DNA of 64,000 nucleotides, from positions 2,730,814 to 2,794,813 of the forward strand of contig CATQHT010000003.1 in the NCBI GenBank assembly GCA_958296045.1, given 5' to 3'. Position 1 is the first letter of the stretch, and each line of letters starts with the position of its first letter. Both the position numbers and the translations under genes were made by a program. This stretch comes from Rhodothermales bacterium. GTDB taxonomy: Bacteria; Bacteroidota; Rhodothermia; Rhodothermales; Bin80. Of the stretch, positions 1-64,000 are shown piece by piece. The notes beneath the pieces are model-generated. The model saw nothing but the letters and a program-made list of their open reading frames with translations, was not told the DNA's origin and did not search any database.

Positions 1-232
1 GCTCGATGAATCCATGAAGATCGACATCGAATTTGCGCTGGGGATGCTTGAGCCCCGCGAAGCGGAAATCGTCCGCCTCTATTTCGGAATAGGCCGTGAG
101 CATCCGTTGATGCTCGAAGAGATCGGGCAGAGGTTCGACCTGACGCGTGAGCGTGTCCGCCAGATCAAGGAGAAAGCCCTCCGCAAGCTTCGCCAAAAAC
201 ATCGCAGAGACAACCTCAAAGGGCACATCTGA
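1..232 (+). CDS. Primary-type sigma-70 factor, C-terminal part only (cut by window start)
   Basis: This is the last ~76 residues of a sigma-70 protein, open at the left edge. It contains all of region 4: the [16 protein letters not shown] segment, then the -35-binding helix-turn-helix ([18 protein letters not shown]). Region 4 contacts the promoter -35 element. Over 72 aligned residues it differs at only six positions from the C-terminus of the complete sigma gene that follows on the same strand, so the two are close tandem paralogues. A cassette that binds RNA polymerase core is expected upstream of the window. The reading frame is clear; how complete the protein is cannot be judged here. 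Confidence 0.9.
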
Positions 233-513
233 GCCATTCGTTGGTGCGCCCGGGCCCGCCAGGAGCCGCACGCGTGCGCGGCGCCAGGGTTACCATCGCC
301 ATGGTCGCCACTGGTCGCGGCGGCGAGTCACGAGTTGCCGCGAGTCCGTCTCCGCTGTGCAGGCACCTGCGTGGCTGGAGGCTGGGCCTGCAGCCGCTCC
401 TATAGGAGGCCGCGCCGTGCAGTTGTGTGCCAGCATGCAGCCAATACAAGAGCGGGCGGGGCCAAGGCCGCGCCGCTGACTTCAGACATTTTTGCCACTA
501 TCAACCTATACCC

Positions 514-1350
514 ATGTTCGTTCCCCGTAGCCAGCGGATGCTGGATCAGTACCTGAAGGAGATTGGCCAGATTGAGCTGGTGAGCCCAGCGGAAGAAGCG
601 GAGCTGGCGCGCAGGATCAAAAAGGGCGATGACAGTGCGCTCGAGAAGCTGGTCCAGGCCAACCTGCGTTTTGTGGTCTCTGTAGCCACGAAGTACCAAG
701 GGCATGGAATGCATCTGACCGACCTTATCAATGAAGGCAACATCGGCCTAATCAAGGCGGCCGAACGTTTTGATGAGACGCGTGGCTTCAAGTTTATCTC
801 GTATGCGGTATGGTGGATACGCCAGTCAATCCTGCAGGCCCTGGCGCAACAGGGCCGCGTGGTGCGGCTTCCGCTCAACCGTATCGGTACCATCACCAAG
901 ATCCGTAAGGCCAGTGCGCGTCTGGCGCAAGAAAAGGAGCGCATGCCGAACAACGAGGAGCTGGCCAGTGAGCTGGATATCGGTGTGGACAAGGTCCGGG
1001 ATGCCATGCAGCACATGGCGCGGCACCTGTCCATGGATGCGCCCTTTAGTGAAGAAGGCGACAACAGTTTGCTAGATGTGTTGCCGAGCAACGAGACTAG
1101 CGCACCCGATGTCCCGCTGCACGATGAGTCTATGAAGATTGACATCGAGTTCGTGCTGGGGATGCTCGAGCCCCGCGAAGCCGAATTCGTCCGCCTCTAC
1201 TTTGGCATAGGCCGCGAGCATTCGCTGACCCTCGAAGAGATTGGGCAGCGGTTTGATCTGACGCGCGAGCGGGTCCGGCAGATCAAGGAGAATGCCCTCC
1301 GCAAGCTTCGCCAAAAGCATCGCAAAGACAACCTTAAGGGACACATCTGA
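514..1350 (+). CDS. rpoD: RNA polymerase primary-type sigma-70 factor (Bacteroidota RpoD/SigA-like)
   Basis: A sigma factor of about 278 residues, short like the primary sigma of Bacteroidota, which lacks the long region 1.1 and non-conserved insert. From the N-terminus it shows region 1.2 (LDQYLKEIGQIELVSPAEE), region 2 with the -10 recognition helix and WWIRQSILQALAQQ, region 3, and region 4 with the [11 protein letters not shown] helix-turn-helix. I chose the ATG at 514 because the family N-terminus begins just before the DQYLKEIG segment. An upstream in-frame start at 427 would add 29 residues unlike the family. It lies 281 bp after a near-identical paralogue. It probably directs transcription from the TTG/TAnnTTTG-type promoters of this phylum. 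Whether it is the housekeeping copy or a stress paralogue cannot be told from sequence. Confidence 0.93.
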   Translation: MFVPRSQRMLDQYLKEIGQIELVSPAEEAELARRIKKGDDSALEKLVQANLRFVVSVATKYQGHGMHLTDLINEGNIGLIKAAERFDETRGFKFISYAVWWIRQSILQALAQQGRVVRLPLNRIGTITKIRKASARLAQEKERMPNNEELASELDIGVDKVRDAMQHMARHLSMDAPFSEEGDNSLLDVLPSNETSAPDVPLHDESMKIDIEFVLGMLEPREAEFVRLYFGIGREHSLTLEEIGQRFDLTRERVRQIKENALRKLRQKHRKDNLKGHI

Positions 1351-1702
1351 GCCCGTGGGGGCTGGCTGGGGGCGCTGCTGCAGGGGGCGTTGGTACGCCC
1401 TGCACTTGGGCTATGGCCGCCACATTGAGCGCTCGACTCGTTAGCGAGTCGCATCCGTTGTGGCATCGGTACCTGCGCCATGCAGCTACCGCTCCAGCCT
1501 CATTGGATTGGAGCATGTGGGCCCGGGGGAGGTCGCGCCGCGCCGCCTTTGGGGCGCTACGCACGGCCACAGTGGGGATGGTGGACGGCATGGTGTAACA
1601 TTTTGGGTCCATTCTCGTACCTGCGATCGGTAACTCGCTACTGAACCGCTCACCTCGTCTTCGGCCGCCTCTGCGCAGGCCGCGTCCGACTCTCCGTTCG
1701 AC
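1351..1702. other. Intergenic region with two hairpins, no gene
   Basis: No supported coding sequence lies between the sigma gene and the TolC gene. Two inverted repeats are visible. One is an imperfect GC-rich stem at about 1380-1403. The other is a perfect 7-bp stem with a TTAG loop at 1434-1451 (CGACTCG/CGAGTCG). Neither is followed by a T-run, so they are not convincing intrinsic terminators, but they could end or attenuate transcription of the sigma gene. Confidence 0.5.
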
Positions 1703-3076
1703 ATGAACCTCAAAGTGCATTTACGGCGTTCCCTTTTATTCCTGGGTATCGCGCTGCTGATGAATTGCCAAGCCCGCGCGCAGGCTGTTCAGACCATTAC
1801 GCTCAATGACGCGGTACGCATCGCGCTAGACCAGAACTATGAGCTGAAGGTGAGTGCCAATCAGGTGGAGCAGCAGGAGATTGCGCTGTCCAGTGCCAGG
1901 TATCTGCTGTTACCCAGTGCCAGCTTCAGCACCTCGGCTGGTCGCAACTTCGGGCTCTCTTTTGATCAGACGACCGGCAAAGTCGTCAACTTTTCGTCGG
2001 ACCGGCTCAACCTCAGCGCTGGCGCAAGCTTGACGGTGTTTCAGGGGTTCCGCGAGTGGGCACAGTTGAAGCAGGTCCAGCTCAACTCGGCGGCGTCTGG
2101 GCTGGACCATGAGCGGCAGCGGCAGCAGGTGGTGTTTCAGGTGATGAACCAGTATCTGGCGTTGATCCAGGCCGCCTCGCAGGTCACTATACAAGAGGAG
2201 AACCTGGTCGCCCAACAGCAGCTGCTAGGACAGATAGAGGAGTTCGTCAATGCAGGTTCACGGCCTGTGTCTGACCTGTACCAACAGCAGGCGATCGAAG
2301 CCAGTGCGGAGCTTGCGGTGCTGGAGGCGCAGCGCAACGTGGAGGTCGCAGAAAACCGCCTGATCCAGGCGTTGCAGCTGGACCCGTTTGGCGGATACAA
2401 CTTTGTGATGCCCGACCTCTCATCGCGTGTGCTGGTGCCAGAGGAATATGACGTGGAGAACTTGGTGCGCACCGCTTTTGACCGGCGCTTCGACCTCAGG
2501 TCCCAGGAGATGGCCATCGACATCAGTGAGCAACAGATCCGTGTCGCGCACGCGGGGGTGTTTCCGCGAATCAGCATCTCGGCCAGCGCTGGCAGCGGCT
2601 ATTCCAGCGTGCAGGGTCTGTCAGGAGGACGGACCGTCCCGTTTGGTGACCAGCTTGAGAACAACAGCAGCCAGTCCGTGAGTCTGAGCCTGTCGATCCC
2701 GATCTTTGACAACTTTCAGAGTCGTACGCAGGTCCAGAATGCGCGGATTCAGGTCAACAACGCGCGCCTTGGTCTGGAAAACTTGCGGCAGACGATCCGG
2801 CTCAATGTCCGGCAGGCTTACCTCGACTATGCGCGCGACGAGAAGTACCTGGATGTGACCGAGAAGCAGTTGCTTGCCGCTGAGCAGGCGCTGGAAGCGG
2901 CCCAGGAGCGGTACAACGTGGGATCCAGCACCCTGGTGGAGCTCGCTCAGGCGCAGTCCACCCTTGTGGCTGCCGCCAACAACCGTGCATACGCGATCAA
3001 CAGCTTCTTTTTCCGCAAGCTGCTTATCGACTTCTACGTCGGCGTGCTCGATCCGGGCCAGCCGTTGTTTGATTAA
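1703..3076 (+). CDS. TolC-family outer membrane efflux protein
   Basis: A 457-residue protein with a signal peptide (basic start, then LLFLGIALLMN and a cleavage-like ARAQA at about residues 23-27). It then has the two-fold repeated outer-membrane-factor organisation: long alpha-helical coiled coils rich in Gln, Ala and Leu, and short beta segments. The start ITLNDAVRIALDQNYEL (residues ~32-48) and the C-terminal LDYARDEKYLDVTEKQL and QERYNVGSSTLVELAQAQ segments are typical of the family. It should form the trimeric outer-membrane channel of a tripartite exporter. It is first in a run with a periplasmic adaptor and an ABC ATPase, all on the same strand. Substrate is not predictable. Confidence 0.92.
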   Translation: MNLKVHLRRSLLFLGIALLMNCQARAQAVQTITLNDAVRIALDQNYELKVSANQVEQQEIALSSARYLLLPSASFSTSAGRNFGLSFDQTTGKVVNFSSDRLNLSAGASLTVFQGFREWAQLKQVQLNSAASGLDHERQRQQVVFQVMNQYLALIQAASQVTIQEENLVAQQQLLGQIEEFVNAGSRPVSDLYQQQAIEASAELAVLEAQRNVEVAENRLIQALQLDPFGGYNFVMPDLSSRVLVPEEYDVENLVRTAFDRRFDLRSQEMAIDISEQQIRVAHAGVFPRISISASAGSGYSSVQGLSGGRTVPFGDQLENNSSQSVSLSLSIPIFDNFQSRTQVQNARIQVNNARLGLENLRQTIRLNVRQAYLDYARDEKYLDVTEKQLLAAEQALEAAQERYNVGSSTLVELAQAQSTLVAAANNRAYAINSFFFRKLLIDFYVGVLDPGQPLFD

Positions 3077-3220
3077 CCGGAGGCTTTTGCACCGCAGGTG
3101 ACGCAGTAAGGTCTTCTATCAAGCCGCCCTTGCCGCGTCCAGGCCTGACCGTGGTGCAGCCATATCGCTTCAGTGGTCAGGACCATCAGCCCCATCAACA
3201 CTCGACAGTATCCTGCCGAT

Positions 3221-4645
3221 ATGCCTGCTAAGAAAAAGAAGAAAAACCGCACACGCCGTATCCTGATTGTTATTGCCAGCAGCATTCTGCTCGTGGTGAT
3301 CTTGGCACTTGCTGCGGGGCAACTCGGCGGTGACAGAGCGCGCGTCACCGAGGTGGAGGTGGCTGAGGCCCAGATCCGCACGATTACGCAGACGGTGACC
3401 GCCTCCGGGCGCGTACAGCCCGAAGTGGAGGTGAGCATCACCCCGGACGTTCCGGGAGAAATTATTTCCCTGCCGGTAGTCGAAGGCCAGGAGGTGGCGC
3501 GGGGTCAGCTTTTGGCGCGCATCCGGCCCGACTTCTACGAGGCCCAGGTGGAACAGACCCAGGCGGTAGTAGAGCAGGCCCGTTCGAATGCCGCAAGGGC
3601 ACAGGCGGACCTCTTGCTCCAGGGGCAGGAGCTGGATCGCCAGCGCCAGCTGTATGAGCGCAAGGTTGTGGCCGAAGACATCTTTCAGCAGGCCGAGACG
3701 GGCTACGAAGTGGCCGAAGCATCGCTGGAAGCTGCCCTGTACAACGTGGCCAGCACCGAGGCGCGTCTGCGGCAGGCGCAGGAAGACCTGCAAAGGACAT
3801 TCCTATATGCTCCGATGGCGGGGACCATCAGTAAGCTCAACGTGGAGCCGGGAGAACGCGTCGTTGGAACCAGCCAGATGGCTGGCACGGAGCTTATGAT
3901 CGTAGCTCGCCTGGAACAGATGGAGCTAGAAGTGGAAGTGAACGAGAATGATGTGGTCAACGTGACGCTGGGCGACACTGCCTCAATCGAGGTGGATGCC
4001 TACCCGGAGCAGACATTCACAGGCGTCGTCACCGAGATTGCCAACTCGGCGCGCCTCTTGCCGGGGGCTTCGCAGGAGCAGGTCACGAACTTCCCGGTGA
4101 AGGTGCGCATCCTTGACCGACACAACGTCGGAGGCACCTTCAACGTGGTCCAGAATGTGGCCGGAGATATGCCGGTGCCCGAAGAACACTTCCCGAGCTT
4201 CCGCCCCGGCATGAGCGGTACGGTGGACATCTTTACCCAGACCGTGGAGGAGGTGGTAGCAGTCCCGATCCAGGCGGTCACCGTGCGGGACTTCAACGAC
4301 GTCAGGCGCCGCCAGGCGAGGGTGGCAAGCATGTCGGAAAATGATGAAGAAAGCGCGGCATCCGATTCCGCCGACGCTGCAAAGTCCGAGGCCGAGCAGA
4401 CGGACAATGGAGATGCTACGCCGTCCTTCATGCGCGAGGAGGATCTGCAAAAGGCGGTGTTCATTTTCGGGGACGATGGGAAAGCCGCAATCGCAGCCGT
4501 GGAGACGGGCATAGCCGACGACCGCTTCATCGAGATCCGCATGGGTCTTAGTGGAGGCGAGCGCATCATCACCGGGCCTTATAGCGCCGTTAGCCGTGAG
4601 CTTCAGGTCGGCGCCGCTATTAAGGGGCAGACCAGGAGACGATAA
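3221..4645 (+). CDS. Periplasmic adaptor (HlyD/MacA-type membrane fusion protein)
   Basis: Starting at the ATG at 3221 gives about 474 residues with a Lys/Arg-rich cytoplasmic tip ([13 protein letters not shown]), one membrane anchor ([20 protein letters not shown]), a split lipoyl domain ([15 protein letters not shown] ... [20 protein letters not shown]), a central coiled coil of alternating Gln/Glu/Ala heptads, and beta-barrel and membrane-proximal domains. An upstream in-frame start at 3173 would put polar residues before the positive tip and is less likely. The adaptor bridges the inner-membrane ABC transporter to the TolC channel encoded just before it. A low-complexity acidic insertion (residues ~375-410, Asp/Glu/Ser/Ala rich) interrupts the membrane-proximal domain. 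It is probably cotranscribed with the ATPase gene, which begins 19 bp after its stop. Confidence 0.92.
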
Positions 4646-4664
4646 CAGTTATAACAGGTATTTG

Positions 4665-5390
4665 ATGAAAACGCAGAGTCTGATAAGGCTGCGCAACGTC
4701 AGGAAGATCTACCCCATGGGTGCCGAAGAGGTGCGTGCGCTCGATGGGGTATCCCTGGACATCTATCCGAACGAGTATGTGGCGGTGATGGGGCCTTCGG
4801 GTTCGGGCAAGTCGACGCTGATGAACATGATCGGCTGCCTGGATACGCCAACCGAAGGTACCTACCACCTACGTGGCCAGAATGTGGGCGAGATGGAAGA
4901 TGATGAGCTCGCTGCCATCCGCAACCGCGAAGTGGGCTTCGTCTTCCAGACGTTCAACCTCTTACCCAAAGTGAACTGCCTCCAAAATGTGGAGCTGCCG
5001 CTTATCTATTCTGGCAAGCGCAAGGCAGAACGGCGCCGCATGGCGGAGGTCGCTATCGACAAGGTCGGGCTATCAGACCGCATCACACACAAGCCCAGTG
5101 AGCTTTCCGGGGGGCAGCGCCAGCGCGTGGCGGTGGCGCGGGCGCTGGTCAACAACCCGTCGCTGCTGTTGGCGGACGAGCCCACCGGCAACCTGGACAC
5201 ACGTACGGGCAACGAGATAATGCTCTTGTTTGAGGAACTCTATCGCCGCGGCAATGCGCTGATGGTAGTAACGCACGAGGAAGGGGTCGCGCGCCATGCG
5301 CGCCGCATCATTCGCCTGCGCGACGGGATGGTAGAGAGCGATGTCCGCGTGGAAAACCCGGTCCTGGCGAGCCTCAAGATTGCAGCCTGA
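4665..5390 (+). CDS. ABC transporter ATP-binding protein (MacB/LolD type)
   Basis: About 241 residues with all nucleotide-binding motifs: Walker [11 protein letters not shown]-loop VFQTFNLLP, signature [15 protein letters not shown], Walker [13 protein letters not shown] and H-loop VVTHE. The N-terminal pattern ([22 protein letters not shown]) is that of the LolD/MacB class, which powers export or lipoprotein release. The start at 4665 follows the adaptor stop by 19 bp; the longer in-frame reading from 4551 overlaps the adaptor gene and is not used. A MacB-type complex also needs an FtsX-like permease, and none follows, since the next gene is on the opposite strand 6 bp away. The permease must lie elsewhere or have been lost. 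Confidence 0.93.
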
Positions 5391-5396
5391 CGGCTG

Positions 5397-5864
5397 CTAC
5401 GGCTCCGTACAGTCCACAGCTTCGGTGATGCGCTCAAATGTCATGGCCTTGTCCGTCTGCGCCATGCGTACCACCTGAAACACGCTGCTAGGTCCCATGG
5501 AAAGGCGACAGTCATCACCTGGGCTATAGAGGCGGTATCGGCCTACGACACTGTCGCCCGTGTCTTCGAACTCTTCAAAGCGCAGGTCATAGCCGCCACC
5601 AGGGACCGGCATCGCGGCCACGACGACCATTTCAAGGTCAAAGTCGATTTCCGCGAAGGGCCTGAGCGGGCTCAAAGAGTCCTGCAGCGCGGCCCAGTCC
5701 ATAGCTGTGCGCACCGCGCGGTGAACCGAGTCCGCCAGCGCCTGGTGGCCGCGCCCTACCTCGTCAAACGGCATGGGCGCCAGCGCTTCCACCTCCACTT
5801 CGGCATCATACGTAGCGAAGCAGCCGGCCAGGCAGACCAGAATGACCATAAGAAGGCGCATCAT
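5397..5864 (-). CDS. Small putative lipoprotein, PrcB_C-like pattern
   Basis: A 155-residue protein with a lipoprotein signal: a hydrophobic stretch ending in VCLAGC, with Cys15 as the probable lipidation site (Cys14 if the second Met is the start). The mature part has a Trp-rich helix (MDWAALQDSL), an IDFDLEMVVVAAM strand, a glycine turn (PVPGGGY) and alternating beta strands ending in SSVFQVVRM. This order resembles the PrcB C-terminal domain seen in small secreted proteins, but I recall it only as a pattern, so the family call is tentative. Its stop lies 6 bp from the ABC ATPase stop (convergent), and its start diverges from rpoZ. Function unknown. Confidence 0.72.
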   Translation of the reverse strand: MMRLLMVILVCLAGCFATYDAEVEVEALAPMPFDEVGRGHQALADSVHRAVRTAMDWAALQDSLSPLRPFAEIDFDLEMVVVAAMPVPGGGYDLRFEEFEDTGDSVVGRYRLYSPGDDCRLSMGPSSVFQVVRMAQTDKAMTFERITEAVDCTEP

Positions 5865-5924
5865 CGCGGAACCCCGTAAAGGGTGTAAGGTTCAACGCGC
5901 AAGATAACCTGCGCAGACAAAGCA

Positions 5925-6245
5925 ATGCCCATAAAGACGCTGGATGTTCATACGCTCGTCAAGAAGGCTACCGCTGACGGCGAGCCGGCCAACCTTTTTG
6001 AGACGGTGTTCATCCTGTCCAAGCGCGCGCGCCAGATCGCGTCGCGCATGAAGGAAGAGCTGGATACGAAGCTCTCCTACTTCGAAGGCTTTGACACCGA
6101 GACTGAAGACCCGCAGTTTCTAGAAGAGCAGCAGCGCATCTCTATGGAGCATGAGCTGTTGCCCGAGCCTGCCGAGAAGGCTATTGAGGAGATGTTCGCG
6201 GGAGAAATCTACCATCGGGATCCGCAACGCGACAGCGACGAGTAG
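5925..6245 (+). CDS. rpoZ: DNA-directed RNA polymerase subunit omega
   Basis: A 106-residue protein with the omega/Rpb6 core [24 protein letters not shown] (residues ~23-46), the helix that latches onto the beta-prime C-terminus, followed by the acidic, extended tail typical of Bacteroidota omega. It stabilises RNA polymerase assembly. The gene lies 29 bp before uvrA on the same strand and probably shares its transcript. It diverges from the small lipoprotein gene, so the ~60 bp between 5865 and 5924 must hold both promoters. Confidence 0.88.
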
Positions 6246-6274
6246 CCACCGACGGATGGTCGCCTCCCGCATCT

Positions 6275-9154
6275 ATGACGCAGCCGCAGCAGTCCATCTC
6301 GATTCGCGGCGCGCGCGAACACAACCTCCAGAACGTAAGCCTTGAAATTCCGCGCGACCGTTTGGTCGTGATCACGGGACTGAGCGGGTCTGGTAAGAGC
6401 AGCCTGGCGTTTGACACTATCTTCGCGGAAGGCCAGCGCCGCTACCTGGAAAGTCTGAGCGCATACGCCCGGCAGTTTATGGGCGTCATGGAGCGGCCGG
6501 ATGTCGACTATATCGACGGGTTATCGCCGGTGATTGCTATCGGCCAGAAGTCCGTGTCGCGCAACCCCCGCTCCACGGTCGGCACCGTGACGGAGGTGTA
6601 TGACTTTTTGCGCCTACTGTTTGCGCGTGTGGGCACGCCACATTCGCTCGCAAGCGGCGCCGCGCTCCAGAAGCAGTCCGAGCGCGAAATCGTGGCCTCA
6701 ATCCTGAACCTGAAGGGCCCCGCAGCCCCGCGTCCGAGCACGATGATGATCCTAGCACCGGTGGTGCGTGGCCGTCGGGGGCACTATAGGGAACGCTTTG
6801 TTCGTATCGAAGCGCAGGGTTTTCGGCGCGTGCGCGTGGACGGGAAGGTGCGCGTCATCAAGCCGGGGATGGCGTTGCACAGGTACCGGACGCACGACAT
6901 TGATGTGGTGGTGGACCGGCTAAAGCTCACAGGTGACATCACCGAGCGCGTGCGCCAAAGTGTGGAGACGGCTCTTCAGGTGGGTTCTGGAAGGCTGGTG
7001 GTGGCTATCGACGAGAGGAAAGACCGGGTGTACAGCACGCATCTGTACGATCCCGTCACGGGGCGGTCGTACGGCGAGGCCTCGCCCGGCCTCTTTTCAT
7101 TTAACTCGCCGTATGGCGCGTGCAAGCTATGCAAGGGGTTGGGGGTCAGCTACGAATTTGCCTCGGAAATGGTGATGACCCATCCCGACCATACCATCAA
7201 ACGAGTGATTCAGGACATCCTGGCGCGTTCGAACCATGGGGGGTTCTTAGTAAAGGTGGAGGCTATGGGCTGGAATTATGGCTTTAACCTTGAGACGCGC
7301 GTCTGCGACCTCTCGGATAAGGTGCAGCATGTGCTGCTGCACGGCGCAGGCGACGAGTCCTTTGATCTGGCACCACTGTACGGCACGCCGTTTCCGGTCC
7401 CGGTGCATTTCGAGGGGTTGCACGAGTTTATTCGCGACCGCCTCAACAAGGCCACCTCAAAGGGCGAGGAGCGCTACTATCGCAAATTCCTGCGCAAGGT
7501 TGAGTGTAGAGACTGCCAGGGTACGCGCCTGGGGCCGGAACCGCTTTCGTATCGGTTCGCCGGGGAGTCCATCGGTGATCTGGTCCGCCTTGATGTCGTG
7601 TCGCTGTTGCAATTCGTGCAGTCGGTCCGGCTTAGCCCGCGGCAGGAACGCATTGCCACGCCCATCCTGAAGGAGGTTGGCGAGCGCCTCTCCTTTATGA
7701 TTGATGTGGGCGTGGGCTATCTGAATTTGAATCGCGAAACGCGTTCGCTCTCTGGCGGCGAGAGTCAGCGCATCCGGCTGGCAACCCAGATAGGGACAAA
7801 GCTGACGGGCGTGCTCTACGTGCTAGATGAACCTTCTATTGGGCTGCATCCGCGGGATAACCGCAGGCTCATCGCGTCGCTCAAGCAGCTGCGTGACATC
7901 GGTAACTCCGTGCTGGTGGTCGAGCATGACCGCGAAATGATTGAAAGCGCGGACTACGTGGTGGACCTAGGTCCGGGGGCGGGCGAACGTGGTGGCCACG
8001 TGGTCAGTGCTGGCAGCCCCGACGAGCTCGTAGAGCAAACCAACGGCATGGTGAGCCTGACCGCCGAGTATCTGACTGGTGTGCGCGAGATAGGTGTTCC
8101 GGCGCGGCGCAGGGCCCCCCAAGCGCGCCAACTGGTGCTGCGCGGCGCCACCGGGCACAACCTGAGAGGGGATACGCTAATCCTGCCCCTGGGGTTGTTC
8201 ATCTGTGTGACCGGCGTAAGCGGTTCTGGCAAGAGCACGCTGATCAACCAGACGCTGCGCCGGGTTCTGGCGCAGAAGCTGATGGGTGCTGTGTCTCGAC
8301 TTGCGCTGCCCTACAAATCGCTCGAAGGCATCGAGCATGTAGGAAAAGTCATTGCCATAGACCAGAAACCTATCGGCCGGACGCCGCGATCCAACCCGGC
8401 CACGTATACCGGGCTAATGACTCCCCTGAGGGACCTCTTTGCTGGTATTCCAGAGTCACTGGTCCGCGGGTATCGAAAGGGGCGTTTCTCTTTCAATGTC
8501 AAGGGTGGCCGGTGCGAAGAGTGCACCGGTGCTGGTATGATACGGTTGGAGATGAGCTTTTTGCCAGACGTCTTTGTGGAGTGCGAGGCTTGCCGCGGTC
8601 GTCGTTACAACAAGGAGACGCTGGAGGTGCGCTACAAGGCGAAATCTATTGCCGATGTGCTGCACATGACGGTAGACGAGGCGGCCGCCTTTTTTGAGCA
8701 TTTGCCGAAGATTGCCAGGAAGCTAAAGACGCTGCAGTCTGTTGGGCTGGGTTATATCCGGCTGGGGCAGCAGTCCACAACGATTTCTGGTGGTGAGGCG
8801 CAGCGGGTGAAGCTTTCGAAGGAGCTGTCGCGTCCGGGCACCGGGGATACCCTATATATATTGGATGAGCCGACTACGGGGCTCCACTTTGAGGATATCC
8901 GTTACCTCTTAGGGGTGTTGCAGGCTTTGGTGGACCGCGGCAACACGGTATTGGTCATCGAGCACAATATGGACGTCATCAAAGTGGCGGACTACATTGT
9001 GGATCTGGGTCCAGAAGGGGGCGATGGTGGTGGACGCATCTTGTTTGCTGGCACGCCAGAAGCGCTGGCCGAAGAAGACACAGATACTGGCGTTATCCTG
9101 AGGCAGGTGCTTGGGCGGGTCCCCGCAGTGCAGCCTGCCCTGGCGCACCCGTAG
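6275..9154 (+). CDS. uvrA: Excinuclease ABC subunit A
   Basis: A 959-residue protein with the complete UvrA architecture. The first ATPase has [14 protein letters not shown] (residues ~36-49) and the family hallmark [14 protein letters not shown]; its signature [16 protein letters not shown] is near residue 490. The second ATPase has [12 protein letters not shown] near residue 648 and signature [15 protein letters not shown] near 838. The long zinc finger lies between CEECTGAGM and [10 protein letters not shown] (residues ~747-775). UvrA dimers find helix-distorting lesions and load UvrB for nucleotide excision repair. In the first zinc module only the second pair of ligands (CKLCKG) remains; the first pair is replaced by YDPVTGRSY-type residues. 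It begins 29 bp after rpoZ. Confidence 0.97.
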
Positions 9155-9251
9155 CAGTGCATGGCATGCGACGGCCTACCTGCAGTGATGGGGGTATGGT
9201 ACGCAATACGCCACCAGACTGCCGTGTGGTATATTCGGGCATGGGTCACCA

Positions 9252-11705
9252 ATGATTATTGTTATGTCCAGAGTTCTCTTTATCGCGTGTGCTTTCTTTA
9301 TGGGTATAAGCGTTGGCGCGCAGACCCGGTATGAGCGCCCTCCTGAGGTGTTGGCGCAGCTGGTGGATGCTCCGCGCACCCCTGCGGTTATGTTGTCTTC
9401 GACGCGTCGTGTGATGCTCCTTTTGCATCGCTCCAGCGTGCCTGGCATTGCGAAGATTGCTGAGCCAGAGCTGCGCCTAGCGGGCCTACGCATCAACCCG
9501 CGCAACACGGGTCCCAGCCGTTACAGCGGATACGAGCGGCTCAGCCTGAAGACGCTTGACGGCAGCGCGGCGCGGCCTGTGACCGGGGTGCCCGAAGATG
9601 CGGCGATCGGCAATGTCTCATTTTCGCCTGATGGGCAGCATGTGGCCTTTACCGTCATGTTGCCTGAGCGCATCGAGGCATATGTAGCTTCTGTCGCGGA
9701 CGGTCAGGCCCGGCGCCTCACTACGCGCCATGTCAACGATGCCAGCCCGGGTGCCCCGCTCCGCTGGGTATCTGACAGCCAGTCCCTCCTGGTAAAGATG
9801 GTTCCGCTTGACCGGGGCGAGCCGCCGGTGGCCCCGCTCGCGCCAGCAGGACCGGTCATCCAGGAGAATGCAGGACAGGAGGCGCCTGCCCGCACGTATC
9901 AGGACATGTTGCAGAACAGCTTTGATGAAGCGCTTTTCTCATATTACCTGAACACCGAGGTGGTACGTGTCACCTTGGGCGGCGACTCGGTGCCGATCGG
10001 TGAAGCAGGCCTCATCATGGATGTGGATCCTTCTCCTGACGGGCGTTTCGTGCTCTTGGAGCGTCTTGAGCGTCCTTTTTCATATCTGGTGCCTTACTCT
10101 CGCTTTCCGCATGTGCTCGAGGTTTATGATGCCAGCGGAGAACTGGTGCGCACGGTGGCTCAGCTGCCGCTGGCAGAAACTGTTCCGACGCGTCCGGGCT
10201 CTGTCCGCACGGGTCCGCGCAGCATGGGGTGGCGCGCGGATGCGGGTGCTACGCTGTATTGGGCGGAGGCTATCGATGGCGGCGATGCCCGTGTGGAGGC
10301 CGAGCACCGGGATCAGCTGTACACGTTGGCGGCGCCCTTTGAGGGTGCTCCAGAGCTGTTTCTGACGCTGCAGCTGCGCTATAGCGGCATCTTGTGGGGC
10401 AATGACACGAGGGCCTTGGTCCGCGAATCGTGGTATATGGACCGCAAGGCGCGCTGGTATGTGATGGATCCGAGCCAGCCTGATGGTCCGTTGACGCTCC
10501 TCTTTGATTTGCAGATGGAGGATCGTTACAACAATCCAGGCTCGCCCCTAATGAAACGGTCTAGCTATGGCACTGCCGTCCTAATGATGCAGGACGATGC
10601 GCTGTTTATGGTAGGTACCGGAGCCAGCCCGGAAGGGAATCGGCCATTTCTGCGCAAGTTTGACCTTGCTACGCAACAGACCCAGGAGCTATTTCGCAGC
10701 CAGGCGCCGTACTACGAACGTCCGTTGGCGCTCTTAGACGACGCACTCGAGAAGATGCTGACGCTTCGGGAGTCGGTGACGGAGCCGCCCAACTATTTCG
10801 TGCGCGACCTGTCTGATGGCAGTCTGGTGTCTGTGACGGCTTTCGCACATCCGTATCCAGAGCTCACCGCGATACAGAAAGAGGTGATTCAGTACACGCG
10901 CGAAGATAGCATTCCGCTTAGCGCTACGCTGTATTTGCCGCCCGGCTACGAACCTGAGCGTGATGGTCCGCTCCCGGGGCTGGTATGGGCGTATCCCAAT
11001 GAGTTCAAGAGCGCGGATGCGGCTGGGCAGCGGCGTGACAGTCCGTACCAGTTCATGACCGTAAGCTATTCTGGGTTTGTGCCTTACGTGACGCGCGGCT
11101 ATGCAGTGATCAACAACGCTTCGATGCCCGTCATCGGGGAAGGCGACGAGGAGCCCAACGACACTTTTCGTGAGCAGCTGGTTAGCAACGCGCAGAGCGC
11201 TATTGACGAAGGTGTCCGGCGCGGCGTACTAGATCCAGAGCGCGTGGCCATCGGTGGGCATTCCTACGGAGCGTTTATGACGGCCAACCTTTTGGCACAT
11301 TCCGACCTGTTTCGTGCCGGGGTGGCGCGCAGCGGTGCCTACAACAGGACGCTAACGCCGTTCGGGTTTCAAAATGAGCAGCGTCTCTTCTGGGAGTCTC
11401 CCGAGACGTATTACTATATGTCGCCCTTTATGCATGCCGACAAGATTGATGAGCCGATCTTGTTGATTCATGGCGAGGCGGACAACAATTCCGGCACGTT
11501 TCCGGTGCAGAGCCGTCGGTTGTACGGGGCGCTCAAGGGGTTGGGCAAGACCGCGCGTCTGGTCATGTTGCCGCACGAGAGTCATGGGTATCGGTCACGG
11601 GAGTCGATCCTGCATGTGCTTTGGGAGACGGATCGCTGGCTGGAGCAGTATGTCAAGAAGGCTTCGCCACGCGTGGTAGACATTGCGGATCCCTCTGGAG
11701 ACTGA
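9252..11705 (+). CDS. Secreted S9-family serine peptidase (prolyl oligopeptidase fold)
   Basis: An 817-residue protein with a signal peptide (VLFIACAFFMGISVGAQ), an N-terminal beta-propeller of WD/TolB-like strands (for example VSFSPDGQHVAFTV), and a C-terminal alpha/beta hydrolase domain. The nucleophile lies in GGHSYGAF (Ser ~671); the acid is likely in LIHGEADNNSG and the base His in PHESHGY near the C-terminus. This resembles the S9C/glutamyl peptidase group of exported peptidases in Bacteroidota. It probably degrades peptides in the periplasm for nutrition. The ATG at 9252 or the ATG at 9264 could be used; both keep the signal peptide. A TATATTCG box at 9230-9237 is one mismatch from the phylum's TAnnTTTG -7 element, but it is close to the start codon and weakly supported. 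Confidence 0.9.
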   Translation: MIIVMSRVLFIACAFFMGISVGAQTRYERPPEVLAQLVDAPRTPAVMLSSTRRVMLLLHRSSVPGIAKIAEPELRLAGLRINPRNTGPSRYSGYERLSLKTLDGSAARPVTGVPEDAAIGNVSFSPDGQHVAFTVMLPERIEAYVASVADGQARRLTTRHVNDASPGAPLRWVSDSQSLLVKMVPLDRGEPPVAPLAPAGPVIQENAGQEAPARTYQDMLQNSFDEALFSYYLNTEVVRVTLGGDSVPIGEAGLIMDVDPSPDGRFVLLERLERPFSYLVPYSRFPHVLEVYDASGELVRTVAQLPLAETVPTRPGSVRTGPRSMGWRADAGATLYWAEAIDGGDARVEAEHRDQLYTLAAPFEGAPELFLTLQLRYSGILWGNDTRALVRESWYMDRKARWYVMDPSQPDGPLTLLFDLQMEDRYNNPGSPLMKRSSYGTAVLMMQDDALFMVGTGASPEGNRPFLRKFDLATQQTQELFRSQAPYYERPLALLDDALEKMLTLRESVTEPPNYFVRDLSDGSLVSVTAFAHPYPELTAIQKEVIQYTREDSIPLSATLYLPPGYEPERDGPLPGLVWAYPNEFKSADAAGQRRDSPYQFMTVSYSGFVPYVTRGYAVINNASMPVIGEGDEEPNDTFREQLVSNAQSAIDEGVRRGVLDPERVAIGGHSYGAFMTANLLAHSDLFRAGVARSGAYNRTLTPFGFQNEQRLFWESPETYYYMSPFMHADKIDEPILLIHGEADNNSGTFPVQSRRLYGALKGLGKTARLVMLPHESHGYRSRESILHVLWETDRWLEQYVKKASPRVVDIADPSGD

Positions 11706-11895
11706 TTGCGCTTGGCTGCGCAACCGTGGAGTGGCACAAGGAGGCCCCGCCCAGCGGGCGCATGGCGCATGTGAAATGTGGACTGCTGCCCGGCGGCCTC
11801 AGGCAAGGGGAAGTTGTCTGGGTGCGCAGTTGTGCGCGAACCGCGTGTGCTAGGCAACACCCGCGAAGCGGTGCGGATAATTTAGAGCGGGCTTC

Positions 11896-14376
11896 ATGTC
11901 AGCGCATGCGACCGCGGCGTTGCAGCGTCACGACACTCGCACGCATTCGACGCCCCAGATTCATGGAGGATGGGGTTTGCCTGTCAGCAGCACCGTGATG
12001 ATGCCAGGGAGTAGGCGCTGGCAAACGGCGGCCGACGCTGCCCACGAGATTCAGGTTGCGGAGTGGTTTGGACAGCTGCACGACGGTCTCAAGAGTGTAG
12101 GGTACCCGACCAGGGATCTGGGAAGGTTGCTCATCCGGCTCATGTTTTGTTTGTTCGCCGATGATGCAGGAGTCTTTGGCCAGCAGGGCAGGTTTCTGGT
12201 TCTGATACGGTCGCGCGCGAGAAAAGACGGTACAGATCTCGGCGCGTGGTTGTTGCGTCTGTTCGAGGTGTTGGGTACACCACCTGAGGGTCGCACTGGC
12301 ATGCTGGATCCAGTCCTGGGTGGATTTCCGAACGTCAACGGCCGCTTGTTTGAGGGCCGGCTACAGGAACCGCCATTCGATGTCGGCATGCGGCAGACTC
12401 TGATCGATGCCTGTTGCAGCGACTGGTCCAGGATTTCGCCGGTAGTGTTTGGAGCCTTACTGCAGTCGGTGATGGATCCTGCGCGTCGCCGCGCGCTGGG
12501 CGCACACTACACGTCTGAGGAAGACATTCTCAAGGTTATCGGTCCGTTGTTTCTGGACGGGTTGCGTGGAGAGCTTTTGCGGCTCCGGTCGGACGGAGGC
12601 GCGGGGCAGCTGGAGCGCCTGCGTGCCTTTCATGGGCGTTTGCGCCAGGTGCGAGTGCTCGATCCGGCGTGTGGTTGCGGCAATTTCCTTGTGATGGCGT
12701 ACCGCGAGTTGCGCGAGCTCGAGGTAGACGTGATGGGGGAGATGAAAGAGGCTGCGCAGCGGTGTGGCCCCGGGGCGTTGGAGATCGACTGGGGGGCACC
12801 CCTGGTGGATGTGGATCAGTGCTATGGCATCGAAATCGACGAGCTGCCAGCACGCATAGCGGAGGTAGCGCTCTGGGTGATGGATCACCTGATGAACAGG
12901 CGCATACGCGACGAACTTGGCCAGACCCTTGTTCGCATCCCTTTGCAGAAGTCGCCGCACATCGTGCACGGCGATGCGCTGGAGATGGACTGGTCTGATG
13001 TCTTACCCGCCAAGGCGTGCACGGCGGTGATTGGTAACCCTCCGTTTGTCGGGTCCAAGCTCCAGTCTGAGGCTCAGCGTGCGCAGGTGCGTCGCATCGC
13101 GAATCTGGGTGGTCGCGGTAACACGCTGGATTATGTGGCGGCTTGGTTCATTAAGGCAGCGGAATATGTGCAGTCCTCAAAGGCAGGGATCGGATTTGTT
13201 GCCACGAGCTCGATTGTCCAGGGACAGCAAACTGGCGAGCTGTGGCCGGTCCTGTTTGATCGTTACGGGATGGAGATTGCCTTTGCATATCGGCCCTTTC
13301 CGTGGCAGCGGCGGGTACGGGGCGCGCCCACCGTCCATGTCATCATTGTTGGCTTAGAGAGGCGAGCGCTTGTGCGCAAGCGGCGGCAGCTGTTCAGCTA
13401 TGAAGGGGGGCGGTACTGCGAAAGCGGTCACAGGGCACTCTCGCCATACCTGACTGATGCTACAAGCTTGCGCAACCCACACCTAGTGGTTACAGAAGCG
13501 AAGAAGCCCGTGAACGGGATGCGTCCGATGGCTGTCGGATCCCAGCCCATCGATGGTGGTCACTATATCTTCGGGTCTGCCGAGCGCAAAGCGTTTCTTG
13601 AGAAAGAGCCAGCGGCGGACGAGTTTCTTCGGCCCTATGTTGGCGGACAGGAATTCCTTCTTGGCAAGAAGCGCTGGATCCTTGTTTTGCACCATGTTTC
13701 GCCGGAGGCGCTTGCACGCCTGCCGGAGGTACGAAGGCGGATAGACCTTGTACGGGCATTCCGCGCTGCAAGCCGACGCCGTAGCACTTTGAGGATAGCT
13801 TCGGTGCCGCGGCTTTACCAGATCAATATGATTCCCGAGAGACCGTTTCTGGCGGTCCCAGAAACGTCCACGGCACGGCGCCGGTATGTGCCTGTGGGTT
13901 GGCTATCGCCCCCAGTGGTTCCAAACAATGCGTTGCGAATCTTGGAGGGCGCTTTGCTGTGGGAATTCGCGCTCATTACGTCGGCCATGCATATGGCGTG
14001 GTTACGCCATGTAGGCGGGCGTCTTGGCATGGGGTATCGGTACTCGGTTGGAATGGTATACAACACGTTTCCTTTGCCGCCGGATTTGATCCGCCAGATG
14101 GTCGATGCGTCGTTGCTCAGGTCGGAGGCGCAAGCGGTGCTTGATGCACGGGCAGCGTACCTGGAGAGAGCATTGGCGAGCCTCTATGACCGCGATCAGA
14201 TGCCACGCGCCCTTTTGGACGCGCACCATACGCTGGATCGCGCCGTCGATCGGCTGTACCGAGAAAAGCCATTTATCGACGACCATGACAGGCTCGCGCA
14301 TCTGTTCGCGTTACACGAGGGCATGGTGATTCGCAGGCGTGCGTTCGCGCGCGGTCGTCGGCTGTTCAGGTCCTGA
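11896..14376 (+). CDS. MmeI-family DNA adenine methyltransferase lacking the N-terminal nuclease domain
   Basis: An 826-residue protein colinear with the MmeI (type IIL) family from its helical spacer onward: WFGQLHDGLKSVGY and RLMFCLFADDAGVF (spacer), FGALLQSVMDPARRRALGAHYTSEEDI, SAM-binding motif I LDPACGCGNFL (Asp ~256), catalytic motif IV GNPPF (Asn ~381), then a target-recognition domain and a C-terminal helical domain (LGMGYRYSVGMVYNTFPLP). MmeI enzymes carry an extra ~190-residue PD-(D/E)XK nuclease at the N-terminus. Here a TAA at 11878-11880 closes the frame just upstream, so that domain is absent. The true start may be the ATGs at 11998/12001. SAM-binding and catalytic residues look intact, so an orphan N6-adenine methyltransferase is plausible. 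Confidence 0.88.
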   Translation: MSAHATAALQRHDTRTHSTPQIHGGWGLPVSSTVMMPGSRRWQTAADAAHEIQVAEWFGQLHDGLKSVGYPTRDLGRLLIRLMFCLFADDAGVFGQQGRFLVLIRSRARKDGTDLGAWLLRLFEVLGTPPEGRTGMLDPVLGGFPNVNGRLFEGRLQEPPFDVGMRQTLIDACCSDWSRISPVVFGALLQSVMDPARRRALGAHYTSEEDILKVIGPLFLDGLRGELLRLRSDGGAGQLERLRAFHGRLRQVRVLDPACGCGNFLVMAYRELRELEVDVMGEMKEAAQRCGPGALEIDWGAPLVDVDQCYGIEIDELPARIAEVALWVMDHLMNRRIRDELGQTLVRIPLQKSPHIVHGDALEMDWSDVLPAKACTAVIGNPPFVGSKLQSEAQRAQVRRIANLGGRGNTLDYVAAWFIKAAEYVQSSKAGIGFVATSSIVQGQQTGELWPVLFDRYGMEIAFAYRPFPWQRRVRGAPTVHVIIVGLERRALVRKRRQLFSYEGGRYCESGHRALSPYLTDATSLRNPHLVVTEAKKPVNGMRPMAVGSQPIDGGHYIFGSAERKAFLEKEPAADEFLRPYVGGQEFLLGKKRWILVLHHVSPEALARLPEVRRRIDLVRAFRAASRRRSTLRIASVPRLYQINMIPERPFLAVPETSTARRRYVPVGWLSPPVVPNNALRILEGALLWEFALITSAMHMAWLRHVGGRLGMGYRYSVGMVYNTFPLPPDLIRQMVDASLLRSEAQAVLDARAAYLERALASLYDRDQMPRALLDAHHTLDRAVDRLYREKPFIDDHDRLAHLFALHEGMVIRRRAFARGRRLFRS

Positions 14377-15707
14377 GTTAGAAACCTTTGGTTCTAGCTC
14401 TGCGCACGGGAATACCAGAAAGTGACTATAGCTTGCGCTGCCGACCGGATCGTTGCTTCATGCCGTATCTGGCCAGATGCATCGGTGGTGCTACTGATGC
14501 GAATGTGCAATGACTGTGTCCGACGTTTAGCAGACCGGTCCGCCTGCCTCATGCTGCTTCTTTCGTGTTTGCTCAGGTGCAGAAATCTCCGACTCTGCCT
14601 TTTACCTGGGCACCTGCTAGGCCTGGCCAAGAGGGCTCCAAAGGGGTACGCATTGTTTATCCACTAGGAGAATTCGAACAATACCGCCAGCTGCCCCAAT
14701 ACGCGTATCAACGTATCCATTCAGAAGTCTGATTATTTGAGCGCATTCTAGCTGATTGGTATCGCGCGGAGGTGGTTCGGCGGCAATTTGTGGCTACAGG
14801 CCGGGTAATGTAAGGTCGTGGGGATGCATATGTTGCGGGTCTATGCCCGCAAGTACAATCTTCTAGAACTCACGGACCTCGCCTTGGCGATTGAGTTGGT
14901 GGCGATGATAGACGGCAACATGAACCGAAAGTACGCCCCCCTCCCCCCGCTGGTCTGGGCACTAAGTTATCTGGTATGGTTACGCAAGTCCGCTGATGCG
15001 CGCCATAGCCTACGAAGAACTCGGGCGATATACACCGTTGTGGAGCACCCGCCACAGCGAATGGCGTAGGCTCGGCAATGCCAACGGTCTCGCTTACCGT
15101 ACGCTGCACAGAGTTCATGCCTGCATAGCGAGGGGACTATACGTGCCCGTCGAGGCCAGCGCGTACACCCTCACCCTACGCGCGCTACGCGAAGGGCCTT
15201 AACCATTCACACCCACCACATAGAACAGCGTAAAATTAGCTTTCGGCGTGAAGCTCAGGCCTCCCGCTAAAAGGGGTCATGCTTTACTTGTCGGATAACC
15301 GGGTAGCTGGGTGCCAAGCTGCGCCCGCCCAATGCACCTTGAAGACTCGTTGGTAAGTTGCTCGAATAAGTACAGGGCAGACCTATGTGAAGGGCTGGTA
15401 CGGTCGAATTGCGGCTAGGCGGATACACGACTTACCTTGCCTAGAACAGTGGATGTTCCCTACATCTTCGATGGTTCTCGGGTTCAGCTGAGGTCGTTTT
15501 GACAACCAATCGCTGGAAAGTTGATGGCGATCTTAGCTAGTTCCTGCCCGACAGCCCTTCGGAGCACGAATCCGTCGGGCCTGGAACACTCTGAACCGGC
15601 GGGGGGTACGGTGACCGCGTGGACGCCAAGAATGTATTCAAGAAGGCGCAACAAGGATGGAGTTTGTTAAGAGTCCAGTGTTTGCAACTCTTCCAAAACA
15701 CGTTAGA
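14377..15707. other. Long intergenic region, no supported gene
   Basis: About 1.3 kb between two methyltransferase genes. Only short reading frames occur (for example 14818-15069), with no recognisable motifs, no good ribosome-binding sites and composition unlike the flanking genes. Base content is more AT-rich and irregular than the neighbours, which suits decayed DNA. It may be the remains of a specificity or restriction subunit, but no residue-level similarity supports that. No transposase, tRNA or repeat was recognised. Confidence 0.4.
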
Positions 15708-17273
15708 ATGAGCAAAACAGCAGTTGTGGTAGGAACCCGACACAACGACGGTGCCACGACCGGCTATGAGGCCAACCTCTGGGCAATGGCCGATGCACTT
15801 CGCGGCTCGATGGATGCTGCCGAGTACAGGCATGTTGTGCTCGGTCGTATTTTTCTGAAGTATACCTCTGACGCCTTCGAAGAGCGCTGTGCGACGGTGC
15901 AGACCGAGTTGGGCAAAGAGGCTGCGGAGGAACACGACGAGTTCATTGCAGAAAACACCTTTTGGGTGCCGAATGAAGCCCGTTGTGCGTGCCTGAGGGC
16001 CGAGGCGCGGCAGCCAACCGTCGGGCAGACCGTGGATCGGGCCATGGTGGCTATCGAGCGAGACAATCCGGCACTGAAGGGAGTGCTGCCACAGGTCTAC
16101 GCGCGGCCCGCGCTGGACATGCTGCGCTTGGGGCAGTTATTTGACATGGTGGGTAGCATCCGCGTTGGGGATGCCGAGGCCCCTTCCAAGGATGTGCTCA
16201 GGAGCGTGTACGAGTACTTCTTCTTCCAGTTCGCGAGTACCGAGGGAAAGCGGGGTGGAGAATTCCATACGCCACGCTGCGTCGTCAGGCTGCTCGCTCA
16301 TATGCTGGAACCCTACCGAGGGCGGATCTACGATCCATTCTGCGGTTCCTCGGGCATGTTCGCGCAGTTAGCAGCGTATATTCGTGCTCAAATCACCGGT
16401 AACGTGAGCGGGCAGGTGCGCGGCGATATCTTAATCTACGGCCAGGAGTCGCACTACAAGACGTGGCGTCTAGCCAAGATTAACTTGGCCATCTGGGGAA
16501 TCGGTGGGCAGATCGCTCACGGAGACAGTTTTCACAATGACCGCCATTCGGAGCTGAAGACGGACTACATCCTTGCTAACCTTCCGCTTAACGTTTCGAA
16601 CTGGGGCGGCGAGCGCCTGACCGGGGACCCGCGCTGGCGCTACGGTGTTCCGCCGAAGCGTGATGCCAACTTTGCCTGGGGGCAACACACGGTTCATCAC
16701 CTTGCACCAAACGGCATTGCTGGGTTCGTGCTTACCAACGTTTCCATGTCATCGCACCAGTCCAGCAAGGAAAGAATCCGAGCGAACCTGAATGAGGCGG
16801 ACTTTGTGGACTGCATGGTAGCACTGTCTGGGCAGCTTTTCTACTCGACCCAGATTCCGGCCCGCTTGTGGTTTCTAGCGCGTGGGCACCGCGAGTGCGG
16901 CGAGATCCTGTTTATCGACGCCAGGAAGCTCGGACGGATGGTGGACCGGACGCATCGCGACCTGACAGGAGAGGATGTCGCACAGATCGCAGATACCTGC
17001 CGCGCTTGGTGGGCCGATGCGGCGGAGAATGTCTCCGCCGATATTTCCGGCTTCTGTAAGAGTACCTCGCTGGACGAGGTTCGCAAGTACAGTTACGTGC
17101 TAACGCCGTGCAGGTATGTCGGCATCGAGTCGCAGGATGACGACGAGCCGTTCGAGGACAAGATGACGCGGTTGGAATTGGAGCTTCGCGAGCCGCAGGT
17201 AAATGGCAATAGGCTCGACGCCGCGGTTTCTAAGAACTTGGAGAGGCTAGGACTCTGGAGGCAAGGACCTTGA
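15708..17273 (+). CDS. hsdM: HsdM-like type I R-M methyltransferase subunit with altered motif IV (NLPL)
   Basis: About 521 residues from the ATG at 15708. It follows the HsdM plan: an N-terminal helical domain ([20 protein letters not shown]), then [23 protein letters not shown] motif [11 protein letters not shown] (Asp ~209), and the motif IV block [15 protein letters not shown] with [10 protein letters not shown]. In active N6-adenine methyltransferases motif IV reads NPPF; here it is NLPL (residues ~291-294), losing a Pro and the stacking aromatic, so catalysis is doubtful. No HsdS or HsdR lies nearby. Its TGA overlaps the TTG start of the HEPN-like gene, indicating translational coupling to the following pair. 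A longer in-frame start at 15657 exists. Confidence 0.88.
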
Positions 17274-17683
17274 GCAATACGGACGCTCGGCGCTGGCAGC
17301 TGCGGCTCGACACTTTCGGAAGAGCGCTCAGGCAACTAACGATTGCTTGTGACCAGGAATGTTACAGCTACTTGGAGCTTGCTGGACTGATCAAGACGTT
17401 TGAGTTCAGTTTCGAGTTGTCTTGGAAGGTTCTCAAGGATCTTCTCTTCTATGAAGGCTACGACGTGAAGGCTCCGCGTCCGGTGATCCGCAAGAGTTTT
17501 GAGATGGACTACATCGACGAGAGCGACTGTGAAACTCTGCTCAACGCGCTGAATAAGCGTAACTTGCTGAGTCATGCTTATTTGCTCGACGTGGCCCAAG
17601 AGGCGGAGACGCTGATCAAGGAATGCTACCACCCTGCGCTGCAACGGCTCCATCAGAATCTCGAAGTCAGGCGAACACCGTGA
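17270..17683 (+). CDS. HEPN-like nucleotidyltransferase substrate-binding protein (HI0074 family)
   Basis: A 137-residue, largely helical protein that begins with TTG inside the stop codon of the HsdM-like gene. The pattern [46 protein letters not shown] and KRNLLSHAY (residues ~100-108) matches the HI0074 group of the HEPN superfamily; RN..SH corresponds to the HEPN R-x4-6-H motif. HEPN partners of MNT nucleotidyltransferases act as RNase toxins or substrate-binding subunits; in characterised pairs the MNT protein neutralises them by AMPylation. The next gene encodes the MNT partner with a GTGA overlap. The operon-like coupling to a methyltransferase gene is unusual. Confidence 0.87.
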
Positions 17684-18048
17684 CAGGCGGTATTAAGGAC
17701 ATCCACCGTGACGCGATCATAGCCGCCCTCGCGGCCAATAGCCACGTGGAACGGGCCGTGTTGTTTGGCTCAAGAGCTACCCGGACGAACACCGTGACTT
17801 CCGATGTGGACATCGCGTTATTCGGAGACCGGCTTACCTTGACGGATTGGGCCCGCCTTTCTTCGGATATTGACCGGATTCCGATGGCACAATCGGTCGA
17901 TCTATTATTGTATGACTTGGTCCGAGACCGGACGTTGCGGGAGCACATTCGGCAGGATGGAATCGAGTGGTATGTCCGTCCAATACTTACAACAGAACAC
18001 CGCCAGGAGCTGCGCGGCAGTCAGCTAGGGCCGCGGAACAGGCCATGA
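17680..18048 (+). CDS. Minimal nucleotidyltransferase (MNT), partner of the HEPN-like protein
   Basis: About 122 residues from the GTG at 17680, which overlaps the TGA of the preceding gene. The active-site motif is present: LFGSRATRTNTVTSDVDIAL supplies Gly-Ser and the two metal-binding aspartates (DVD), and QSVDLLLYD supplies the third acidic position. This is the MNT/HI0073 class that pairs with HI0074-type HEPN proteins in toxin-antitoxin modules, where the MNT enzyme AMPylates the HEPN toxin. An in-frame start at 17623 would overlap the HEPN gene by 60 bp and is less likely. With the previous two genes it forms a compact three-gene unit. Confidence 0.88.
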   Translation: MTGGIKDIHRDAIIAALAANSHVERAVLFGSRATRTNTVTSDVDIALFGDRLTLTDWARLSSDIDRIPMAQSVDLLLYDLVRDRTLREHIRQDGIEWYVRPILTTEHRQELRGSQLGPRNRP

Positions 18049-18130
18049 ATGCATTCGGAAAATGTGCGGTACTAGCTCAACATTACCTGACTTGTGATAC
18101 CGGAACCAAGTATGCTGACGTTTGCACCCC

Positions 18131-18170
18131 CGCAATTCTAGTTGTCGCCAACCGCAATTCTAGTTGTCGC
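18131..18170. repeat. Two-copy 22-bp tandem repeat
   Basis: The sequence CGCAATTCTAGTTGTCGC occurs at 18131-18148 and again at 18153-18170, a 22-bp period with CAAC between copies. It lies between the MNT gene and the convergent aminotransferase gene. No function is evident; it may be a duplicated binding site or replication slippage. Confidence 0.7.
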
Positions 18171-18310
18171 TCAACACTCACGGCTTATCTGGGTAGCTTG
18201 GATGTGGCCAGGAATGAAAACCTGACCAACGGGGATGCAGTGCTAAGCATCCGAAGCTGGCGATCACTGACGGGACCCGCTTTGGCCCATCGCCCACCCC
18301 AAGACTCTTC

Positions 18311-19606
18311 TCAGCTGTCCGCCTTGTCCGCAATGCCGTGCGCAATGATGTACTCCATAGCATCGACGAAGCGGTCCAGCTCTTCCAGTGTGGTGAACAC
18401 GTTGGCAGTGACACGCAACCCCTCGAATTCTGGATGCTTGATGGGAGTGGCGATGATGCGGTGGGCATTCCACAGATAGGTGCCCACATCAGTGGTGTCC
18501 ACCCCTTCAATCTGCACCGTACCGATACAACAGGAATACTCAGGTTTAAGGCTCGTGTGCAGGCGCACACGGTCACGCTCTAGCAATGGCTTGGCCCAGT
18601 AGTCCCGCAGATAGCGCAAGCGCTCCTCTTTGCGCTTAGCGCCAATACCCTGGTGAAACGTTAGTGCCTCCGCAATAGCGATGTAGTTGGCGGCCGGGTG
18701 CGTACCGATCTCCTCAAACTTGCGGATGTCCTCGTCCATCCCTTCTGGAGCTGCCATCAGCGGCCACAGCCCGCCAACCTTGTCCCGGCGCACGTACAGC
18801 ATGCCCGTGCCGTGAGGGGCCAGCAGCCACTTGTGCAGGCTCGTCGCATAGTAGTCGCAGTCCAGGTCCTCAATCGTGAAGTCAAAGTGCCCGAATGTGT
18901 GAGCGCCGTCTACAATGACCGGTATGCCACGCGCACGCGCCATCTGTACTACACCCTTAACGGGCAAAATCTGCCCGGTAATGTTGATCATATGGCACAT
19001 CAGAATGAGACGCGTCTTTGGCGTGATGTGCGACTCGAAAAGGCGCACGATCTCGTCGGGGTCCTCCGAAGGGATTGGGACCGGAAACTGCACCAGCCGG
19101 ATGCCGTCACGCCGCTCGCGCTGCTTGAAAGTGGTGATCATGCGCCCGTAATCCTGCGTGGTGGTGAGCACCTCGTCACCCGCCTTCAGGTCAAACCCGA
19201 GCTGACAGATCTGGAGACCCTCCGACGAATTGCGCGTCAGTGCCACCTCCTCCGCGTCGCACCCGAATGCCCGCGCCAGCCGCTGCCGGACACCCTCACG
19301 CTGCGGCTCAAGGATGCGCCACATAGTGTATACCGGTGCCTCATTGGAATAGTCCAGATGGCCCTTCATCGCCTCCTGGACGATGGCCGGAGACGGACTG
19401 ACCCCGCCGCTGTTGAGGTTGATCAGGCTGCGGTCGATCGAGAACGCCTGCTGCACTCTAAGCCAGAAGGACTCGTCGCGAGCAATCTCGCGCGCCGAAC
19501 CGCGTATGCCCGTTATAGCCTCCAGCGTGCGCGGGATCGCGCCGGGGACCAAGGCTGCGCCCATAGCTCCGGCTGCCTGTAGAAATGAACGTCGCCCGAT
19601 CATCAT
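18311..19606 (-). CDS. Tat-exported class V aminotransferase (isopenicillin-N-epimerase-like, PLP)
   Basis: About 431 residues starting at the ATG at 19606, which puts the twin-arginine signal at the N-terminus: GRRSFLQAAGAMGAALVPG. The catalytic domain shows the class V aminotransferase/cysteine-desulfurase fold: TRNSSEGLQICQLGF, VDGAHTFGH (the PLP-contacting Asp) and TSLHKWLLAPHGTGMLYV, which supplies the PLP-binding Lys. Exported members of this family are common in Bacteroidota and annotated as isopenicillin N epimerase-like, but the substrate is unknown. An in-frame start at 19642 would place 12 residues before the Tat motif. The gene diverges from the GH113-like gene, with only ~54 bp between starts for both promoters. 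Confidence 0.88.
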   Translation of the reverse strand: MMIGRRSFLQAAGAMGAALVPGAIPRTLEAITGIRGSAREIARDESFWLRVQQAFSIDRSLINLNSGGVSPSPAIVQEAMKGHLDYSNEAPVYTMWRILEPQREGVRQRLARAFGCDAEEVALTRNSSEGLQICQLGFDLKAGDEVLTTTQDYGRMITTFKQRERRDGIRLVQFPVPIPSEDPDEIVRLFESHITPKTRLILMCHMINITGQILPVKGVVQMARARGIPVIVDGAHTFGHFDFTIEDLDCDYYATSLHKWLLAPHGTGMLYVRRDKVGGLWPLMAAPEGMDEDIRKFEEIGTHPAANYIAIAEALTFHQGIGAKRKEERLRYLRDYWAKPLLERDRVRLHTSLKPEYSCCIGTVQIEGVDTTDVGTYLWNAHRIIATPIKHPEFEGLRVTANVFTTLEELDRFVDAMEYIIAHGIADKADS

Positions 19607-19660
19607 GATGGAACCTCCAGAACTATGAAACCGCTGTTCCACTCATAGATAAGACTTGCG

Positions 19661-20740
19661 ATGCAATTCTGCAAGACTTTGGTGCCTGCAGCGGGAAAGG
19701 TCCTTGTTGGTGCATTGTGCACGGTGCTGATACTTGCACATTGCGGCCAGAACGCGGCTAACACAGGTCACCGTGCCAAAGTGCAGTCGGTGACGCTTGA
19801 TGCCCGTCGCAAGCCACCGCCTAATGCCTTGCAGGATTTGGCCGCCATGGGCGTGACTCACATCACCCTGATCACTTTCGCGTACCAGCCAGAGACGAAT
19901 CAGGCGACTCTGCGCATGCAGACGGATGCCCACTGGTTCAGCGAGAGTGACTCTGGCATCCGGGCCCTTGCGCGTCAAGCCGACAGCCTGGGCATGCACA
20001 TCATCCTGAAGCCGCACATCTGGGTCGACAGCTACAGGACAGCCGGCCAGACACGTTCTGAGATCGGCTTTGAGACGCAAGCCCGCTGGCAGGCATGGGA
20101 AGCCCAGTACCATGCCTTCATAATGCATTATGCGCGCCTTGCCAGCGAGGTTGATGCGGCTATGCTGGTCGTGGGGACGGAGCTGTTCCGCCCTGCGCGT
20201 GAAAGACCCGCATTCTGGCGGGCGCTCATCGCGGATGTGCGCCAAGTGTACCCGGGATCGCTGACCTATGCGGCCAACTGGTGGGAGGAATTTGAGGCGA
20301 TCACCTTCTGGGATGCTTTGGACTATATCGGTGTGCAGGCTTACTTCGAGCTGAGCCAGGAAGCGGACCCTTCCCATGAGGTGCTCCTGCAGGCATGGGA
20401 GCCTTATAAGGCCGCGCTGGCGACGTTGTCCCGAAGAACACAGCGTCCGGTGCTGTTCACAGAGCTTGGCTACCGAAACGTACCGGACGCGGCCGCCAAG
20501 CCATGGCGATGGCCCTCCCGGCAGGAGGCCGATAGGGTGGAGCCAGCCGATGCGCTGCAGGCCCGCCTGTTTGATGTGTTCTTTGAATGTCTATGGCACG
20601 AGCCATGGTTCGAAGGCGTGATTCTCTGGAAATGGGTGCCAGAGAACAGCCGATTCCGTCGCAACTACCTTGACTTTTCTCCGCAGCGCAAGCCGGCGCA
20701 AGCAGTAATCACACGCTGGTTTACAGGAAATCCGGGCTGA
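19661..20740 (+). CDS. GH113-like glycoside hydrolase lipoprotein
   Basis: A 359-residue protein with a lipoprotein signal (VLVGALCTVLILAHC, Cys ~28). The rest reads as a TIM-barrel glycosidase: QDLAAMGVTHITLITFAYQ, LGMHIILKPHIWV, MLVVGTELFRP (acid/base Glu) and PVLFTELGYRN (nucleophile Glu near the end), with WKWVPE closing the barrel. Strand order and the paired GTEL/FTELGYR motifs match family GH113, known for beta-mannan-type activities, though specificity cannot be read here. It probably sits on a membrane surface facing the periplasm. The next gene, an alpha/beta hydrolase lipoprotein, starts 12 bp downstream and may be cotranscribed. Confidence 0.8.
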   Translation: MQFCKTLVPAAGKVLVGALCTVLILAHCGQNAANTGHRAKVQSVTLDARRKPPPNALQDLAAMGVTHITLITFAYQPETNQATLRMQTDAHWFSESDSGIRALARQADSLGMHIILKPHIWVDSYRTAGQTRSEIGFETQARWQAWEAQYHAFIMHYARLASEVDAAMLVVGTELFRPARERPAFWRALIADVRQVYPGSLTYAANWWEEFEAITFWDALDYIGVQAYFELSQEADPSHEVLLQAWEPYKAALATLSRRTQRPVLFTELGYRNVPDAAAKPWRWPSRQEADRVEPADALQARLFDVFFECLWHEPWFEGVILWKWVPENSRFRRNYLDFSPQRKPAQAVITRWFTGNPG

Positions 20741-20752
20741 GCCCGACTGACT

Positions 20753-22000
20753 ATGGCTGCAAGCCTCCCTTCACCATCGTTGTTGGTAGCACCACACGGG
20801 CATGTTCGCTGGGGGGCCGCCGCTTGGGTGCGTGTCTCTCTGGTTCTGTCGCTAGTTGCAGCCTCGTGTGACACCGATCCGGGCAGCAGCGCCCCTCCAC
20901 CGCGCGAAGGACGCGGCGCCACCCTCAGCGTGACTGAGCTATACACGTTGTCGCTTCAGGAAACCAATGACCGCCTTAAGGCTCTTGGAGTGCCGGTGAC
21001 CGCCCGCTATGGTGTTCGCAGCTTCAAGCTGATTTATGAAACAGTAGATGCGCAGGGCGAGCCTGTCCAGGCTTCCGGTGCTGTGGTGGCACCAAGCCCC
21101 GTACTGGGCACAATGGATATCCTGAGCTTTCAGCATGGAACGATTCTGCGCCGCGGAGGAGCCCCTTCCCAAAGCGAAGGCGCCCAGTTTATCGGTATCG
21201 GATATGCGGCAGACGGGTACCTGTCGGTGCTTCCAGATCTCTTGGGTCTGGGCGAAAGCCAGGGCCTTCATCCTTACCACCACGCAGCGACGGCAGGGAC
21301 GGCCGTGGTGGACATGCTTCGCGCCACCTCGGACCTAGCTGCAGCCAAAGGGTGGATGCTGAGCGGACAGCTGTTTCTGACTGGATACTCCCAGGGCGGC
21401 TACACGGCTATGGCTGTGCATCGCGCCTTGGAGGAAGACTATGCGGACGAATTCACCGTGATGGCTTCAGCACCCATGGCTGGGGCGTATGACCTGTCTG
21501 GCGTAATGACCGAAACGATCCTGAGCACCGAACCGTACCCCTCTCCCTATTACTTGCCGTACCTGATCTTGGCGTACAACGAAGTGTACGGGCTCTACGA
21601 CGATCCTTCAGAATTCCTTGTCAGTCCCTACGATACACTGCTACCTCCGCTGTTTGACGGCACCCATGGCGAGGGCGAAGTTAACGCGCTCTTGCCCGAT
21701 GTCCCGCGCGAAATACTCAATCCGGCGTTGCTGGCGGCGTTTGAGCAGGACCCGAACCACATGTTTAGGCTGGTGCTTGCCGAGAATGACGTGCATCGCT
21801 GGGCTCCGAAGGCTCCGATACGGATGTACCACTGTGCTGGGGACCGCCATGTTCCGATCGCCAATGCGCATGCGGCCCTGGAAGGCCTCAAGGGTGGCAG
21901 CGCGTCCGTGGAGCTGATAGAGCCGGTGCAGGACGCGGATCACTTCGGATGCGCCGCGTATGCGATCTATTCGGGCAAAGCATGGATTGACACGTTTTGA
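20753..22000 (+). CDS. Secreted alpha/beta hydrolase (lipase/esterase-like lipoprotein)
   Basis: A 415-residue protein with a lipoprotein-type leader (VRVSLVLSLVAASC, Cys ~42), though its N-terminus is long and the true start may be internal. The hydrolase core has an oxyanion-type HGT motif (LSFQHGTILRRGG), the nucleophile elbow TGYSQGGYTAM (Ser213), an acid in HCAGDRHVP and the base in DADHFGCAAY at the C-terminus. It resembles secretory lipases and large esterases that act on acyl chains or polyesters. It lies 12 bp after the GH113-like gene, suggesting a secreted-enzyme operon. Substrate is unknown. Confidence 0.83.
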   Translation: MAASLPSPSLLVAPHGHVRWGAAAWVRVSLVLSLVAASCDTDPGSSAPPPREGRGATLSVTELYTLSLQETNDRLKALGVPVTARYGVRSFKLIYETVDAQGEPVQASGAVVAPSPVLGTMDILSFQHGTILRRGGAPSQSEGAQFIGIGYAADGYLSVLPDLLGLGESQGLHPYHHAATAGTAVVDMLRATSDLAAAKGWMLSGQLFLTGYSQGGYTAMAVHRALEEDYADEFTVMASAPMAGAYDLSGVMTETILSTEPYPSPYYLPYLILAYNEVYGLYDDPSEFLVSPYDTLLPPLFDGTHGEGEVNALLPDVPREILNPALLAAFEQDPNHMFRLVLAENDVHRWAPKAPIRMYHCAGDRHVPIANAHAALEGLKGGSASVELIEPVQDADHFGCAAYAIYSGKAWIDTF

Positions 22001-22054
22001 TGAGGAGATAGCGCGAGCAAACCCCGTGAATCCCACAGAGCAAGCGTATCAGGC

Positions 22055-22520
22055 GTGCGTGGCGCCCAGTGCTGCTACGAACAGCTCTACCTCACTTCCA
22101 CAGACAGACTGGGTCACCACCTGCTGCGGGGATTCGTGCCGAACACGCGGCGCACCGGAGACGGCGGGATCGACGGCCAGGCGACACTAGCGACGAAACC
22201 CGCCGACTACAAGTCTCGGCTGGCACGGGCCCAGGTGAAGGGCGGGAAGTTCAACCTGTCCCAGTTGCGTGATTTCCTGCACGTCACGGACGCACAGAAG
22301 GCCGCTCTCGGCGTCTACGTCACCCTGGAGCCCGGTTACGAGTCAGAACGCCAAGATCGCGGCCTACGGGCTTGGAACGGTGGCTGTGGGAGTCGACCAG
22401 TACCAACGGTGCCAGTTGTGGTCTATCGCGGACTACTTCGACGACCAGCGGCCGCACCTACCCACCATGACCGACCCCTACACTGGGAAACCGCTAGCCC
22501 AAGGAGAGATGTTCGAATGA
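22055..22520 (+). pseudogene. C-terminal remnant of a DNA methyltransferase with Mrr-like domain, frameshifted
   Basis: Two reading frames together encode the C-terminal part of a DNA methyltransferase carrying an Mrr-type nuclease-like domain. The first frame gives FVPNTRRTGDGGIDGQATLATK and AQVKGGKFNLSQLRDF, where D-G-G-I-D-G and QVK match the Mrr D...QxK core. At about 22335 the frame shifts and the second frame continues with KIAAYGLGTVAVG, QLWSIADYFDDQ and a PTMTDPYTGKPL ending at 22520. The methyltransferase catalytic part is absent upstream. The first ~25 codons are not recognisable. It is a dead fragment at the left edge of a stretch with foreign-looking composition. Confidence 0.78.
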
Positions 22521-22690
22521 CCGACAAGCCGTTCGACGTGAAGGCGACCAACCCGCGCTACAAGGGCGAGAAGATGAGCGACATGGCGCGGGCACTCCTG
22601 TTGCACACAGACCCGGAACGACGGGCTGCGAAGATCGCGGAATGGAAGGCGGAACGCCGGTCTGTCACGGACGGAAAGGTCGCGGAGTGA
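22517..22690 (+). CDS. Small protein of unknown function following the methyltransferase remnant
   Basis: A 57-residue, highly charged protein (MTDKPFDVKATNPRYKGEKM, then an alanine- and arginine-rich helix with AAKIAEWKAERR). The ATG overlaps the TGA of the methyltransferase remnant (ATGA), a spacing typical of coupled genes, and a GGAGA lies about 11 bases upstream. It looks complete, unlike the gene before it. It may have been an accessory of the lost restriction-modification gene. Function unknown. Confidence 0.5.
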   Translation: MTDKPFDVKATNPRYKGEKMSDMARALLLHTDPERRAAKIAEWKAERRSVTDGKVAE

Positions 22691-23031
22691 TCGCACCGCC
22701 GTCAAGTCATCTTTATAATCCCCCTACTTTGCCCGGGCCGGTACGCATGCCCAGCTGTTCGAATGACGCTGAAGGGAGCGCGGGCGCTGCGCTGTCGGCC
22801 AGAATCCGGACAACGACCAACTACCCTATCGGACGGAGTGTGCGGACGGTGACGCGATGGACACCAAGCTCGTTCGCCGTTCCCACGAGCATCCGGGTCT
22901 CCAATCCGGCGCTCGCGACACCGATGGTCGCAGGGCGTGGATCTACCAGGCCCCTTGGTGAACTCGACTATGCATTACGCGGCTTCTCCCGTCGTCAGCG
23001 GTGCGACCCGCGAGCGCGGCGTCCACGAAGC

Positions 23032-24189
23032 ATGGAATCGATCCCGGCGCCCGTCCGTCTCGCCCTCACCCTGACGACCGCCCTCTCCTCCTGCGAAGCC
23101 AAAGCGCCGGCGGGGGAACCAACCCGCGAGACGCTTGCCAGCGGAGTGGTGCTCGTGCGTTGTCCCGACCTCCCCGCCATCGACTTCATCGGGCCCGAAC
23201 TCGCTGAAGCACATGTCGATCTCCAGTTCGGCAGCGCGGAGGGGGACGACCCCAATTTCACCTTCGGCGCCATTCGCGTTCAGGCAGCCAGCGACGGCAC
23301 CATCTATGTGCTGGACCAACAGGCCGCCGAGGTTCGCGTTTTCGACTCCGACGGCCGGTACCTGAGAACGATCGTGCGGCGGGGCGAGGGACCGGGCGAG
23401 ATCGGCGCCGCCAACGGGATCTTCCTCTCGGGAGACACCCTGTTGTGAATCAACGACACCCGACAGTTCACGATCATCGGGGAGAATACCGACGGGGAGG
23501 AGCTTCGGCGGTTCATCAAGCCGGTCATGCGCATCACGAGCAGCTGGGCGGGCGTGTTCGACGACCGGGGACGCTACTGGGGGGGGGGAGTCTCCCATTC
23601 GGACAACGCACCGGGCTTCCCACCCCCGACGGGACTGACTTCGTGGACCGGGCGGCACTACTTCAAGTCCCTTGACCTGTCCAGCGGAGCCATCGACTCG
23701 GTCCAACTCGGTGAACCACGTTTTCAGATCTACGCATACTCCACGCCTGACGCACCCTTCGGGTTCCTCCCACTGCGCGGACCGGCGAGCGCGGAGACAC
23801 GCTGCTTGTCATCGAAGCCGGCCTGCCCGGGCAACCGGTGACGGACGCAGACCGTTCCGCCTACGTCGACAGCATCGTCGAGGATCGTCCCGAACTGCGC
23901 CGCGAAGCGGAAGAGGTCGCGGCTCTCATGCCGGAAACAAAGCCCATGCTCGCACAGACGTTTGTGGACGATGAACACCGGCTCTGGGTGCAAAGGGTCA
24001 CCCCGGAGGGTGCCCCCGCGTTCTACGACCTGTTTTCTGCTGACGGCGATTACCTGGGCTCCGTCCGCCTCGGGTTCGTCGCGGCTGGGCCGCTGGTGAT
24101 CCGCCGCGGCACCATCTACACCTAGATCGAGGACGACCTCGAGGTGCCGTACGTGGTTAGGGCACCGTTGCTCTGGGATCGTTCGGAGA
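23032..24189 (+). pseudogene. Six-bladed beta-propeller lipoprotein gene, multiply disrupted
   Basis: Reading through three lesions recovers one protein: a leader ending in LTTALSSC, then propeller strands such as GTIYVLDQQAAEVRVFDSDG, GEGPGEIG, FDDRGRYWGGG, and later DEHRLWVQRVTP and FSADGDYLGSV. The first lesion is a TGA at 23446-23448 where a Trp is expected before INDTRQF. The second is a frame change near 23790. The third is a TAG at 24123-24125 before IEDDLEVPYVV, again at a likely Trp codon. The GEGPGE motif is typical of secreted six-bladed propellers common in Gemmatimonadota and Bacteroidota. A 10-G run lies at 23579-23588 but keeps frame. The gene is not functional. Confidence 0.8.
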
Positions 24190-25182
24190 TCACGATCCCT
24201 CCGCCCTCAACCGCCCCCGCCCGAACAAGCCGTTCGTCTCATCCAGGAACCGCGAACGCGCCAACTCGACGTATTCCCGGTCCACCTCGACTCCGACGCT
24301 GTTCCTTCCGGCCAGCACCGCCGCCACCGAAGTAGTTCCAGTCCCGAGGAACGGATCAAGCACCGTGTCGCCCACAAACGAGAACATGCGGATCAGCCGT
24401 GTCGCGAGTTCCCGCGGATACGGCGCCGGATGCTGCCGCGTCGACGCGCCCGGGATCGTCCAGATCTGCCGGAACCACTCGCGGTGCTCCGCCACCGAGA
24501 TCAAGCTCAGCACCCGCGCGGCGGGAGATGGGCTGCGATACCCGCCGGGCTTCCTCTGCATCAGGATGAACTCAATGTCGTTCTTGATCACCGCGTTGGG
24601 CTCATAGGGCTTGCCCAGGAATCCTCCGGCCCCGCCCATCTCGAAGTTGGCGTTGGCGATCTTGTACCAGACGATGGGGGCGAGGTTGTCGAACCCCAGT
24701 TGCCGGCACGATTCCTGAATGCTCGCGTGAAGCGGTACCACGACATGGCGGCCGTACTGACGCCGCGACAAACATACGTCGCCGACGACGATGACCAGGC
24801 GTCCGCCGGGCACCAGCACCCGGTGGCACTCCTTCCACACCCGGGCGAGTTCGGCGACAAACCGCTCGTAATCCCCGATCGCTCCGAGCTGGCTGTCCCC
24901 GTCGTTGTATTTCTTGAGGGTCCAGTAGGGCGGGGACGTCACCACCAGATGCACGGACCGGTTCGCGAGGCCCGAGAGGTCCCGCGCATCGCCCCTGATG
25001 ATGCGATGATCCGAGGCCAATTCCTGAACCGCGGCCGCAACCTTCGCCGACTCGGTGGAGTCCCTTGCCATTCCGGGGAGCGCAGTCTTCAGGGACTCGT
25101 CGGACAGTACCAGGTCTGGAAGGTGTCGTTCGACGACGGCCTCCAGCCCGGATTCGCGGGTCGCCAACTTCGGCGGTGTCAT
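24190..25182 (-). CDS. Type II DNA methyltransferase (beta-class order, TSPPYW)
   Basis: A 330-residue SAM-dependent DNA methyltransferase. Catalytic motif IV TSPPYW lies at residues 82-87 and SAM-binding motif I DPFLGTGTTSVAA begins at residue 276, so motif IV precedes motif I, the beta-class order of many N4-cytosine and N6-adenine enzymes. VLVPGGRLVIVVGD (motifs V-VI) and VGVEVDREYVELA (motif II) are also present. TSPPY favours N4-cytosine methylation but does not prove it. The start codon overlaps the stop of the upstream endonuclease gene by 4 bp (ATGA), so they form a restriction-modification operon. Codon use is GC-rich and differs from the core genes. Confidence 0.88.
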   Translation of the reverse strand: MTPPKLATRESGLEAVVERHLPDLVLSDESLKTALPGMARDSTESAKVAAAVQELASDHRIIRGDARDLSGLANRSVHLVVTSPPYWTLKKYNDGDSQLGAIGDYERFVAELARVWKECHRVLVPGGRLVIVVGDVCLSRRQYGRHVVVPLHASIQESCRQLGFDNLAPIVWYKIANANFEMGGAGGFLGKPYEPNAVIKNDIEFILMQRKPGGYRSPSPAARVLSLISVAEHREWFRQIWTIPGASTRQHPAPYPRELATRLIRMFSFVGDTVLDPFLGTGTTSVAAVLAGRNSVGVEVDREYVELARSRFLDETNGLFGRGRLRAEGS

Positions 25183-25781
25183 CGTGGGCGCTCCAGAACC
25201 GGATTGCGACGCCGCACGTCGGCGGTAAGGCGGTCGAAGAACGGCTTGGCATCGGCCTCGCTGGACACGAGCCGGGGACCATCGGAGAAGTCGACCTCAA
25301 CAAACAGGGACGCCTCGATCATCCCGATGCTCCAGGACGGGGGCCGGCGGTTCGACAAACGAGAGATCCTGCGCTTCAGCAGTTCAGACCAGGTGCTCTG
25401 GTGGGAGGGGCTGTACGAGTCCTCGGCGACATTGAAGAGCATGATGTAGCCGGTCACGATCTCCGGCGAGTACATCTGGACGTTCGTTACCTCGCCCATG
25501 AGATCGTCCACGCGATTCGGGACGGTGCCGCCGAGATTCTTCAAGAGGGACTTGAGCGAAATCGCCAGCCGGGGCTTGTGGTCCATGCTCCAGGCAACAT
25601 CCCAGGACTTCTCCCGCCCGCCTCCCGGCAGCTTGGCCTCCGTGACGGCACCGTCGAGTCCCCGCTGGGTCAGCTCCTCGATGCAGAACCGCGCCAACCC
25701 GTCCAACCGCCTGGTGGATGTCGCCTTCCCCTCGACCACCGCGATCCGGTACAGGTCGTCTACGGCTTCCTGGAGCTTCAT
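25179..25781 (-). CDS. Putative type II restriction endonuclease partner of the methyltransferase
   Basis: About 200 residues from the ATG at 25781 (a longer in-frame start at 25883 adds a low-complexity N-terminus). No named enzyme was recognised. A plausible PD-(D/E)XK core is visible: SWDVAWSMDHKPRLAISLKSLL, giving Asp61 and a SLK (Lys77) in the place of the usual ExK. After it comes NRVDDLMGEVTNVQMYSPEIVTGYI, a helix-strand segment often seen in restriction enzymes. The main argument is position: it immediately precedes and overlaps a type II methyltransferase by 4 bp. No controller (C) protein is visible upstream. Confidence 0.7.
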   Translation of the reverse strand: MKLQEAVDDLYRIAVVEGKATSTRRLDGLARFCIEELTQRGLDGAVTEAKLPGGGREKSWDVAWSMDHKPRLAISLKSLLKNLGGTVPNRVDDLMGEVTNVQMYSPEIVTGYIMLFNVAEDSYSPSHQSTWSELLKRRISRLSNRRPPSWSIGMIEASLFVEVDFSDGPRLVSSEADAKPFFDRLTADVRRRNPVLERPR

Positions 25782-26276
25782 TGGATTTCGCGTTCGTGGC
25801 TGGTCATCCTCCAAGGTAGGCTGCTCGCCGGGACGCGGGTATGGTCGGAGGGGAACGACGCGAAGCACCGGCATCCCCCGCAACTGATCTCCAGGTTCGT
25901 CATCCCGCCCTTCCTCAGCCCGTCCGCCTACAACCGCACGTAACGAACGTTCCAGGTCTGCGGCCCAGCCTTACCAGCGGATGCTGCGGATGTTGCATGG
26001 CCAGCCACCAGTAGAGCGCGAGCGCCGTCTCGGCCCGTGTGCAGCCGCCCGAACACTGGACCTCCACCGCTACAGGCTCTCTTCGCCCTGATGCGATGTG
26101 CACAGTCTTAAAGCAGGCAGGGCGTTCGGGTTGGGCCTACATGCTACACCCTGCCCATTTTGCTCACGCTGCGATGATCGTGGCCATGCTGCCCTGCCCC
26201 ATGCTTCGATTTAAGGGGATCCGGCGAACACTGATGTAACACCGGTGTTCGCAGTAACAGCCAGAAGTGGTCTATC
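25782..26276. other. Intergenic region between the R-M operon and the AAA ATPase gene
   Basis: About 500 bp without a supported gene. It must hold the promoter of the leftward R-M operon and that of the rightward ATPase gene. Short frames on both strands show no family motif. Composition changes across it from GC-rich (R-M side) to more balanced (ATPase side), which may mark the right edge of the imported stretch. Confidence 0.4.
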
Positions 26277-27464
26277 ATGACCGGTAATCCCCACACCTCG
26301 ATAGGGGCGGTAATGGACGGTGGCAGGGCCAGATACTTCCATGGCAGAGATGCAGTGTGGGACAAGTTTCAGACCATACTCAAGTCCGCATGGCGAGCGC
26401 GCGGCGGGACTGTATTCTTGGTCCAGGGGCCGCCCGGCGCAGGTAAGACCGCCATACTCCATGAGTTCGCAGACCGGGCAGAAAAAACTGGCCTCTGGGA
26501 TCACCGGCGCATCGAAATCGCCAGCCTGCACGATCCATGGGATTTGGCAGACGCATTGGGAGATCAGCGCTACTCAGATCGCACATCTTTCATTGCGGAG
26601 ACGGCGACTACAAAGGGAGCGGATTACATTGCGAACTACCAGCGAGAGATGCGTCGCAGTGAGGGCAAGGAGCGCTCTGGACCAACGCCCAAAATGCTGC
26701 TGCGATGGTATGTCGCAGGTCTGAAAAAGGGGCTACTGCTGACGCTGGACGAGGTTCAGAACCTTTCCGCGCACAAGGCCAATTTTGACAGGCGTCCGGT
26801 GACAATGGATGTGCTGGACATCATCCGCAACGCCACCGCTGGCGGCCCTGTGGTGCTGCTTGCAGGTGGGCTGGGCATTTCCATGAGCGTTCTGGGCGAT
26901 TTCGGGATGTCTCGGCTGTTCCGTGACTGCCTGCACAACATTGGTGTTTTGGATGAGGTCGCCGAGCGCAATGTGATTCGCGACTGGATCGTAAAGGGTG
27001 GCGAGGTAGGCGACAAGGTGCGTACGCACATACTCAATCGGTGGATAGACACTATTGCGGCGGAAACAGACGGATGGCCGCAACACATCCATTGCTTCGC
27101 GCCCGAGGCGGCGCGGTGGTTGAGGCGCCACGGCAGCCTCATGCCCGACGCGGTTCCCGAAGCGTTGATGGAGAGGGGTAAGGCTGACAAAAGCGCGTAC
27201 TATGCGCAGCGGGTGTCTTCAATCTATCCCCCGTATTGCGTAGCGCTTGCGGCGCTCGTTAAGCGGTATCCGAGTGTTGCAGGCTGGGATATGCTACACA
27301 TCATGCGTGCATTTCAGGAAGTTGGACTACCGGGCGATTCTTCCATGGGTACATTTCGCGAGGCTGTAAGCAAGGGTGTGTTGGCCGAGACCGAGGGGTT
27401 GTACAAGATTCCCATCCCGTCCATGCAGCGCTGGTTGCTGCATCATTACGGAGACAGAGGGTGA
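26277..27464 (+). CDS. Stand-alone AAA/STAND-like P-loop ATPase of unknown function
   Basis: A 395-residue ATPase with Walker A QGPPGAGKTAIL (residues ~51-61), Walker B LLLTLDEVQN (residues ~160), a sensor-like LLAGGLG strand and a helical C-terminal half ending in a winged-helix-like segment (IMRAFQEVGLP...VSKGVLAETEGLYKIPIPS). The layout resembles ORC/Cdc6- or STAND-type ATPases and the predicted ATP-binding proteins common in mobile regions of Bacteroidota. No partner gene accompanies it. The neighbourhood (R-M pair to the left, recombinase pseudogene and IS to the right) suggests a mobile or defence role, but that is inference. Confidence 0.78.
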   Translation: MTGNPHTSIGAVMDGGRARYFHGRDAVWDKFQTILKSAWRARGGTVFLVQGPPGAGKTAILHEFADRAEKTGLWDHRRIEIASLHDPWDLADALGDQRYSDRTSFIAETATTKGADYIANYQREMRRSEGKERSGPTPKMLLRWYVAGLKKGLLLTLDEVQNLSAHKANFDRRPVTMDVLDIIRNATAGGPVVLLAGGLGISMSVLGDFGMSRLFRDCLHNIGVLDEVAERNVIRDWIVKGGEVGDKVRTHILNRWIDTIAAETDGWPQHIHCFAPEAARWLRRHGSLMPDAVPEALMERGKADKSAYYAQRVSSIYPPYCVALAALVKRYPSVAGWDMLHIMRAFQEVGLPGDSSMGTFREAVSKGVLAETEGLYKIPIPSMQRWLLHHYGDRG

Positions 27465-27962
27465 TAGGATGGCCGGAATGTGTCAACAATTACGATCCAC
27501 TTCTTGAGATCGGTGTAAGGTAGCATTTCGGTTAGGCTTGCGCTTCGGATGGCGTGAGGTTCGCTCGCGGTGCCAGGGATTCCTGGCTTTCAGCGTACGC
27601 GATTGGCTTGTTGTTTCAGGCGGACTTGGGCGGTATTTCGGCGGTGGGTGGTCGCTGGCGGCGCGTTGCGGCTGATCCTCGTAGACCTTGTTGAGCACGG
27701 CCTGGTGGGCGATTTGCACGGTCTTGGCGAGTCCGCAGTGACCACACGCAAATTCCTCAGGCTATTTCACTATATGGGCAGGGGGCAGAGCTACCTTTGT
27801 TCAATGGAGAAACGGAAGGGCTACCGAGACACACTATATGTAACAGCATTGCCGCACTTTGCGCGTGCAGCAGGGGACATGTGCGCGAGCGTGGCGTATT
27901 ACTTGTGCCGCGTGAGCGGCAGATTTCGTTTCGAGGCGTTGTGAGCTCGCCCTTGGTCGCAT
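27465..27962. other. Gene-poor gap with no recognised feature
   Basis: About 500 bp between the ATPase and the recombinase pseudogene. Overlapping short frames exist on both strands (for example 27483-27719 on the minus strand, basic and proline-rich), but none shows a conserved motif or a ribosome-binding site. It may be mobile-element debris. Confidence 0.35.
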
Positions 27963-28721
27963 ATGTCCAGAATGGTCGTCAATGCCCCTGCCCCTGCCCC
28001 TGCCAGAGCGGCTCAGGCGGATGATGACTTGCACCTGCTCAATCTGTGGCTGCATGGCAAGAGCGCGCACACACAGGAGGCTTACCGGCGGGACGTGGAT
28101 CAGTTCATAGATTTTGCGGACTTACCACTGACCAAGATCCGGCTGACGCATTTTTGGGATTGAGCCGATCACCTGAGAAAGTCCGAACTTGCGCCCAACT
28201 CGCAGGCGCGGAAGCTGGCGTCGGTAAAGAGTCTGTTTTCGTTCGGGCACCGCATAGGATACCTTGAATTCAACGTGGGAGCGGCGGTGACGCAGCCCAA
28301 AGCGCCAGACCGGCTGCACGAACGGATTCTCTCAGAGTCCATGGTCCACCGGATTCTCGCTTACGAAACCACGCTGCGCAATGCCGCCCTACTCCGCCTG
28401 TTCTATGCCTCTGGCGCGCGCGTGTCGGAGCTGGCCCGCCTGTTTTGGGGGGCGCTGATGGACCGCGGCACGCATCAGGGCAGGCCCGCCGGTCAGATAA
28501 CGCTAATTGGCAAGGGCAGCGTTACGCGTACGGTATTGTTGACGGCCGACACGTGGAGGGTACTGCAGGATCTCAAGACGGAGGAAGGCACCCAAGGCTT
28601 TGGCAGGCGCGTGGATCCCGTGTTCCGGTCCCGTAAGAAGGGTCCCCTGTCCCGGCAGCAGATCTGGCGGATTGTGCGGAGCGCGGCCCAACAGGCGGGC
28701 TTAGGGACCATCCATAAATAA
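27963..28721 (+). pseudogene. Tyrosine recombinase/integrase, nonsense codon and C-terminal truncation
   Basis: One frame encodes the N-terminal SAM-like DNA-binding domain (LWLHGKSAHTQEAYRRDVDQF), is interrupted by TGA at 28161-28163 where Trp is expected (HFWD-stop-ADHLRK), and resumes in the same frame with SVKSLFSFGHRIGY. The catalytic domain follows: LRNAALLRLFYASGARVSEL (catalytic Arg), GKGSVTRTVLL (beta-hairpin Lys) and PLSRQQIWRIVRSAAQQAG. It then stops at 28721, before the HxLRH...GH...Y box that carries the His/Arg and Tyr nucleophile. It is inactive. It probably belonged to an integrated element at the start of the IS-rich stretch. Confidence 0.88.
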
Positions 28722-29042
28722 CTTGCCCATCTGGACAGGTTGTCTCAGATAAGCGGGATGTGGTCCAGTCCTTCGCTGCCGCATTACAGAACATTCCGGG
28801 TCCTGTTAGCCTAGTGTTATGGAACACTGTTGATCTAGCCAAGACTGACTGAGTACTTTTTCGGCCCGCTCATCAGCTGTTCTCCGCGCTCAGCGGGTAA
28901 CTGGATCCGTTTGCCCTTAATCCTTGTTCATCATGGATGCCCGTCCCACGAGCCAGATGCAGTTCGCTGCATCCATGAGCTATTGTCTGCATTATGACTA
29001 TAATACGATCTATGGTGATACGATACATGTCATAATGAGGCC
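28722..29042. other. Gap between integrase remnant and transposase; probable left end of the IS
   Basis: Sequence after the truncated integrase no longer matches that family and should include the left end of the ISAzo13-like element. An ATGAC...GTCAT inverted pair at about 28994-29033 encloses a TATAAT at 28999-29004 and two copies of ATACGAT, just upstream of the transposase ATG; it may be a promoter/operator. No clear terminal inverted repeat was found. Confidence 0.4.
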
Positions 29043-30765
29043 ATGAGACCCGTTACCTATTCCGCCGACAAGCTGGCGGAGGCCCTGCGACGCATGACCG
29101 TTGCTACCTTACCCGAACTGGCTGCTGAGCTCGGCGATTGCTCCGCCATCACGGTCCACCGCAAACTCAAGCAGCTCGGCTACCTCTCTAGCTATTCGCA
29201 CCGTGGCAAGTACTACGCGCTCCAAGCGGGTGCGAACTTTGATGCGCACGGTTTGTGGTTTCACAATGATATTCGATTCTCCACTTACGGCACACTTCGC
29301 AATACGGCTAAGTTGCTGGTTGAGGCATCCCCACTGGGTTACCGTTCTACCGAACTGGATGATGTGCTGCAAGTCCGCACCATTGATACGTTAGCGGCCC
29401 TGGTCCGTGACGGCGACCTTGCCCGTGTCCGCTTTCAGGAGCGGAGTGTGTATTGTTCTGCGGATATTACTCGTCAGCGGCACCAAGTTGCTGCTCGCCG
29501 CATTCAAGCAGCCGGAATTGAGGCCATGCCCAATCCCACCCAAGCCAACAGCGCACACTCAGCTGCGATCGCCTTGTTTTACAGTGTGCTGAATGAGAAG
29601 CAGCGGCGCCTGTTTGGGGGTCTTACCTCTCTGTTGTGCGGCTATGGTGGAGACCGACGGGCCGCGAGTCTGTTCGGTCTGCACCGAAAGACCGTCCGAA
29701 AGGGTCGCCTTGAACTGACCAGCGGCAAAGTGGAGGCGCATCGCATTCGCAAACCGGGTGGGGGGCGTACCGCCTTGAAAAAAAAGCCCTTGGATGATCG
29801 CGGAGCTGATCCGACTGATCCAACCGGAGACCGCTGGTGATCCCATGGGTGGCCTGTTGTGGACACGGCGTTCGCTGTCCAAGCTCGCCGCTGCCCTTGC
29901 GTGCTCAGCCATCAAGGTCAGCCCGACCACGGTAGGTAAGTGGCTCCGAATGCTCGGATACTCCATGCGCGTGAATCGCAAGAGTCTCAGTCGTACCGCA
30001 CCGTCCGGGCGCGACAAGCAATTCAGGCACATCGCTGCTCTGCGTCAGCAGTGCTATGACGATGGCATTCCCGTTATCAGTGTGGACACCAAAAAGAAAG
30101 AGTTGATCGGGCTGTTTGCTAACTCCGGGGCTGTCTGGTGCCGCGCTCCACACCAGGTCAATGATCACGACTTCCGGTCTCAGGCCAAGGGCTTGGCGGT
30201 ACCTTACGGCATCTACGATGTGCAGGCGGATAGCGGCACCGTCTTTGTCGGTGACTCCCGGGATACTCCGGCCTTCGCCGTGGATTGCATTGCGCACTGG
30301 TTCAATACCGTGGGCCGTAGTCGGTATCCCGATGCCGACCGGCTCGTTATCTTGGCTGACTGTGGCGGAGCGAACGGCTACCGTTCACACGCTTGGAAGT
30401 ACTTCCTGCAAACAGGTGTGTGCGATATCCATCAACTGAGAGTTTCGGTTGCGCATTATCCCAGCGGTGCAAGCAAGTGGAACCCCATCGAGCACCGCCT
30501 CTATAGTGCTATAAGCCGGAACTGGGCGGGCCGACCCCTGGATAGCTGGGAAACACTGCTCAAGTACATCCGCACGCCTACTACTAAGTCTGGGTTGCGC
30601 GTCAGCTCTGTAAGGGTAACGAAGCAATATCAAACCGGCATCAAAATCAGCAAGCAACAGATGGTAAAGGTGAACATTAACCGTAGCGAAACGCTACCTC
30701 AGTGGAACTACGACATCTACCCCAGCGAAACGCTGGCCTCTGCTCGGATGCCAACAGATGCCTGA
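29043..30765 (+). mobile_element. ISAzo13-like element coding region (transposase in two frames)
   Basis: Two overlapping frames form one ISAzo13-family transposase. Frame 1 (29043-29840) starts with about 170 residues of winged-helix-like DNA-binding sequence (VATLPELAAELGDCSAITVH, LGYLSSYSHRGKYY) and then the family N-terminus LNEKQRRLFGGL, GYGGDRRAASLFGLHRKT, RKPGGGR. Frame 2 (29794-30765) carries the DDE domain: VISVDTKKKELIGLF, HDFRSQAKG, VPYGIYDVQADSG, LADCGGANG and SGASKWNPIEHRL. The switch lies at a run of eight A (29778-29785); a net +1 change joins LKK to SPWMIAELIRLIQPETAGDP, the expected family sequence. This is either transcriptional slippage that makes the fusion or an inactivating indel. 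Element termini were not defined. Confidence 0.85.
30683..30736 (+). repeat. Pair of AAA-loop hairpins at the end of the transposase gene
   Basis: Two perfect short palindromes occur 24 bp apart within the last codons of the transposase: GTAGCGAAACGCTAC at 30683-30697 and CCAGCGAAACGCTGG at 30722-30736. They share the core AGCGAAACGCT, a 6-bp stem with an AAA loop each. They could be transposase or host-factor binding sites near the right end, or RNA hairpins that protect the transcript end. Confidence 0.6.
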
Positions 30766-31320
30766 CTACCCAGACATCATCTGCCAGATCGCGATTTACC
30801 TCCCCTAGTCTGCCACAATTGGACTCCTGGAGAGGTTGACTTCATTCAGGATGGGAAAGTTATTTATGGACGAGCCCTAAGAGTGGGTCACCACCACGTC
30901 ACGCAACAGCGTTACCTCCTGGAGCTGTTCGACGACCGATACCAGAATCGGTCTACCATCACGACCAGCCAGATCCCGTGGAATTGTGGCACGACACCAT
31001 GGAGGATCCTACCTTGGCCGATGCCATCCTTGTACGACTGGTTCACAATGCGTACCACATCTCACTCAAGGGTGAATCCATGCGCTAAACACACGCCCTG
31101 CGGAGCATCAAACCTTGCGATCAACCATGACACCTACACATGCGTGCACAAGCCGATATCGTGCATCTGACGCAAGATTCAGGGTGGCGCGCTTGAAGCC
31201 GGAATTGGTGGCGCAATTGATCGGAATAGGCACAAATCGGACTCACATGCCCAATCAGAGCGCCTAATGCGTGCGATTGCGTCGGTAGGTCCTGGCGAGG
31301 TCTATGAGGTTCAGCCAAGA
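30766..31320. other. Gap between the ISAzo13-like gene and katG
   Basis: About 550 bp with no supported gene. It should contain the right end of the ISAzo13-like element and the 3' flank of katG. Short frames on both strands lack motifs. No tRNA or terminator with a clear T-run was recognised. Confidence 0.35.
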
Positions 31321-33695
<2,375 letters not shown>

Positions 33696-33710
33696 GGTAC
33701 TCTCCTTGCC

Positions 33711-33855
33711 CATCTTTGGCACTCGGGCTGACGGCGGGGCCTCGTTCGCCCTCAATTATCCGCCTGGAGGGCCGATTTCGGCCATCTTTGTCACTCAGGC
33801 TGACGGCGGGGCCTCGTTTTTCTTCGTTTTCCTCCTAGCGGGCCGATTTCAGCGC
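33711..33855. repeat. Imperfect 72-bp tandem duplication upstream of the katG operon
   Basis: Two copies of a 72-bp unit occupy 33711-33782 and 33783-33855. Both contain CATCTTTG, then CTGACGGCGGGGCCTCGTT (starting near 33729 and 33801), and both end with a GGGCCGATTTC segment. They lie between the small katG-linked ORF and the left end of the IS1634-like element, in the region expected to hold the katG promoter. Confidence 0.75.
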
Positions 33856-33885
33856 CGTTTTTCGTCGATATTGTCGCCGATCGCG

Positions 33886-36043
33886 TTGTAGTGAAATAGA
33901 TAGGGCCTCCGGGAACGCGCCGCGATCGGCGCCGTAACACCACCCCGGACCAGACGCGCAGCGCCATCTTCGTACGAGCCTCTAATTACCGCCGCAAAAA
34001 CGGCCAGGTGCGAACCTCATTCGCGCTCCTTCAATCCGTACGCGTCGAAGGACAATCCACCCACCGTACCCTACTCAACCTCGGACGGGATTTCAGTATC
34101 CCTAAGCAAGACTGGCCCGAACTCGCCAAGCAGGTCACCGCCCGACTGAAAGGACAAGCTCGCCTCTCCGTACAGGAAGAGGACGAGCACCTGAAGAACG
34201 CGGTCGATGACATCGTCAAACGACTCCTGGACCAAGGCTTCGACATCAATGCAAAACACCCGGATGGTCGCGACACCATTCTCACAGATAAGGTCTACAA
34301 CCCCGACGCCAAAACCGTCGGAGGCGAGCGCCTAGCGCTGCAAGCGCTCGAACTGCTGGGCATGGAAGAACTCTTGCGTGAACTCGAGTTTCCCGAAAAT
34401 CATATCAAACTCGCCTGTGCGTTGATCGTCGGACGCATGCTCTGTCCCGGCAGTGAACGGCGCACCCATAAGTGGATGACGGAGACCTCCAGTATCCTGG
34501 AGCTGCTGAACCTCCAGGAGCCAAGTCTGAGCATGCTGTACCGATGCTCAGACCGGTTGCACAAGCACCGGCATGAGATCATGAACCGCCTCTTTGGAAA
34601 CACAAAGAGGGTGTTGGATTTTGACGAGACGATCGTGTTTTATGATCTAACAAATGCCTTCTATCACGGTCGGGAGAAAGGAGAACTCCTTCGTCGTGGG
34701 CGCAGCAAAGAGAAGCGGAGCGATTGTCCTCTGGTCACGCTGGCGCTGACGCTCGATGCCTCGGGATTCCCGCGCGGTGTGGAGATTCTACCTGGCAACG
34801 CGAGCGAGCCGGCTACGCTCCAAAAGGCCATAGAGAACCTGAACGGAGCGACGCCCACCATCATCATGGATGCCGGTATTGCCACCGAAGCAAATCTGGC
34901 GTACTTGAAGGAAAACAACCTCAACTGGATCTGTGTGGAGCGAAAAAGGGTGCCTCCTGTGCCCACCCAGGCACCCGATCAAGAGTTTGTAACCGCTAAT
35001 GAGGTGAAAGTCCGGGCTTGGAAGCTCCCCGAGGAGGAGGGAGTAGTGCGCGTCTATGTACACAGTGAAGCCCGGCAGGCCACCGACGAGCAGATCTTGC
35101 AGACCAAATGCGACCAGTTTGAAGCGGCACTGCAATACCTCCATGAGGGACTGCCCGTGCCCAGACGCCTGAAAAATATCAAGAAAGTCGAACGCAAGGT
35201 TGGTCGCCTGCAGGAGAAGTACAAGTCGGTGGCCCACCTGTATGAGGTTGAGGTGAAGCAGAAGGAGGGGACACAGCGTGCCGCATCGGTCACGTTTAGC
35301 AAGCGTACCTCCCATCAGAAAAAAACCCAGGCCGCCGGAGGGTATGTGCTCAGCACCAGCCATACCACCTGGTCTGCCAAAAAGATTGCGCGCACCTACT
35401 GGCGGCTCACGGAAATTGAGGCCACGTTCCGAGTCATGAAGTCCGACCTGGGATTACGGCCTATCTATCACAGCAAAGATGAGCGGATTGAAGGACATCT
35501 GTTCATTACCGTGCTGGCCTACCACGTGTCCCATTTGATCCGCACCAAGCTCAAGGCCAACCATGTCCATGAAAGCTGGAATGCGCTCCGCTTCAAACTC
35601 AACCGGATCCATCGGATTACCACGGTGCTACCAAAGAGTAAGCACCGCTATATCGTCCTCAAAGTGGATCAGAAGTTGACGCCATGCTTGCAGCGGATCG
35701 TCCATTGTCTGGGCATGAGCTACGATCCCGCGGCGACAAGAAGCAAGGAGGAATACTCCAGTGAGCCGAACGATCTGAAAAAACCTCCTGATTCATGAAT
35801 GCTGTGACGCCCCCCATGCCTCACGCCAGTACCCACTCCAGAAGGAGTAGCGTGAGCTGTGTCCGATTCGGACAGATGAGACCCGATCAAGGGGCCCCAA
35901 TACGACGAAGGACACGCAAGACAGGGGCGAACACCCCCTAAGCCACCACCGACCGCTCCGGTAATCAGAAAGGCTCCATAGCACCCGGAAAAACGCCCCC
36001 AAAAACGGGGACAGGGGAGGTCCGACCTCTCACTTCACTACAA
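33886..36043 (+). mobile_element. Complete IS1634-like insertion sequence with terminal inverted repeats
   Basis: The left end TTGTAGTGAA (33886-33895) is matched by the inverted right end TTCACTACAA (36034-36043). Identity continues imperfectly inward, with CCTCC-type bases on both sides (left GGGCCTCC, right GGAGGTCC). One transposase gene fills most of the ~2.16-kb element. No clear target duplication was seen at the outer edges (left GATCGCG, right GTGACAA). Confidence 0.75.
34008..35798 (+). CDS. IS1634-family DDE transposase
   Basis: A 596-residue IS4-superfamily transposase of the IS1634 type: KLACALIVGRMLCPGSERRT, VLDFDETIVFYDLTNAFYHG (first catalytic Asp in FYDLTN), ATPTIIMDAGIATEANLAYL (second Asp), and the YREK-like box YWRLTEIEATFRVMKSDLGLRP (catalytic Glu), then GHLFITVLAYHVSHLIR. 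It is called from the GTG at 34008, but the frame stays open with family-like residues (FVRASNYRRKNGQV) back to an ATC at 33966, with no ATG, GTG or TTG in that part. The true start may be an unusual ATC. The catalytic triad looks intact, so it may be active. Confidence 0.9.
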   Translation: MRTSFALLQSVRVEGQSTHRTLLNLGRDFSIPKQDWPELAKQVTARLKGQARLSVQEEDEHLKNAVDDIVKRLLDQGFDINAKHPDGRDTILTDKVYNPDAKTVGGERLALQALELLGMEELLRELEFPENHIKLACALIVGRMLCPGSERRTHKWMTETSSILELLNLQEPSLSMLYRCSDRLHKHRHEIMNRLFGNTKRVLDFDETIVFYDLTNAFYHGREKGELLRRGRSKEKRSDCPLVTLALTLDASGFPRGVEILPGNASEPATLQKAIENLNGATPTIIMDAGIATEANLAYLKENNLNWICVERKRVPPVPTQAPDQEFVTANEVKVRAWKLPEEEGVVRVYVHSEARQATDEQILQTKCDQFEAALQYLHEGLPVPRRLKNIKKVERKVGRLQEKYKSVAHLYEVEVKQKEGTQRAASVTFSKRTSHQKKTQAAGGYVLSTSHTTWSAKKIARTYWRLTEIEATFRVMKSDLGLRPIYHSKDERIEGHLFITVLAYHVSHLIRTKLKANHVHESWNALRFKLNRIHRITTVLPKSKHRYIVLKVDQKLTPCLQRIVHCLGMSYDPAATRSKEEYSSEPNDLKKPPDS

Positions 36044-36212
36044 GTGACAAAGTCGAGCTTGGAGGAGGTTATATTCACCGCAATATGGTCTTGTTCAAAG
36101 CGCCGTTTTAGCGGGGGCTTCGCATCAGCGCGTGCGGGGCCGGAGGAGGCCTATTTCGATTCAAGTTGAACTACATTACGGCTCCAGTCCGACAGCTACC
36201 GCTCAAATGCAA

Positions 36213-36618
36213 CTAGGAGTGGTGTAGTCCCTCGCAGTTACGTTGACTGGCGCCGAAGAATAAGGTGCGCATGAGCGCATCTTCATTGATTCTCGCTTTG
36301 TGAAACGCGCGATAGCTGCGCAGGGACCGCTCGCACTTGCCCTGACATCGCGTACCCGGGGTACCCTGATCGGCACACGGCGCCCACTGATGCGGACCGT
36401 GCCGGGATTCGTGCCACGCCGGTCGTAGTGCATCCTGTTGTTGGTCTTCTTGGTGAAAGGTTTGCCGCAAAGCGACTCGACCTCCGCAGCCATGACCGCC
36501 ATGATAACTGCAGATGCAGATTCGGCCAGTTGACCGCACGAGCTATGAGGTCAGGCAAGCTCATCTTCAAAAAGGCTTCCTGGAGCCCTGATATATGCCC
36601 TTCGGCCGTGATTGTCAT
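36213..36618 (-). pseudogene. N-terminal fragment of an IS256 (Mutator) transposase
   Basis: Frames spliced by eye give LPDLIARAVN, then AVMAAEVESLCGKPFTKKTNN, HYDRRGTNPGTVRISGRRVP and IRVPRVRDV, which is the conserved N-terminal region of Mutator-type transposases. At least two frame changes break it, and it ends before the catalytic domain. It is a remnant only. A C-terminal fragment of the same family lies just upstream on the same strand, in the wrong order to be one simple gene. Confidence 0.7.
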
Positions 36619-36738
36619 CGTAAGTGAGCTTATGTTCTCGTAGTGTCGGGTTGATGTAAGCCGGTAAGCTGCTCACGCAGTGCCGGAAGATACGCGGCGA
36701 GGCCCAAGCGGTATACCCCTTTTTCCATCGCCATCAGG

Positions 36739-37314
36739 TCAAGCGCCATAAAGGTGGTGCGCTGCTCCTACGCATTCAGTCTGAGCGTTGGCGCAGGGCC
36801 CATAGAGTCGCTGTACCAGACGGGCAATTACGCGCGTCGTCGTTAAGCTGCGCCCCAGTGCCACATAGGCCCCGGCACGGTGCAAGGTGAGCGTCTCTAC
36901 CAGCCCCCGGGCCAACGCACGGCCCGCCGACTCATTGATGCGCTGCATCCGCTGTTGCATCCGCTTCAGGGCCGCAAGAGCGTCACCGTATTCCACAGCA
37001 TCCCATGCATGGGGCTGCGCGCGGCACACCGCCAGACGATACTCCTGCGGCAGATAGCTCACCACCCGCGCGCGCTTCTGAGCAAGGCATCGCTGCACAA
37101 AGATGTGGCCACCAGAGCGGGCCACCAACGCCCGCCTAAGCCCTACAGCGCTCGGTATCACGTACAACAAGCTCTCGCTCATGCGCGACCCGCGACGCGC
37201 AAGCTGTTCCAGCATTGTTTCTAATGTCTCCGTATGCTGCAACGAGCAGGATGCCAGGCTCAATATCCGCTTGTACCCAGCTTCTGTGACGCCCACAACG
37301 AAGGTGTACTGCAC
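36739..37314 (-). pseudogene. C-terminal fragment of an IS256 (Mutator) transposase
   Basis: About 190 residues match the catalytic and C-terminal part: FVVGVTEAGYKRILSL, ESLLYVIPSAVGLRRAL, HIFVQRCLAQKRARVVSYLP (the conserved VQRCxxHK box) and VETLTLHRAGAYVALGRSL. The N-terminal half is missing, and the frame degenerates near 36739. Because it lies upstream of an N-terminal fragment on the same strand, the pair is a scrambled remnant of at least two copies. Confidence 0.72.
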
Positions 37315-38022
37315 CGACTGGACGTTTGCGGCACTTATTCAGAATGCCACGAAGTCTTCGTCAGTAAATGAGCGTGTGCAGAACTCCTCATAAGCACGGT
37401 CCGCACGATCTGCTTCCAGCCGATAATGCGACAAGAGCGGGGCCTCAGACTCTCCTGATGCCCGGAATGCTTATCACACGCCGAACATGCCAATACAACG
37501 GAATCACCGTCTGCGCCTCCATGCGTCTCTGAACCGGCATCGTCAGACGCCACCTGAAATTGCAATGGAGGATCGGGCCGCTCTCGACCCAGAAGCTCAA
37601 TTATCAGGCTGCATTGCTCCAACAGATACAACCTCCAGTCGCCGACACCCGCCAAAGCGTCGTCGGATACCGCGGGTGTTACAGGATTCTGTTCAGTTAG
37701 TGGCATCGAGAAAGAGGGCGATGTGGTAAGGGAATTCAGACATCCCTCCCCCACCCGTAGAAGCCGCTTTCCCACTAATAATGACTCGCCTCCGCGTTGT
37801 GTTGGCACCTGGCACACCCGTCGCCCAATACATCACATCAGACTCTGACCTACGTTCCAACTCCGGTGTGGGTCGCGGGCGTCGCGCGGACGCTTTTAGG
37901 CTCGCCCGCGGTATCTTGGCAACCGATGTGCGACCACGAGCTTCAAAGGCCGCCAGCGACCGATCCAGCGCCGTCTTCTTCGACGACCGACCGGCCTGAT
38001 GCAGCCGCAAACATGAACTTTA
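37315..38022. other. Degenerate DNA between IS256 debris and the FRG gene
   Basis: About 700 bp where frames on both strands are short and overlapping. A minus-strand stretch near 37693-37730 reads FPYHIALFLDAT, faintly like the catalytic-Asp strand of Mutator transposases, but the flanks do not support it. No intact gene was recognised. Confidence 0.35.
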
Positions 38023-39495
38023 CTATCTGTGCGTGGTCGTGAGACCAACATGTAACTTCGTAACTGCACGCGCAGCACTGGTAAGCCCGGGAAACAGTGT
38101 CTCGTGGGTGATGTTGACCAAGCGCAATTCCTCGCTGATCTCCTGCTTCGATTCCGATTCTACCTCCCATTTGTAATGACAATAGACCGGCGTGTCGGGA
38201 TTCTTCATCACCGCATCCTGATCGAACTGCTCGTGATAGGCCGAAAACAGAAACGCGCCCGACTGCACGCGGAGTCGCTCGAAATGCCGTTGCGGTTCAA
38301 CGACGTATACGCGAAATAAATCTCTGGGGTCAAACCGCTTCTGGAAATATGGCTTTTCGCGCTTAATAAGCTGGTAAAGGCGGTCCATCACGATTCCATA
38401 GGTCTTCTCATCATCCTTGCTTCCTGAGTTCACACTATTGGCCATTACCCTTGGCTTGCCCAGCAGAGTATCCTGTTGGTCACGCGAGAGCTTGGCAAAG
38501 TTGGCCATTACACTAATCGCATCGCTGTCAAAGGGCTTGATTAGTCTCCGTGGAACAGAAAAAGCGTGTAGCTGCCCTCGCTGGTCGCCAGCGGCCCCTC
38601 CGTCAGCTTCACATGCATAGAAGAGCGCAACCAAAGGATTACGCGTAATGTCGAGAAGTCGCGTCCTTAGGCCATGATGCTGCGCGAGAACCCATTGTGC
38701 GAGGGCTGAAAGGGAGTCCGTAAAGTCATCAGGCCGCCGCGAAATGAGATCCAGCAGCATAGCACCTTCGGCCTGTCGGAGCTGGGGGGTATCAGAGTCA
38801 TTGAGTCGCATCACAGAGGGACGCAGCTGCCAGCTGTCTGCATATTCCCCACGAAAATAAAGCACATTGTCAGGATGCTGCTTTTGAACAGCACGGCACA
38901 TATCAAGAAGAGACGCAACTCCCTCAATGGGGCCCTTAGGCTCGCAATCCGTACGTTGCTCGCATCCTGATTCGTCTTTCGAAAACAGCTTCGCAGTCCA
39001 TGGCTTAGATTGGAGCAAGTTGGTGCCTACCAAGTCGGCTCCCATCAATACGGATCCATTCAGTTCTGCTTCCTGAAGGTTAGCGTTTCGGAGAGATGCC
39101 CCGTGGAGTATAGCGTGTCCAAGACAGGCATCGTGCAGATTCGCTCCGTCGAGGCAAGCATCAGTGATTAACGACCCACGAAGGCAAGCGCCTTTCAAGA
39201 ACGCACGGTCCAACCGTGTCCCAATCAAATTGGCTCCGCTGAGATTGCATCCACTTAAGTCTGCCTCGCACAAGTTAACTTGGCGAAAATCCGATTCTTG
39301 CAGGTTGGCCGCTGCGAGATTGACACCAGCAAGGGGAACGATGTCGGATTTGCGGTCACTGACCTCTCTTTTGCGCTTGAATTCCTCAAAGATGTTGACG
39401 TACGACAAGTCCGGTACGAAAGGCTCACTCTTGCGCTTCGCGTTCCAACTCTTAGTCCCTTTCACCAACCACTTAACATGCTCGGGATTCGCCAT
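38023..39495 (-). CDS. Pentapeptide-repeat protein fused to an FRG domain
   Basis: A 490-residue two-part protein. After a charged N-terminus, residues ~56-160 form about 20 pentapeptide repeats with a Leu or Phe at nearly every fifth position (for example ANLQESDFRQVNLCEADLSG), predicting a right-handed quadrilateral beta-helix. Residues ~205-330 match the FRG domain: NVLYFRGEYADSWQLRPSVM and HHGLRTRLLDITRNPLVA. FRG proteins are frequent in anti-phage and mobile regions, but their chemistry is poorly known. Pentapeptide helices can mimic DNA or form scaffolds. It lies 103 bp downstream of a 404-residue gene with a nuclease-like layout on the same strand. A defence role is inference. Confidence 0.85.
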   Translation of the reverse strand: MANPEHVKWLVKGTKSWNAKRKSEPFVPDLSYVNIFEEFKRKREVSDRKSDIVPLAGVNLAAANLQESDFRQVNLCEADLSGCNLSGANLIGTRLDRAFLKGACLRGSLITDACLDGANLHDACLGHAILHGASLRNANLQEAELNGSVLMGADLVGTNLLQSKPWTAKLFSKDESGCEQRTDCEPKGPIEGVASLLDMCRAVQKQHPDNVLYFRGEYADSWQLRPSVMRLNDSDTPQLRQAEGAMLLDLISRRPDDFTDSLSALAQWVLAQHHGLRTRLLDITRNPLVALFYACEADGGAAGDQRGQLHAFSVPRRLIKPFDSDAISVMANFAKLSRDQQDTLLGKPRVMANSVNSGSKDDEKTYGIVMDRLYQLIKREKPYFQKRFDPRDLFRVYVVEPQRHFERLRVQSGAFLFSAYHEQFDQDAVMKNPDTPVYCHYKWEVESESKQEISEELRLVNITHETLFPGLTSAARAVTKLHVGLTTTHR

Positions 39496-39598
39496 AATCA
39501 GGCTCTATAAAATCGGTGGTGCTCGAGTCCTATTCGGTGCTCAGCCGGAAATGATCTCACCGGTACGCCTGCGTGGCATAGCACACTGGTCCACTGGT

Positions 39599-40813
39599 TC
39601 ATACAGCAGACTCAGATTCCGTTGATGCGTAGTTAGCAGCAGATTCGTCCGCAACCATGCGGTCAAGCAATTTCTTAATTTTCGGGGGTGGGGGGAGCAC
39701 CAATGGTGGCTTACACCGCAAACCGAATCCGGCAGCCTTCACGAGCTGTGCAACTTCCGCTTTCCGGCTTGGGTCTAAGACTGTAGCTTTCCCGAAACAG
39801 CAGTGAACATCTAGACATGCAGGCAGCACCACATCGTACGGCAAGGGATCACCGATCTGCTCAGCAAGGATCTTTATTGTTTTGTCGATTCGCTCGGTGA
39901 GTCTTGGCCACCAGAACCAGCTGAATTCAAAGCTGTCCGTAAGGCTGAAATCAACGACCAGTACACGCAGATAATCGGGCGACGCTTCACCGCACTGGCG
40001 CCGCTTCATCTTGCATCCTATCTTCCGTCCGATCTGGCTCCGCGCCGTTTGTATGGGTTGCAGCTGCTCGAAAAACAGTCTAGTGTCGGTGGACCGGCTC
40101 GGCTCCTTGACCCATACGTTCCGGTCTTTTGGATAGTGGACCACTGACTTCAGGGTGGCCTTGATCTTGAAGGTTTCGTCGACGCCTTCGAAAAGCCTTG
40201 TACTTCCCTCCCCCGCAGTTTTCATCCATGCATGTACATCCTGTTTAAGCTGGCCTAGCCATGGCCTTAGAACACGGTCGCTATTGTCGATGTCATGCGG
40301 ATAGAATCCATTGTTATTGTGGACTTCGAGCTCCACGCGCACATCGAACCCTCGGTCACACGGCGAATACCTGAAGAGCGGCGGAACGTACCACTCCACG
40401 AACCGATAGCCATAGTGATCTATCGGACTATAGACTTCGACTCTGGCCCGCAACGCTCCAACTCTGATGTCAATGTCATGCCTCGCAGAGCTCGCACGTG
40501 CCTTGATCCGCGGCTGCCCCATCACCCAACTACAGTCCAGCAGGTACAGCTCCGCCAGACGCTGTGAGAACCTTACGGGGTCCTTTTCGCGGAGCAACTG
40601 CATCCCAATCTTACCAGCGGAGCGGAGAGTCCGGTTAAGGAACTTAAGGCAGAGCTCAATACCAGGGTAGTGGGCGTTGCCAAGTAGCCTGAATATTTCT
40701 AACGGGCTTTCAACGATCTGGTCGTGTTCTCTGCGCCAGTCCAGCGTCGCATCTATTGTCCTGAACCTACCTAGCGCTCGTAGTACGGCATAATCGATCG
40801 GATAGCTGACCAT
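39599..40813 (-). CDS. Unknown 404-residue protein with a PD-(D/E)XK-like layout lacking the usual Lys
   Basis: No named family was recognised. Residues ~85-130 resemble the start of a PD-(D/E)XK nuclease: helix RLAELYLLDCSWVMG (Glu88), strand ARHDIDIRV (Asp113/115), then LRARVEVYSP, where Glu126 is present but the catalytic Lys position is Tyr128. The C-terminal half has SQIGRKIGCKMKRRQ followed by LRVLVVDFSLTDSFEF, a helix-strand pair common in large nuclease-like DUFs. The gene looks intact, starting at the ATG at 40813, and precedes the FRG gene by 103 bp on the same strand. The two may form a small operon. Confidence 0.62.
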   Translation of the reverse strand: MVSYPIDYAVLRALGRFRTIDATLDWRREHDQIVESPLEIFRLLGNAHYPGIELCLKFLNRTLRSAGKIGMQLLREKDPVRFSQRLAELYLLDCSWVMGQPRIKARASSARHDIDIRVGALRARVEVYSPIDHYGYRFVEWYVPPLFRYSPCDRGFDVRVELEVHNNNGFYPHDIDNSDRVLRPWLGQLKQDVHAWMKTAGEGSTRLFEGVDETFKIKATLKSVVHYPKDRNVWVKEPSRSTDTRLFFEQLQPIQTARSQIGRKIGCKMKRRQCGEASPDYLRVLVVDFSLTDSFEFSWFWWPRLTERIDKTIKILAEQIGDPLPYDVVLPACLDVHCCFGKATVLDPSRKAEVAQLVKAAGFGLRCKPPLVLPPPPKIKKLLDRMVADESAANYASTESESAV

Positions 40814-41738
40814 GACGGGGCAAATTCGGTTAGCGACTTGTTGGGTGGCGCAAGAACCAGTTGCGAATCAACACGTTGGCGGTGTTGTGCTTCGCGTCCG
40901 CGGCCTTTCGCGCTGCAGAGTGGTACGCAGTGCTTGTGGCGCTGTTCCGAGCTTGTTGTAGCTAAACTGCACGGAACGTAGGTCGGAGACTAGCGGCACC
41001 AACGCTTCGATTAACCGCGTGCGGGGCGAGGATGCCAGGTACTCCGATACGATCATCCCACCTCATGCACCAGTTGGAATTCGTGAGCGGCCGCTGGGAG
41101 GCTGGCTGGCCACCTACGAGCATGCCCCAGATTGGGTGCACGAATTCGCCGGAATATGCAAACTGCATTGAGAATCTCAATAGTACCCTCGGTAGACTGA
41201 CGTGCACTGTGTGCCATTGGAAAAACTCGGCGCCGATCCACCGCTGGGTGGCACTGGCCCTTATGTTTGCAGAACCCAACCTGAATCTGATCCCTAACCG
41301 TGAACACCTGCCCAAGCTCCGAAAGGCGCTACTGGCGGCCAGAAATCAACTCCCCAAAACCCAATATCCCCTTTTAAGGCCTGCCACCATGCCACTAACA
41401 TTGGCGCACCGCCGTCTTCCTTATTCATCATGTTAAGATGTCCTACCATCAAATCATACACGAGGGTCATGAGTCTGTTGTCGTAAGTATATCAGTGACA
41501 CTTGGGTTGTCAGCTATACATTCAAGCCCGACAATGCTGCCAGATCAGTTGGCATGCTCTTCTCGGGTCTTCCTATGCTCTTGCGCATGGCGGCCGGGAG
41601 CTGTCCGCGAGTATTTTCTCGGGTGCTAAATGGGGTTGCCAAGCGATCCCATATGGATGTATACGCGGGCCCAAGGTGGGCATGCTATGCCTGTCTTGCT
41701 CTGTGGTAGCCGTCCACTGCATGGCTCGCATGCTTGGC
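40814..41738. other. Gene-free region of about 0.9 kb
   Basis: Short frames on both strands (for example 41032-41436 plus, 40962-41315 minus) show no family motif and look like chance. The left part must contain the promoter of the 404-residue gene. No RNA gene, repeat or terminator with a clear T-run was recognised. Confidence 0.4.
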
Positions 41739-43445
41739 CTATCGGCGCACGTAGAGCATGGTTCCCGTCTCCACATGCCACTCACCCTGGGAGTCAATAG
41801 TCACCTGGTACAGATAAGTCCCGGCTGGCATCACCGATGTATCCAGGCGGATGCGCTGCCCAGCGCCGGGAGACATCCTGAGAGGGGGCACCATAAAGAC
41901 TACGCGCCCTAAGAGGTCCAGCACCGTTATCGCTACGCGTGCGTCCTGCTCTAGGTCGATGACCATGTCGGTCTGGCCCCAAGAAGGATTCGGCACCGTG
42001 CCGTGCACCCGCACGCCTGTGACGGGGCTGGGTGTGCGGGCTCTACCGGTGGATTCGGCAACGGTAATCGTAAAGACCGCCAGAGCGGTATGGCCCGCGT
42101 GGTCAGTGACTTCCCAGGTATAACTCGTGGCGGTCAAAGGCGCCGACGGCGTGCCGCTGATCGAGTTCGCATCGCTATCAAAGTGCAGGCCGGGCGGAAG
42201 ATCCGGCGTCAGCGCAAACGAATACGGCACCATGCCGCCCGTGGCGCCTGGCAAAGCCACAGGTCCGACAGGCATACCTACGGTGTACATCTGGTTGTCG
42301 ACTGCGTCATTCAAATCCAGTGGGGCAGGCGCGAACCGGTATATCCTGCCGTCAAACGCCAGGATGTACACCTCGCCATAGGCGTCCTGCCCAAACGATG
42401 CGATGTTGAGCGATGTGTCAAGCAACTCCGTATTCTGCGCTGTGCTGTCTGTGCCCATTCCCCAGATCGTACCTTCGACATAGTCTCCATAGAGGTAACG
42501 GCCCACGAGCTCAGGGACGCTAGTGCTGCGGTAGACATAGCCTCCGGTGATGGATCTGGGTGCGCCATTAGAAGCATACGCATGCTCGGGCAGCTCAAGC
42601 CCAGCCCGGTTGCAGTTGGCTGGCGGGCGAAAGCATGCCGGGCCCTCCATCGTACGCCATCCGTAGTTGCCTCCCTTAACAATCACATCCACTTCCTCCC
42701 AGGCATTCTGGCCCACATCGGCCAGATAGAGGCGTCCCGTAGCGGTGTCAAAGCTGAACCTCCAGGGATTACGCAGCCCCCAGGCCCAGATCTCCTCCTT
42801 ATAGCCGTCGGTGTTGCCGGTAAACGGGTTGTCTGCAGGAATCCCGTATGGCGTCGTAGAGACATCGATACGGAGTAGGCTGCCCAAAAGCGTGGTCCGG
42901 TTCTGACCATGGTTGAGCGGGTCGCCGCCGCTGCCGCCATCACCCAGTCCGATATACAGATAGCCGTCATCAGGACCGAAAGCCAGCTGCCCGCCATTGT
43001 GATTGCTGTAAGGCTGCGCTACAGTCAAAAGCACATCTTCGCTCGTGGCATCCGCAGCGCGGACATCCGATGCGCTGCGCCGATAGCGTGCCACGATGCT
43101 GCGCCGCGGGCTGCGTGCGGAATAGTAGACGTAAAAGTCGCCGCTGGTGGTGTAGTCCGGCGCAAACGCCAGCCCCAGCAACCCTTCCTCGTTACCCCCG
43201 CGAGACACTCTTGAGCGGATATCCAGAAACTCCGTGGCAGCACTGACCGCCGGGTCGCGATCAAAAACCCAGATGATGCCGCGCTGCTCCACGACGAAGA
43301 GCAGGTCACCCGCCTGCTGCAGGTCTACGGGCCGCTCAAACTGCAGCGAAGGGAAGGCCATCTCAAGCTGCACCGTCTGGGCGCGGGAGGTGCATGCAAG
43401 GAATACCGCGGCAGCAACCAGAGTCAAATAGCGGCAGCTGATCAT
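41739..43445 (-). CDS. T9SS-exported PQQ-dependent sugar dehydrogenase-like protein
   Basis: About 568 residues from the ATG at 43445, chosen because it gives a clean signal peptide (YLTLVAAAVFLACTSRAQ); the frame is open to 43478. Residues ~30-370 form the soluble glucose/sorbosone-dehydrogenase beta-propeller: GNEEGLLGLAFAPDY, NHNGGQLAFGPDDGYLYIG, EIWAWGLRNPWRFSFD, GGNYGWRTMEG. A putative Ig-like (He_PIG) domain follows (LPPGLHFDSDANSISGTPSA). The last ~85 residues are a type A T9SS sorting domain (VPNPSWGQTDMVIDL, ITVLDLLGRVVF, PAGTYLYQVT), implying secretion across the outer membrane. It diverges from the S9 peptidase gene. Confidence 0.9.
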   Translation of the reverse strand: MISCRYLTLVAAAVFLACTSRAQTVQLEMAFPSLQFERPVDLQQAGDLLFVVEQRGIIWVFDRDPAVSAATEFLDIRSRVSRGGNEEGLLGLAFAPDYTTSGDFYVYYSARSPRRSIVARYRRSASDVRAADATSEDVLLTVAQPYSNHNGGQLAFGPDDGYLYIGLGDGGSGGDPLNHGQNRTTLLGSLLRIDVSTTPYGIPADNPFTGNTDGYKEEIWAWGLRNPWRFSFDTATGRLYLADVGQNAWEEVDVIVKGGNYGWRTMEGPACFRPPANCNRAGLELPEHAYASNGAPRSITGGYVYRSTSVPELVGRYLYGDYVEGTIWGMGTDSTAQNTELLDTSLNIASFGQDAYGEVYILAFDGRIYRFAPAPLDLNDAVDNQMYTVGMPVGPVALPGATGGMVPYSFALTPDLPPGLHFDSDANSISGTPSAPLTATSYTWEVTDHAGHTALAVFTITVAESTGRARTPSPVTGVRVHGTVPNPSWGQTDMVIDLEQDARVAITVLDLLGRVVFMVPPLRMSPGAGQRIRLDTSVMPAGTYLYQVTIDSQGEWHVETGTMLYVRR

Positions 43446-43574
43446 AGGCAGCAAGGTTCTGGTGACGCACAGCCGCAAATAGCATGCCGCGCAGGCAATG
43501 ACTGAAAATAAACGCTTGGGGCTTGGATTTGCTGCATACCTTATCCTTATCTACAGAACCATTCACTCACCGCA

Positions 43575-45575
43575 ATGACACGTACCGGACTATGCATGCT
43601 CGTACTGGGAGCTGCCGCGGCAGCTTACGGGCAGCAGCCCCTGGCGCTGGAACAGTACCTTGACATGGAAACGGTGTCGGGCCCGCGTCTTTCGCCAGAC
43701 GGCTCTGAAGTCGTCTATACGCGCGGCTGGATCGACAAGATGAATGACCGACGCGCGTCTGCCCTTTGGATCATGAATGCGGACGGATCCAAGAACCGGT
43801 TTCTTACGGAAGGGTCCAGCCCGCAGTGGTCGCCCAGCGGGGACCGTATCGCATTCACAGCACGCGGCGAGCCCTCCGGCACCCAGATATTTGTGCTGCA
43901 CCGTGGTGTCAGCGAACCCGCTACACAGATCACGCGCCTAGAAAACAGTCCTTCCAACGTGGGCTGGAGCCCCGATGGTCGCTGGATCGCATTCACCTCC
44001 CGCGTCGATGGCAAGAGCGGCTGGGGCATCAGCCCGCCAGGCAAACCGGATGGTGCAAAGTGGACCCAGGCCCCGCGGGTCGTAGAAGACCTGGTTTATC
44101 GCCGGGACCGTGTTGGCTTCTTTGAAGCAGGCCATTCCCACATATTTGTGGTTCCGGCCACCGGTGGCACGCCGCGCCAGATCACGTCAGGAGACTGGTC
44201 GCACGACCGGGGCGGCCTGTCGTGGACACCGGACGGCAAGGAGATACTGTTCGCAAGCCTTCGTGTCCCCGAAGCCGAATACGCTTGGCGTGAGTCCGAA
44301 ATCTACGCGGTAGAAGTAAGCACGGGGGCTATCCGGCAGCTGACCCGCAGGCGCGGGCCAGACACGAATCCGGTTGTGTCCCCCAATGGTAAGGCGGTGG
44401 CTTTCACTGGGTACGACTTTACCGATGACACCTACGTCGCGTCTGCCTTGTATATCATGAACCTGGACGGCAGCAATCCCAGGCCGCTAACCGAGGAGCT
44501 GGACCGCTCGCCGCGCAGCCTCCGGTGGGGCGAAGACAGCGAGGGCGTGTACTTTAGCGCCAACGACCACGGCACGCGCAACCTGTATTTCGCGGATATG
44601 GGCGGAGGTGTCAGGCCGGTAACGCGTGGGCGCCAAATGCTGACAGTGACAGATCTGAGGAGGGATCAGGCGGTCGGCGTGCTGAGCAGCCCTCACCGAA
44701 CCGGGGAGCTGGTGGGGGTCACATTGACGACGGGCTCAACGTGGACGCTGGTGCACGTCAATGACGATGTCCTGGACTATGTGTCTTTGGGCGAGGTAGA
44801 AGAAATCAACTATTCCTCCACCGATGACTTGCCCATCCAGGGGTGGGTGATCAAGCCTCCCGACTTCGACGCATCCAAGAAGTATCCTCTGATTCTGGCA
44901 ATCCATGGCGGACCGCATGGCATGTACCATGTGGGATTCAACTTTGCGTGGCAGGTGCATGCCGCTAAGGGCTATGTGGTGCTGTACACGAACCCGCGTG
45001 GCTCATCCGGCTACGGCAGCGCCTTTGGCAACGAGATCAAGCGGGCATATCCTGGCAAAGACTATGATGACCTGATGGCAGGTGTGGACGAGGTGATAAG
45101 CCGCGGCTACATTGACGAAGAGAATCTTTTCGTCTACGGATGCAGTGGTGGCGGCGTACTCACTTCCTGGGTAGTGGGTCAGACGCATCGCTTTGCGGCG
45201 GCTAGTGCCAACTGTCCGGTCACGAACTGGCTATCATTCGTGGGGACCACCGACGGAGCCACCTGGTACTACAACTTCGACCATCTCCCGTGGGAGGATC
45301 CGAGCGAGCATCTGCGGCGCTCCCCGCTTATGCATGTGGGCAACGTCAGCACGCCCACGATGCTGATGACCGGCGTCAATGACCTGCGTACGCCGATTTC
45401 GCAGACCGAGGAATACTATCAGGCGCTCAAGTTGCGCAAGGTGCCGACGGCCATGGTCCGGTTTAACGGCGAGTACCACGGCACGACATCAAAGCCATCC
45501 AACTTTATGCGTACACAGCTTTATCTGCACCACTGGTTTCAGAAGCATGCGCGTACCTCTCGATCGGATCGGTAG
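43575..45575 (+). CDS. Secreted S9-family peptidase (acylaminoacyl/dipeptidyl peptidase type)
   Basis: A 666-residue exported peptidase: signal peptide (CMLVLGAAAAAYGQ), an N-terminal beta-propeller of WD/TolB-like blades (PRLSPDGSEVVYTRG, PQWSPSGDRIAFTA), and a C-terminal alpha/beta hydrolase domain. The nucleophile motif is FVYGCSGGGVL (Ser ~524), GxSGGG rather than the common GxSYGG; the acid is in MLMTGVNDLRTP and the His in GEYHGTT. It probably cleaves peptides in the periplasm. The 130 bp between it and the divergent dehydrogenase gene holds both promoters. Confidence 0.9.
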   Translation: MTRTGLCMLVLGAAAAAYGQQPLALEQYLDMETVSGPRLSPDGSEVVYTRGWIDKMNDRRASALWIMNADGSKNRFLTEGSSPQWSPSGDRIAFTARGEPSGTQIFVLHRGVSEPATQITRLENSPSNVGWSPDGRWIAFTSRVDGKSGWGISPPGKPDGAKWTQAPRVVEDLVYRRDRVGFFEAGHSHIFVVPATGGTPRQITSGDWSHDRGGLSWTPDGKEILFASLRVPEAEYAWRESEIYAVEVSTGAIRQLTRRRGPDTNPVVSPNGKAVAFTGYDFTDDTYVASALYIMNLDGSNPRPLTEELDRSPRSLRWGEDSEGVYFSANDHGTRNLYFADMGGGVRPVTRGRQMLTVTDLRRDQAVGVLSSPHRTGELVGVTLTTGSTWTLVHVNDDVLDYVSLGEVEEINYSSTDDLPIQGWVIKPPDFDASKKYPLILAIHGGPHGMYHVGFNFAWQVHAAKGYVVLYTNPRGSSGYGSAFGNEIKRAYPGKDYDDLMAGVDEVISRGYIDEENLFVYGCSGGGVLTSWVVGQTHRFAAASANCPVTNWLSFVGTTDGATWYYNFDHLPWEDPSEHLRRSPLMHVGNVSTPTMLMTGVNDLRTPISQTEEYYQALKLRKVPTAMVRFNGEYHGTTSKPSNFMRTQLYLHHWFQKHARTSRSDR

Positions 45576-45620
45576 AGTGCAGCGCGACCGGAAGGGTGGC
45601 TTCCATCTGGATTGGGGCCG

Positions 45621-45797
45621 ATGATGACGCACCCGGCTGTGGTCTGTCTGGTGCTGGCGCTGGTGGTGCTCGTAGCGACCCTTCTGGAGCAGCGAACCAG
45701 AGTTTTCAAGGGGGCGGGCTTGTATACTCTGGGGTACGGCAACACCATCCTGTATATGTTCCTCTATAGTGCTTGTCCGCCCAGCCTTGTCCGTTGA
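45621..45797 (+). CDS. Possible small membrane protein
   Basis: A short ORF of 58 residues after the peptidase gene, with one strongly hydrophobic stretch (AVVCLVLALVVLVATLL) and then a basic, tyrosine-rich tail (RTRVFKGAGLYTLGYGN). GGGG lies 5-8 bases before the ATG pair at 45621/45624. No family was recognised. It could be a small membrane protein or part of decayed DNA preceding the restriction locus. Confidence 0.3.
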   Translation: MMTHPAVVCLVLALVVLVATLLEQRTRVFKGAGLYTLGYGNTILYMFLYSACPPSLVR

Positions 45798-46227
45798 GAG
45801 CCAGAGTCCAGCCCAGCTTTCAGCGGAGACACATACGACCTGCCTGACAGGCCTTCCGCCCATCCCTTGGGATATACGCCTTGGTATCGTGCGTTTATCG
45901 CCGCAGGTAGGTGGTGGGCGACGCCTTTGCTGATCCCTAATGCAAGGAGTCTTCTGCGGCTGCAGCACACCCGGGATCGCGTAATACGCAGCGGCCCATT
46001 ACCTTGTGCCGAGCGCGGGAACCGGCTGCACCTTGAGCGCACTGCCGCTTGCCACGCTTTCATGGATGAATGCAGCTAGTCCACCCTATTGCACGTTTCC
46101 TGCGGAAGTCGGGAACAAGACCATACATCTGCGCATTGAATCTGACGTTGCGTGGGTCTCATAGTTCGAGGTCCACGCATGCATAAATTTCAGTGATATT
46201 CACCTTTCCTTGGAGTACTCTTCTGCA
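45798..46227. other. Intergenic region before the type ISP locus
   Basis: About 430 bp with no supported gene. A 7-bp inverted pair TGCGTGG/CCACGCA (46149-46155 and 46173-46179) spans a TTCGAGG segment, faintly like the ends of a tRNA, but the arms between are missing. It must contain the promoter for the type ISP gene; GGAG at 46212-46215 lies about 12 bases before the ATG at 46228. Confidence 0.35.
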
Positions 46228-46863
46228 ATGATGTCGTCCCGAAGTAGTGTTACGATAGATCAGATTCTTGACAAGTGGCGCTGGCAGGCGGCCACGTCTC
46301 CGTCCAACGTCGAGCGCTTCAAGGGCAGCGCGTTTGAGCGTTTGTGCATTGCATATCTGACGCACGACCCTTTGCAGCGGACGCAGTATGACGCGCCTAT
46401 GGCCTATGGCGCGTGGGCGCGCCAGCGGGGCCTAGCGGAGAGCGACCTGGGCATAGATCTGGTGGCCAAGGTGCGTAATGGCGAAGGGTGGTGTGCCATC
46501 CAGTGCAAATTCTTGGCTGAAGGGCGGCCATTGAGAAAGGCGGCGCTGGATTCGTTTCTGGCGGCTTCCGGGACTCGTGACTTCACGCGCCGGCTATTTA
46601 TCGATACCACGGGTGAGCCTTGGAGCGCCCCAGCGGAAGCGATGGCGTGCCGCCAGGCGGTGCCTGTGACCCGCGTAGGGCTCGACCAGCTACGCCAAAG
46701 CCCGATAGACTGGGCGCAATATGTCAATCACGACAAGATTGTCTTAGCAGAGCCAAAGAGGCCGCGTCCGCATCAGGACGAAGCGATCTCGTTTCAAAAA
46801 GAAAGTCAAGCCCATAGGTCCCCCATCCTGAAAAATGGGCGAGATTTTTCAGGTCGCGCGTGA
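46228..46863 (+). pseudogene. Type ISP restriction enzyme, N-terminal nuclease part (gene fragment 1 of 3)
   Basis: About 190 residues of the N-terminal Mrr-like nuclease domain of a type ISP (LlaGI/LlaBIII-like) restriction enzyme: FKGSAFERLCIAYL, SDLGIDLVAKVRNGEGWCAIQCKF (Asp and Q-x-K of the nuclease core), and RRLFIDTTGEPW. It ends with RPRPHQDEAISF, the usual lead into the helicase, after which the sequence becomes unrelated (from about 46800) and stops at 46863. The expected next ~37 residues, including the helicase Walker A, are missing. The rest of the gene resumes at 49672 after ~2.85 kb of inserted IS DNA. Confidence 0.85.
46827..46853. repeat. Perfect 10-bp hairpin at the left IS junction
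   Basis: CCTGAAAAAT (46827-46836) and ATTTTTCAGG (46844-46853) form a perfect 10-bp stem with the 7-base loop GGGCGAG. It lies just past the point where similarity to the type ISP enzyme ends. It could be an IS-end signal or a terminator-like structure; no other copy was noticed in the window. Confidence 0.6.
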
Positions 46864-47161
46864 CTCCCGGTCAGGACCGCATCTGCAGTAGAGCCGTGCG
46901 TAGGCGAGGGGTCAGTGCATGGGCTGGTAGCCAGCGGGGTAACGGATGTGCATGACGGTTGGCAGGGCTTTTCGATTGCCAGGCTCGTTTATGAGATTCC
47001 CACTAATGGGATCTATAGTCATATGGGGCATGGAGGCCGGGGTGCTACGCTATGTTTCGAACTTACCGTACGGCATTTATACTCGCTGTGGAGCATTTCC
47101 CGGCTACCCGTATCCGCCTGTCGCGGCTGCCATGCACAAGGCCTTCGCTGCTGCTAATGGC
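46864..47161 (-). other. Structured non-coding region beside the IS110-like transposase
   Basis: About 300 bp downstream of the IS110-like transposase stop. Three short hairpins occur close together: GCTGG-TAG-CCAGC at 46923-46935, TGGCA...TGCCA at 46960-46981, and GATTCCCA-CTAA-TGGGATC at 46995-47013. In IS110-related elements a structured bridge RNA is encoded in a non-coding end of the element. Whether these hairpins belong to one is inference. The element's outer ends were not located. Confidence 0.4.
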
Positions 47162-48232
47162 TCAGCAGACCGCTTGTGCGGTTGGGGTCAATGGAAAGAA
47201 GAGGTTGGGGTCGTAGGCTGTCTGTTTTCTCCAGATGGTCCACAGCACGGCCAGAATCTTGCGCTGCGTATTCAGGCGCGCATGTGTGCGGTTGTTCGTG
47301 CGATCCAGCGAGGCCTCAAAAAAGCGCTTCACCTCATTCGAGTCCTTACCGCCGCGTATGCCGTTCATCCAGGCGCGATAGCTAAGGGCCTTGAGCTCGC
47401 CATTGCCCGAGCGATCCAGGCGTTTATACGCCAGCGGCTTGCCAGCAGAACTGCGTGTGCGAATGCCCAGCCTGCAGTAGCGCCAAAGCCGCTGCTTGGT
47501 CGCAAAACGGTGCGGCGTCTGAATGAACGCATCAAAGATATGAGCACTGATCGGTCCCACTCCGGGCATCTTCATGAACTGCTGAATCTCTGGGTACCGT
47601 CTGCCCTCTCGGATCATCCGGTCTTGCGCCTTCTGCTGCGCCGCGATTGTTGAATCCAGCACATCATAATCATCCGATACCATCTCACGAGTGGGAGCGT
47701 TCGGCAGCTGCTCCAAAAAACTCTTGCGGTGTGCCGCGCTGAAAACCGTTGTCCCGTCTACGCGCAAGACACCCGCTCTCCGATACTTCGCCTTTATGAT
47801 GGTCTTCAGACTGCGTTGGCTATCGCGCAGCTTGAGATATTGCTGCGCGATAGCCTTGAAGGTGGCACGGTGTTGATGATCCGAGTGATAGACCGGTCGC
47901 AGCTCACCCATCCGCAGCAGACGGGCCAAGCGGAATGCATCCGCTAAGTCGTCCTTGTTCGCACTCTTGCTAATCAGCGCATTGTGGCGTGGATCACAGA
48001 CCACCAGCTTATCCACGTAACCACGCAGCATGCCTGCCAGCCACGCAGCCAATGTGGACTCCTCCAGGGCCAAGATCTTTTCCTTAGCATCTACCGCAAC
48101 AATGCGACTCACTATCGACAGCTCGCGTGTCCTGAGCTGCTTGCTCATGAACAGGTTGCCATCCATCCCCACCGCCGCCAGAGCGCTGTTGCGGACATGG
48201 GCATCCAAGCCGAAGTAGACTACCTGCCTCAT
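47162..48232 (-). CDS. IS110-family DEDD transposase
   Basis: A 356-residue transposase with the RuvC-like DEDD N-terminal domain (VVYFGLDAHVRNSALAAVG, KILALEESTLAAW, ANKDDLADAFRLARLL) and the C-terminal Transposase_20 domain (MKMPGVGPISAHIFDAFI, LWRYCRLGIRTRSS). IS110 recombinases use a bridge RNA from a non-coding end of the element to choose target and donor sites. The reading frame looks complete. The gene is inside the interrupted type ISP restriction gene and diverges from the IS5-like transposase, with 100 bp between the two starts. Confidence 0.92.
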   Translation of the reverse strand: MRQVVYFGLDAHVRNSALAAVGMDGNLFMSKQLRTRELSIVSRIVAVDAKEKILALEESTLAAWLAGMLRGYVDKLVVCDPRHNALISKSANKDDLADAFRLARLLRMGELRPVYHSDHQHRATFKAIAQQYLKLRDSQRSLKTIIKAKYRRAGVLRVDGTTVFSAAHRKSFLEQLPNAPTREMVSDDYDVLDSTIAAQQKAQDRMIREGRRYPEIQQFMKMPGVGPISAHIFDAFIQTPHRFATKQRLWRYCRLGIRTRSSAGKPLAYKRLDRSGNGELKALSYRAWMNGIRGGKDSNEVKRFFEASLDRTNNRTHARLNTQRKILAVLWTIWRKQTAYDPNLFFPLTPTAQAVC

Positions 48233-48332
48233 AACGTGCCTCCTTGTTTGGTGAAACCTGAACCGTATACGCGCCAGACAGCGCGACCGCCCTTTTTGAT
48301 ATTACCTATGTTCTTGGATAAGTCGCCAAGTG

Positions 48333-49415
48333 ATGCTCTTCTCCTTTGCGGAGGAACTGCTCGGTTCTCTGACCGCGCCGCAGAAGAAGCTACTGGGCGT
48401 GTTGGAGATCGCTCGCGTTGAGCGCTTTATTGACGATGATTCGAAGGCCTTGCGCGGGCGTCCGCGGAAGAGTCGTGCGGCGCTTGCGCGGGCGTTTGTT
48501 GCTAAGGCGGTTTACAACATCGATACGACACGCGCGCTGATCGAACGGATTTGCTCGGACCCACAGCTGCGCCGCATGTGTGGGTGGACGCATCAACACG
48601 AGGTTCCCAGCGAGTCGACCTTTTCACGCGCTTTCGGGGAGTTTGCGCAGTCGTGTCTGCCCGATCAGGTGCATCGTGCACTGATCGACGAGTCCTACGA
48701 AGGAGAGATCGTCGGACATCTTTCACGTGATTCTACGGCGATTAAGGCGCGCGAGCGCCCTGCTACGAAGAAGTCCGCGCTGGCCAAAGACACGCACGAT
48801 CAACCGTGTAAGGGAGAAACACCTCCAAAAAAGCAACGACGCCTTGTACGTCAGTTGGACATGAGTCTGCCGGAGATGGAAGAAGATTTGCCCGGGGAGT
48901 GCAACCGAGGCGCTAAGCGCAATGCTAAGGGTTACCGGCAGAGCTGGAACGGCTATAAGCTGCACGCAGATGTGGCCGACGGGGGTGTACCAATCAGCTA
49001 CCTGGTAACGTCTGCGTCGGTGCATGATAGTCAGGTGGCCATTCCCTTGGCTACGAAGTCTGCGAAGCGGGTCACGAATTTGTATGATGTGATGGATAGC
49101 GCCTATGATGCGAAGGAGATACGCCTTCACAGCGAGAGCCTTGGGCATGTGCCGATCATTGATGCGAACCCGCGTACACGCGCACGTAAGGCGGCGAAAA
49201 AGCGTGAGGCGAAGGCGCAGCGTGCGGCCGGATGGGTACCACCAGAGCGCGTACGCTACAACGAGCGTTCGACCGTCGAGCGCGTCTTTGGTCGCCTCAA
49301 GGACGAATATGGCGGTCGCCATATTCGCGTACGTGGTCATGCGAAGGTGCTATGTCATCTTGGGTTCGGCATACTCGCGTTGACGATCGACCAAATGACG
49401 CGCCTTGTGTGCTAA
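48333..49415 (+). CDS. IS5/IS1182-like DDE transposase
   Basis: A 360-residue transposase (the GTG at 48330 is an alternative start) with the IS4/IS5-superfamily layout: an N-terminal helical DNA-binding region (ALARAFVAKAVYNIDTTRALIERI, PSESTFSRAFGEFAQ), the first Asp in LSRDSTAIKARER, the second in YDVMDSAYDAKEI, and the Glu in RSTVERVFGRLKDEYGG. DDE residues look intact. Terminal inverted repeats were not found. With the adjacent IS110-like gene it forms the insertion that splits the type ISP restriction gene. Confidence 0.88.
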   Translation: MLFSFAEELLGSLTAPQKKLLGVLEIARVERFIDDDSKALRGRPRKSRAALARAFVAKAVYNIDTTRALIERICSDPQLRRMCGWTHQHEVPSESTFSRAFGEFAQSCLPDQVHRALIDESYEGEIVGHLSRDSTAIKARERPATKKSALAKDTHDQPCKGETPPKKQRRLVRQLDMSLPEMEEDLPGECNRGAKRNAKGYRQSWNGYKLHADVADGGVPISYLVTSASVHDSQVAIPLATKSAKRVTNLYDVMDSAYDAKEIRLHSESLGHVPIIDANPRTRARKAAKKREAKAQRAAGWVPPERVRYNERSTVERVFGRLKDEYGGRHIRVRGHAKVLCHLGFGILALTIDQMTRLVC

Positions 49416-49671
49416 CTGGCTTCACCGGCGCACAGAATTGCGGTTGTAGTGGCATGTGTAGTGGGATAGGTATGCGTAATTGTCATCGCTAAGGCCCGAA
49501 ATCTGTCTTTTTGAGGTCAACCTCACTGCGTTAGTCAACGATTCTGGTGTACGTCTATCGCCTTGGGATCTCTATTGCTCCAATCCCCGTAATGCACGTG
49601 ACATTTAGGCGCCGATTGCCGGTGCTGGAGGAGGAGCCAGAAATGCAATTTGCAAGAGGCTCCTTTACCTA

Positions 49672-52600
49672 GTGCCGAGCCTAGCGCTGATGTCGCAGAC
49701 GGTTCGTGAATGGACCGCCGACACGCGGCTGGCGATGCGTGCCTTTGCGGTGTGTTCGGATGCGCAGGTGGGCAAGCGACGCCGTCGCCCGGACGACCGC
49801 ATTGATATGGATGCGATGGATCTGGCTTTTCCGGCCACCACGGACGCGGCGAAGCTAGCGCGCGAAGCGGCACCGATCGCAGATGACCGCCTCACGGTAG
49901 TGTTTGCGACCTACCACTCGCTACCAGTGGTGGCTGAGGCGCAGGACGCTCACGGGCTGCCAGCCTTTGACGTAGCTATATGCGACGAGGCGCACCGCAC
50001 CACGGGTGCCACGATCGAGGGGGAGGCGGACAGCCATTTCGTGCAAATTCATGACGAGGAGCGGATCAGGGCGCACCGACGCCTTTATATGACGGCCACC
50101 CCCAAGGTGTATGCCAAGACTGCGCGCGACAGGGCGGGCAAAGTCAATGCAGTGCTGTGTTCTATGGAGGACAAGGAGCTCTTCGGTCCGGTGCTGTACG
50201 AATTAGGCTTTGGTCAGGCAGTAGAGCGGGGCTTATTGTCGGATTACAAGGTGATCGTGCTTACGGTGCCAGAGGATATGGTTGCCGCGGGCGTAGCCGA
50301 GACGCTGGCCAAGCACGAGGCGCTCAAGGTGGACGATGCGGGCAAGCTCATAGGGTGCTGGCGCGCCCTGGCCAAGGCCGACGAGGAGGAGTTTGCCGGT
50401 GACGCCATCTTTCCGATGCGCCGCGCTATCGCCTACTGCCGCGACATTAAGGCGTCCAAGCGGGTGCAGGAGGCCTTCAGCGTGGTGGTAAACGAGTTTT
50501 CCAGTTCTTCGGTGGCGGCTTCGTATGGTCCTGTGCCCGACTATGGCGTGTCGGTGAAGCACGTCGATGGCACGTTTAACGCGGCGCGCCGCGGGGAGCT
50601 GCTGGCGTGGCTGGGGGATGCGCGCCCAGCCGACGACGAGTGTCGAGTGCTGACCAACGTGCGCTGTCTGGCCGAAGGGGTGGATGTGCCGTCGCTGGAT
50701 GCCATCCTGTTTATGCACCCGCGCAAGAGCCAGATCGACGTCGTACAGGCGGTCGGCCGCGTGATGCGCCGCGCCCAAGGCAAGGCCATGGGCTATGTGG
50801 TACTGCCGGTGGTCGTTCCGCCGCTGGCCAGCGCGACAGCGTTCCTGAACCGCTCTGACACGTTCCGCGTGGTCTGGCAGGTGCTTAACGCTATCCGCTC
50901 GCATGACGAGCGGTTTGAGGCCATGCTGAACCTTCTGGAGGAGGGCCAGTCTGGAACGCACCTGGGCATCGTGGCATTGGCGGACTGGCGACCCAAGACC
51001 GACGGAATGGGGCCCATCCTGAATGACGATGGCGGTCGCAGCGACGGTAACGGCACGCGTAATGGCGGGACCATATTTGCTGGACTGCCAGCCGCGATTC
51101 GGGCCAAGATCGTGGAGAAGTGCGGCAGCCGCCGCTACTGGGACGAATGGGCAGGCGATGTCGCGGATATCGCGCGGCGCCACATCACGCGTATCACCGA
51201 GACGGTGACCGCCAATGAGGCCGCCCGCAGCATGTTTGGTGCTTTCTTGACAGAGCTGCGTGACGACCTGAACGAAGGCATTACGCAGGCAGATGCCATC
51301 GAGATGCTGGCCCAGCATATGGTGACGCGCCCCGTGTTCGAGGCGCTGCACGGCGATGCCGTCTTTGCCAGCCAGAATCCGGTAAGCCGGGAGATGCAAA
51401 GGGTGCTGGACGCCCTGGCGCCAGCGAGCATCGAGACCGAGGCGGAAGGATTAGAGGCCTTTTATGGGAGTGTACAGCGGCGCGCCAAAGCCGCGCAGAC
51501 ACCCTTGGCCAGGCAGAAGATCATCACGGAGCTGTATGACAAGTTCTTTCGGAACGCCTTTCCGAAGACCGCAGAGAGGCTGGGAATCGTCTATACGCCC
51601 ATTGAACTTGTGGACTTTATCCTACACTCGGTAGATACGCTGCTGCGCCAGGAGTTTGGGCAGTCGTTATCGTCCGAAGGTGTCCAGATCCTGGACCCGT
51701 TCACCGGTACCGGCACCTTTGTTACGCGCATCATTGAGAACGACCTGATCCCTCCTAGTGCGCTGCCAGCCAAGTATGCACGCGAGCTCCACGCCAATGA
51801 GATAATGCTGCTCGCGTACTACATCGCCGCGATCAACATCGAAGCTGCCTATCACCATGCGGTAGGGGCTAAGGCGTACCAGCGCTTTGGGGGGATCGTG
51901 CTCACGGATACGTTCGCCCTGCACGAAGGCGACGACCTGTATGCCGCGATCCTGCCAGAGAATTCGGAGCAACGTATGCGGCAGAAAGAAGCTCCCATAC
52001 AAGTTATCGTGAGCAACCCGCCTTGGTCCGCTGGACAGAGAATGGAAAACGACGCTGCGCAGAACCAGGAATATAAGGCTCTGCACCAGCGCATTGGGAC
52101 TACGTTTGCAGCCCATTCAAAAAGCACCAACAAGAACAGCCTCTACGACAGCTATGTGAAGGCCATCCGCTGGGCTTCGGACCGTATCGGAGAGAGCGGC
52201 ATCGTTGGCTTTGTGACCAACGCCGGGTGGCTGGAAGGCAACGCTATGGATGGCATGCGCCAGTGCCTCGCAGAAGAGTTCTCTGCCATCTATGTGCTGC
52301 ACCTGCGAGGGAATGCACGTACGCAGGGCAAGCGACGCCGGCAAGAGGGCGCCTCAGCATTTGGAGCCGGCTCCCGTGCGCCCGTCGCCATCACGCTCCT
52401 GGTGCGCAACCCGAAGCGGACAGGATGCGCGATACGGTTTCACGACATTGGCGACTACCTCAAGCGCGAAGAGAAGCTGAACAAGGTGAAAGCGTTTCGG
52501 GATATCCAGGGCATCGAAGAAGCCGGCGGATGGCACACGCTCACGCCCGACACCCACCACGACTGGTTGAACCCAAGGGATCCGGCGTTCGCCAGGTTCA

Positions 52601-53304
52601 TGGTGCTGGGAGATAAGTCGCGAAACGCGCGGCTGGGCGCGGCAATCTTTGAGAATTACTCAGGAGGCGTAAAGACTAATCGCGACGCCTGGTGCTACAA
52701 CTTCTCCGCCAAGGCGCTGAAGGCCAACATCACGGCCATGATCAGCTTCTATAACACGGAGCGCGAGCGGCTTCAGCCCCAGCTCACCGGGGCACGCAGG
52801 CCGACGAAAGCGGAAATCACGAGGCTCATCAACAATGATCTCAAGAATATTAGCTGGTCGGACGGTCTGAAAACCCAATTGCGTGGCAACAAAGGACTCG
52901 GCATTGAAGACGGACGCATTGCGACATCACTGTACAGGCCCTTCACGCGGCAGTACCTCTACCTGAGCCGTAGACTGAACGACAGGGTCTACCAGATGCC
53001 GCGGATATTCCCGCACGCGGAAGCCACAAACCGGCTTATCTGCGTGACAGGGCGGGGTGGGAGTGACGACTTCTCGTGTTTAGTGGTCCAGGATATACCC
53101 AATCTGGATATGATTGCTAAGGGCCAGTGCTTCCCGAGGTGGCTGTATGAAAAGCCTCGCGACACCTCGGGAGATGCCCTCTTTGGCGGCGAACAACACC
53201 TGGCAGATGCCCACGGGTACGTGCGAAGAAGCGCCATTAGTGCAGCAGCACTGAAGATGTTTGGCACGATGGTTGCGGGGGGGGGGGGGGGGGATTTCGG
53301 GTGA
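49672..53304 (+). pseudogene. Type ISP restriction enzyme, helicase-methyltransferase part (fragment 2 of 3)
   Basis: An open 1210-codon frame beginning mid-domain (RLLYLVPSLALMSQT, with similarity from about 49650). The helicase has CDEAHRTTGAT (motif II DEAH), LYMTATPKVY (motif III), CRVLTNVRCLAEGVDVPSLD and QAVGRVMRRAQGK (motifs V-VI). The DNA methyltransferase has LDPFTGTGTFVTRI (motif I) and VSNPPWSAGQ (motif IV), then a recognition-domain region. Helicase motif I was lost with the upstream insertion. Near the C-terminus a 17-G run (53277-53293) shifts the frame, so translation ends after GGGGGDFG at 53304, short of the final domain. A tract of 16 (or 19) G would read on into fragment 3. 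Confidence 0.9.
53277..53293 (+). repeat. Poly-G(17) homopolymer, likely phase-variation tract
   Basis: Seventeen consecutive G lie inside the coding region of the type ISP enzyme. The frame before the run and the frame that continues the family sequence after it differ by one base, so the present length is the OFF state and 16 G would be ON. In the ON state the run encodes a poly-glycine linker before DDLFHYVYGVLH. Tracts this long slip readily in replication and are also prone to sequencing error. Confidence 0.85.
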
Positions 53305-53881
53305 CGACCTCTTCCATTACGTCTACGGCGTACTGCATCTGTCCCGATACCGCAAGCGATTCGCAGCGAACCTCGCCAAAGAGCTGCCACGCATACCGGT
53401 TCCGAAAGACCCCGCACACTTTTGGGCCCTGGCCGACGCCGGCAAGCAGCTGGGTGACCTTCACGTAGGCTACGAAAATGCCGAGCCCTGGCCCATCGAG
53501 TTCGCAAAAGGCGGGTGGCAGCCCGAAGCCGATATCGCACCCATGTCGTGGTTTCGCGTCGGTAAACCTATGAAACACCCCGCGCGCGCACGCAACAAGG
53601 ATCTGTCACAGATCATCTATAACCCGCACATCATGGTGGCAAATGTGCCAACCGAAGCATACGAGTACGTCGTTAATGGTAAAGCGGCCATCGCATGGGT
53701 CATGCTCCGGCAGTGTGTGACACGCCACAGAAAAAGCGGCATCATAAACGACGCTAACCAGTATGCGTCAGAAACGATGCAAGACTCCGCATATCCGCTT
53801 CAGCTCCTGGCACGCGTTATCCGCGTCAGCATGGATACCCTGCGCATCGTCAAAACACTGCCCGAACCCGAATGGCAGTGA
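53295..53881 (+). pseudogene. Type ISP restriction enzyme, C-terminal part (fragment 3 of 3)
   Basis: About 195 residues continuing the type ISP protein in another frame after the G tract: DDLFHYVYGVLHLSRYRKRF, LPRIPVPKDPAHF, VANVPTEAYEYVVNGKAAIAW and SGIINDANQYA are conserved C-terminal segments of the family. It has no start of its own other than the frame opening at 53261 before the tract. It ends at 53881, 84 bp before the TTG proposed as the start of the ABC exporter gene. Confidence 0.85.
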
Positions 53882-53965
53882 CCACGGAGCGTTGCAGCTT
53901 GCAGCGCCCTGAGCACCAGGGCCACCAGAAACACAGCCACAGCGTAGCGGTAGTGCTGCAATCCG

Positions 53966-55864
53966 TTGAGCGCCAGCCAAAACACGAACCCCTTGGTCGA
54001 GCCTAAGAAAGGGAAGCGCAAGAAGCTTCTGAGCCAGACGACATGGCGTGAGGCACGGCAGCTCATGTGGTTGCACCGGAAAAAGCTCGGGTTAGGGCTG
54101 GTGCTGATGATCATCAACCGGCTCAGTGGCCTGGTGCTGCCGGGAAGCTCCAAATGGTTGATCGATGAAGTAATCACCAACGGTCGCACGGAGATCCTGG
54201 TGCCGCTGGCGCTCGCCGTAGCGGTAGCCACCACCATTCAGGCCTGCAGCTCCTTTGCACTCTCGCAGGTGATCAGCATCTCTGCACAACGCCTCATTAT
54301 GGAGATGCGCAAGCGCGTGCACTACCATGTCGTGCGCCTGCCGGTGCCATACTTCGACAACACCAAGAGCGGAGAGTTGATTTCGCGGATCATGTCCGAC
54401 GCGGAAGGGCTGCGCAACCTGGTGGGGACCGGCATCGTGATGCTCGTCGGTGGTGCTTTCACGGCGGTGCTGGCACTAGGCGTGCTGCTGTACCTGAACT
54501 GGCAGATGACGCTCGTGGCGCTGGTGATGGTCGGTGGCTTCGGCCTGTTTATGGGGCGCGCCTTCAAGCAGCTCCGCCCCATCTTTCGAGAGCGCCACAA
54601 AGTCAATGCGGACCTTACCGGGAGCCTCGGAGAGACGCTCGGCGGGATACGTCTGGTCAAAGCCTACGTCGCCGAGGGCCGGGAACAGAAGAAGTTTGGC
54701 AAGGGCGTGGAGCAGCTATTTGGCAAGATCGCCACCAGCATCACCGGAGTGAACAAGACAACGGCTGGGGGCACCTTCGTGGTCGGACTGGTGGGAGCCG
54801 TGATGATATGGCTGGGGGGTCAGGCGGTCACCACAGAGGCCATGACGCTGGGTGATCTGGTGATGTTCATCTTCTTTATTGGCGTCCTGGCGGCACCCAT
54901 CGTGCAGATTGCGAACGTAGGTACGCAGGTGGCCGATGCCTTCGCTGGGCTGGATCGTATCAGAGAGCTTCTGGCCATGAGCACCGAGTACGAGGACGAA
55001 GGTGACCGGCAACCTCTTGGCCCGATACGTGGCGCCATCACGTTTGAATCGGTGCACTTCAGCTATGAGCCGGGCGTTCCTGTGCTCAAAGGCATCTCGT
55101 TAAGAGCAGAGCCCGGGACTACGACAGCACTGGTGGGCTCGAGCGGATCCGGCAAAAGTACGCTGGTGAGCCTGGTGATGGCATTTGCGCGCCCGGACTC
55201 GGGTCGAGTACTGGTGGACGGACTGGACCTGACGAGCCTGAAGCTCAAAGACTATCGGACCAACCTGGGCATAGTGATGCAGGAAAACTTCCTGTTCGAT
55301 GGCACGGTGGCAGACAACATAAGGTTTGCGCGGCCCGATGCTTCGCGCGAAGAGGTAGAGGAAGTGGCCACGATTGCCAACGCTGACGAGTTTGTTCGCA
55401 GCTTTCCAGACGGGTATGACTCAGTGGTGGGTGAGCGTGGCATCAAGCTTTCCGGCGGTCAGCGGCAGCGCATCGCGATAGCACGGGCCATCCTGGCTAA
55501 CCCGCGCATCCTGATTCTCGATGAAGCCACATCAAGCCTGGATTCAGAGAGCGAAGCACTCATTCAGGAAGGTCTGCGCAACCTGCGCAAGGGTCGCACC
55601 GCCTTTGTGATCGCGCACCGGCTCTCGACTATCCGCAGCGCGGACCAGATATTGGTGCTAGAAAAGGGCGGCGTGATCGAGCGGGGAACGCACGAGGAAC
55701 TGCTTGCGCAGGGCGGGCGCTATCGTGACCTGTATGACCAGCAGTATCGCTTCCGCGAAAACCTCTTCGTAAACCCGGGCGAGGACGTGGTGCCGAAGGA
55801 GGCTGTGCGCCCCAAAGCCGCTCCCAGAAGGAAGCGTTCGCTACCTTGGAGCAGCTCATCGTAA
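53966..55864 (+). CDS. ABC exporter, fused permease and ATPase (MsbA/lipid-A-type half-transporter)
   Basis: A 632-residue half-transporter that dimerises to export lipids or other hydrophobic substrates. Six membrane segments occupy residues ~35-320 (for example ALAVAVATTIQACSSFAL, IVMLVGGAFTAVLALGVLL). The ATPase domain has Walker A GSSGSGKST, signature [15 protein letters not shown], Walker B ILILDEATSSLD and the H-loop IAHRLSTIRSAD. The coupling motif GSLGETLGGIRLVKAY is family-typical. The start is taken as the TTG at 53966, since no ATG precedes the first membrane segment; this is uncertain. The C-terminal tail is basic (APRRKRSLP). Substrate is not predictable. Confidence 0.92.
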   Translation: MSASQNTNPLVEPKKGKRKKLLSQTTWREARQLMWLHRKKLGLGLVLMIINRLSGLVLPGSSKWLIDEVITNGRTEILVPLALAVAVATTIQACSSFALSQVISISAQRLIMEMRKRVHYHVVRLPVPYFDNTKSGELISRIMSDAEGLRNLVGTGIVMLVGGAFTAVLALGVLLYLNWQMTLVALVMVGGFGLFMGRAFKQLRPIFRERHKVNADLTGSLGETLGGIRLVKAYVAEGREQKKFGKGVEQLFGKIATSITGVNKTTAGGTFVVGLVGAVMIWLGGQAVTTEAMTLGDLVMFIFFIGVLAAPIVQIANVGTQVADAFAGLDRIRELLAMSTEYEDEGDRQPLGPIRGAITFESVHFSYEPGVPVLKGISLRAEPGTTTALVGSSGSGKSTLVSLVMAFARPDSGRVLVDGLDLTSLKLKDYRTNLGIVMQENFLFDGTVADNIRFARPDASREEVEEVATIANADEFVRSFPDGYDSVVGERGIKLSGGQRQRIAIARAILANPRILILDEATSSLDSESEALIQEGLRNLRKGRTAFVIAHRLSTIRSADQILVLEKGGVIERGTHEELLAQGGRYRDLYDQQYRFRENLFVNPGEDVVPKEAVRPKAAPRRKRSLPWSSSS

Positions 55865-55907
55865 CACGCAGCTGCGTGGTTCGACGTGGCATCCCTTGCT
55901 GAGCAGC

Positions 55908-56738
55908 CTACAGGCGGCGCTGCACCGTTACCATGACACTGGTCTGCCGGACGTTAGCGACGGTGGCCTTGCTCGTCAGGCCAGGCGTAGAGTGGTACAC
56001 ATACACCGCCTGATCCTTCAGGTCCTCAGCAGCGCTGAACGATGCTTCCAATAGGAGCGCGGTCGCCGGACTCAACGTCACCTCGACTCCCGCCATAAGG
56101 TGGCCCGCAAGCACCTCATCCGAAAAGTCCGTCAGCTGGATACTGGAATAAGAGACGGGGTCCGGTATGCACACGGCAGCCAGACAGGTGTAGATGTCCG
56201 CGTAATGTACATCACTCACGCGCAACATAGTGAGGCCGGTGCCAGCACCGGCATAAAGATGTACACGGTTGGTCAGGCTCAGCAGCCGATAATATGCCGC
56301 CAGATACACGGCACGGGACGACAGCGCTTCTACGCTCGCAAACGCCTTGGAGGCATAGTCGCTGGCAGGCGGCGCAGGAGGCAGCGCCCTGCCATCAAGA
56401 AAGGTGATTTCTGAGAACCTCGAATCCAGGTTACGTTGGGAAAACCTGAAACCGAGCTCCATGCGCAGACGCCCAGCGCCAAAGCCCAGCGCGGCCGCGA
56501 AGCCGGGGCCAGGATCCGCCAAATAGTCGTACACCCAGCGGTATCCGTCATGCTCCACGCATACGCTCTGATACGGGTAACAGCCTGTGTCAACGTTGGA
56601 TCCCACATACGTCAGATCACCAGCTGAACTGATGCCAGCGCCACCTTGGATGTACCACCATGTGGAGCTGGACTGAGCAGCGACAGGAAGCACGGGCACC
56701 AGTAGAATCAATCCGGCGTGTGCGAGTCCTCCAAGCAT
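55908..56738 (-). CDS. Outer-membrane beta-barrel protein (opacity-like)
   Basis: A 276-residue protein with a signal peptide (LAHAGLILLVPVLPVAAQ) and alternating amphipathic strands: GFAAALGFGAGRLRMELGFR, HLYAGAGTGLTMLRV, LAGHLMAGVEVTLSPATALL, closing with TSVMVTVQRRL, a terminal strand signature. Aromatic girdle residues are frequent. It resembles small opacity-type or OmpA-like barrels of 8-10 strands. Four cysteines occur in two short extracellular-type loops (DTGCYPYQSVC and YTCLAAVC), possibly disulfide-linked. It is divergent from the sulfatase gene. Function unknown. Confidence 0.82.
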   Translation of the reverse strand: MLGGLAHAGLILLVPVLPVAAQSSSTWWYIQGGAGISSAGDLTYVGSNVDTGCYPYQSVCVEHDGYRWVYDYLADPGPGFAAALGFGAGRLRMELGFRFSQRNLDSRFSEITFLDGRALPPAPPASDYASKAFASVEALSSRAVYLAAYYRLLSLTNRVHLYAGAGTGLTMLRVSDVHYADIYTCLAAVCIPDPVSYSSIQLTDFSDEVLAGHLMAGVEVTLSPATALLLEASFSAAEDLKDQAVYVYHSTPGLTSKATVANVRQTSVMVTVQRRL

Positions 56739-56835
56739 AGTTCCACAGTCTGAATGGAAATAAATTACATCAGCACTACGGCTGCAAGATACGCCGTAAC
56801 TTTCAGTCGATGCGGATCACCAACAGTCTGGTGCC

Positions 56836-58206
56836 ATGAAGATGCTCCTGCCAGCTGTGCTTGTTGCCAGCACCCTGGTTGCGGGATGCGGCGACAGAAC
56901 GCAGCGACCACCCAACCTTATTGTCATCTTTGCCGACGACCTGGGCTACGGTGACCTAAGCGTTCAGGGACATCCTACGATACGCACGCCCCACCTGGAT
57001 AAGATGGCGAACGAGGGGCTGCGCTTTACTCAATTCTATACCGGCGCATCGGTCTGTACGCCCAGCCGGGCGGCTATCCTGACAGGACGGCTGCCGGTAC
57101 GAAGCGGAATGGCGGACGACAGGGTGCGAGTAATATTTCCGCCATCGCAAGGCGGCCTACCGGCCGACGAGGTGACCTTGGCAGAAATGCTCCAGGAGGC
57201 TGGCTATGCGACCGGCATCATCGGCAAGTGGCACCTGGGACATCAGGAAGGGCACCTACCAACAGATCATGGCTTCGACTACTATTACGGTATCCCGTAC
57301 TCTAACGACATGAGTCCGGCCACCACCAGTTGGGGCCGCGCGCAGACGTATCCGCCGCTTCCATTGATGCGAAACGCGCAGGTCATTGAAGAAGAGCCGA
57401 ACCAGCGCTACATCACAAGGCGCTACACCGAAGAGGCAACCGCCTTTATTGAAAGGCATGCGGAGCGCCCCTTCTTCCTGTTTGTCCCGCACTCCATGCC
57501 GCACATCCCGATCTTTGCATCAGACGCCTTCGAGGGCACCAGTGCACGTGGCCTCTATGGCGACGTCATCGAGGAGCTGGACTGGAGCGTGGGCGAGATT
57601 CTTGCGTCCGTCCGAGAAGCCCAACTGGAAAACAACACGCTGGTGGTGTTCACCAGCGACAATGGCCCCTGGCTGACGGTTAACATCGCTGGCGGATCCG
57701 CCGGGCTCCTCAAAGACGGCAAAGGTACAACATGGGAAGGAGGTATGCGTGTGCCAATGATCGCCTGGTGGCCCGGTACCATCCAGCCTGGAGGCGTCAC
57801 CGATGCCCTGGCGACCACGATGGACCTCTTCGCTACCGCGGCAATGATGGCGGACGTCGCTGCGCCAGAGGACCGGATCCTGGACAGCATAGACCTGATG
57901 CCCGTACTGGAGGACCCTGACGCGGCCGTTCGCAACACGGTCTTCTATTACAGAGGTACGCGCCTCTTTGCGGTTAGGAATGGCCCCTGGAAAGTACACT
58001 ACATCACGCAGTCCGCATATGTGGGCGATGCACCCGTAGTACACGAGGCGCCGCTGCTGTTTCATCTGGACCGGGATCCGTCGGAACGCTTTGACGTAGC
58101 TGAGGACTACCCCGACACCGTGGCAGCTATCGGAGCACTAGCCCAGGCGCACCGGGTGCGCCTGGTGGCGGCGCCATCACAGCTGAGGATACCAGAGTGG
58201 GAATGA
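56836..58206 (+). CDS. Type I sulfatase (arylsulfatase lipoprotein)
   Basis: A 456-residue formylglycine-dependent sulfatase with a lipoprotein signal (VLVASTLVAGC, Cys18). The catalytic Cys is in the consensus CTPSR (Cys74), converted to formylglycine by a maturation enzyme. Metal and active-site motifs are present: IVIFADDLGYGD (metal Asp), GIIGKWHLGH, HSMPHIP and FTSDNGPW. It should hydrolyse sulfate esters of polysaccharides in the periplasm. A TAACTTTC box at 56797-56804 is one mismatch from the phylum's TAnnTTTG promoter element. The next gene, an FGE-like lipoprotein, overlaps its end by 4 bp. Confidence 0.93.
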   Translation: MKMLLPAVLVASTLVAGCGDRTQRPPNLIVIFADDLGYGDLSVQGHPTIRTPHLDKMANEGLRFTQFYTGASVCTPSRAAILTGRLPVRSGMADDRVRVIFPPSQGGLPADEVTLAEMLQEAGYATGIIGKWHLGHQEGHLPTDHGFDYYYGIPYSNDMSPATTSWGRAQTYPPLPLMRNAQVIEEEPNQRYITRRYTEEATAFIERHAERPFFLFVPHSMPHIPIFASDAFEGTSARGLYGDVIEELDWSVGEILASVREAQLENNTLVVFTSDNGPWLTVNIAGGSAGLLKDGKGTTWEGGMRVPMIAWWPGTIQPGGVTDALATTMDLFATAAMMADVAAPEDRILDSIDLMPVLEDPDAAVRNTVFYYRGTRLFAVRNGPWKVHYITQSAYVGDAPVVHEAPLLFHLDRDPSERFDVAEDYPDTVAAIGALAQAHRVRLVAAPSQLRIPEWE

Positions 58207-59096
58207 GCGGCACCGCGCGGCGTAATATGTACTTGGCTTGCCTAGTGGCAAGCGGTCTGGTGCTTTCTGCCGGGTGCGGCTCCGAGAAGCTCGAAGACAT
58301 AGGGGCGCCGCCGGGTATGGTGCTGGTGCCGGGCGGATGGACCGCCATTGGAAGCGAATCCGGGCTGCCTATGGAGCGGCCTGTGTTTCGGGCGCGGGTG
58401 AGGCCGTTTTTCTTGGATATCCATCCCGTCACCGTGGCGCAGTTTCGCTTATTTGTGGAAGCCACCGGGTACACGACGCAGGCGGAATCGTTTGGCGATG
58501 CGGCGGTGCTGGATTCTACTTCGCGCCAATGGAAGCTGAAAGAAGGCGCCACATGGGCTTTTCCGCTCGGGACTTCGGGACCAGCGGCCCCAGACAACCA
58601 TCCGGTAACTCAGGTGTCGTGGAACGATGCGGCCGCGTACGCTGCCTGGGCTGGCAAGCGTTTACCCACGGAGGTGGAATGGGAGCATGCCGCGCGAGGC
58701 GCGGTCAATGACCGGCGCCTGTATGCGTGGGGTGACGCGCTCAAAGAGCGCGGCGCGATACAAGCCAACGTATGGAATGGGCGATTTCCGGTGTACAATT
58801 CCGGCGAGGATGGCTTCCTGTTGACCTCGCCTGTGGGTCACTATGGGGCTACGCCCCTTGGGTTGACCGACATGGGTGGCAACGTTTGGGAATGGACCGC
58901 GGATTGGTATCGGCCCTACGCGGCGCGCAAGACACCATACGAACCCGACGAGTCAAGCGAAAAGTCGCAGCGCGGGGGCAGCTTCCTATGCGAGCCGGGC
59001 TGGTGCCACGGCTACCGGGTGTCGGCGCGTAGCCATTCTACGCCGGAGTCGTCGCTGTTCCATGTGGGGTTCCGGTGTGCGATGGATCTGCCGTAG
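58203..59096 (+). CDS. Formylglycine-generating-enzyme-like lipoprotein (SUMF1 domain)
   Basis: About 297 residues from the ATG at 58203, overlapping the sulfatase stop (ATGA). It has a lipoprotein signal (LACLVASGLVLSAGC, Cys ~25) and a full FGE/SUMF1 domain: GMVLVPGGWTAIGSE, DIHPVTVAQFRLFVEATGY, HPVTQVSWNDAAAYAAWAGK, LPTEVEWEHAARG, MGGNVWEWTADWY and the C-terminal RGGSFLCEPGWCHGYR...GFRC. The two cysteines five residues apart (Cys ~263 and ~268) match the catalytic pair of true FGEs, which oxidise the sulfatase Cys to formylglycine. Being exported and coupled to a sulfatase, it may mature the sulfatase outside the cytoplasm. Confidence 0.9.
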   Translation: MSGTARRNMYLACLVASGLVLSAGCGSEKLEDIGAPPGMVLVPGGWTAIGSESGLPMERPVFRARVRPFFLDIHPVTVAQFRLFVEATGYTTQAESFGDAAVLDSTSRQWKLKEGATWAFPLGTSGPAAPDNHPVTQVSWNDAAAYAAWAGKRLPTEVEWEHAARGAVNDRRLYAWGDALKERGAIQANVWNGRFPVYNSGEDGFLLTSPVGHYGATPLGLTDMGGNVWEWTADWYRPYAARKTPYEPDESSEKSQRGGSFLCEPGWCHGYRVSARSHSTPESSLFHVGFRCAMDLP

Positions 59097-59694
59097 GCAC
59101 CGTAGCAGAGGCAGCATTGAGCAGGCGGTCCACCTGTGTGACAGCCGTCTGGAATCGTTGCTTGCAAGACCCCGCTACCATCGCGTGCGGCAGCGGCCTG
59201 ATGGCATCAGCAAACAGGTCGTGCAGCAGTGCCCGCACCTTGGGGCTTTCGCGCTGCCCTGGATCCGGTACCCACGGGATGTCGGGCATCAGAAACAGGT
59301 AAAGGTCCGCTCGATGGCGGACGGCCTGCTCCTCGACCCAAGGGGCCTCACCACCGAAATAGTATCGGTGGTACAGGCATGTGGATACCAGGTCCGTATC
59401 TAGAAAAAGCACTCGGCGGGCGCGCGGAAGCGACCGTTGCGCCTGGGCTAGGTGCCCGCGAGCGATCTGGACCGTGTCGGTTTCACCAGGCACGCGGCCT
59501 TCAACTTCCACAAAGTGACGCACATACTCCGGCACCCACGCGGTCTGGTAGTGGGCGGCCAGTGCGCGGGCCAGCGTGGTTTTGCCGGTGGATTCGGCGC
59601 CGGTAAGCACTACGCGCAAGATGCGCGGCACGGTCTGCAGTGCTGGCGCCAAAGGCGCAAGCGCGGTGTGGACTCGGCTATCTGTCCTGGACAC
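59038..59694 (-). CDS. NadR-like P-loop kinase (probable ribosylnicotinamide kinase)
   Basis: A 218-residue AAA_28/NadR-C-type kinase: Walker A RVVLTGAESTGKTTLARAL (residues ~27-45), WVPEYVRHFVEVEGR, RVLFLDTDLVSTCLYHRYYFG (Walker B region) and a DLYLFLMPDIPWVPDPGQR substrate loop. NadR kinase domains phosphorylate nicotinamide riboside for NAD salvage; no adenylyltransferase or helix-turn-helix domain is attached here. Its last 59 bp overlap the 3' end of the convergent FGE-like gene, so the two transcripts are antisense at their ends. Confidence 0.85.
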   Translation of the reverse strand: MSRTDSRVHTALAPLAPALQTVPRILRVVLTGAESTGKTTLARALAAHYQTAWVPEYVRHFVEVEGRVPGETDTVQIARGHLAQAQRSLPRARRVLFLDTDLVSTCLYHRYYFGGEAPWVEEQAVRHRADLYLFLMPDIPWVPDPGQRESPKVRALLHDLFADAIRPLPHAMVAGSCKQRFQTAVTQVDRLLNAASATVPTADPSHTGTPHGTATTPA

Positions 59695-59727
59695 GATAAT
59701 AACAGCCGAAAGAACGCGTGCGGCGTG

Positions 59728-60282
59728 CTACCAGAGCCAGCCGAAGATGCCTGCCGTAAGGAGGCCGTACACCAGACCGTCAAAGGCGTGGCGCCAGGTG
59801 TTGCCCCAGGGCACGTTGAACCAGATGCTGTTCAAAAACAGCGCTCCGCTATAGCCCAGCGTGGCCACTGTGCCAGCAACCTGAAACACCTTGAGGTATT
59901 CCTGGTCGGTGCCGCCAAAAGCCGCATACGCGACGTAGGCCACCATAATGGAGATGCTCAGCACATAGATGGCCTGCTGAATAAACTGGCGGCTCATGCC
60001 CGATCCGTTTGGCCCGACGATAAGGAGGCCGACCGGTCCGGTCTCGAACTTCTTCTTGACCGCTTCGCTGCGCCAGTCCTCCTTGGAATGCGCGAAAGGA
60101 ATGGCATACTGCGCCGGCGAAAGCTGCTGCGCCTGCATCACTTCGCGCAGGGCGTCTTCATCAGGCAGGCGCGTATAATCTTTGGTGTGGTGGGGCAGCA
60201 ACATGTTCATCACGCTGCCGCCAAGGAACACCATGACGCTAGAAAGTAGTATGGGGAGCCACAGCTCGATCAGGAATTCCAT
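59728..60282 (-). CDS. Integral membrane protein of unknown function
   Basis: A 184-residue protein with a hydrophobic N-terminal anchor (LWLPILLSSVMVFLGGSVMNM), a soluble segment (residues ~33-98, HHTKDYTRLPDEDALREVM...YAIPFAHSKEDW) and three further membrane helices (VLSISIMVAYVAYAAFGG, VFQVAGTVATLGYSGALFL, GLVYGLLTAGIFGWLW). I recognise it only as a conserved bacterial membrane protein of unknown role. It lies 33 bp upstream of the NadR-like kinase gene on the same strand, so the two may be cotranscribed. Confidence 0.75.
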   Translation of the reverse strand: MEFLIELWLPILLSSVMVFLGGSVMNMLLPHHTKDYTRLPDEDALREVMQAQQLSPAQYAIPFAHSKEDWRSEAVKKKFETGPVGLLIVGPNGSGMSRQFIQQAIYVLSISIMVAYVAYAAFGGTDQEYLKVFQVAGTVATLGYSGALFLNSIWFNVPWGNTWRHAFDGLVYGLLTAGIFGWLW

Positions 60283-60294
60283 AGGTTGCCGCGA

Positions 60295-60323
60295 TTTTTG
60301 AACTCGAACACATCCCGTATAAT
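60295..60323 (+). promoter_or_regulatory. Probable recG promoter
   Basis: TTTTTG at 60295-60300 and TATAAT at 60318-60323 are separated by 17 bases, a good vegetative -35/-10 pair for a generic sigma-70 promoter. The start codon of recG is 65 bp downstream of the -10 box. Confidence 0.45.
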
Positions 60324-60388
60324 ATAGCGGCTGCCGACTATTGGGGGCGTACCTTGGGCAGCGTATTGGGCGTACTGATCACTGTAGC

Positions 60389-62476
60389 ATGCTGACAGAC
60401 GAGCTGACCTACCTTAAGGGTGTGGGCCCTAGGCGCGCGGAGTTCTTACGTAAGCAGGGGATCATCAACTGCCGTGACCTGCTTTATCATTTCCCGCGCC
60501 GCTATCTGGACCGTACCACTACCAAATATGTGCGGGACCTGGGGCGGGATGATTACGAAGCCACCATCATCGGTACCCTTGTCTCCCTTAAGGAGGTAAC
60601 GACCAAGCGTCATAGGCGTCGTCTTGAAGGTAGCCTGCAAGACGAATGGGGCGGTACCCTCAAACTTGTGTGGTTTAGCAACTACACGTGGGTGTTGCAG
60701 GTGTACAAGGTCGGTGAGCGTCTGGCCGTGTGGGGCAGACTAAACTTTTCCCGGTATGGCGTGTCATTACCACATCCAGAGATGGACCGGGTGGATGCCA
60801 CGGCGGCCCTCTCGACCGGTCGCATTATCGCACTGTATCCCGGTGGCAGGGGCTACACACGTTTCGGCTTGTCGAGCCGCACGTTCCGGCGTATCCTTTA
60901 CAACCTGATCAAGACGCGTGGCACACAGATGCCGCCAGAGATTCTGCCTCAAGAGCTGGTGGCGAAGCACGACCTCTTAAACTGGCGCACAGCATTGCGT
61001 GCCATGCATTTTCCGCGCAGCCAGCAAGAGCTGAGTGCTGCGCGCCACCGCCTGAAGTTTGAGGAGCTGTTTTTGCTCCAGATGCTACTGCTTAATGCCC
61101 GGCGCAATCGGAGCCGCCAGGTGTCCACGAGGTTGGCGCCCAAGAATGCGCATCTGGACCGGTTCCTCGCCTCGCTGCCGTTTTCGCTTACGAACGGACA
61201 GTGGCAGGCGCTGCAGGACATCCAGGCGGACGCGTCCAGCGGTTTCCAGATGAACCGGCTTCTGCAGGGTGATGTCGGCAGCGGTAAGACGGTAGTGGCC
61301 GTAGCGGCACTGCTGTTAGCCGTCGGCGCGGGCATGCAGGGAGCTATCATGGCTCCAACAGAGGTGTTGGCCGAACAGCATCACCGGACGGTTCTGAATC
61401 AAGTAGATCCGATGCAGGTGCGTGTCCGGTTCCTGGTCGGCGGCCAGCGAAAAAGGGAACGGGAGCGTATCCTGGCAGACATCGCCATGGGTCAGGCGGA
61501 TATCGTGATAGGTACGCACGCCATCTTTCAGGAAAAGGTGCGCTTTCGGAACCTAGCTATGGCGGTCATAGATGAGCAGCACCGCTTTGGCGTGGAGCAG
61601 CGAGCTATGCTGCAAGAGAAGGGCACCAACCCCCACATCCTGCTCATGACCGCGACCCCCATCCCGCGCTCGCTGGCCTTGACCGTGTACGGAGACCTGG
61701 ATCTGAGTCTAATCCGGGAGCTGCCCGCGGGTCGGAAGCCGATCCGAACCCACCTGTTAAGCGAGAAGCGGCGCCCGGAGATGATGGATCGCGTCCGTAG
61801 GGAAGTGAAGCAAGGCCGCCAGGCTTACGTCATTTATCCGCAGGTGGAAGAGTCGGAAAAGACGGACCTGAAGGATGCCGAAACCGGTTTCGGCCTGCTG
61901 TCGAAGGCGTTTGCGGACTACGAAGTAGACCTGGTCCACGGCAAGATGGCTTCACTCGAGAAGGAGATGGCCATGGAGCGATTCAAGGCGGGCGAAACCG
62001 ATATCCTGGTGGCCACTACTGTGATCGAAGTGGGGATTGATGCTCCCAACGCCACGATGATCGTGATTGAGCACGCGGAGCGTTTCGGCTTGAGCCAGCT
62101 TCACCAGCTTCGAGGCCGCGTGGGGCGCGGCGCGCATGCAAGTCAGTGCATCCTTATGGCGGACTACCGTCAGACGCCCGAGGCCAAAGAGCGCCTCCGA
62201 ACATTGACACAGACTACGGACGGTTTTGAGATCAGCGACAGGGATCTGCAGATCCGGGGCAGCGGCGACTTTTTTGGTACGCGGCAGCACGGCCTCCCTG
62301 CCCTCAAGGTGGCCGATGTCGCGAACGACGTGAAGCTGCTCGAAGATGCGCGTGCCGCTGCCGAGGACCTATTTGAGGCTGACCCCAATTTGGAGCACAA
62401 AGCGCACAGGCTTTTGCTATGGTACTTTGAAACCTTTGTCGGCAGCCGGGTGGGGCACCTGTTCAGGGTAGGGTGA
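60389..62476 (+). CDS. recG: ATP-dependent DNA helicase RecG
   Basis: About 695 residues from the ATG at 60389; the in-frame start at 60341 adds residues not typical of the family. The N-terminal wedge (OB-fold) domain begins LTYLKGVGPRRAEFLRKQGI and LYHFPRRYLDRT. Helicase motifs are complete: GDVGSGKTVVAVAALLL (I), APTEVLAEQH (Ia), VIDEQHRFGVEQR (II, DEQH), LLMTATPIPRSLALT (III), TTVIEVGIDAPNATMIVIEHAERFGLSQLHQLRGRVGRG (V-VI, shown across the two motifs). RecG remodels stalled replication forks and reverses branched DNA. It is an isolated gene with its own likely promoter. Confidence 0.97.
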   Translation: MLTDELTYLKGVGPRRAEFLRKQGIINCRDLLYHFPRRYLDRTTTKYVRDLGRDDYEATIIGTLVSLKEVTTKRHRRRLEGSLQDEWGGTLKLVWFSNYTWVLQVYKVGERLAVWGRLNFSRYGVSLPHPEMDRVDATAALSTGRIIALYPGGRGYTRFGLSSRTFRRILYNLIKTRGTQMPPEILPQELVAKHDLLNWRTALRAMHFPRSQQELSAARHRLKFEELFLLQMLLLNARRNRSRQVSTRLAPKNAHLDRFLASLPFSLTNGQWQALQDIQADASSGFQMNRLLQGDVGSGKTVVAVAALLLAVGAGMQGAIMAPTEVLAEQHHRTVLNQVDPMQVRVRFLVGGQRKRERERILADIAMGQADIVIGTHAIFQEKVRFRNLAMAVIDEQHRFGVEQRAMLQEKGTNPHILLMTATPIPRSLALTVYGDLDLSLIRELPAGRKPIRTHLLSEKRRPEMMDRVRREVKQGRQAYVIYPQVEESEKTDLKDAETGFGLLSKAFADYEVDLVHGKMASLEKEMAMERFKAGETDILVATTVIEVGIDAPNATMIVIEHAERFGLSQLHQLRGRVGRGAHASQCILMADYRQTPEAKERLRTLTQTTDGFEISDRDLQIRGSGDFFGTRQHGLPALKVADVANDVKLLEDARAAAEDLFEADPNLEHKAHRLLLWYFETFVGSRVGHLFRVG

Positions 62477-62677
62477 GGGGACTCGCTGCAGCGCCTCTTT
62501 CCTTGCGGCTGCGCTTACCTTGCCTGTTACGCGTAACCGGAAGCCCTCCGTCCCCATTGGTGGCGCACCTTTCACGGGCGTGTTGGCGCATCCCAGTCAC
62601 GTATGCGGCGATGCTGCGCTATGCGCGCTCTAGCGAATAAACGGGAGCCTCAGCCATCGCCATTGGTGCCGCGCACC

Positions 62678-64000
62678 TCACTCGTAGCCCGCGAACTGCC
62701 ACCGCTCAATGTGTGATGGGCTGCGGCTACGCATGATGGCATCGATGCGGCCGACGATGTCTGGGTGCTGGGTAGCCATGTCGTTCGTTTCGGCTGGGTC
62801 ATCGGCCAGGTTGTACAGCTCAATGGGCGCCTCGGGATCATCATGTCCGCCCAGGCGCACCCCTTTCCAGTCTCCGATGCGCACCGCCTGTGCTCCTTGC
62901 CAGCTCCGACCATGGTATTCCCAGTACATCTCTGACGGCGGAGGGGCCTTTTGGCCCAACAGCACGGGCAGCAATGAGGTGCCGTCAACCTCGGCGATCG
63001 GGTTTGCGCCCGCAATCTCTGCCAGCGTGGGCATCACATCCCAGAAGGCGGACACATGACCTGTGGTAGTTCCAGGTGCGATATGGCCGGGCCACCAGGC
63101 AATCATAGGCACTCGGATGCCGCCTTCATAGACCTCCCCCTTGCCGCCGCGCAGCCCCCCAGAACTGTTAAACAGCTCCACATCGACGCCCCCCACATAC
63201 GTGGGGCCGTTGTCGCTGGAAAATATGACCATGGTGTTGTCTGCCAGCCCCAGCTCTTCTAAGAGGCTCATCAGGCGTCCTAGGTGTTCGTCCATACGCG
63301 AAATCATCGCCGCGTATGCGGAGGTGGGCCGAATATGCGGCAGATATCCCTGGCCGCCGGGGTAGGGCAATTCATCAAATACACCATCGTATTGCGCCAG
63401 CGCTTCGTCGGGCACCTGCAGGGCTAGGTGTGGCACCACATGCGGTACATACAAGAAGAAGGGCTGTTCCGCGTTGCGCCGGATGAAGGCTTCCGCTTCG
63501 TCCATCATCAGGTCTGGCGCGTAGTCCTGGCCCTTGTAGCGGTCATATGCGGCAGGGTCGTTCAGGTCGTCGCCCTCGAAGCGCTGGTGCGGATGAAAGT
63601 ATTTGTTGCCGAGCGAATCCCAGACGCCATTTTTCCAGAGGTGCGTTGGATAGTAGTTATGTGCCTGCTTCTGGTCCAGATAGCCGTAAAAGAAGTCAAA
63701 GCCCTGCTCATTGGGCTCACCTGTGGAGCCCGGGCCTCCCAGGCCCCACTTGCCGATGGCGGCCGTCGTATATCCGGCATCTTGCAGCATGCTTCCTAGC
63801 GTAAACGTTCCGGGAGCAAGCGGCAGCTGCCCGCGCTCTTCCTCGTCGGCGAACCCGCCCAGCTCAAAGTTGTCGCGCACATAGCAATGCCCGGTGTGGC
63901 GCCCAGTCAGCAGCGTGCACCGGGAAGGCGCACAGACGGGGCTGCCGCTGTAGTGCTGTGTAAACCGCATTCCCTCGGTAGCCAGACGATCCAGGTTGGG
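62678..64000 (-). CDS. Type I sulfatase, N-terminus beyond the window edge
   Basis: At least 440 residues of a formylglycine sulfatase, open at the right edge (LDRLATEGMRFTQHYSG). The catalytic consensus is CAPSR in SGSPVCAPSRCTLLTG, so formylglycine modification is expected. Other motifs are TAAIGKWGLGG, FFLYVPHVVPHL (family His) and VIFSSDNGPTYVGG, and the end reads WEYHGRSWQGAQAVRIGDWKGVR. It resembles arylsulfatases acting on polysaccharides. The FGE-like gene about 3.6 kb away may mature it too. Signal peptide not visible. Confidence 0.93.
   Translation of the reverse strand, partial: PNLDRLATEGMRFTQHYSGSPVCAPSRCTLLTGRHTGHCYVRDNFELGGFADEEERGQLPLAPGTFTLGSMLQDAGYTTAAIGKWGLGGPGSTGEPNEQGFDFFYGYLDQKQAHNYYPTHLWKNGVWDSLGNKYFHPHQRFEGDDLNDPAAYDRYKGQDYAPDLMMDEAEAFIRRNAEQPFFLYVPHVVPHLALQVPDEALAQYDGVFDELPYPGGQGYLPHIRPTSAYAAMISRMDEHLGRLMSLLEELGLADNTMVIFSSDNGPTYVGGVDVELFNSSGGLRGGKGEVYEGGIRVPMIAWWPGHIAPGTTTGHVSAFWDVMPTLAEIAGANPIAEVDGTSLLPVLLGQKAPPPSEMYWEYHGRSWQGAQAVRIGDWKGVRLGGHDDPEAPIELYNLADDPAETNDMATQHPDIVGRIDAIMRSRSPSHIERWQFAGYE

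Follow-up and report, generated by a model that had tools for sequence, protein, structure and literature searches.

The gene at positions 38023 to 39495 of the window (the whole 64,000-nucleotide stretch of DNA analysed here) encodes a short header, a pentapeptide-repeat beta-helix and an FRG domain in a single protein, an architecture that is new and is assembled from known parts. No report combining an FRG domain with pentapeptides was found in a literature search of papers outside subscription, which is not proof of novelty. The fusion is spread among very different bacteria and frequently has defence genes as neighbours, and for these reasons its probable role is that of an antiviral alarm made of one gene. 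The fuller reading, to which we give about an even chance, is an antiviral and probably abortive-infection protein, in which a sensor or scaffold is joined to an FRG effector of ADP-ribosyltransferase (ART) fold. The gene and its parts are:

38023-39495, minus strand: FRG-pentapeptide fusion gene, intact open reading frame of 490 aa with an ATG start
39346-39495, minus strand: header module, residues 1-50, 'MANxEHxxxLxxGxxxWNxxR...FxPDLS', alpha-helical cap
39016-39333, minus strand: 21 contiguous pentapeptides, residues ~55-160, beta-helix
38881-39015, minus strand: linker, residues 161-205, with conserved W166
38056-38937, minus strand: FRG effector region, residues 187-480, PADLOC PDC-S15, predicted ART-like fold
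38605-38862, minus strand: Pfam FRG core PF08867, residues 212-297

The two clear modules described in the first-pass annotation of this DNA are borne out by Pfam and by the beta-helix of an AlphaFold2 model. The Pentapeptide match (E 9.7e-30) falls in four stretches, the best at residues 55-90, and the FRG match (PF08867, E 2.3e-17) scores 64.1 bits against a curated cut-off of 25. Residues 187-480 match the candidate defence family PDC-S15 in PADLOC (E 2.1e-69). The pentapeptide register is unbroken through 21 units, with L, F or I as the central residue in 21/21, and the protein has the tandem A(D/N)LXX pentapeptides that form a quadrilateral beta-helix. In the AlphaFold2 model an N-terminal helical cap occupies residues 4-23, pLDDT is 91-98 across most of the repeat, and the C-terminal domain is mixed alpha/beta.

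Within the FRG domain, R215, G216, R230, H273, D282, R407, Q411 and L457 (window numbering) are invariant in 36/36 aligned FRG proteins, and the window protein keeps every one of them; E243, G275, T278, R279 and F415 are among the residues that are nearly invariant. A model of the FRG domain alone (pLDDT 86) gave no significant match to PDB and viral libraries using Foldseek, none having E<1, and an FRG profile searched against the sequences of solved structures gave nothing significant. With a second structural aligner, the only one to give a signal, the model matched 37 solved entries at Z >=2, all but about two of them ARTs or NAD-degrading relatives. The best match is weak (Z 4.9, rmsd 3.4 over 104 residues), and the ART-type matches align largely to one shared part of the model. 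MbcT and NatT are among the NAD-degrading relatives. In the model R215 is on the first strand and Q411 immediately precedes a late strand, positions that may correspond to ART motifs I and III. Despite the low Z, an ART reading is favoured because the list of matches is uniform and because published work (PMC9503650) counts Frg among the ART superfamily and predicts it to be a NADase effector. The FRG region is predicted to be an NAD-using enzyme of ART fold, with NAD+ as its putative substrate. The earlier suggestion that FRG is the effector half is supported. In the literature searched, neither an activity of an FRG protein nor a phage-resistance phenotype was found.

In the mechanism proposed, header and beta-helix would act as a sensor or scaffold that either holds the enzyme inactive or clusters it. 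An infection cue, whether a protein of the phage or some perturbed part of the host machinery, would bind and release the FRG domain, the freed domain would consume NAD+ or ADP-ribosylate a target, and the infected cell would then cease growth. Phage as the trigger and growth arrest as the outcome are presumed in this scheme, as is the notion that the pentapeptide helix senses something. The same fold relatives could instead indicate an intracellular stress or toxin-antitoxin-type regulator that is not phage-specific and depletes NAD+ on DNA damage or plasmid conflict: MbcT and NatT, RES-family relatives matched by the FRG model, are NAD-degrading toxins, and FRG genes are common on plasmids. 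We consider such a regulator unlikely, as no antitoxin-like partner adjoins the gene, the sensor-effector fusion is self-contained and its context is that of defence islands.

The first-pass annotation further suggested that the helix mimics DNA. In that case it could mimic DNA or bind gyrase or another DNA-binding protein, so that the protein keeps watch over topoisomerase complexes or shields them while FRG modifies whatever is bound. MfpA and Qnr are indeed among the solved relatives of the helix; however, the best matches are to HetL, NP275-NP276 and designed solenoids. The repeat of the window protein (108 residues) has a net charge of just -5, and 12 homologues with repeats of 87-131 residues range from -5 to +3, so that by this measure the strongly acidic surface expected of Qnr/MfpA-type mimics is absent, and repeat length ranges from 85 to 129 residues among fusion homologues. 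DNA mimicry thus finds no backing in the charge, and the topoisomerase reading as a whole is highly improbable.

More can be learned of the N-terminal half from its other partners. The header, i.e. the first 45-50 residues, matches the starts of many other pentapeptide proteins, and header-type pentapeptide proteins occur in 69/296 genomes of the phylum, 38/117 cyanobacterial, 17/201 Chloroflexota and 5/120 spirochaetal genomes. Several bear a TIR domain (PF13676, E 1.4e-25) and others a membrane domain. Many cyanobacterial members have no extra domain, and some have tails that look nuclease-like (L108, L125) or TRADD-N-like (L107, L135). As the one N-terminal module bears TIR, membrane and other domains, the FRG fusion is one of a set with different effectors. 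The fusion had been called unusual in the first reading of the sequence; it is real, yet it is one of several effectors carried on the same header-pentapeptide module. This exchange of C-terminal domains suggests that the module is an interchangeable sensor or scaffold for different immune effectors. Pentapeptide repeats are known in TRADD-N, VMAP and Orc/CDC6 conflict systems from the literature. A broader and tentative proposal, which we think could well prove wrong, is that the header-pentapeptide module is a general, exchangeable bacterial immune sensor or scaffold (in Bacteroidota, Cyanobacteria, Chloroflexota, Spirochaetota and others), whose C-terminal partner is a TIR, FRG/ART, membrane, nuclease-like or adaptor-like domain depending on the protein. 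The FRG version would then be an abortive-infection system that works alone and has been exchanged between phyla by sponge symbionts.

Four Chloroflexota header-pentapeptide proteins (L140, L147, L157, L159) have a common C-terminal domain, 'VVLILGRFTSERK...', which is Rossmann/TIR-like by eye; that of L157 received no name when scanned with Pfam. FRG proteins of phages and plasmids carry a different N-terminal domain of ~165-190 residues (L174:320-1681, L175:2003-3370, L176:3485-4816, L177:4497-5858) with similar starts, e.g. 'LIMGGEPD' and 'LIMAGEPD', possibly another sensor; no Pfam name was obtained for it in the three phage proteins scanned. At a further locus (L041:5941-7164), the fusion partner of FRG is a C-terminal region from a HindI-like subunit of type I restriction (PF11867, E 3.7e-12).

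Full-length relatives of the fusion are 41-47% identical overall. Among 16 genomes of the same family, three others carry full-length relatives (42-47% identity), one of them in two copies. FRG is found in 44/296 sampled genomes of the phylum, and all fusions in that sample belong to the window's family. Scanning one genome per species, further full-length or near-full-length relatives were found in Gemmatimonadota, Chloroflexota, Spirochaetaceae, Holophagales, Gammaproteobacteria and Nitrospirales MAGs. No relative of the full fusion was found in the viral contigs searched, and the plasmids and phages searched gave FRG-only or pentapeptide-only matches, none reaching 80% of the query; 459 plasmid records contain a match to one part or another of the protein, the top ones being annotated as FRG.

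In trees, the FRG regions of 13 fusions group together to the exclusion of 23 other FRG proteins (support 100/100), and they remain a single clade when set against closer FRG proteins from phages and plasmids (100/99). Chloroflexota copies are scattered within this clade, one being sister to a Holophagales copy (100/99 and 98/94). This departure of the branching from the phyla points to one fusion followed by horizontal transfer between phyla, although relatives were sampled by their similarity to the window protein and independent fusions elsewhere could therefore be missed. Judging by MAG names (RHO, IRC, SB066x, bin103), the hosts look like sponge symbionts for the most part. In a study of MAGs from the sponges Rhopaloeides, Ircinia and Aplysina, defence genes are reported to be enriched and to have moved among these MAGs by lateral transfer (PMC8163846). 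That copies seem, by names only, to be concentrated in animal-associated communities would also suit a toxin used against other bacteria or as an effector on the host animal; ART folds are frequent in secreted toxins, and pentapeptide repeats are also paired with an enzyme in some injected effectors. This is nevertheless very unlikely, given the conserved, cytoplasmic-looking header at the start of a protein with no signal peptide by eye, the lack of a conserved immunity or secretion gene adjoining the fusion, and relatives that adjoin restriction, Avs and DRT genes.

The surroundings of the fusion gene within the window include the following:

11896-14373, plus strand: type IIG restriction-methylase (block 11896-18048, with the next two)
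15657-17270, plus strand: type I HsdM
17270-18045, plus strand: nucleotidyltransferase pair
34008-35798: DDE transposase
36739-37314: Mutator-type transposase fragment
39599-40813, minus strand: upstream same-strand gene, 404 aa
46210-46860, 49672-53301 and 53261-53878, plus strand: type ISP restriction enzyme in three pieces (block 46210-53878)
47165-48232, minus strand, and 48330-49412, plus strand: open reading frames between the first two type ISP pieces (47165-49412)

The type ISP pieces are an Mrr-like start (46210-46860), a body (49672-53301) and a specificity end (53261-53878) in another frame. Neither an Rfam RNA nor a tRNA was found within the window. GC content is ~52.5% in the fusion gene and 55-61% in the surrounding DNA. 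The 404-aa upstream gene has no Pfam or PADLOC match; it was rejected as a partner, since no homologue of it occurs at other fusion loci, and is probably not part of the system. A stretch of it, 'HDIDIRVGALRARVEVYSP', has a faint likeness to a nuclease core. No conserved partner gene was seen when the fusion loci were compared.

Copies of the fusion in other genomes commonly lie in defence neighbourhoods. In a genome related to that of the window, one copy (L031:1812-14704) has a Dsr1-like SIR2 gene on one side and an Avs2-like gene on the other, in a compact defence island. Another (L058) is near Druantia DruE, DRT1a and an IIG enzyme, type III RM adjoins two more (L060 and L033), a type II methylase adjoins L053, and a Schlafen/AlbA-type gene adjoins L055. 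PADLOC matches at E<=1e-30 were obtained for at least 11 of 84 ORFs neighbouring fusions and for 1 of 99 control ORFs (p ~0.001), the controls being a small set from 11 arbitrarily chosen regions in several of the same genomes. Because ORFs within one locus are not independent, defence matches were also counted by locus, and here the difference (6/14 fusion loci and 1/11 control loci, p 0.08) is no more than suggestive. The association with defence and mobile genes that had been claimed from the sequence alone is supported. FRG relatives also occur in temperate-phage accessory regions, e.g. at the end of P2_2H1, a position which we take to be the P2 defence hotspot.

Likewise, the gene is intact amid decaying DNA, as first described, with a transposase fragment and the dismembered type ISP enzyme nearby. 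Mean identity across 12 intact fusions is 54% for FRG, 33% for the pentapeptide part and 36% for the header. Comparison of L034 with L033 gives a dN/dS of 0.15 for FRG; the repeat reaches 0.56, its faster evolution being suggestive only because alignment of the repeat is uncertain. For L058/L061 the FRG value is 0.14. These values (dN/dS ~0.15) indicate purifying selection on the FRG part of the relatives, and with the window gene kept intact they agree with the selection first proposed. Disrupted copies exist in Nitrospirales and Chloroflexota, with a frameshift in L062 and a stop between the two halves in L059. Elsewhere in the window's own genome, a decayed pentapeptide fragment (G000:C1:999760-999969, L052) is 60% identical to residues 83-150; it contains a stop and no FRG remnant adjoins it. 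The two disrupted homologues, this fragment and the IS elements on one side of the window copy could be read as traces of a selfish mobile gene, without clear benefit, that spread with transposons and is now decaying. Such a history seems quite improbable against 12 intact copies, strongly conserved FRG residues and the low dN/dS; far from being found only here in a state of decay, the fusion is widespread and conserved.

The presence of TIR and FRG on the same N-terminal module offers a sensor-effector logic that can be tested. FRG is frequent among predicted immune effectors, and our search gave neither an experimentally tested member nor a solved relative for it. Orphan pentapeptide proteins are many, and the same logic could give some of them a role.

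Among known systems, PDC-S15/FRG proteins share the FRG region (E 2e-69) and the same invariant residues with the window protein, whereas FRG-only proteins have other or no N-terminal domains in place of the header and pentapeptides. ADP-ribosyltransferases, RES/MbcT-type NAD-degrading toxins among others, make up nearly all solved matches of the FRG model, but at Z <=4.9 and with no sequence match to any solved structure. The HetL, NP275-NP276 and Rfr23 solenoids have the same beta-helix fold (Z 19-22) without a fused enzyme. Qnr and MfpA share the repeat fold (Z ~16), whereas the window protein is not strongly acidic and is fused to an enzyme. Header-pentapeptide-TIR proteins have the same header and repeat followed by a predicted NAD-using C-terminal effector, with TIR replacing FRG.
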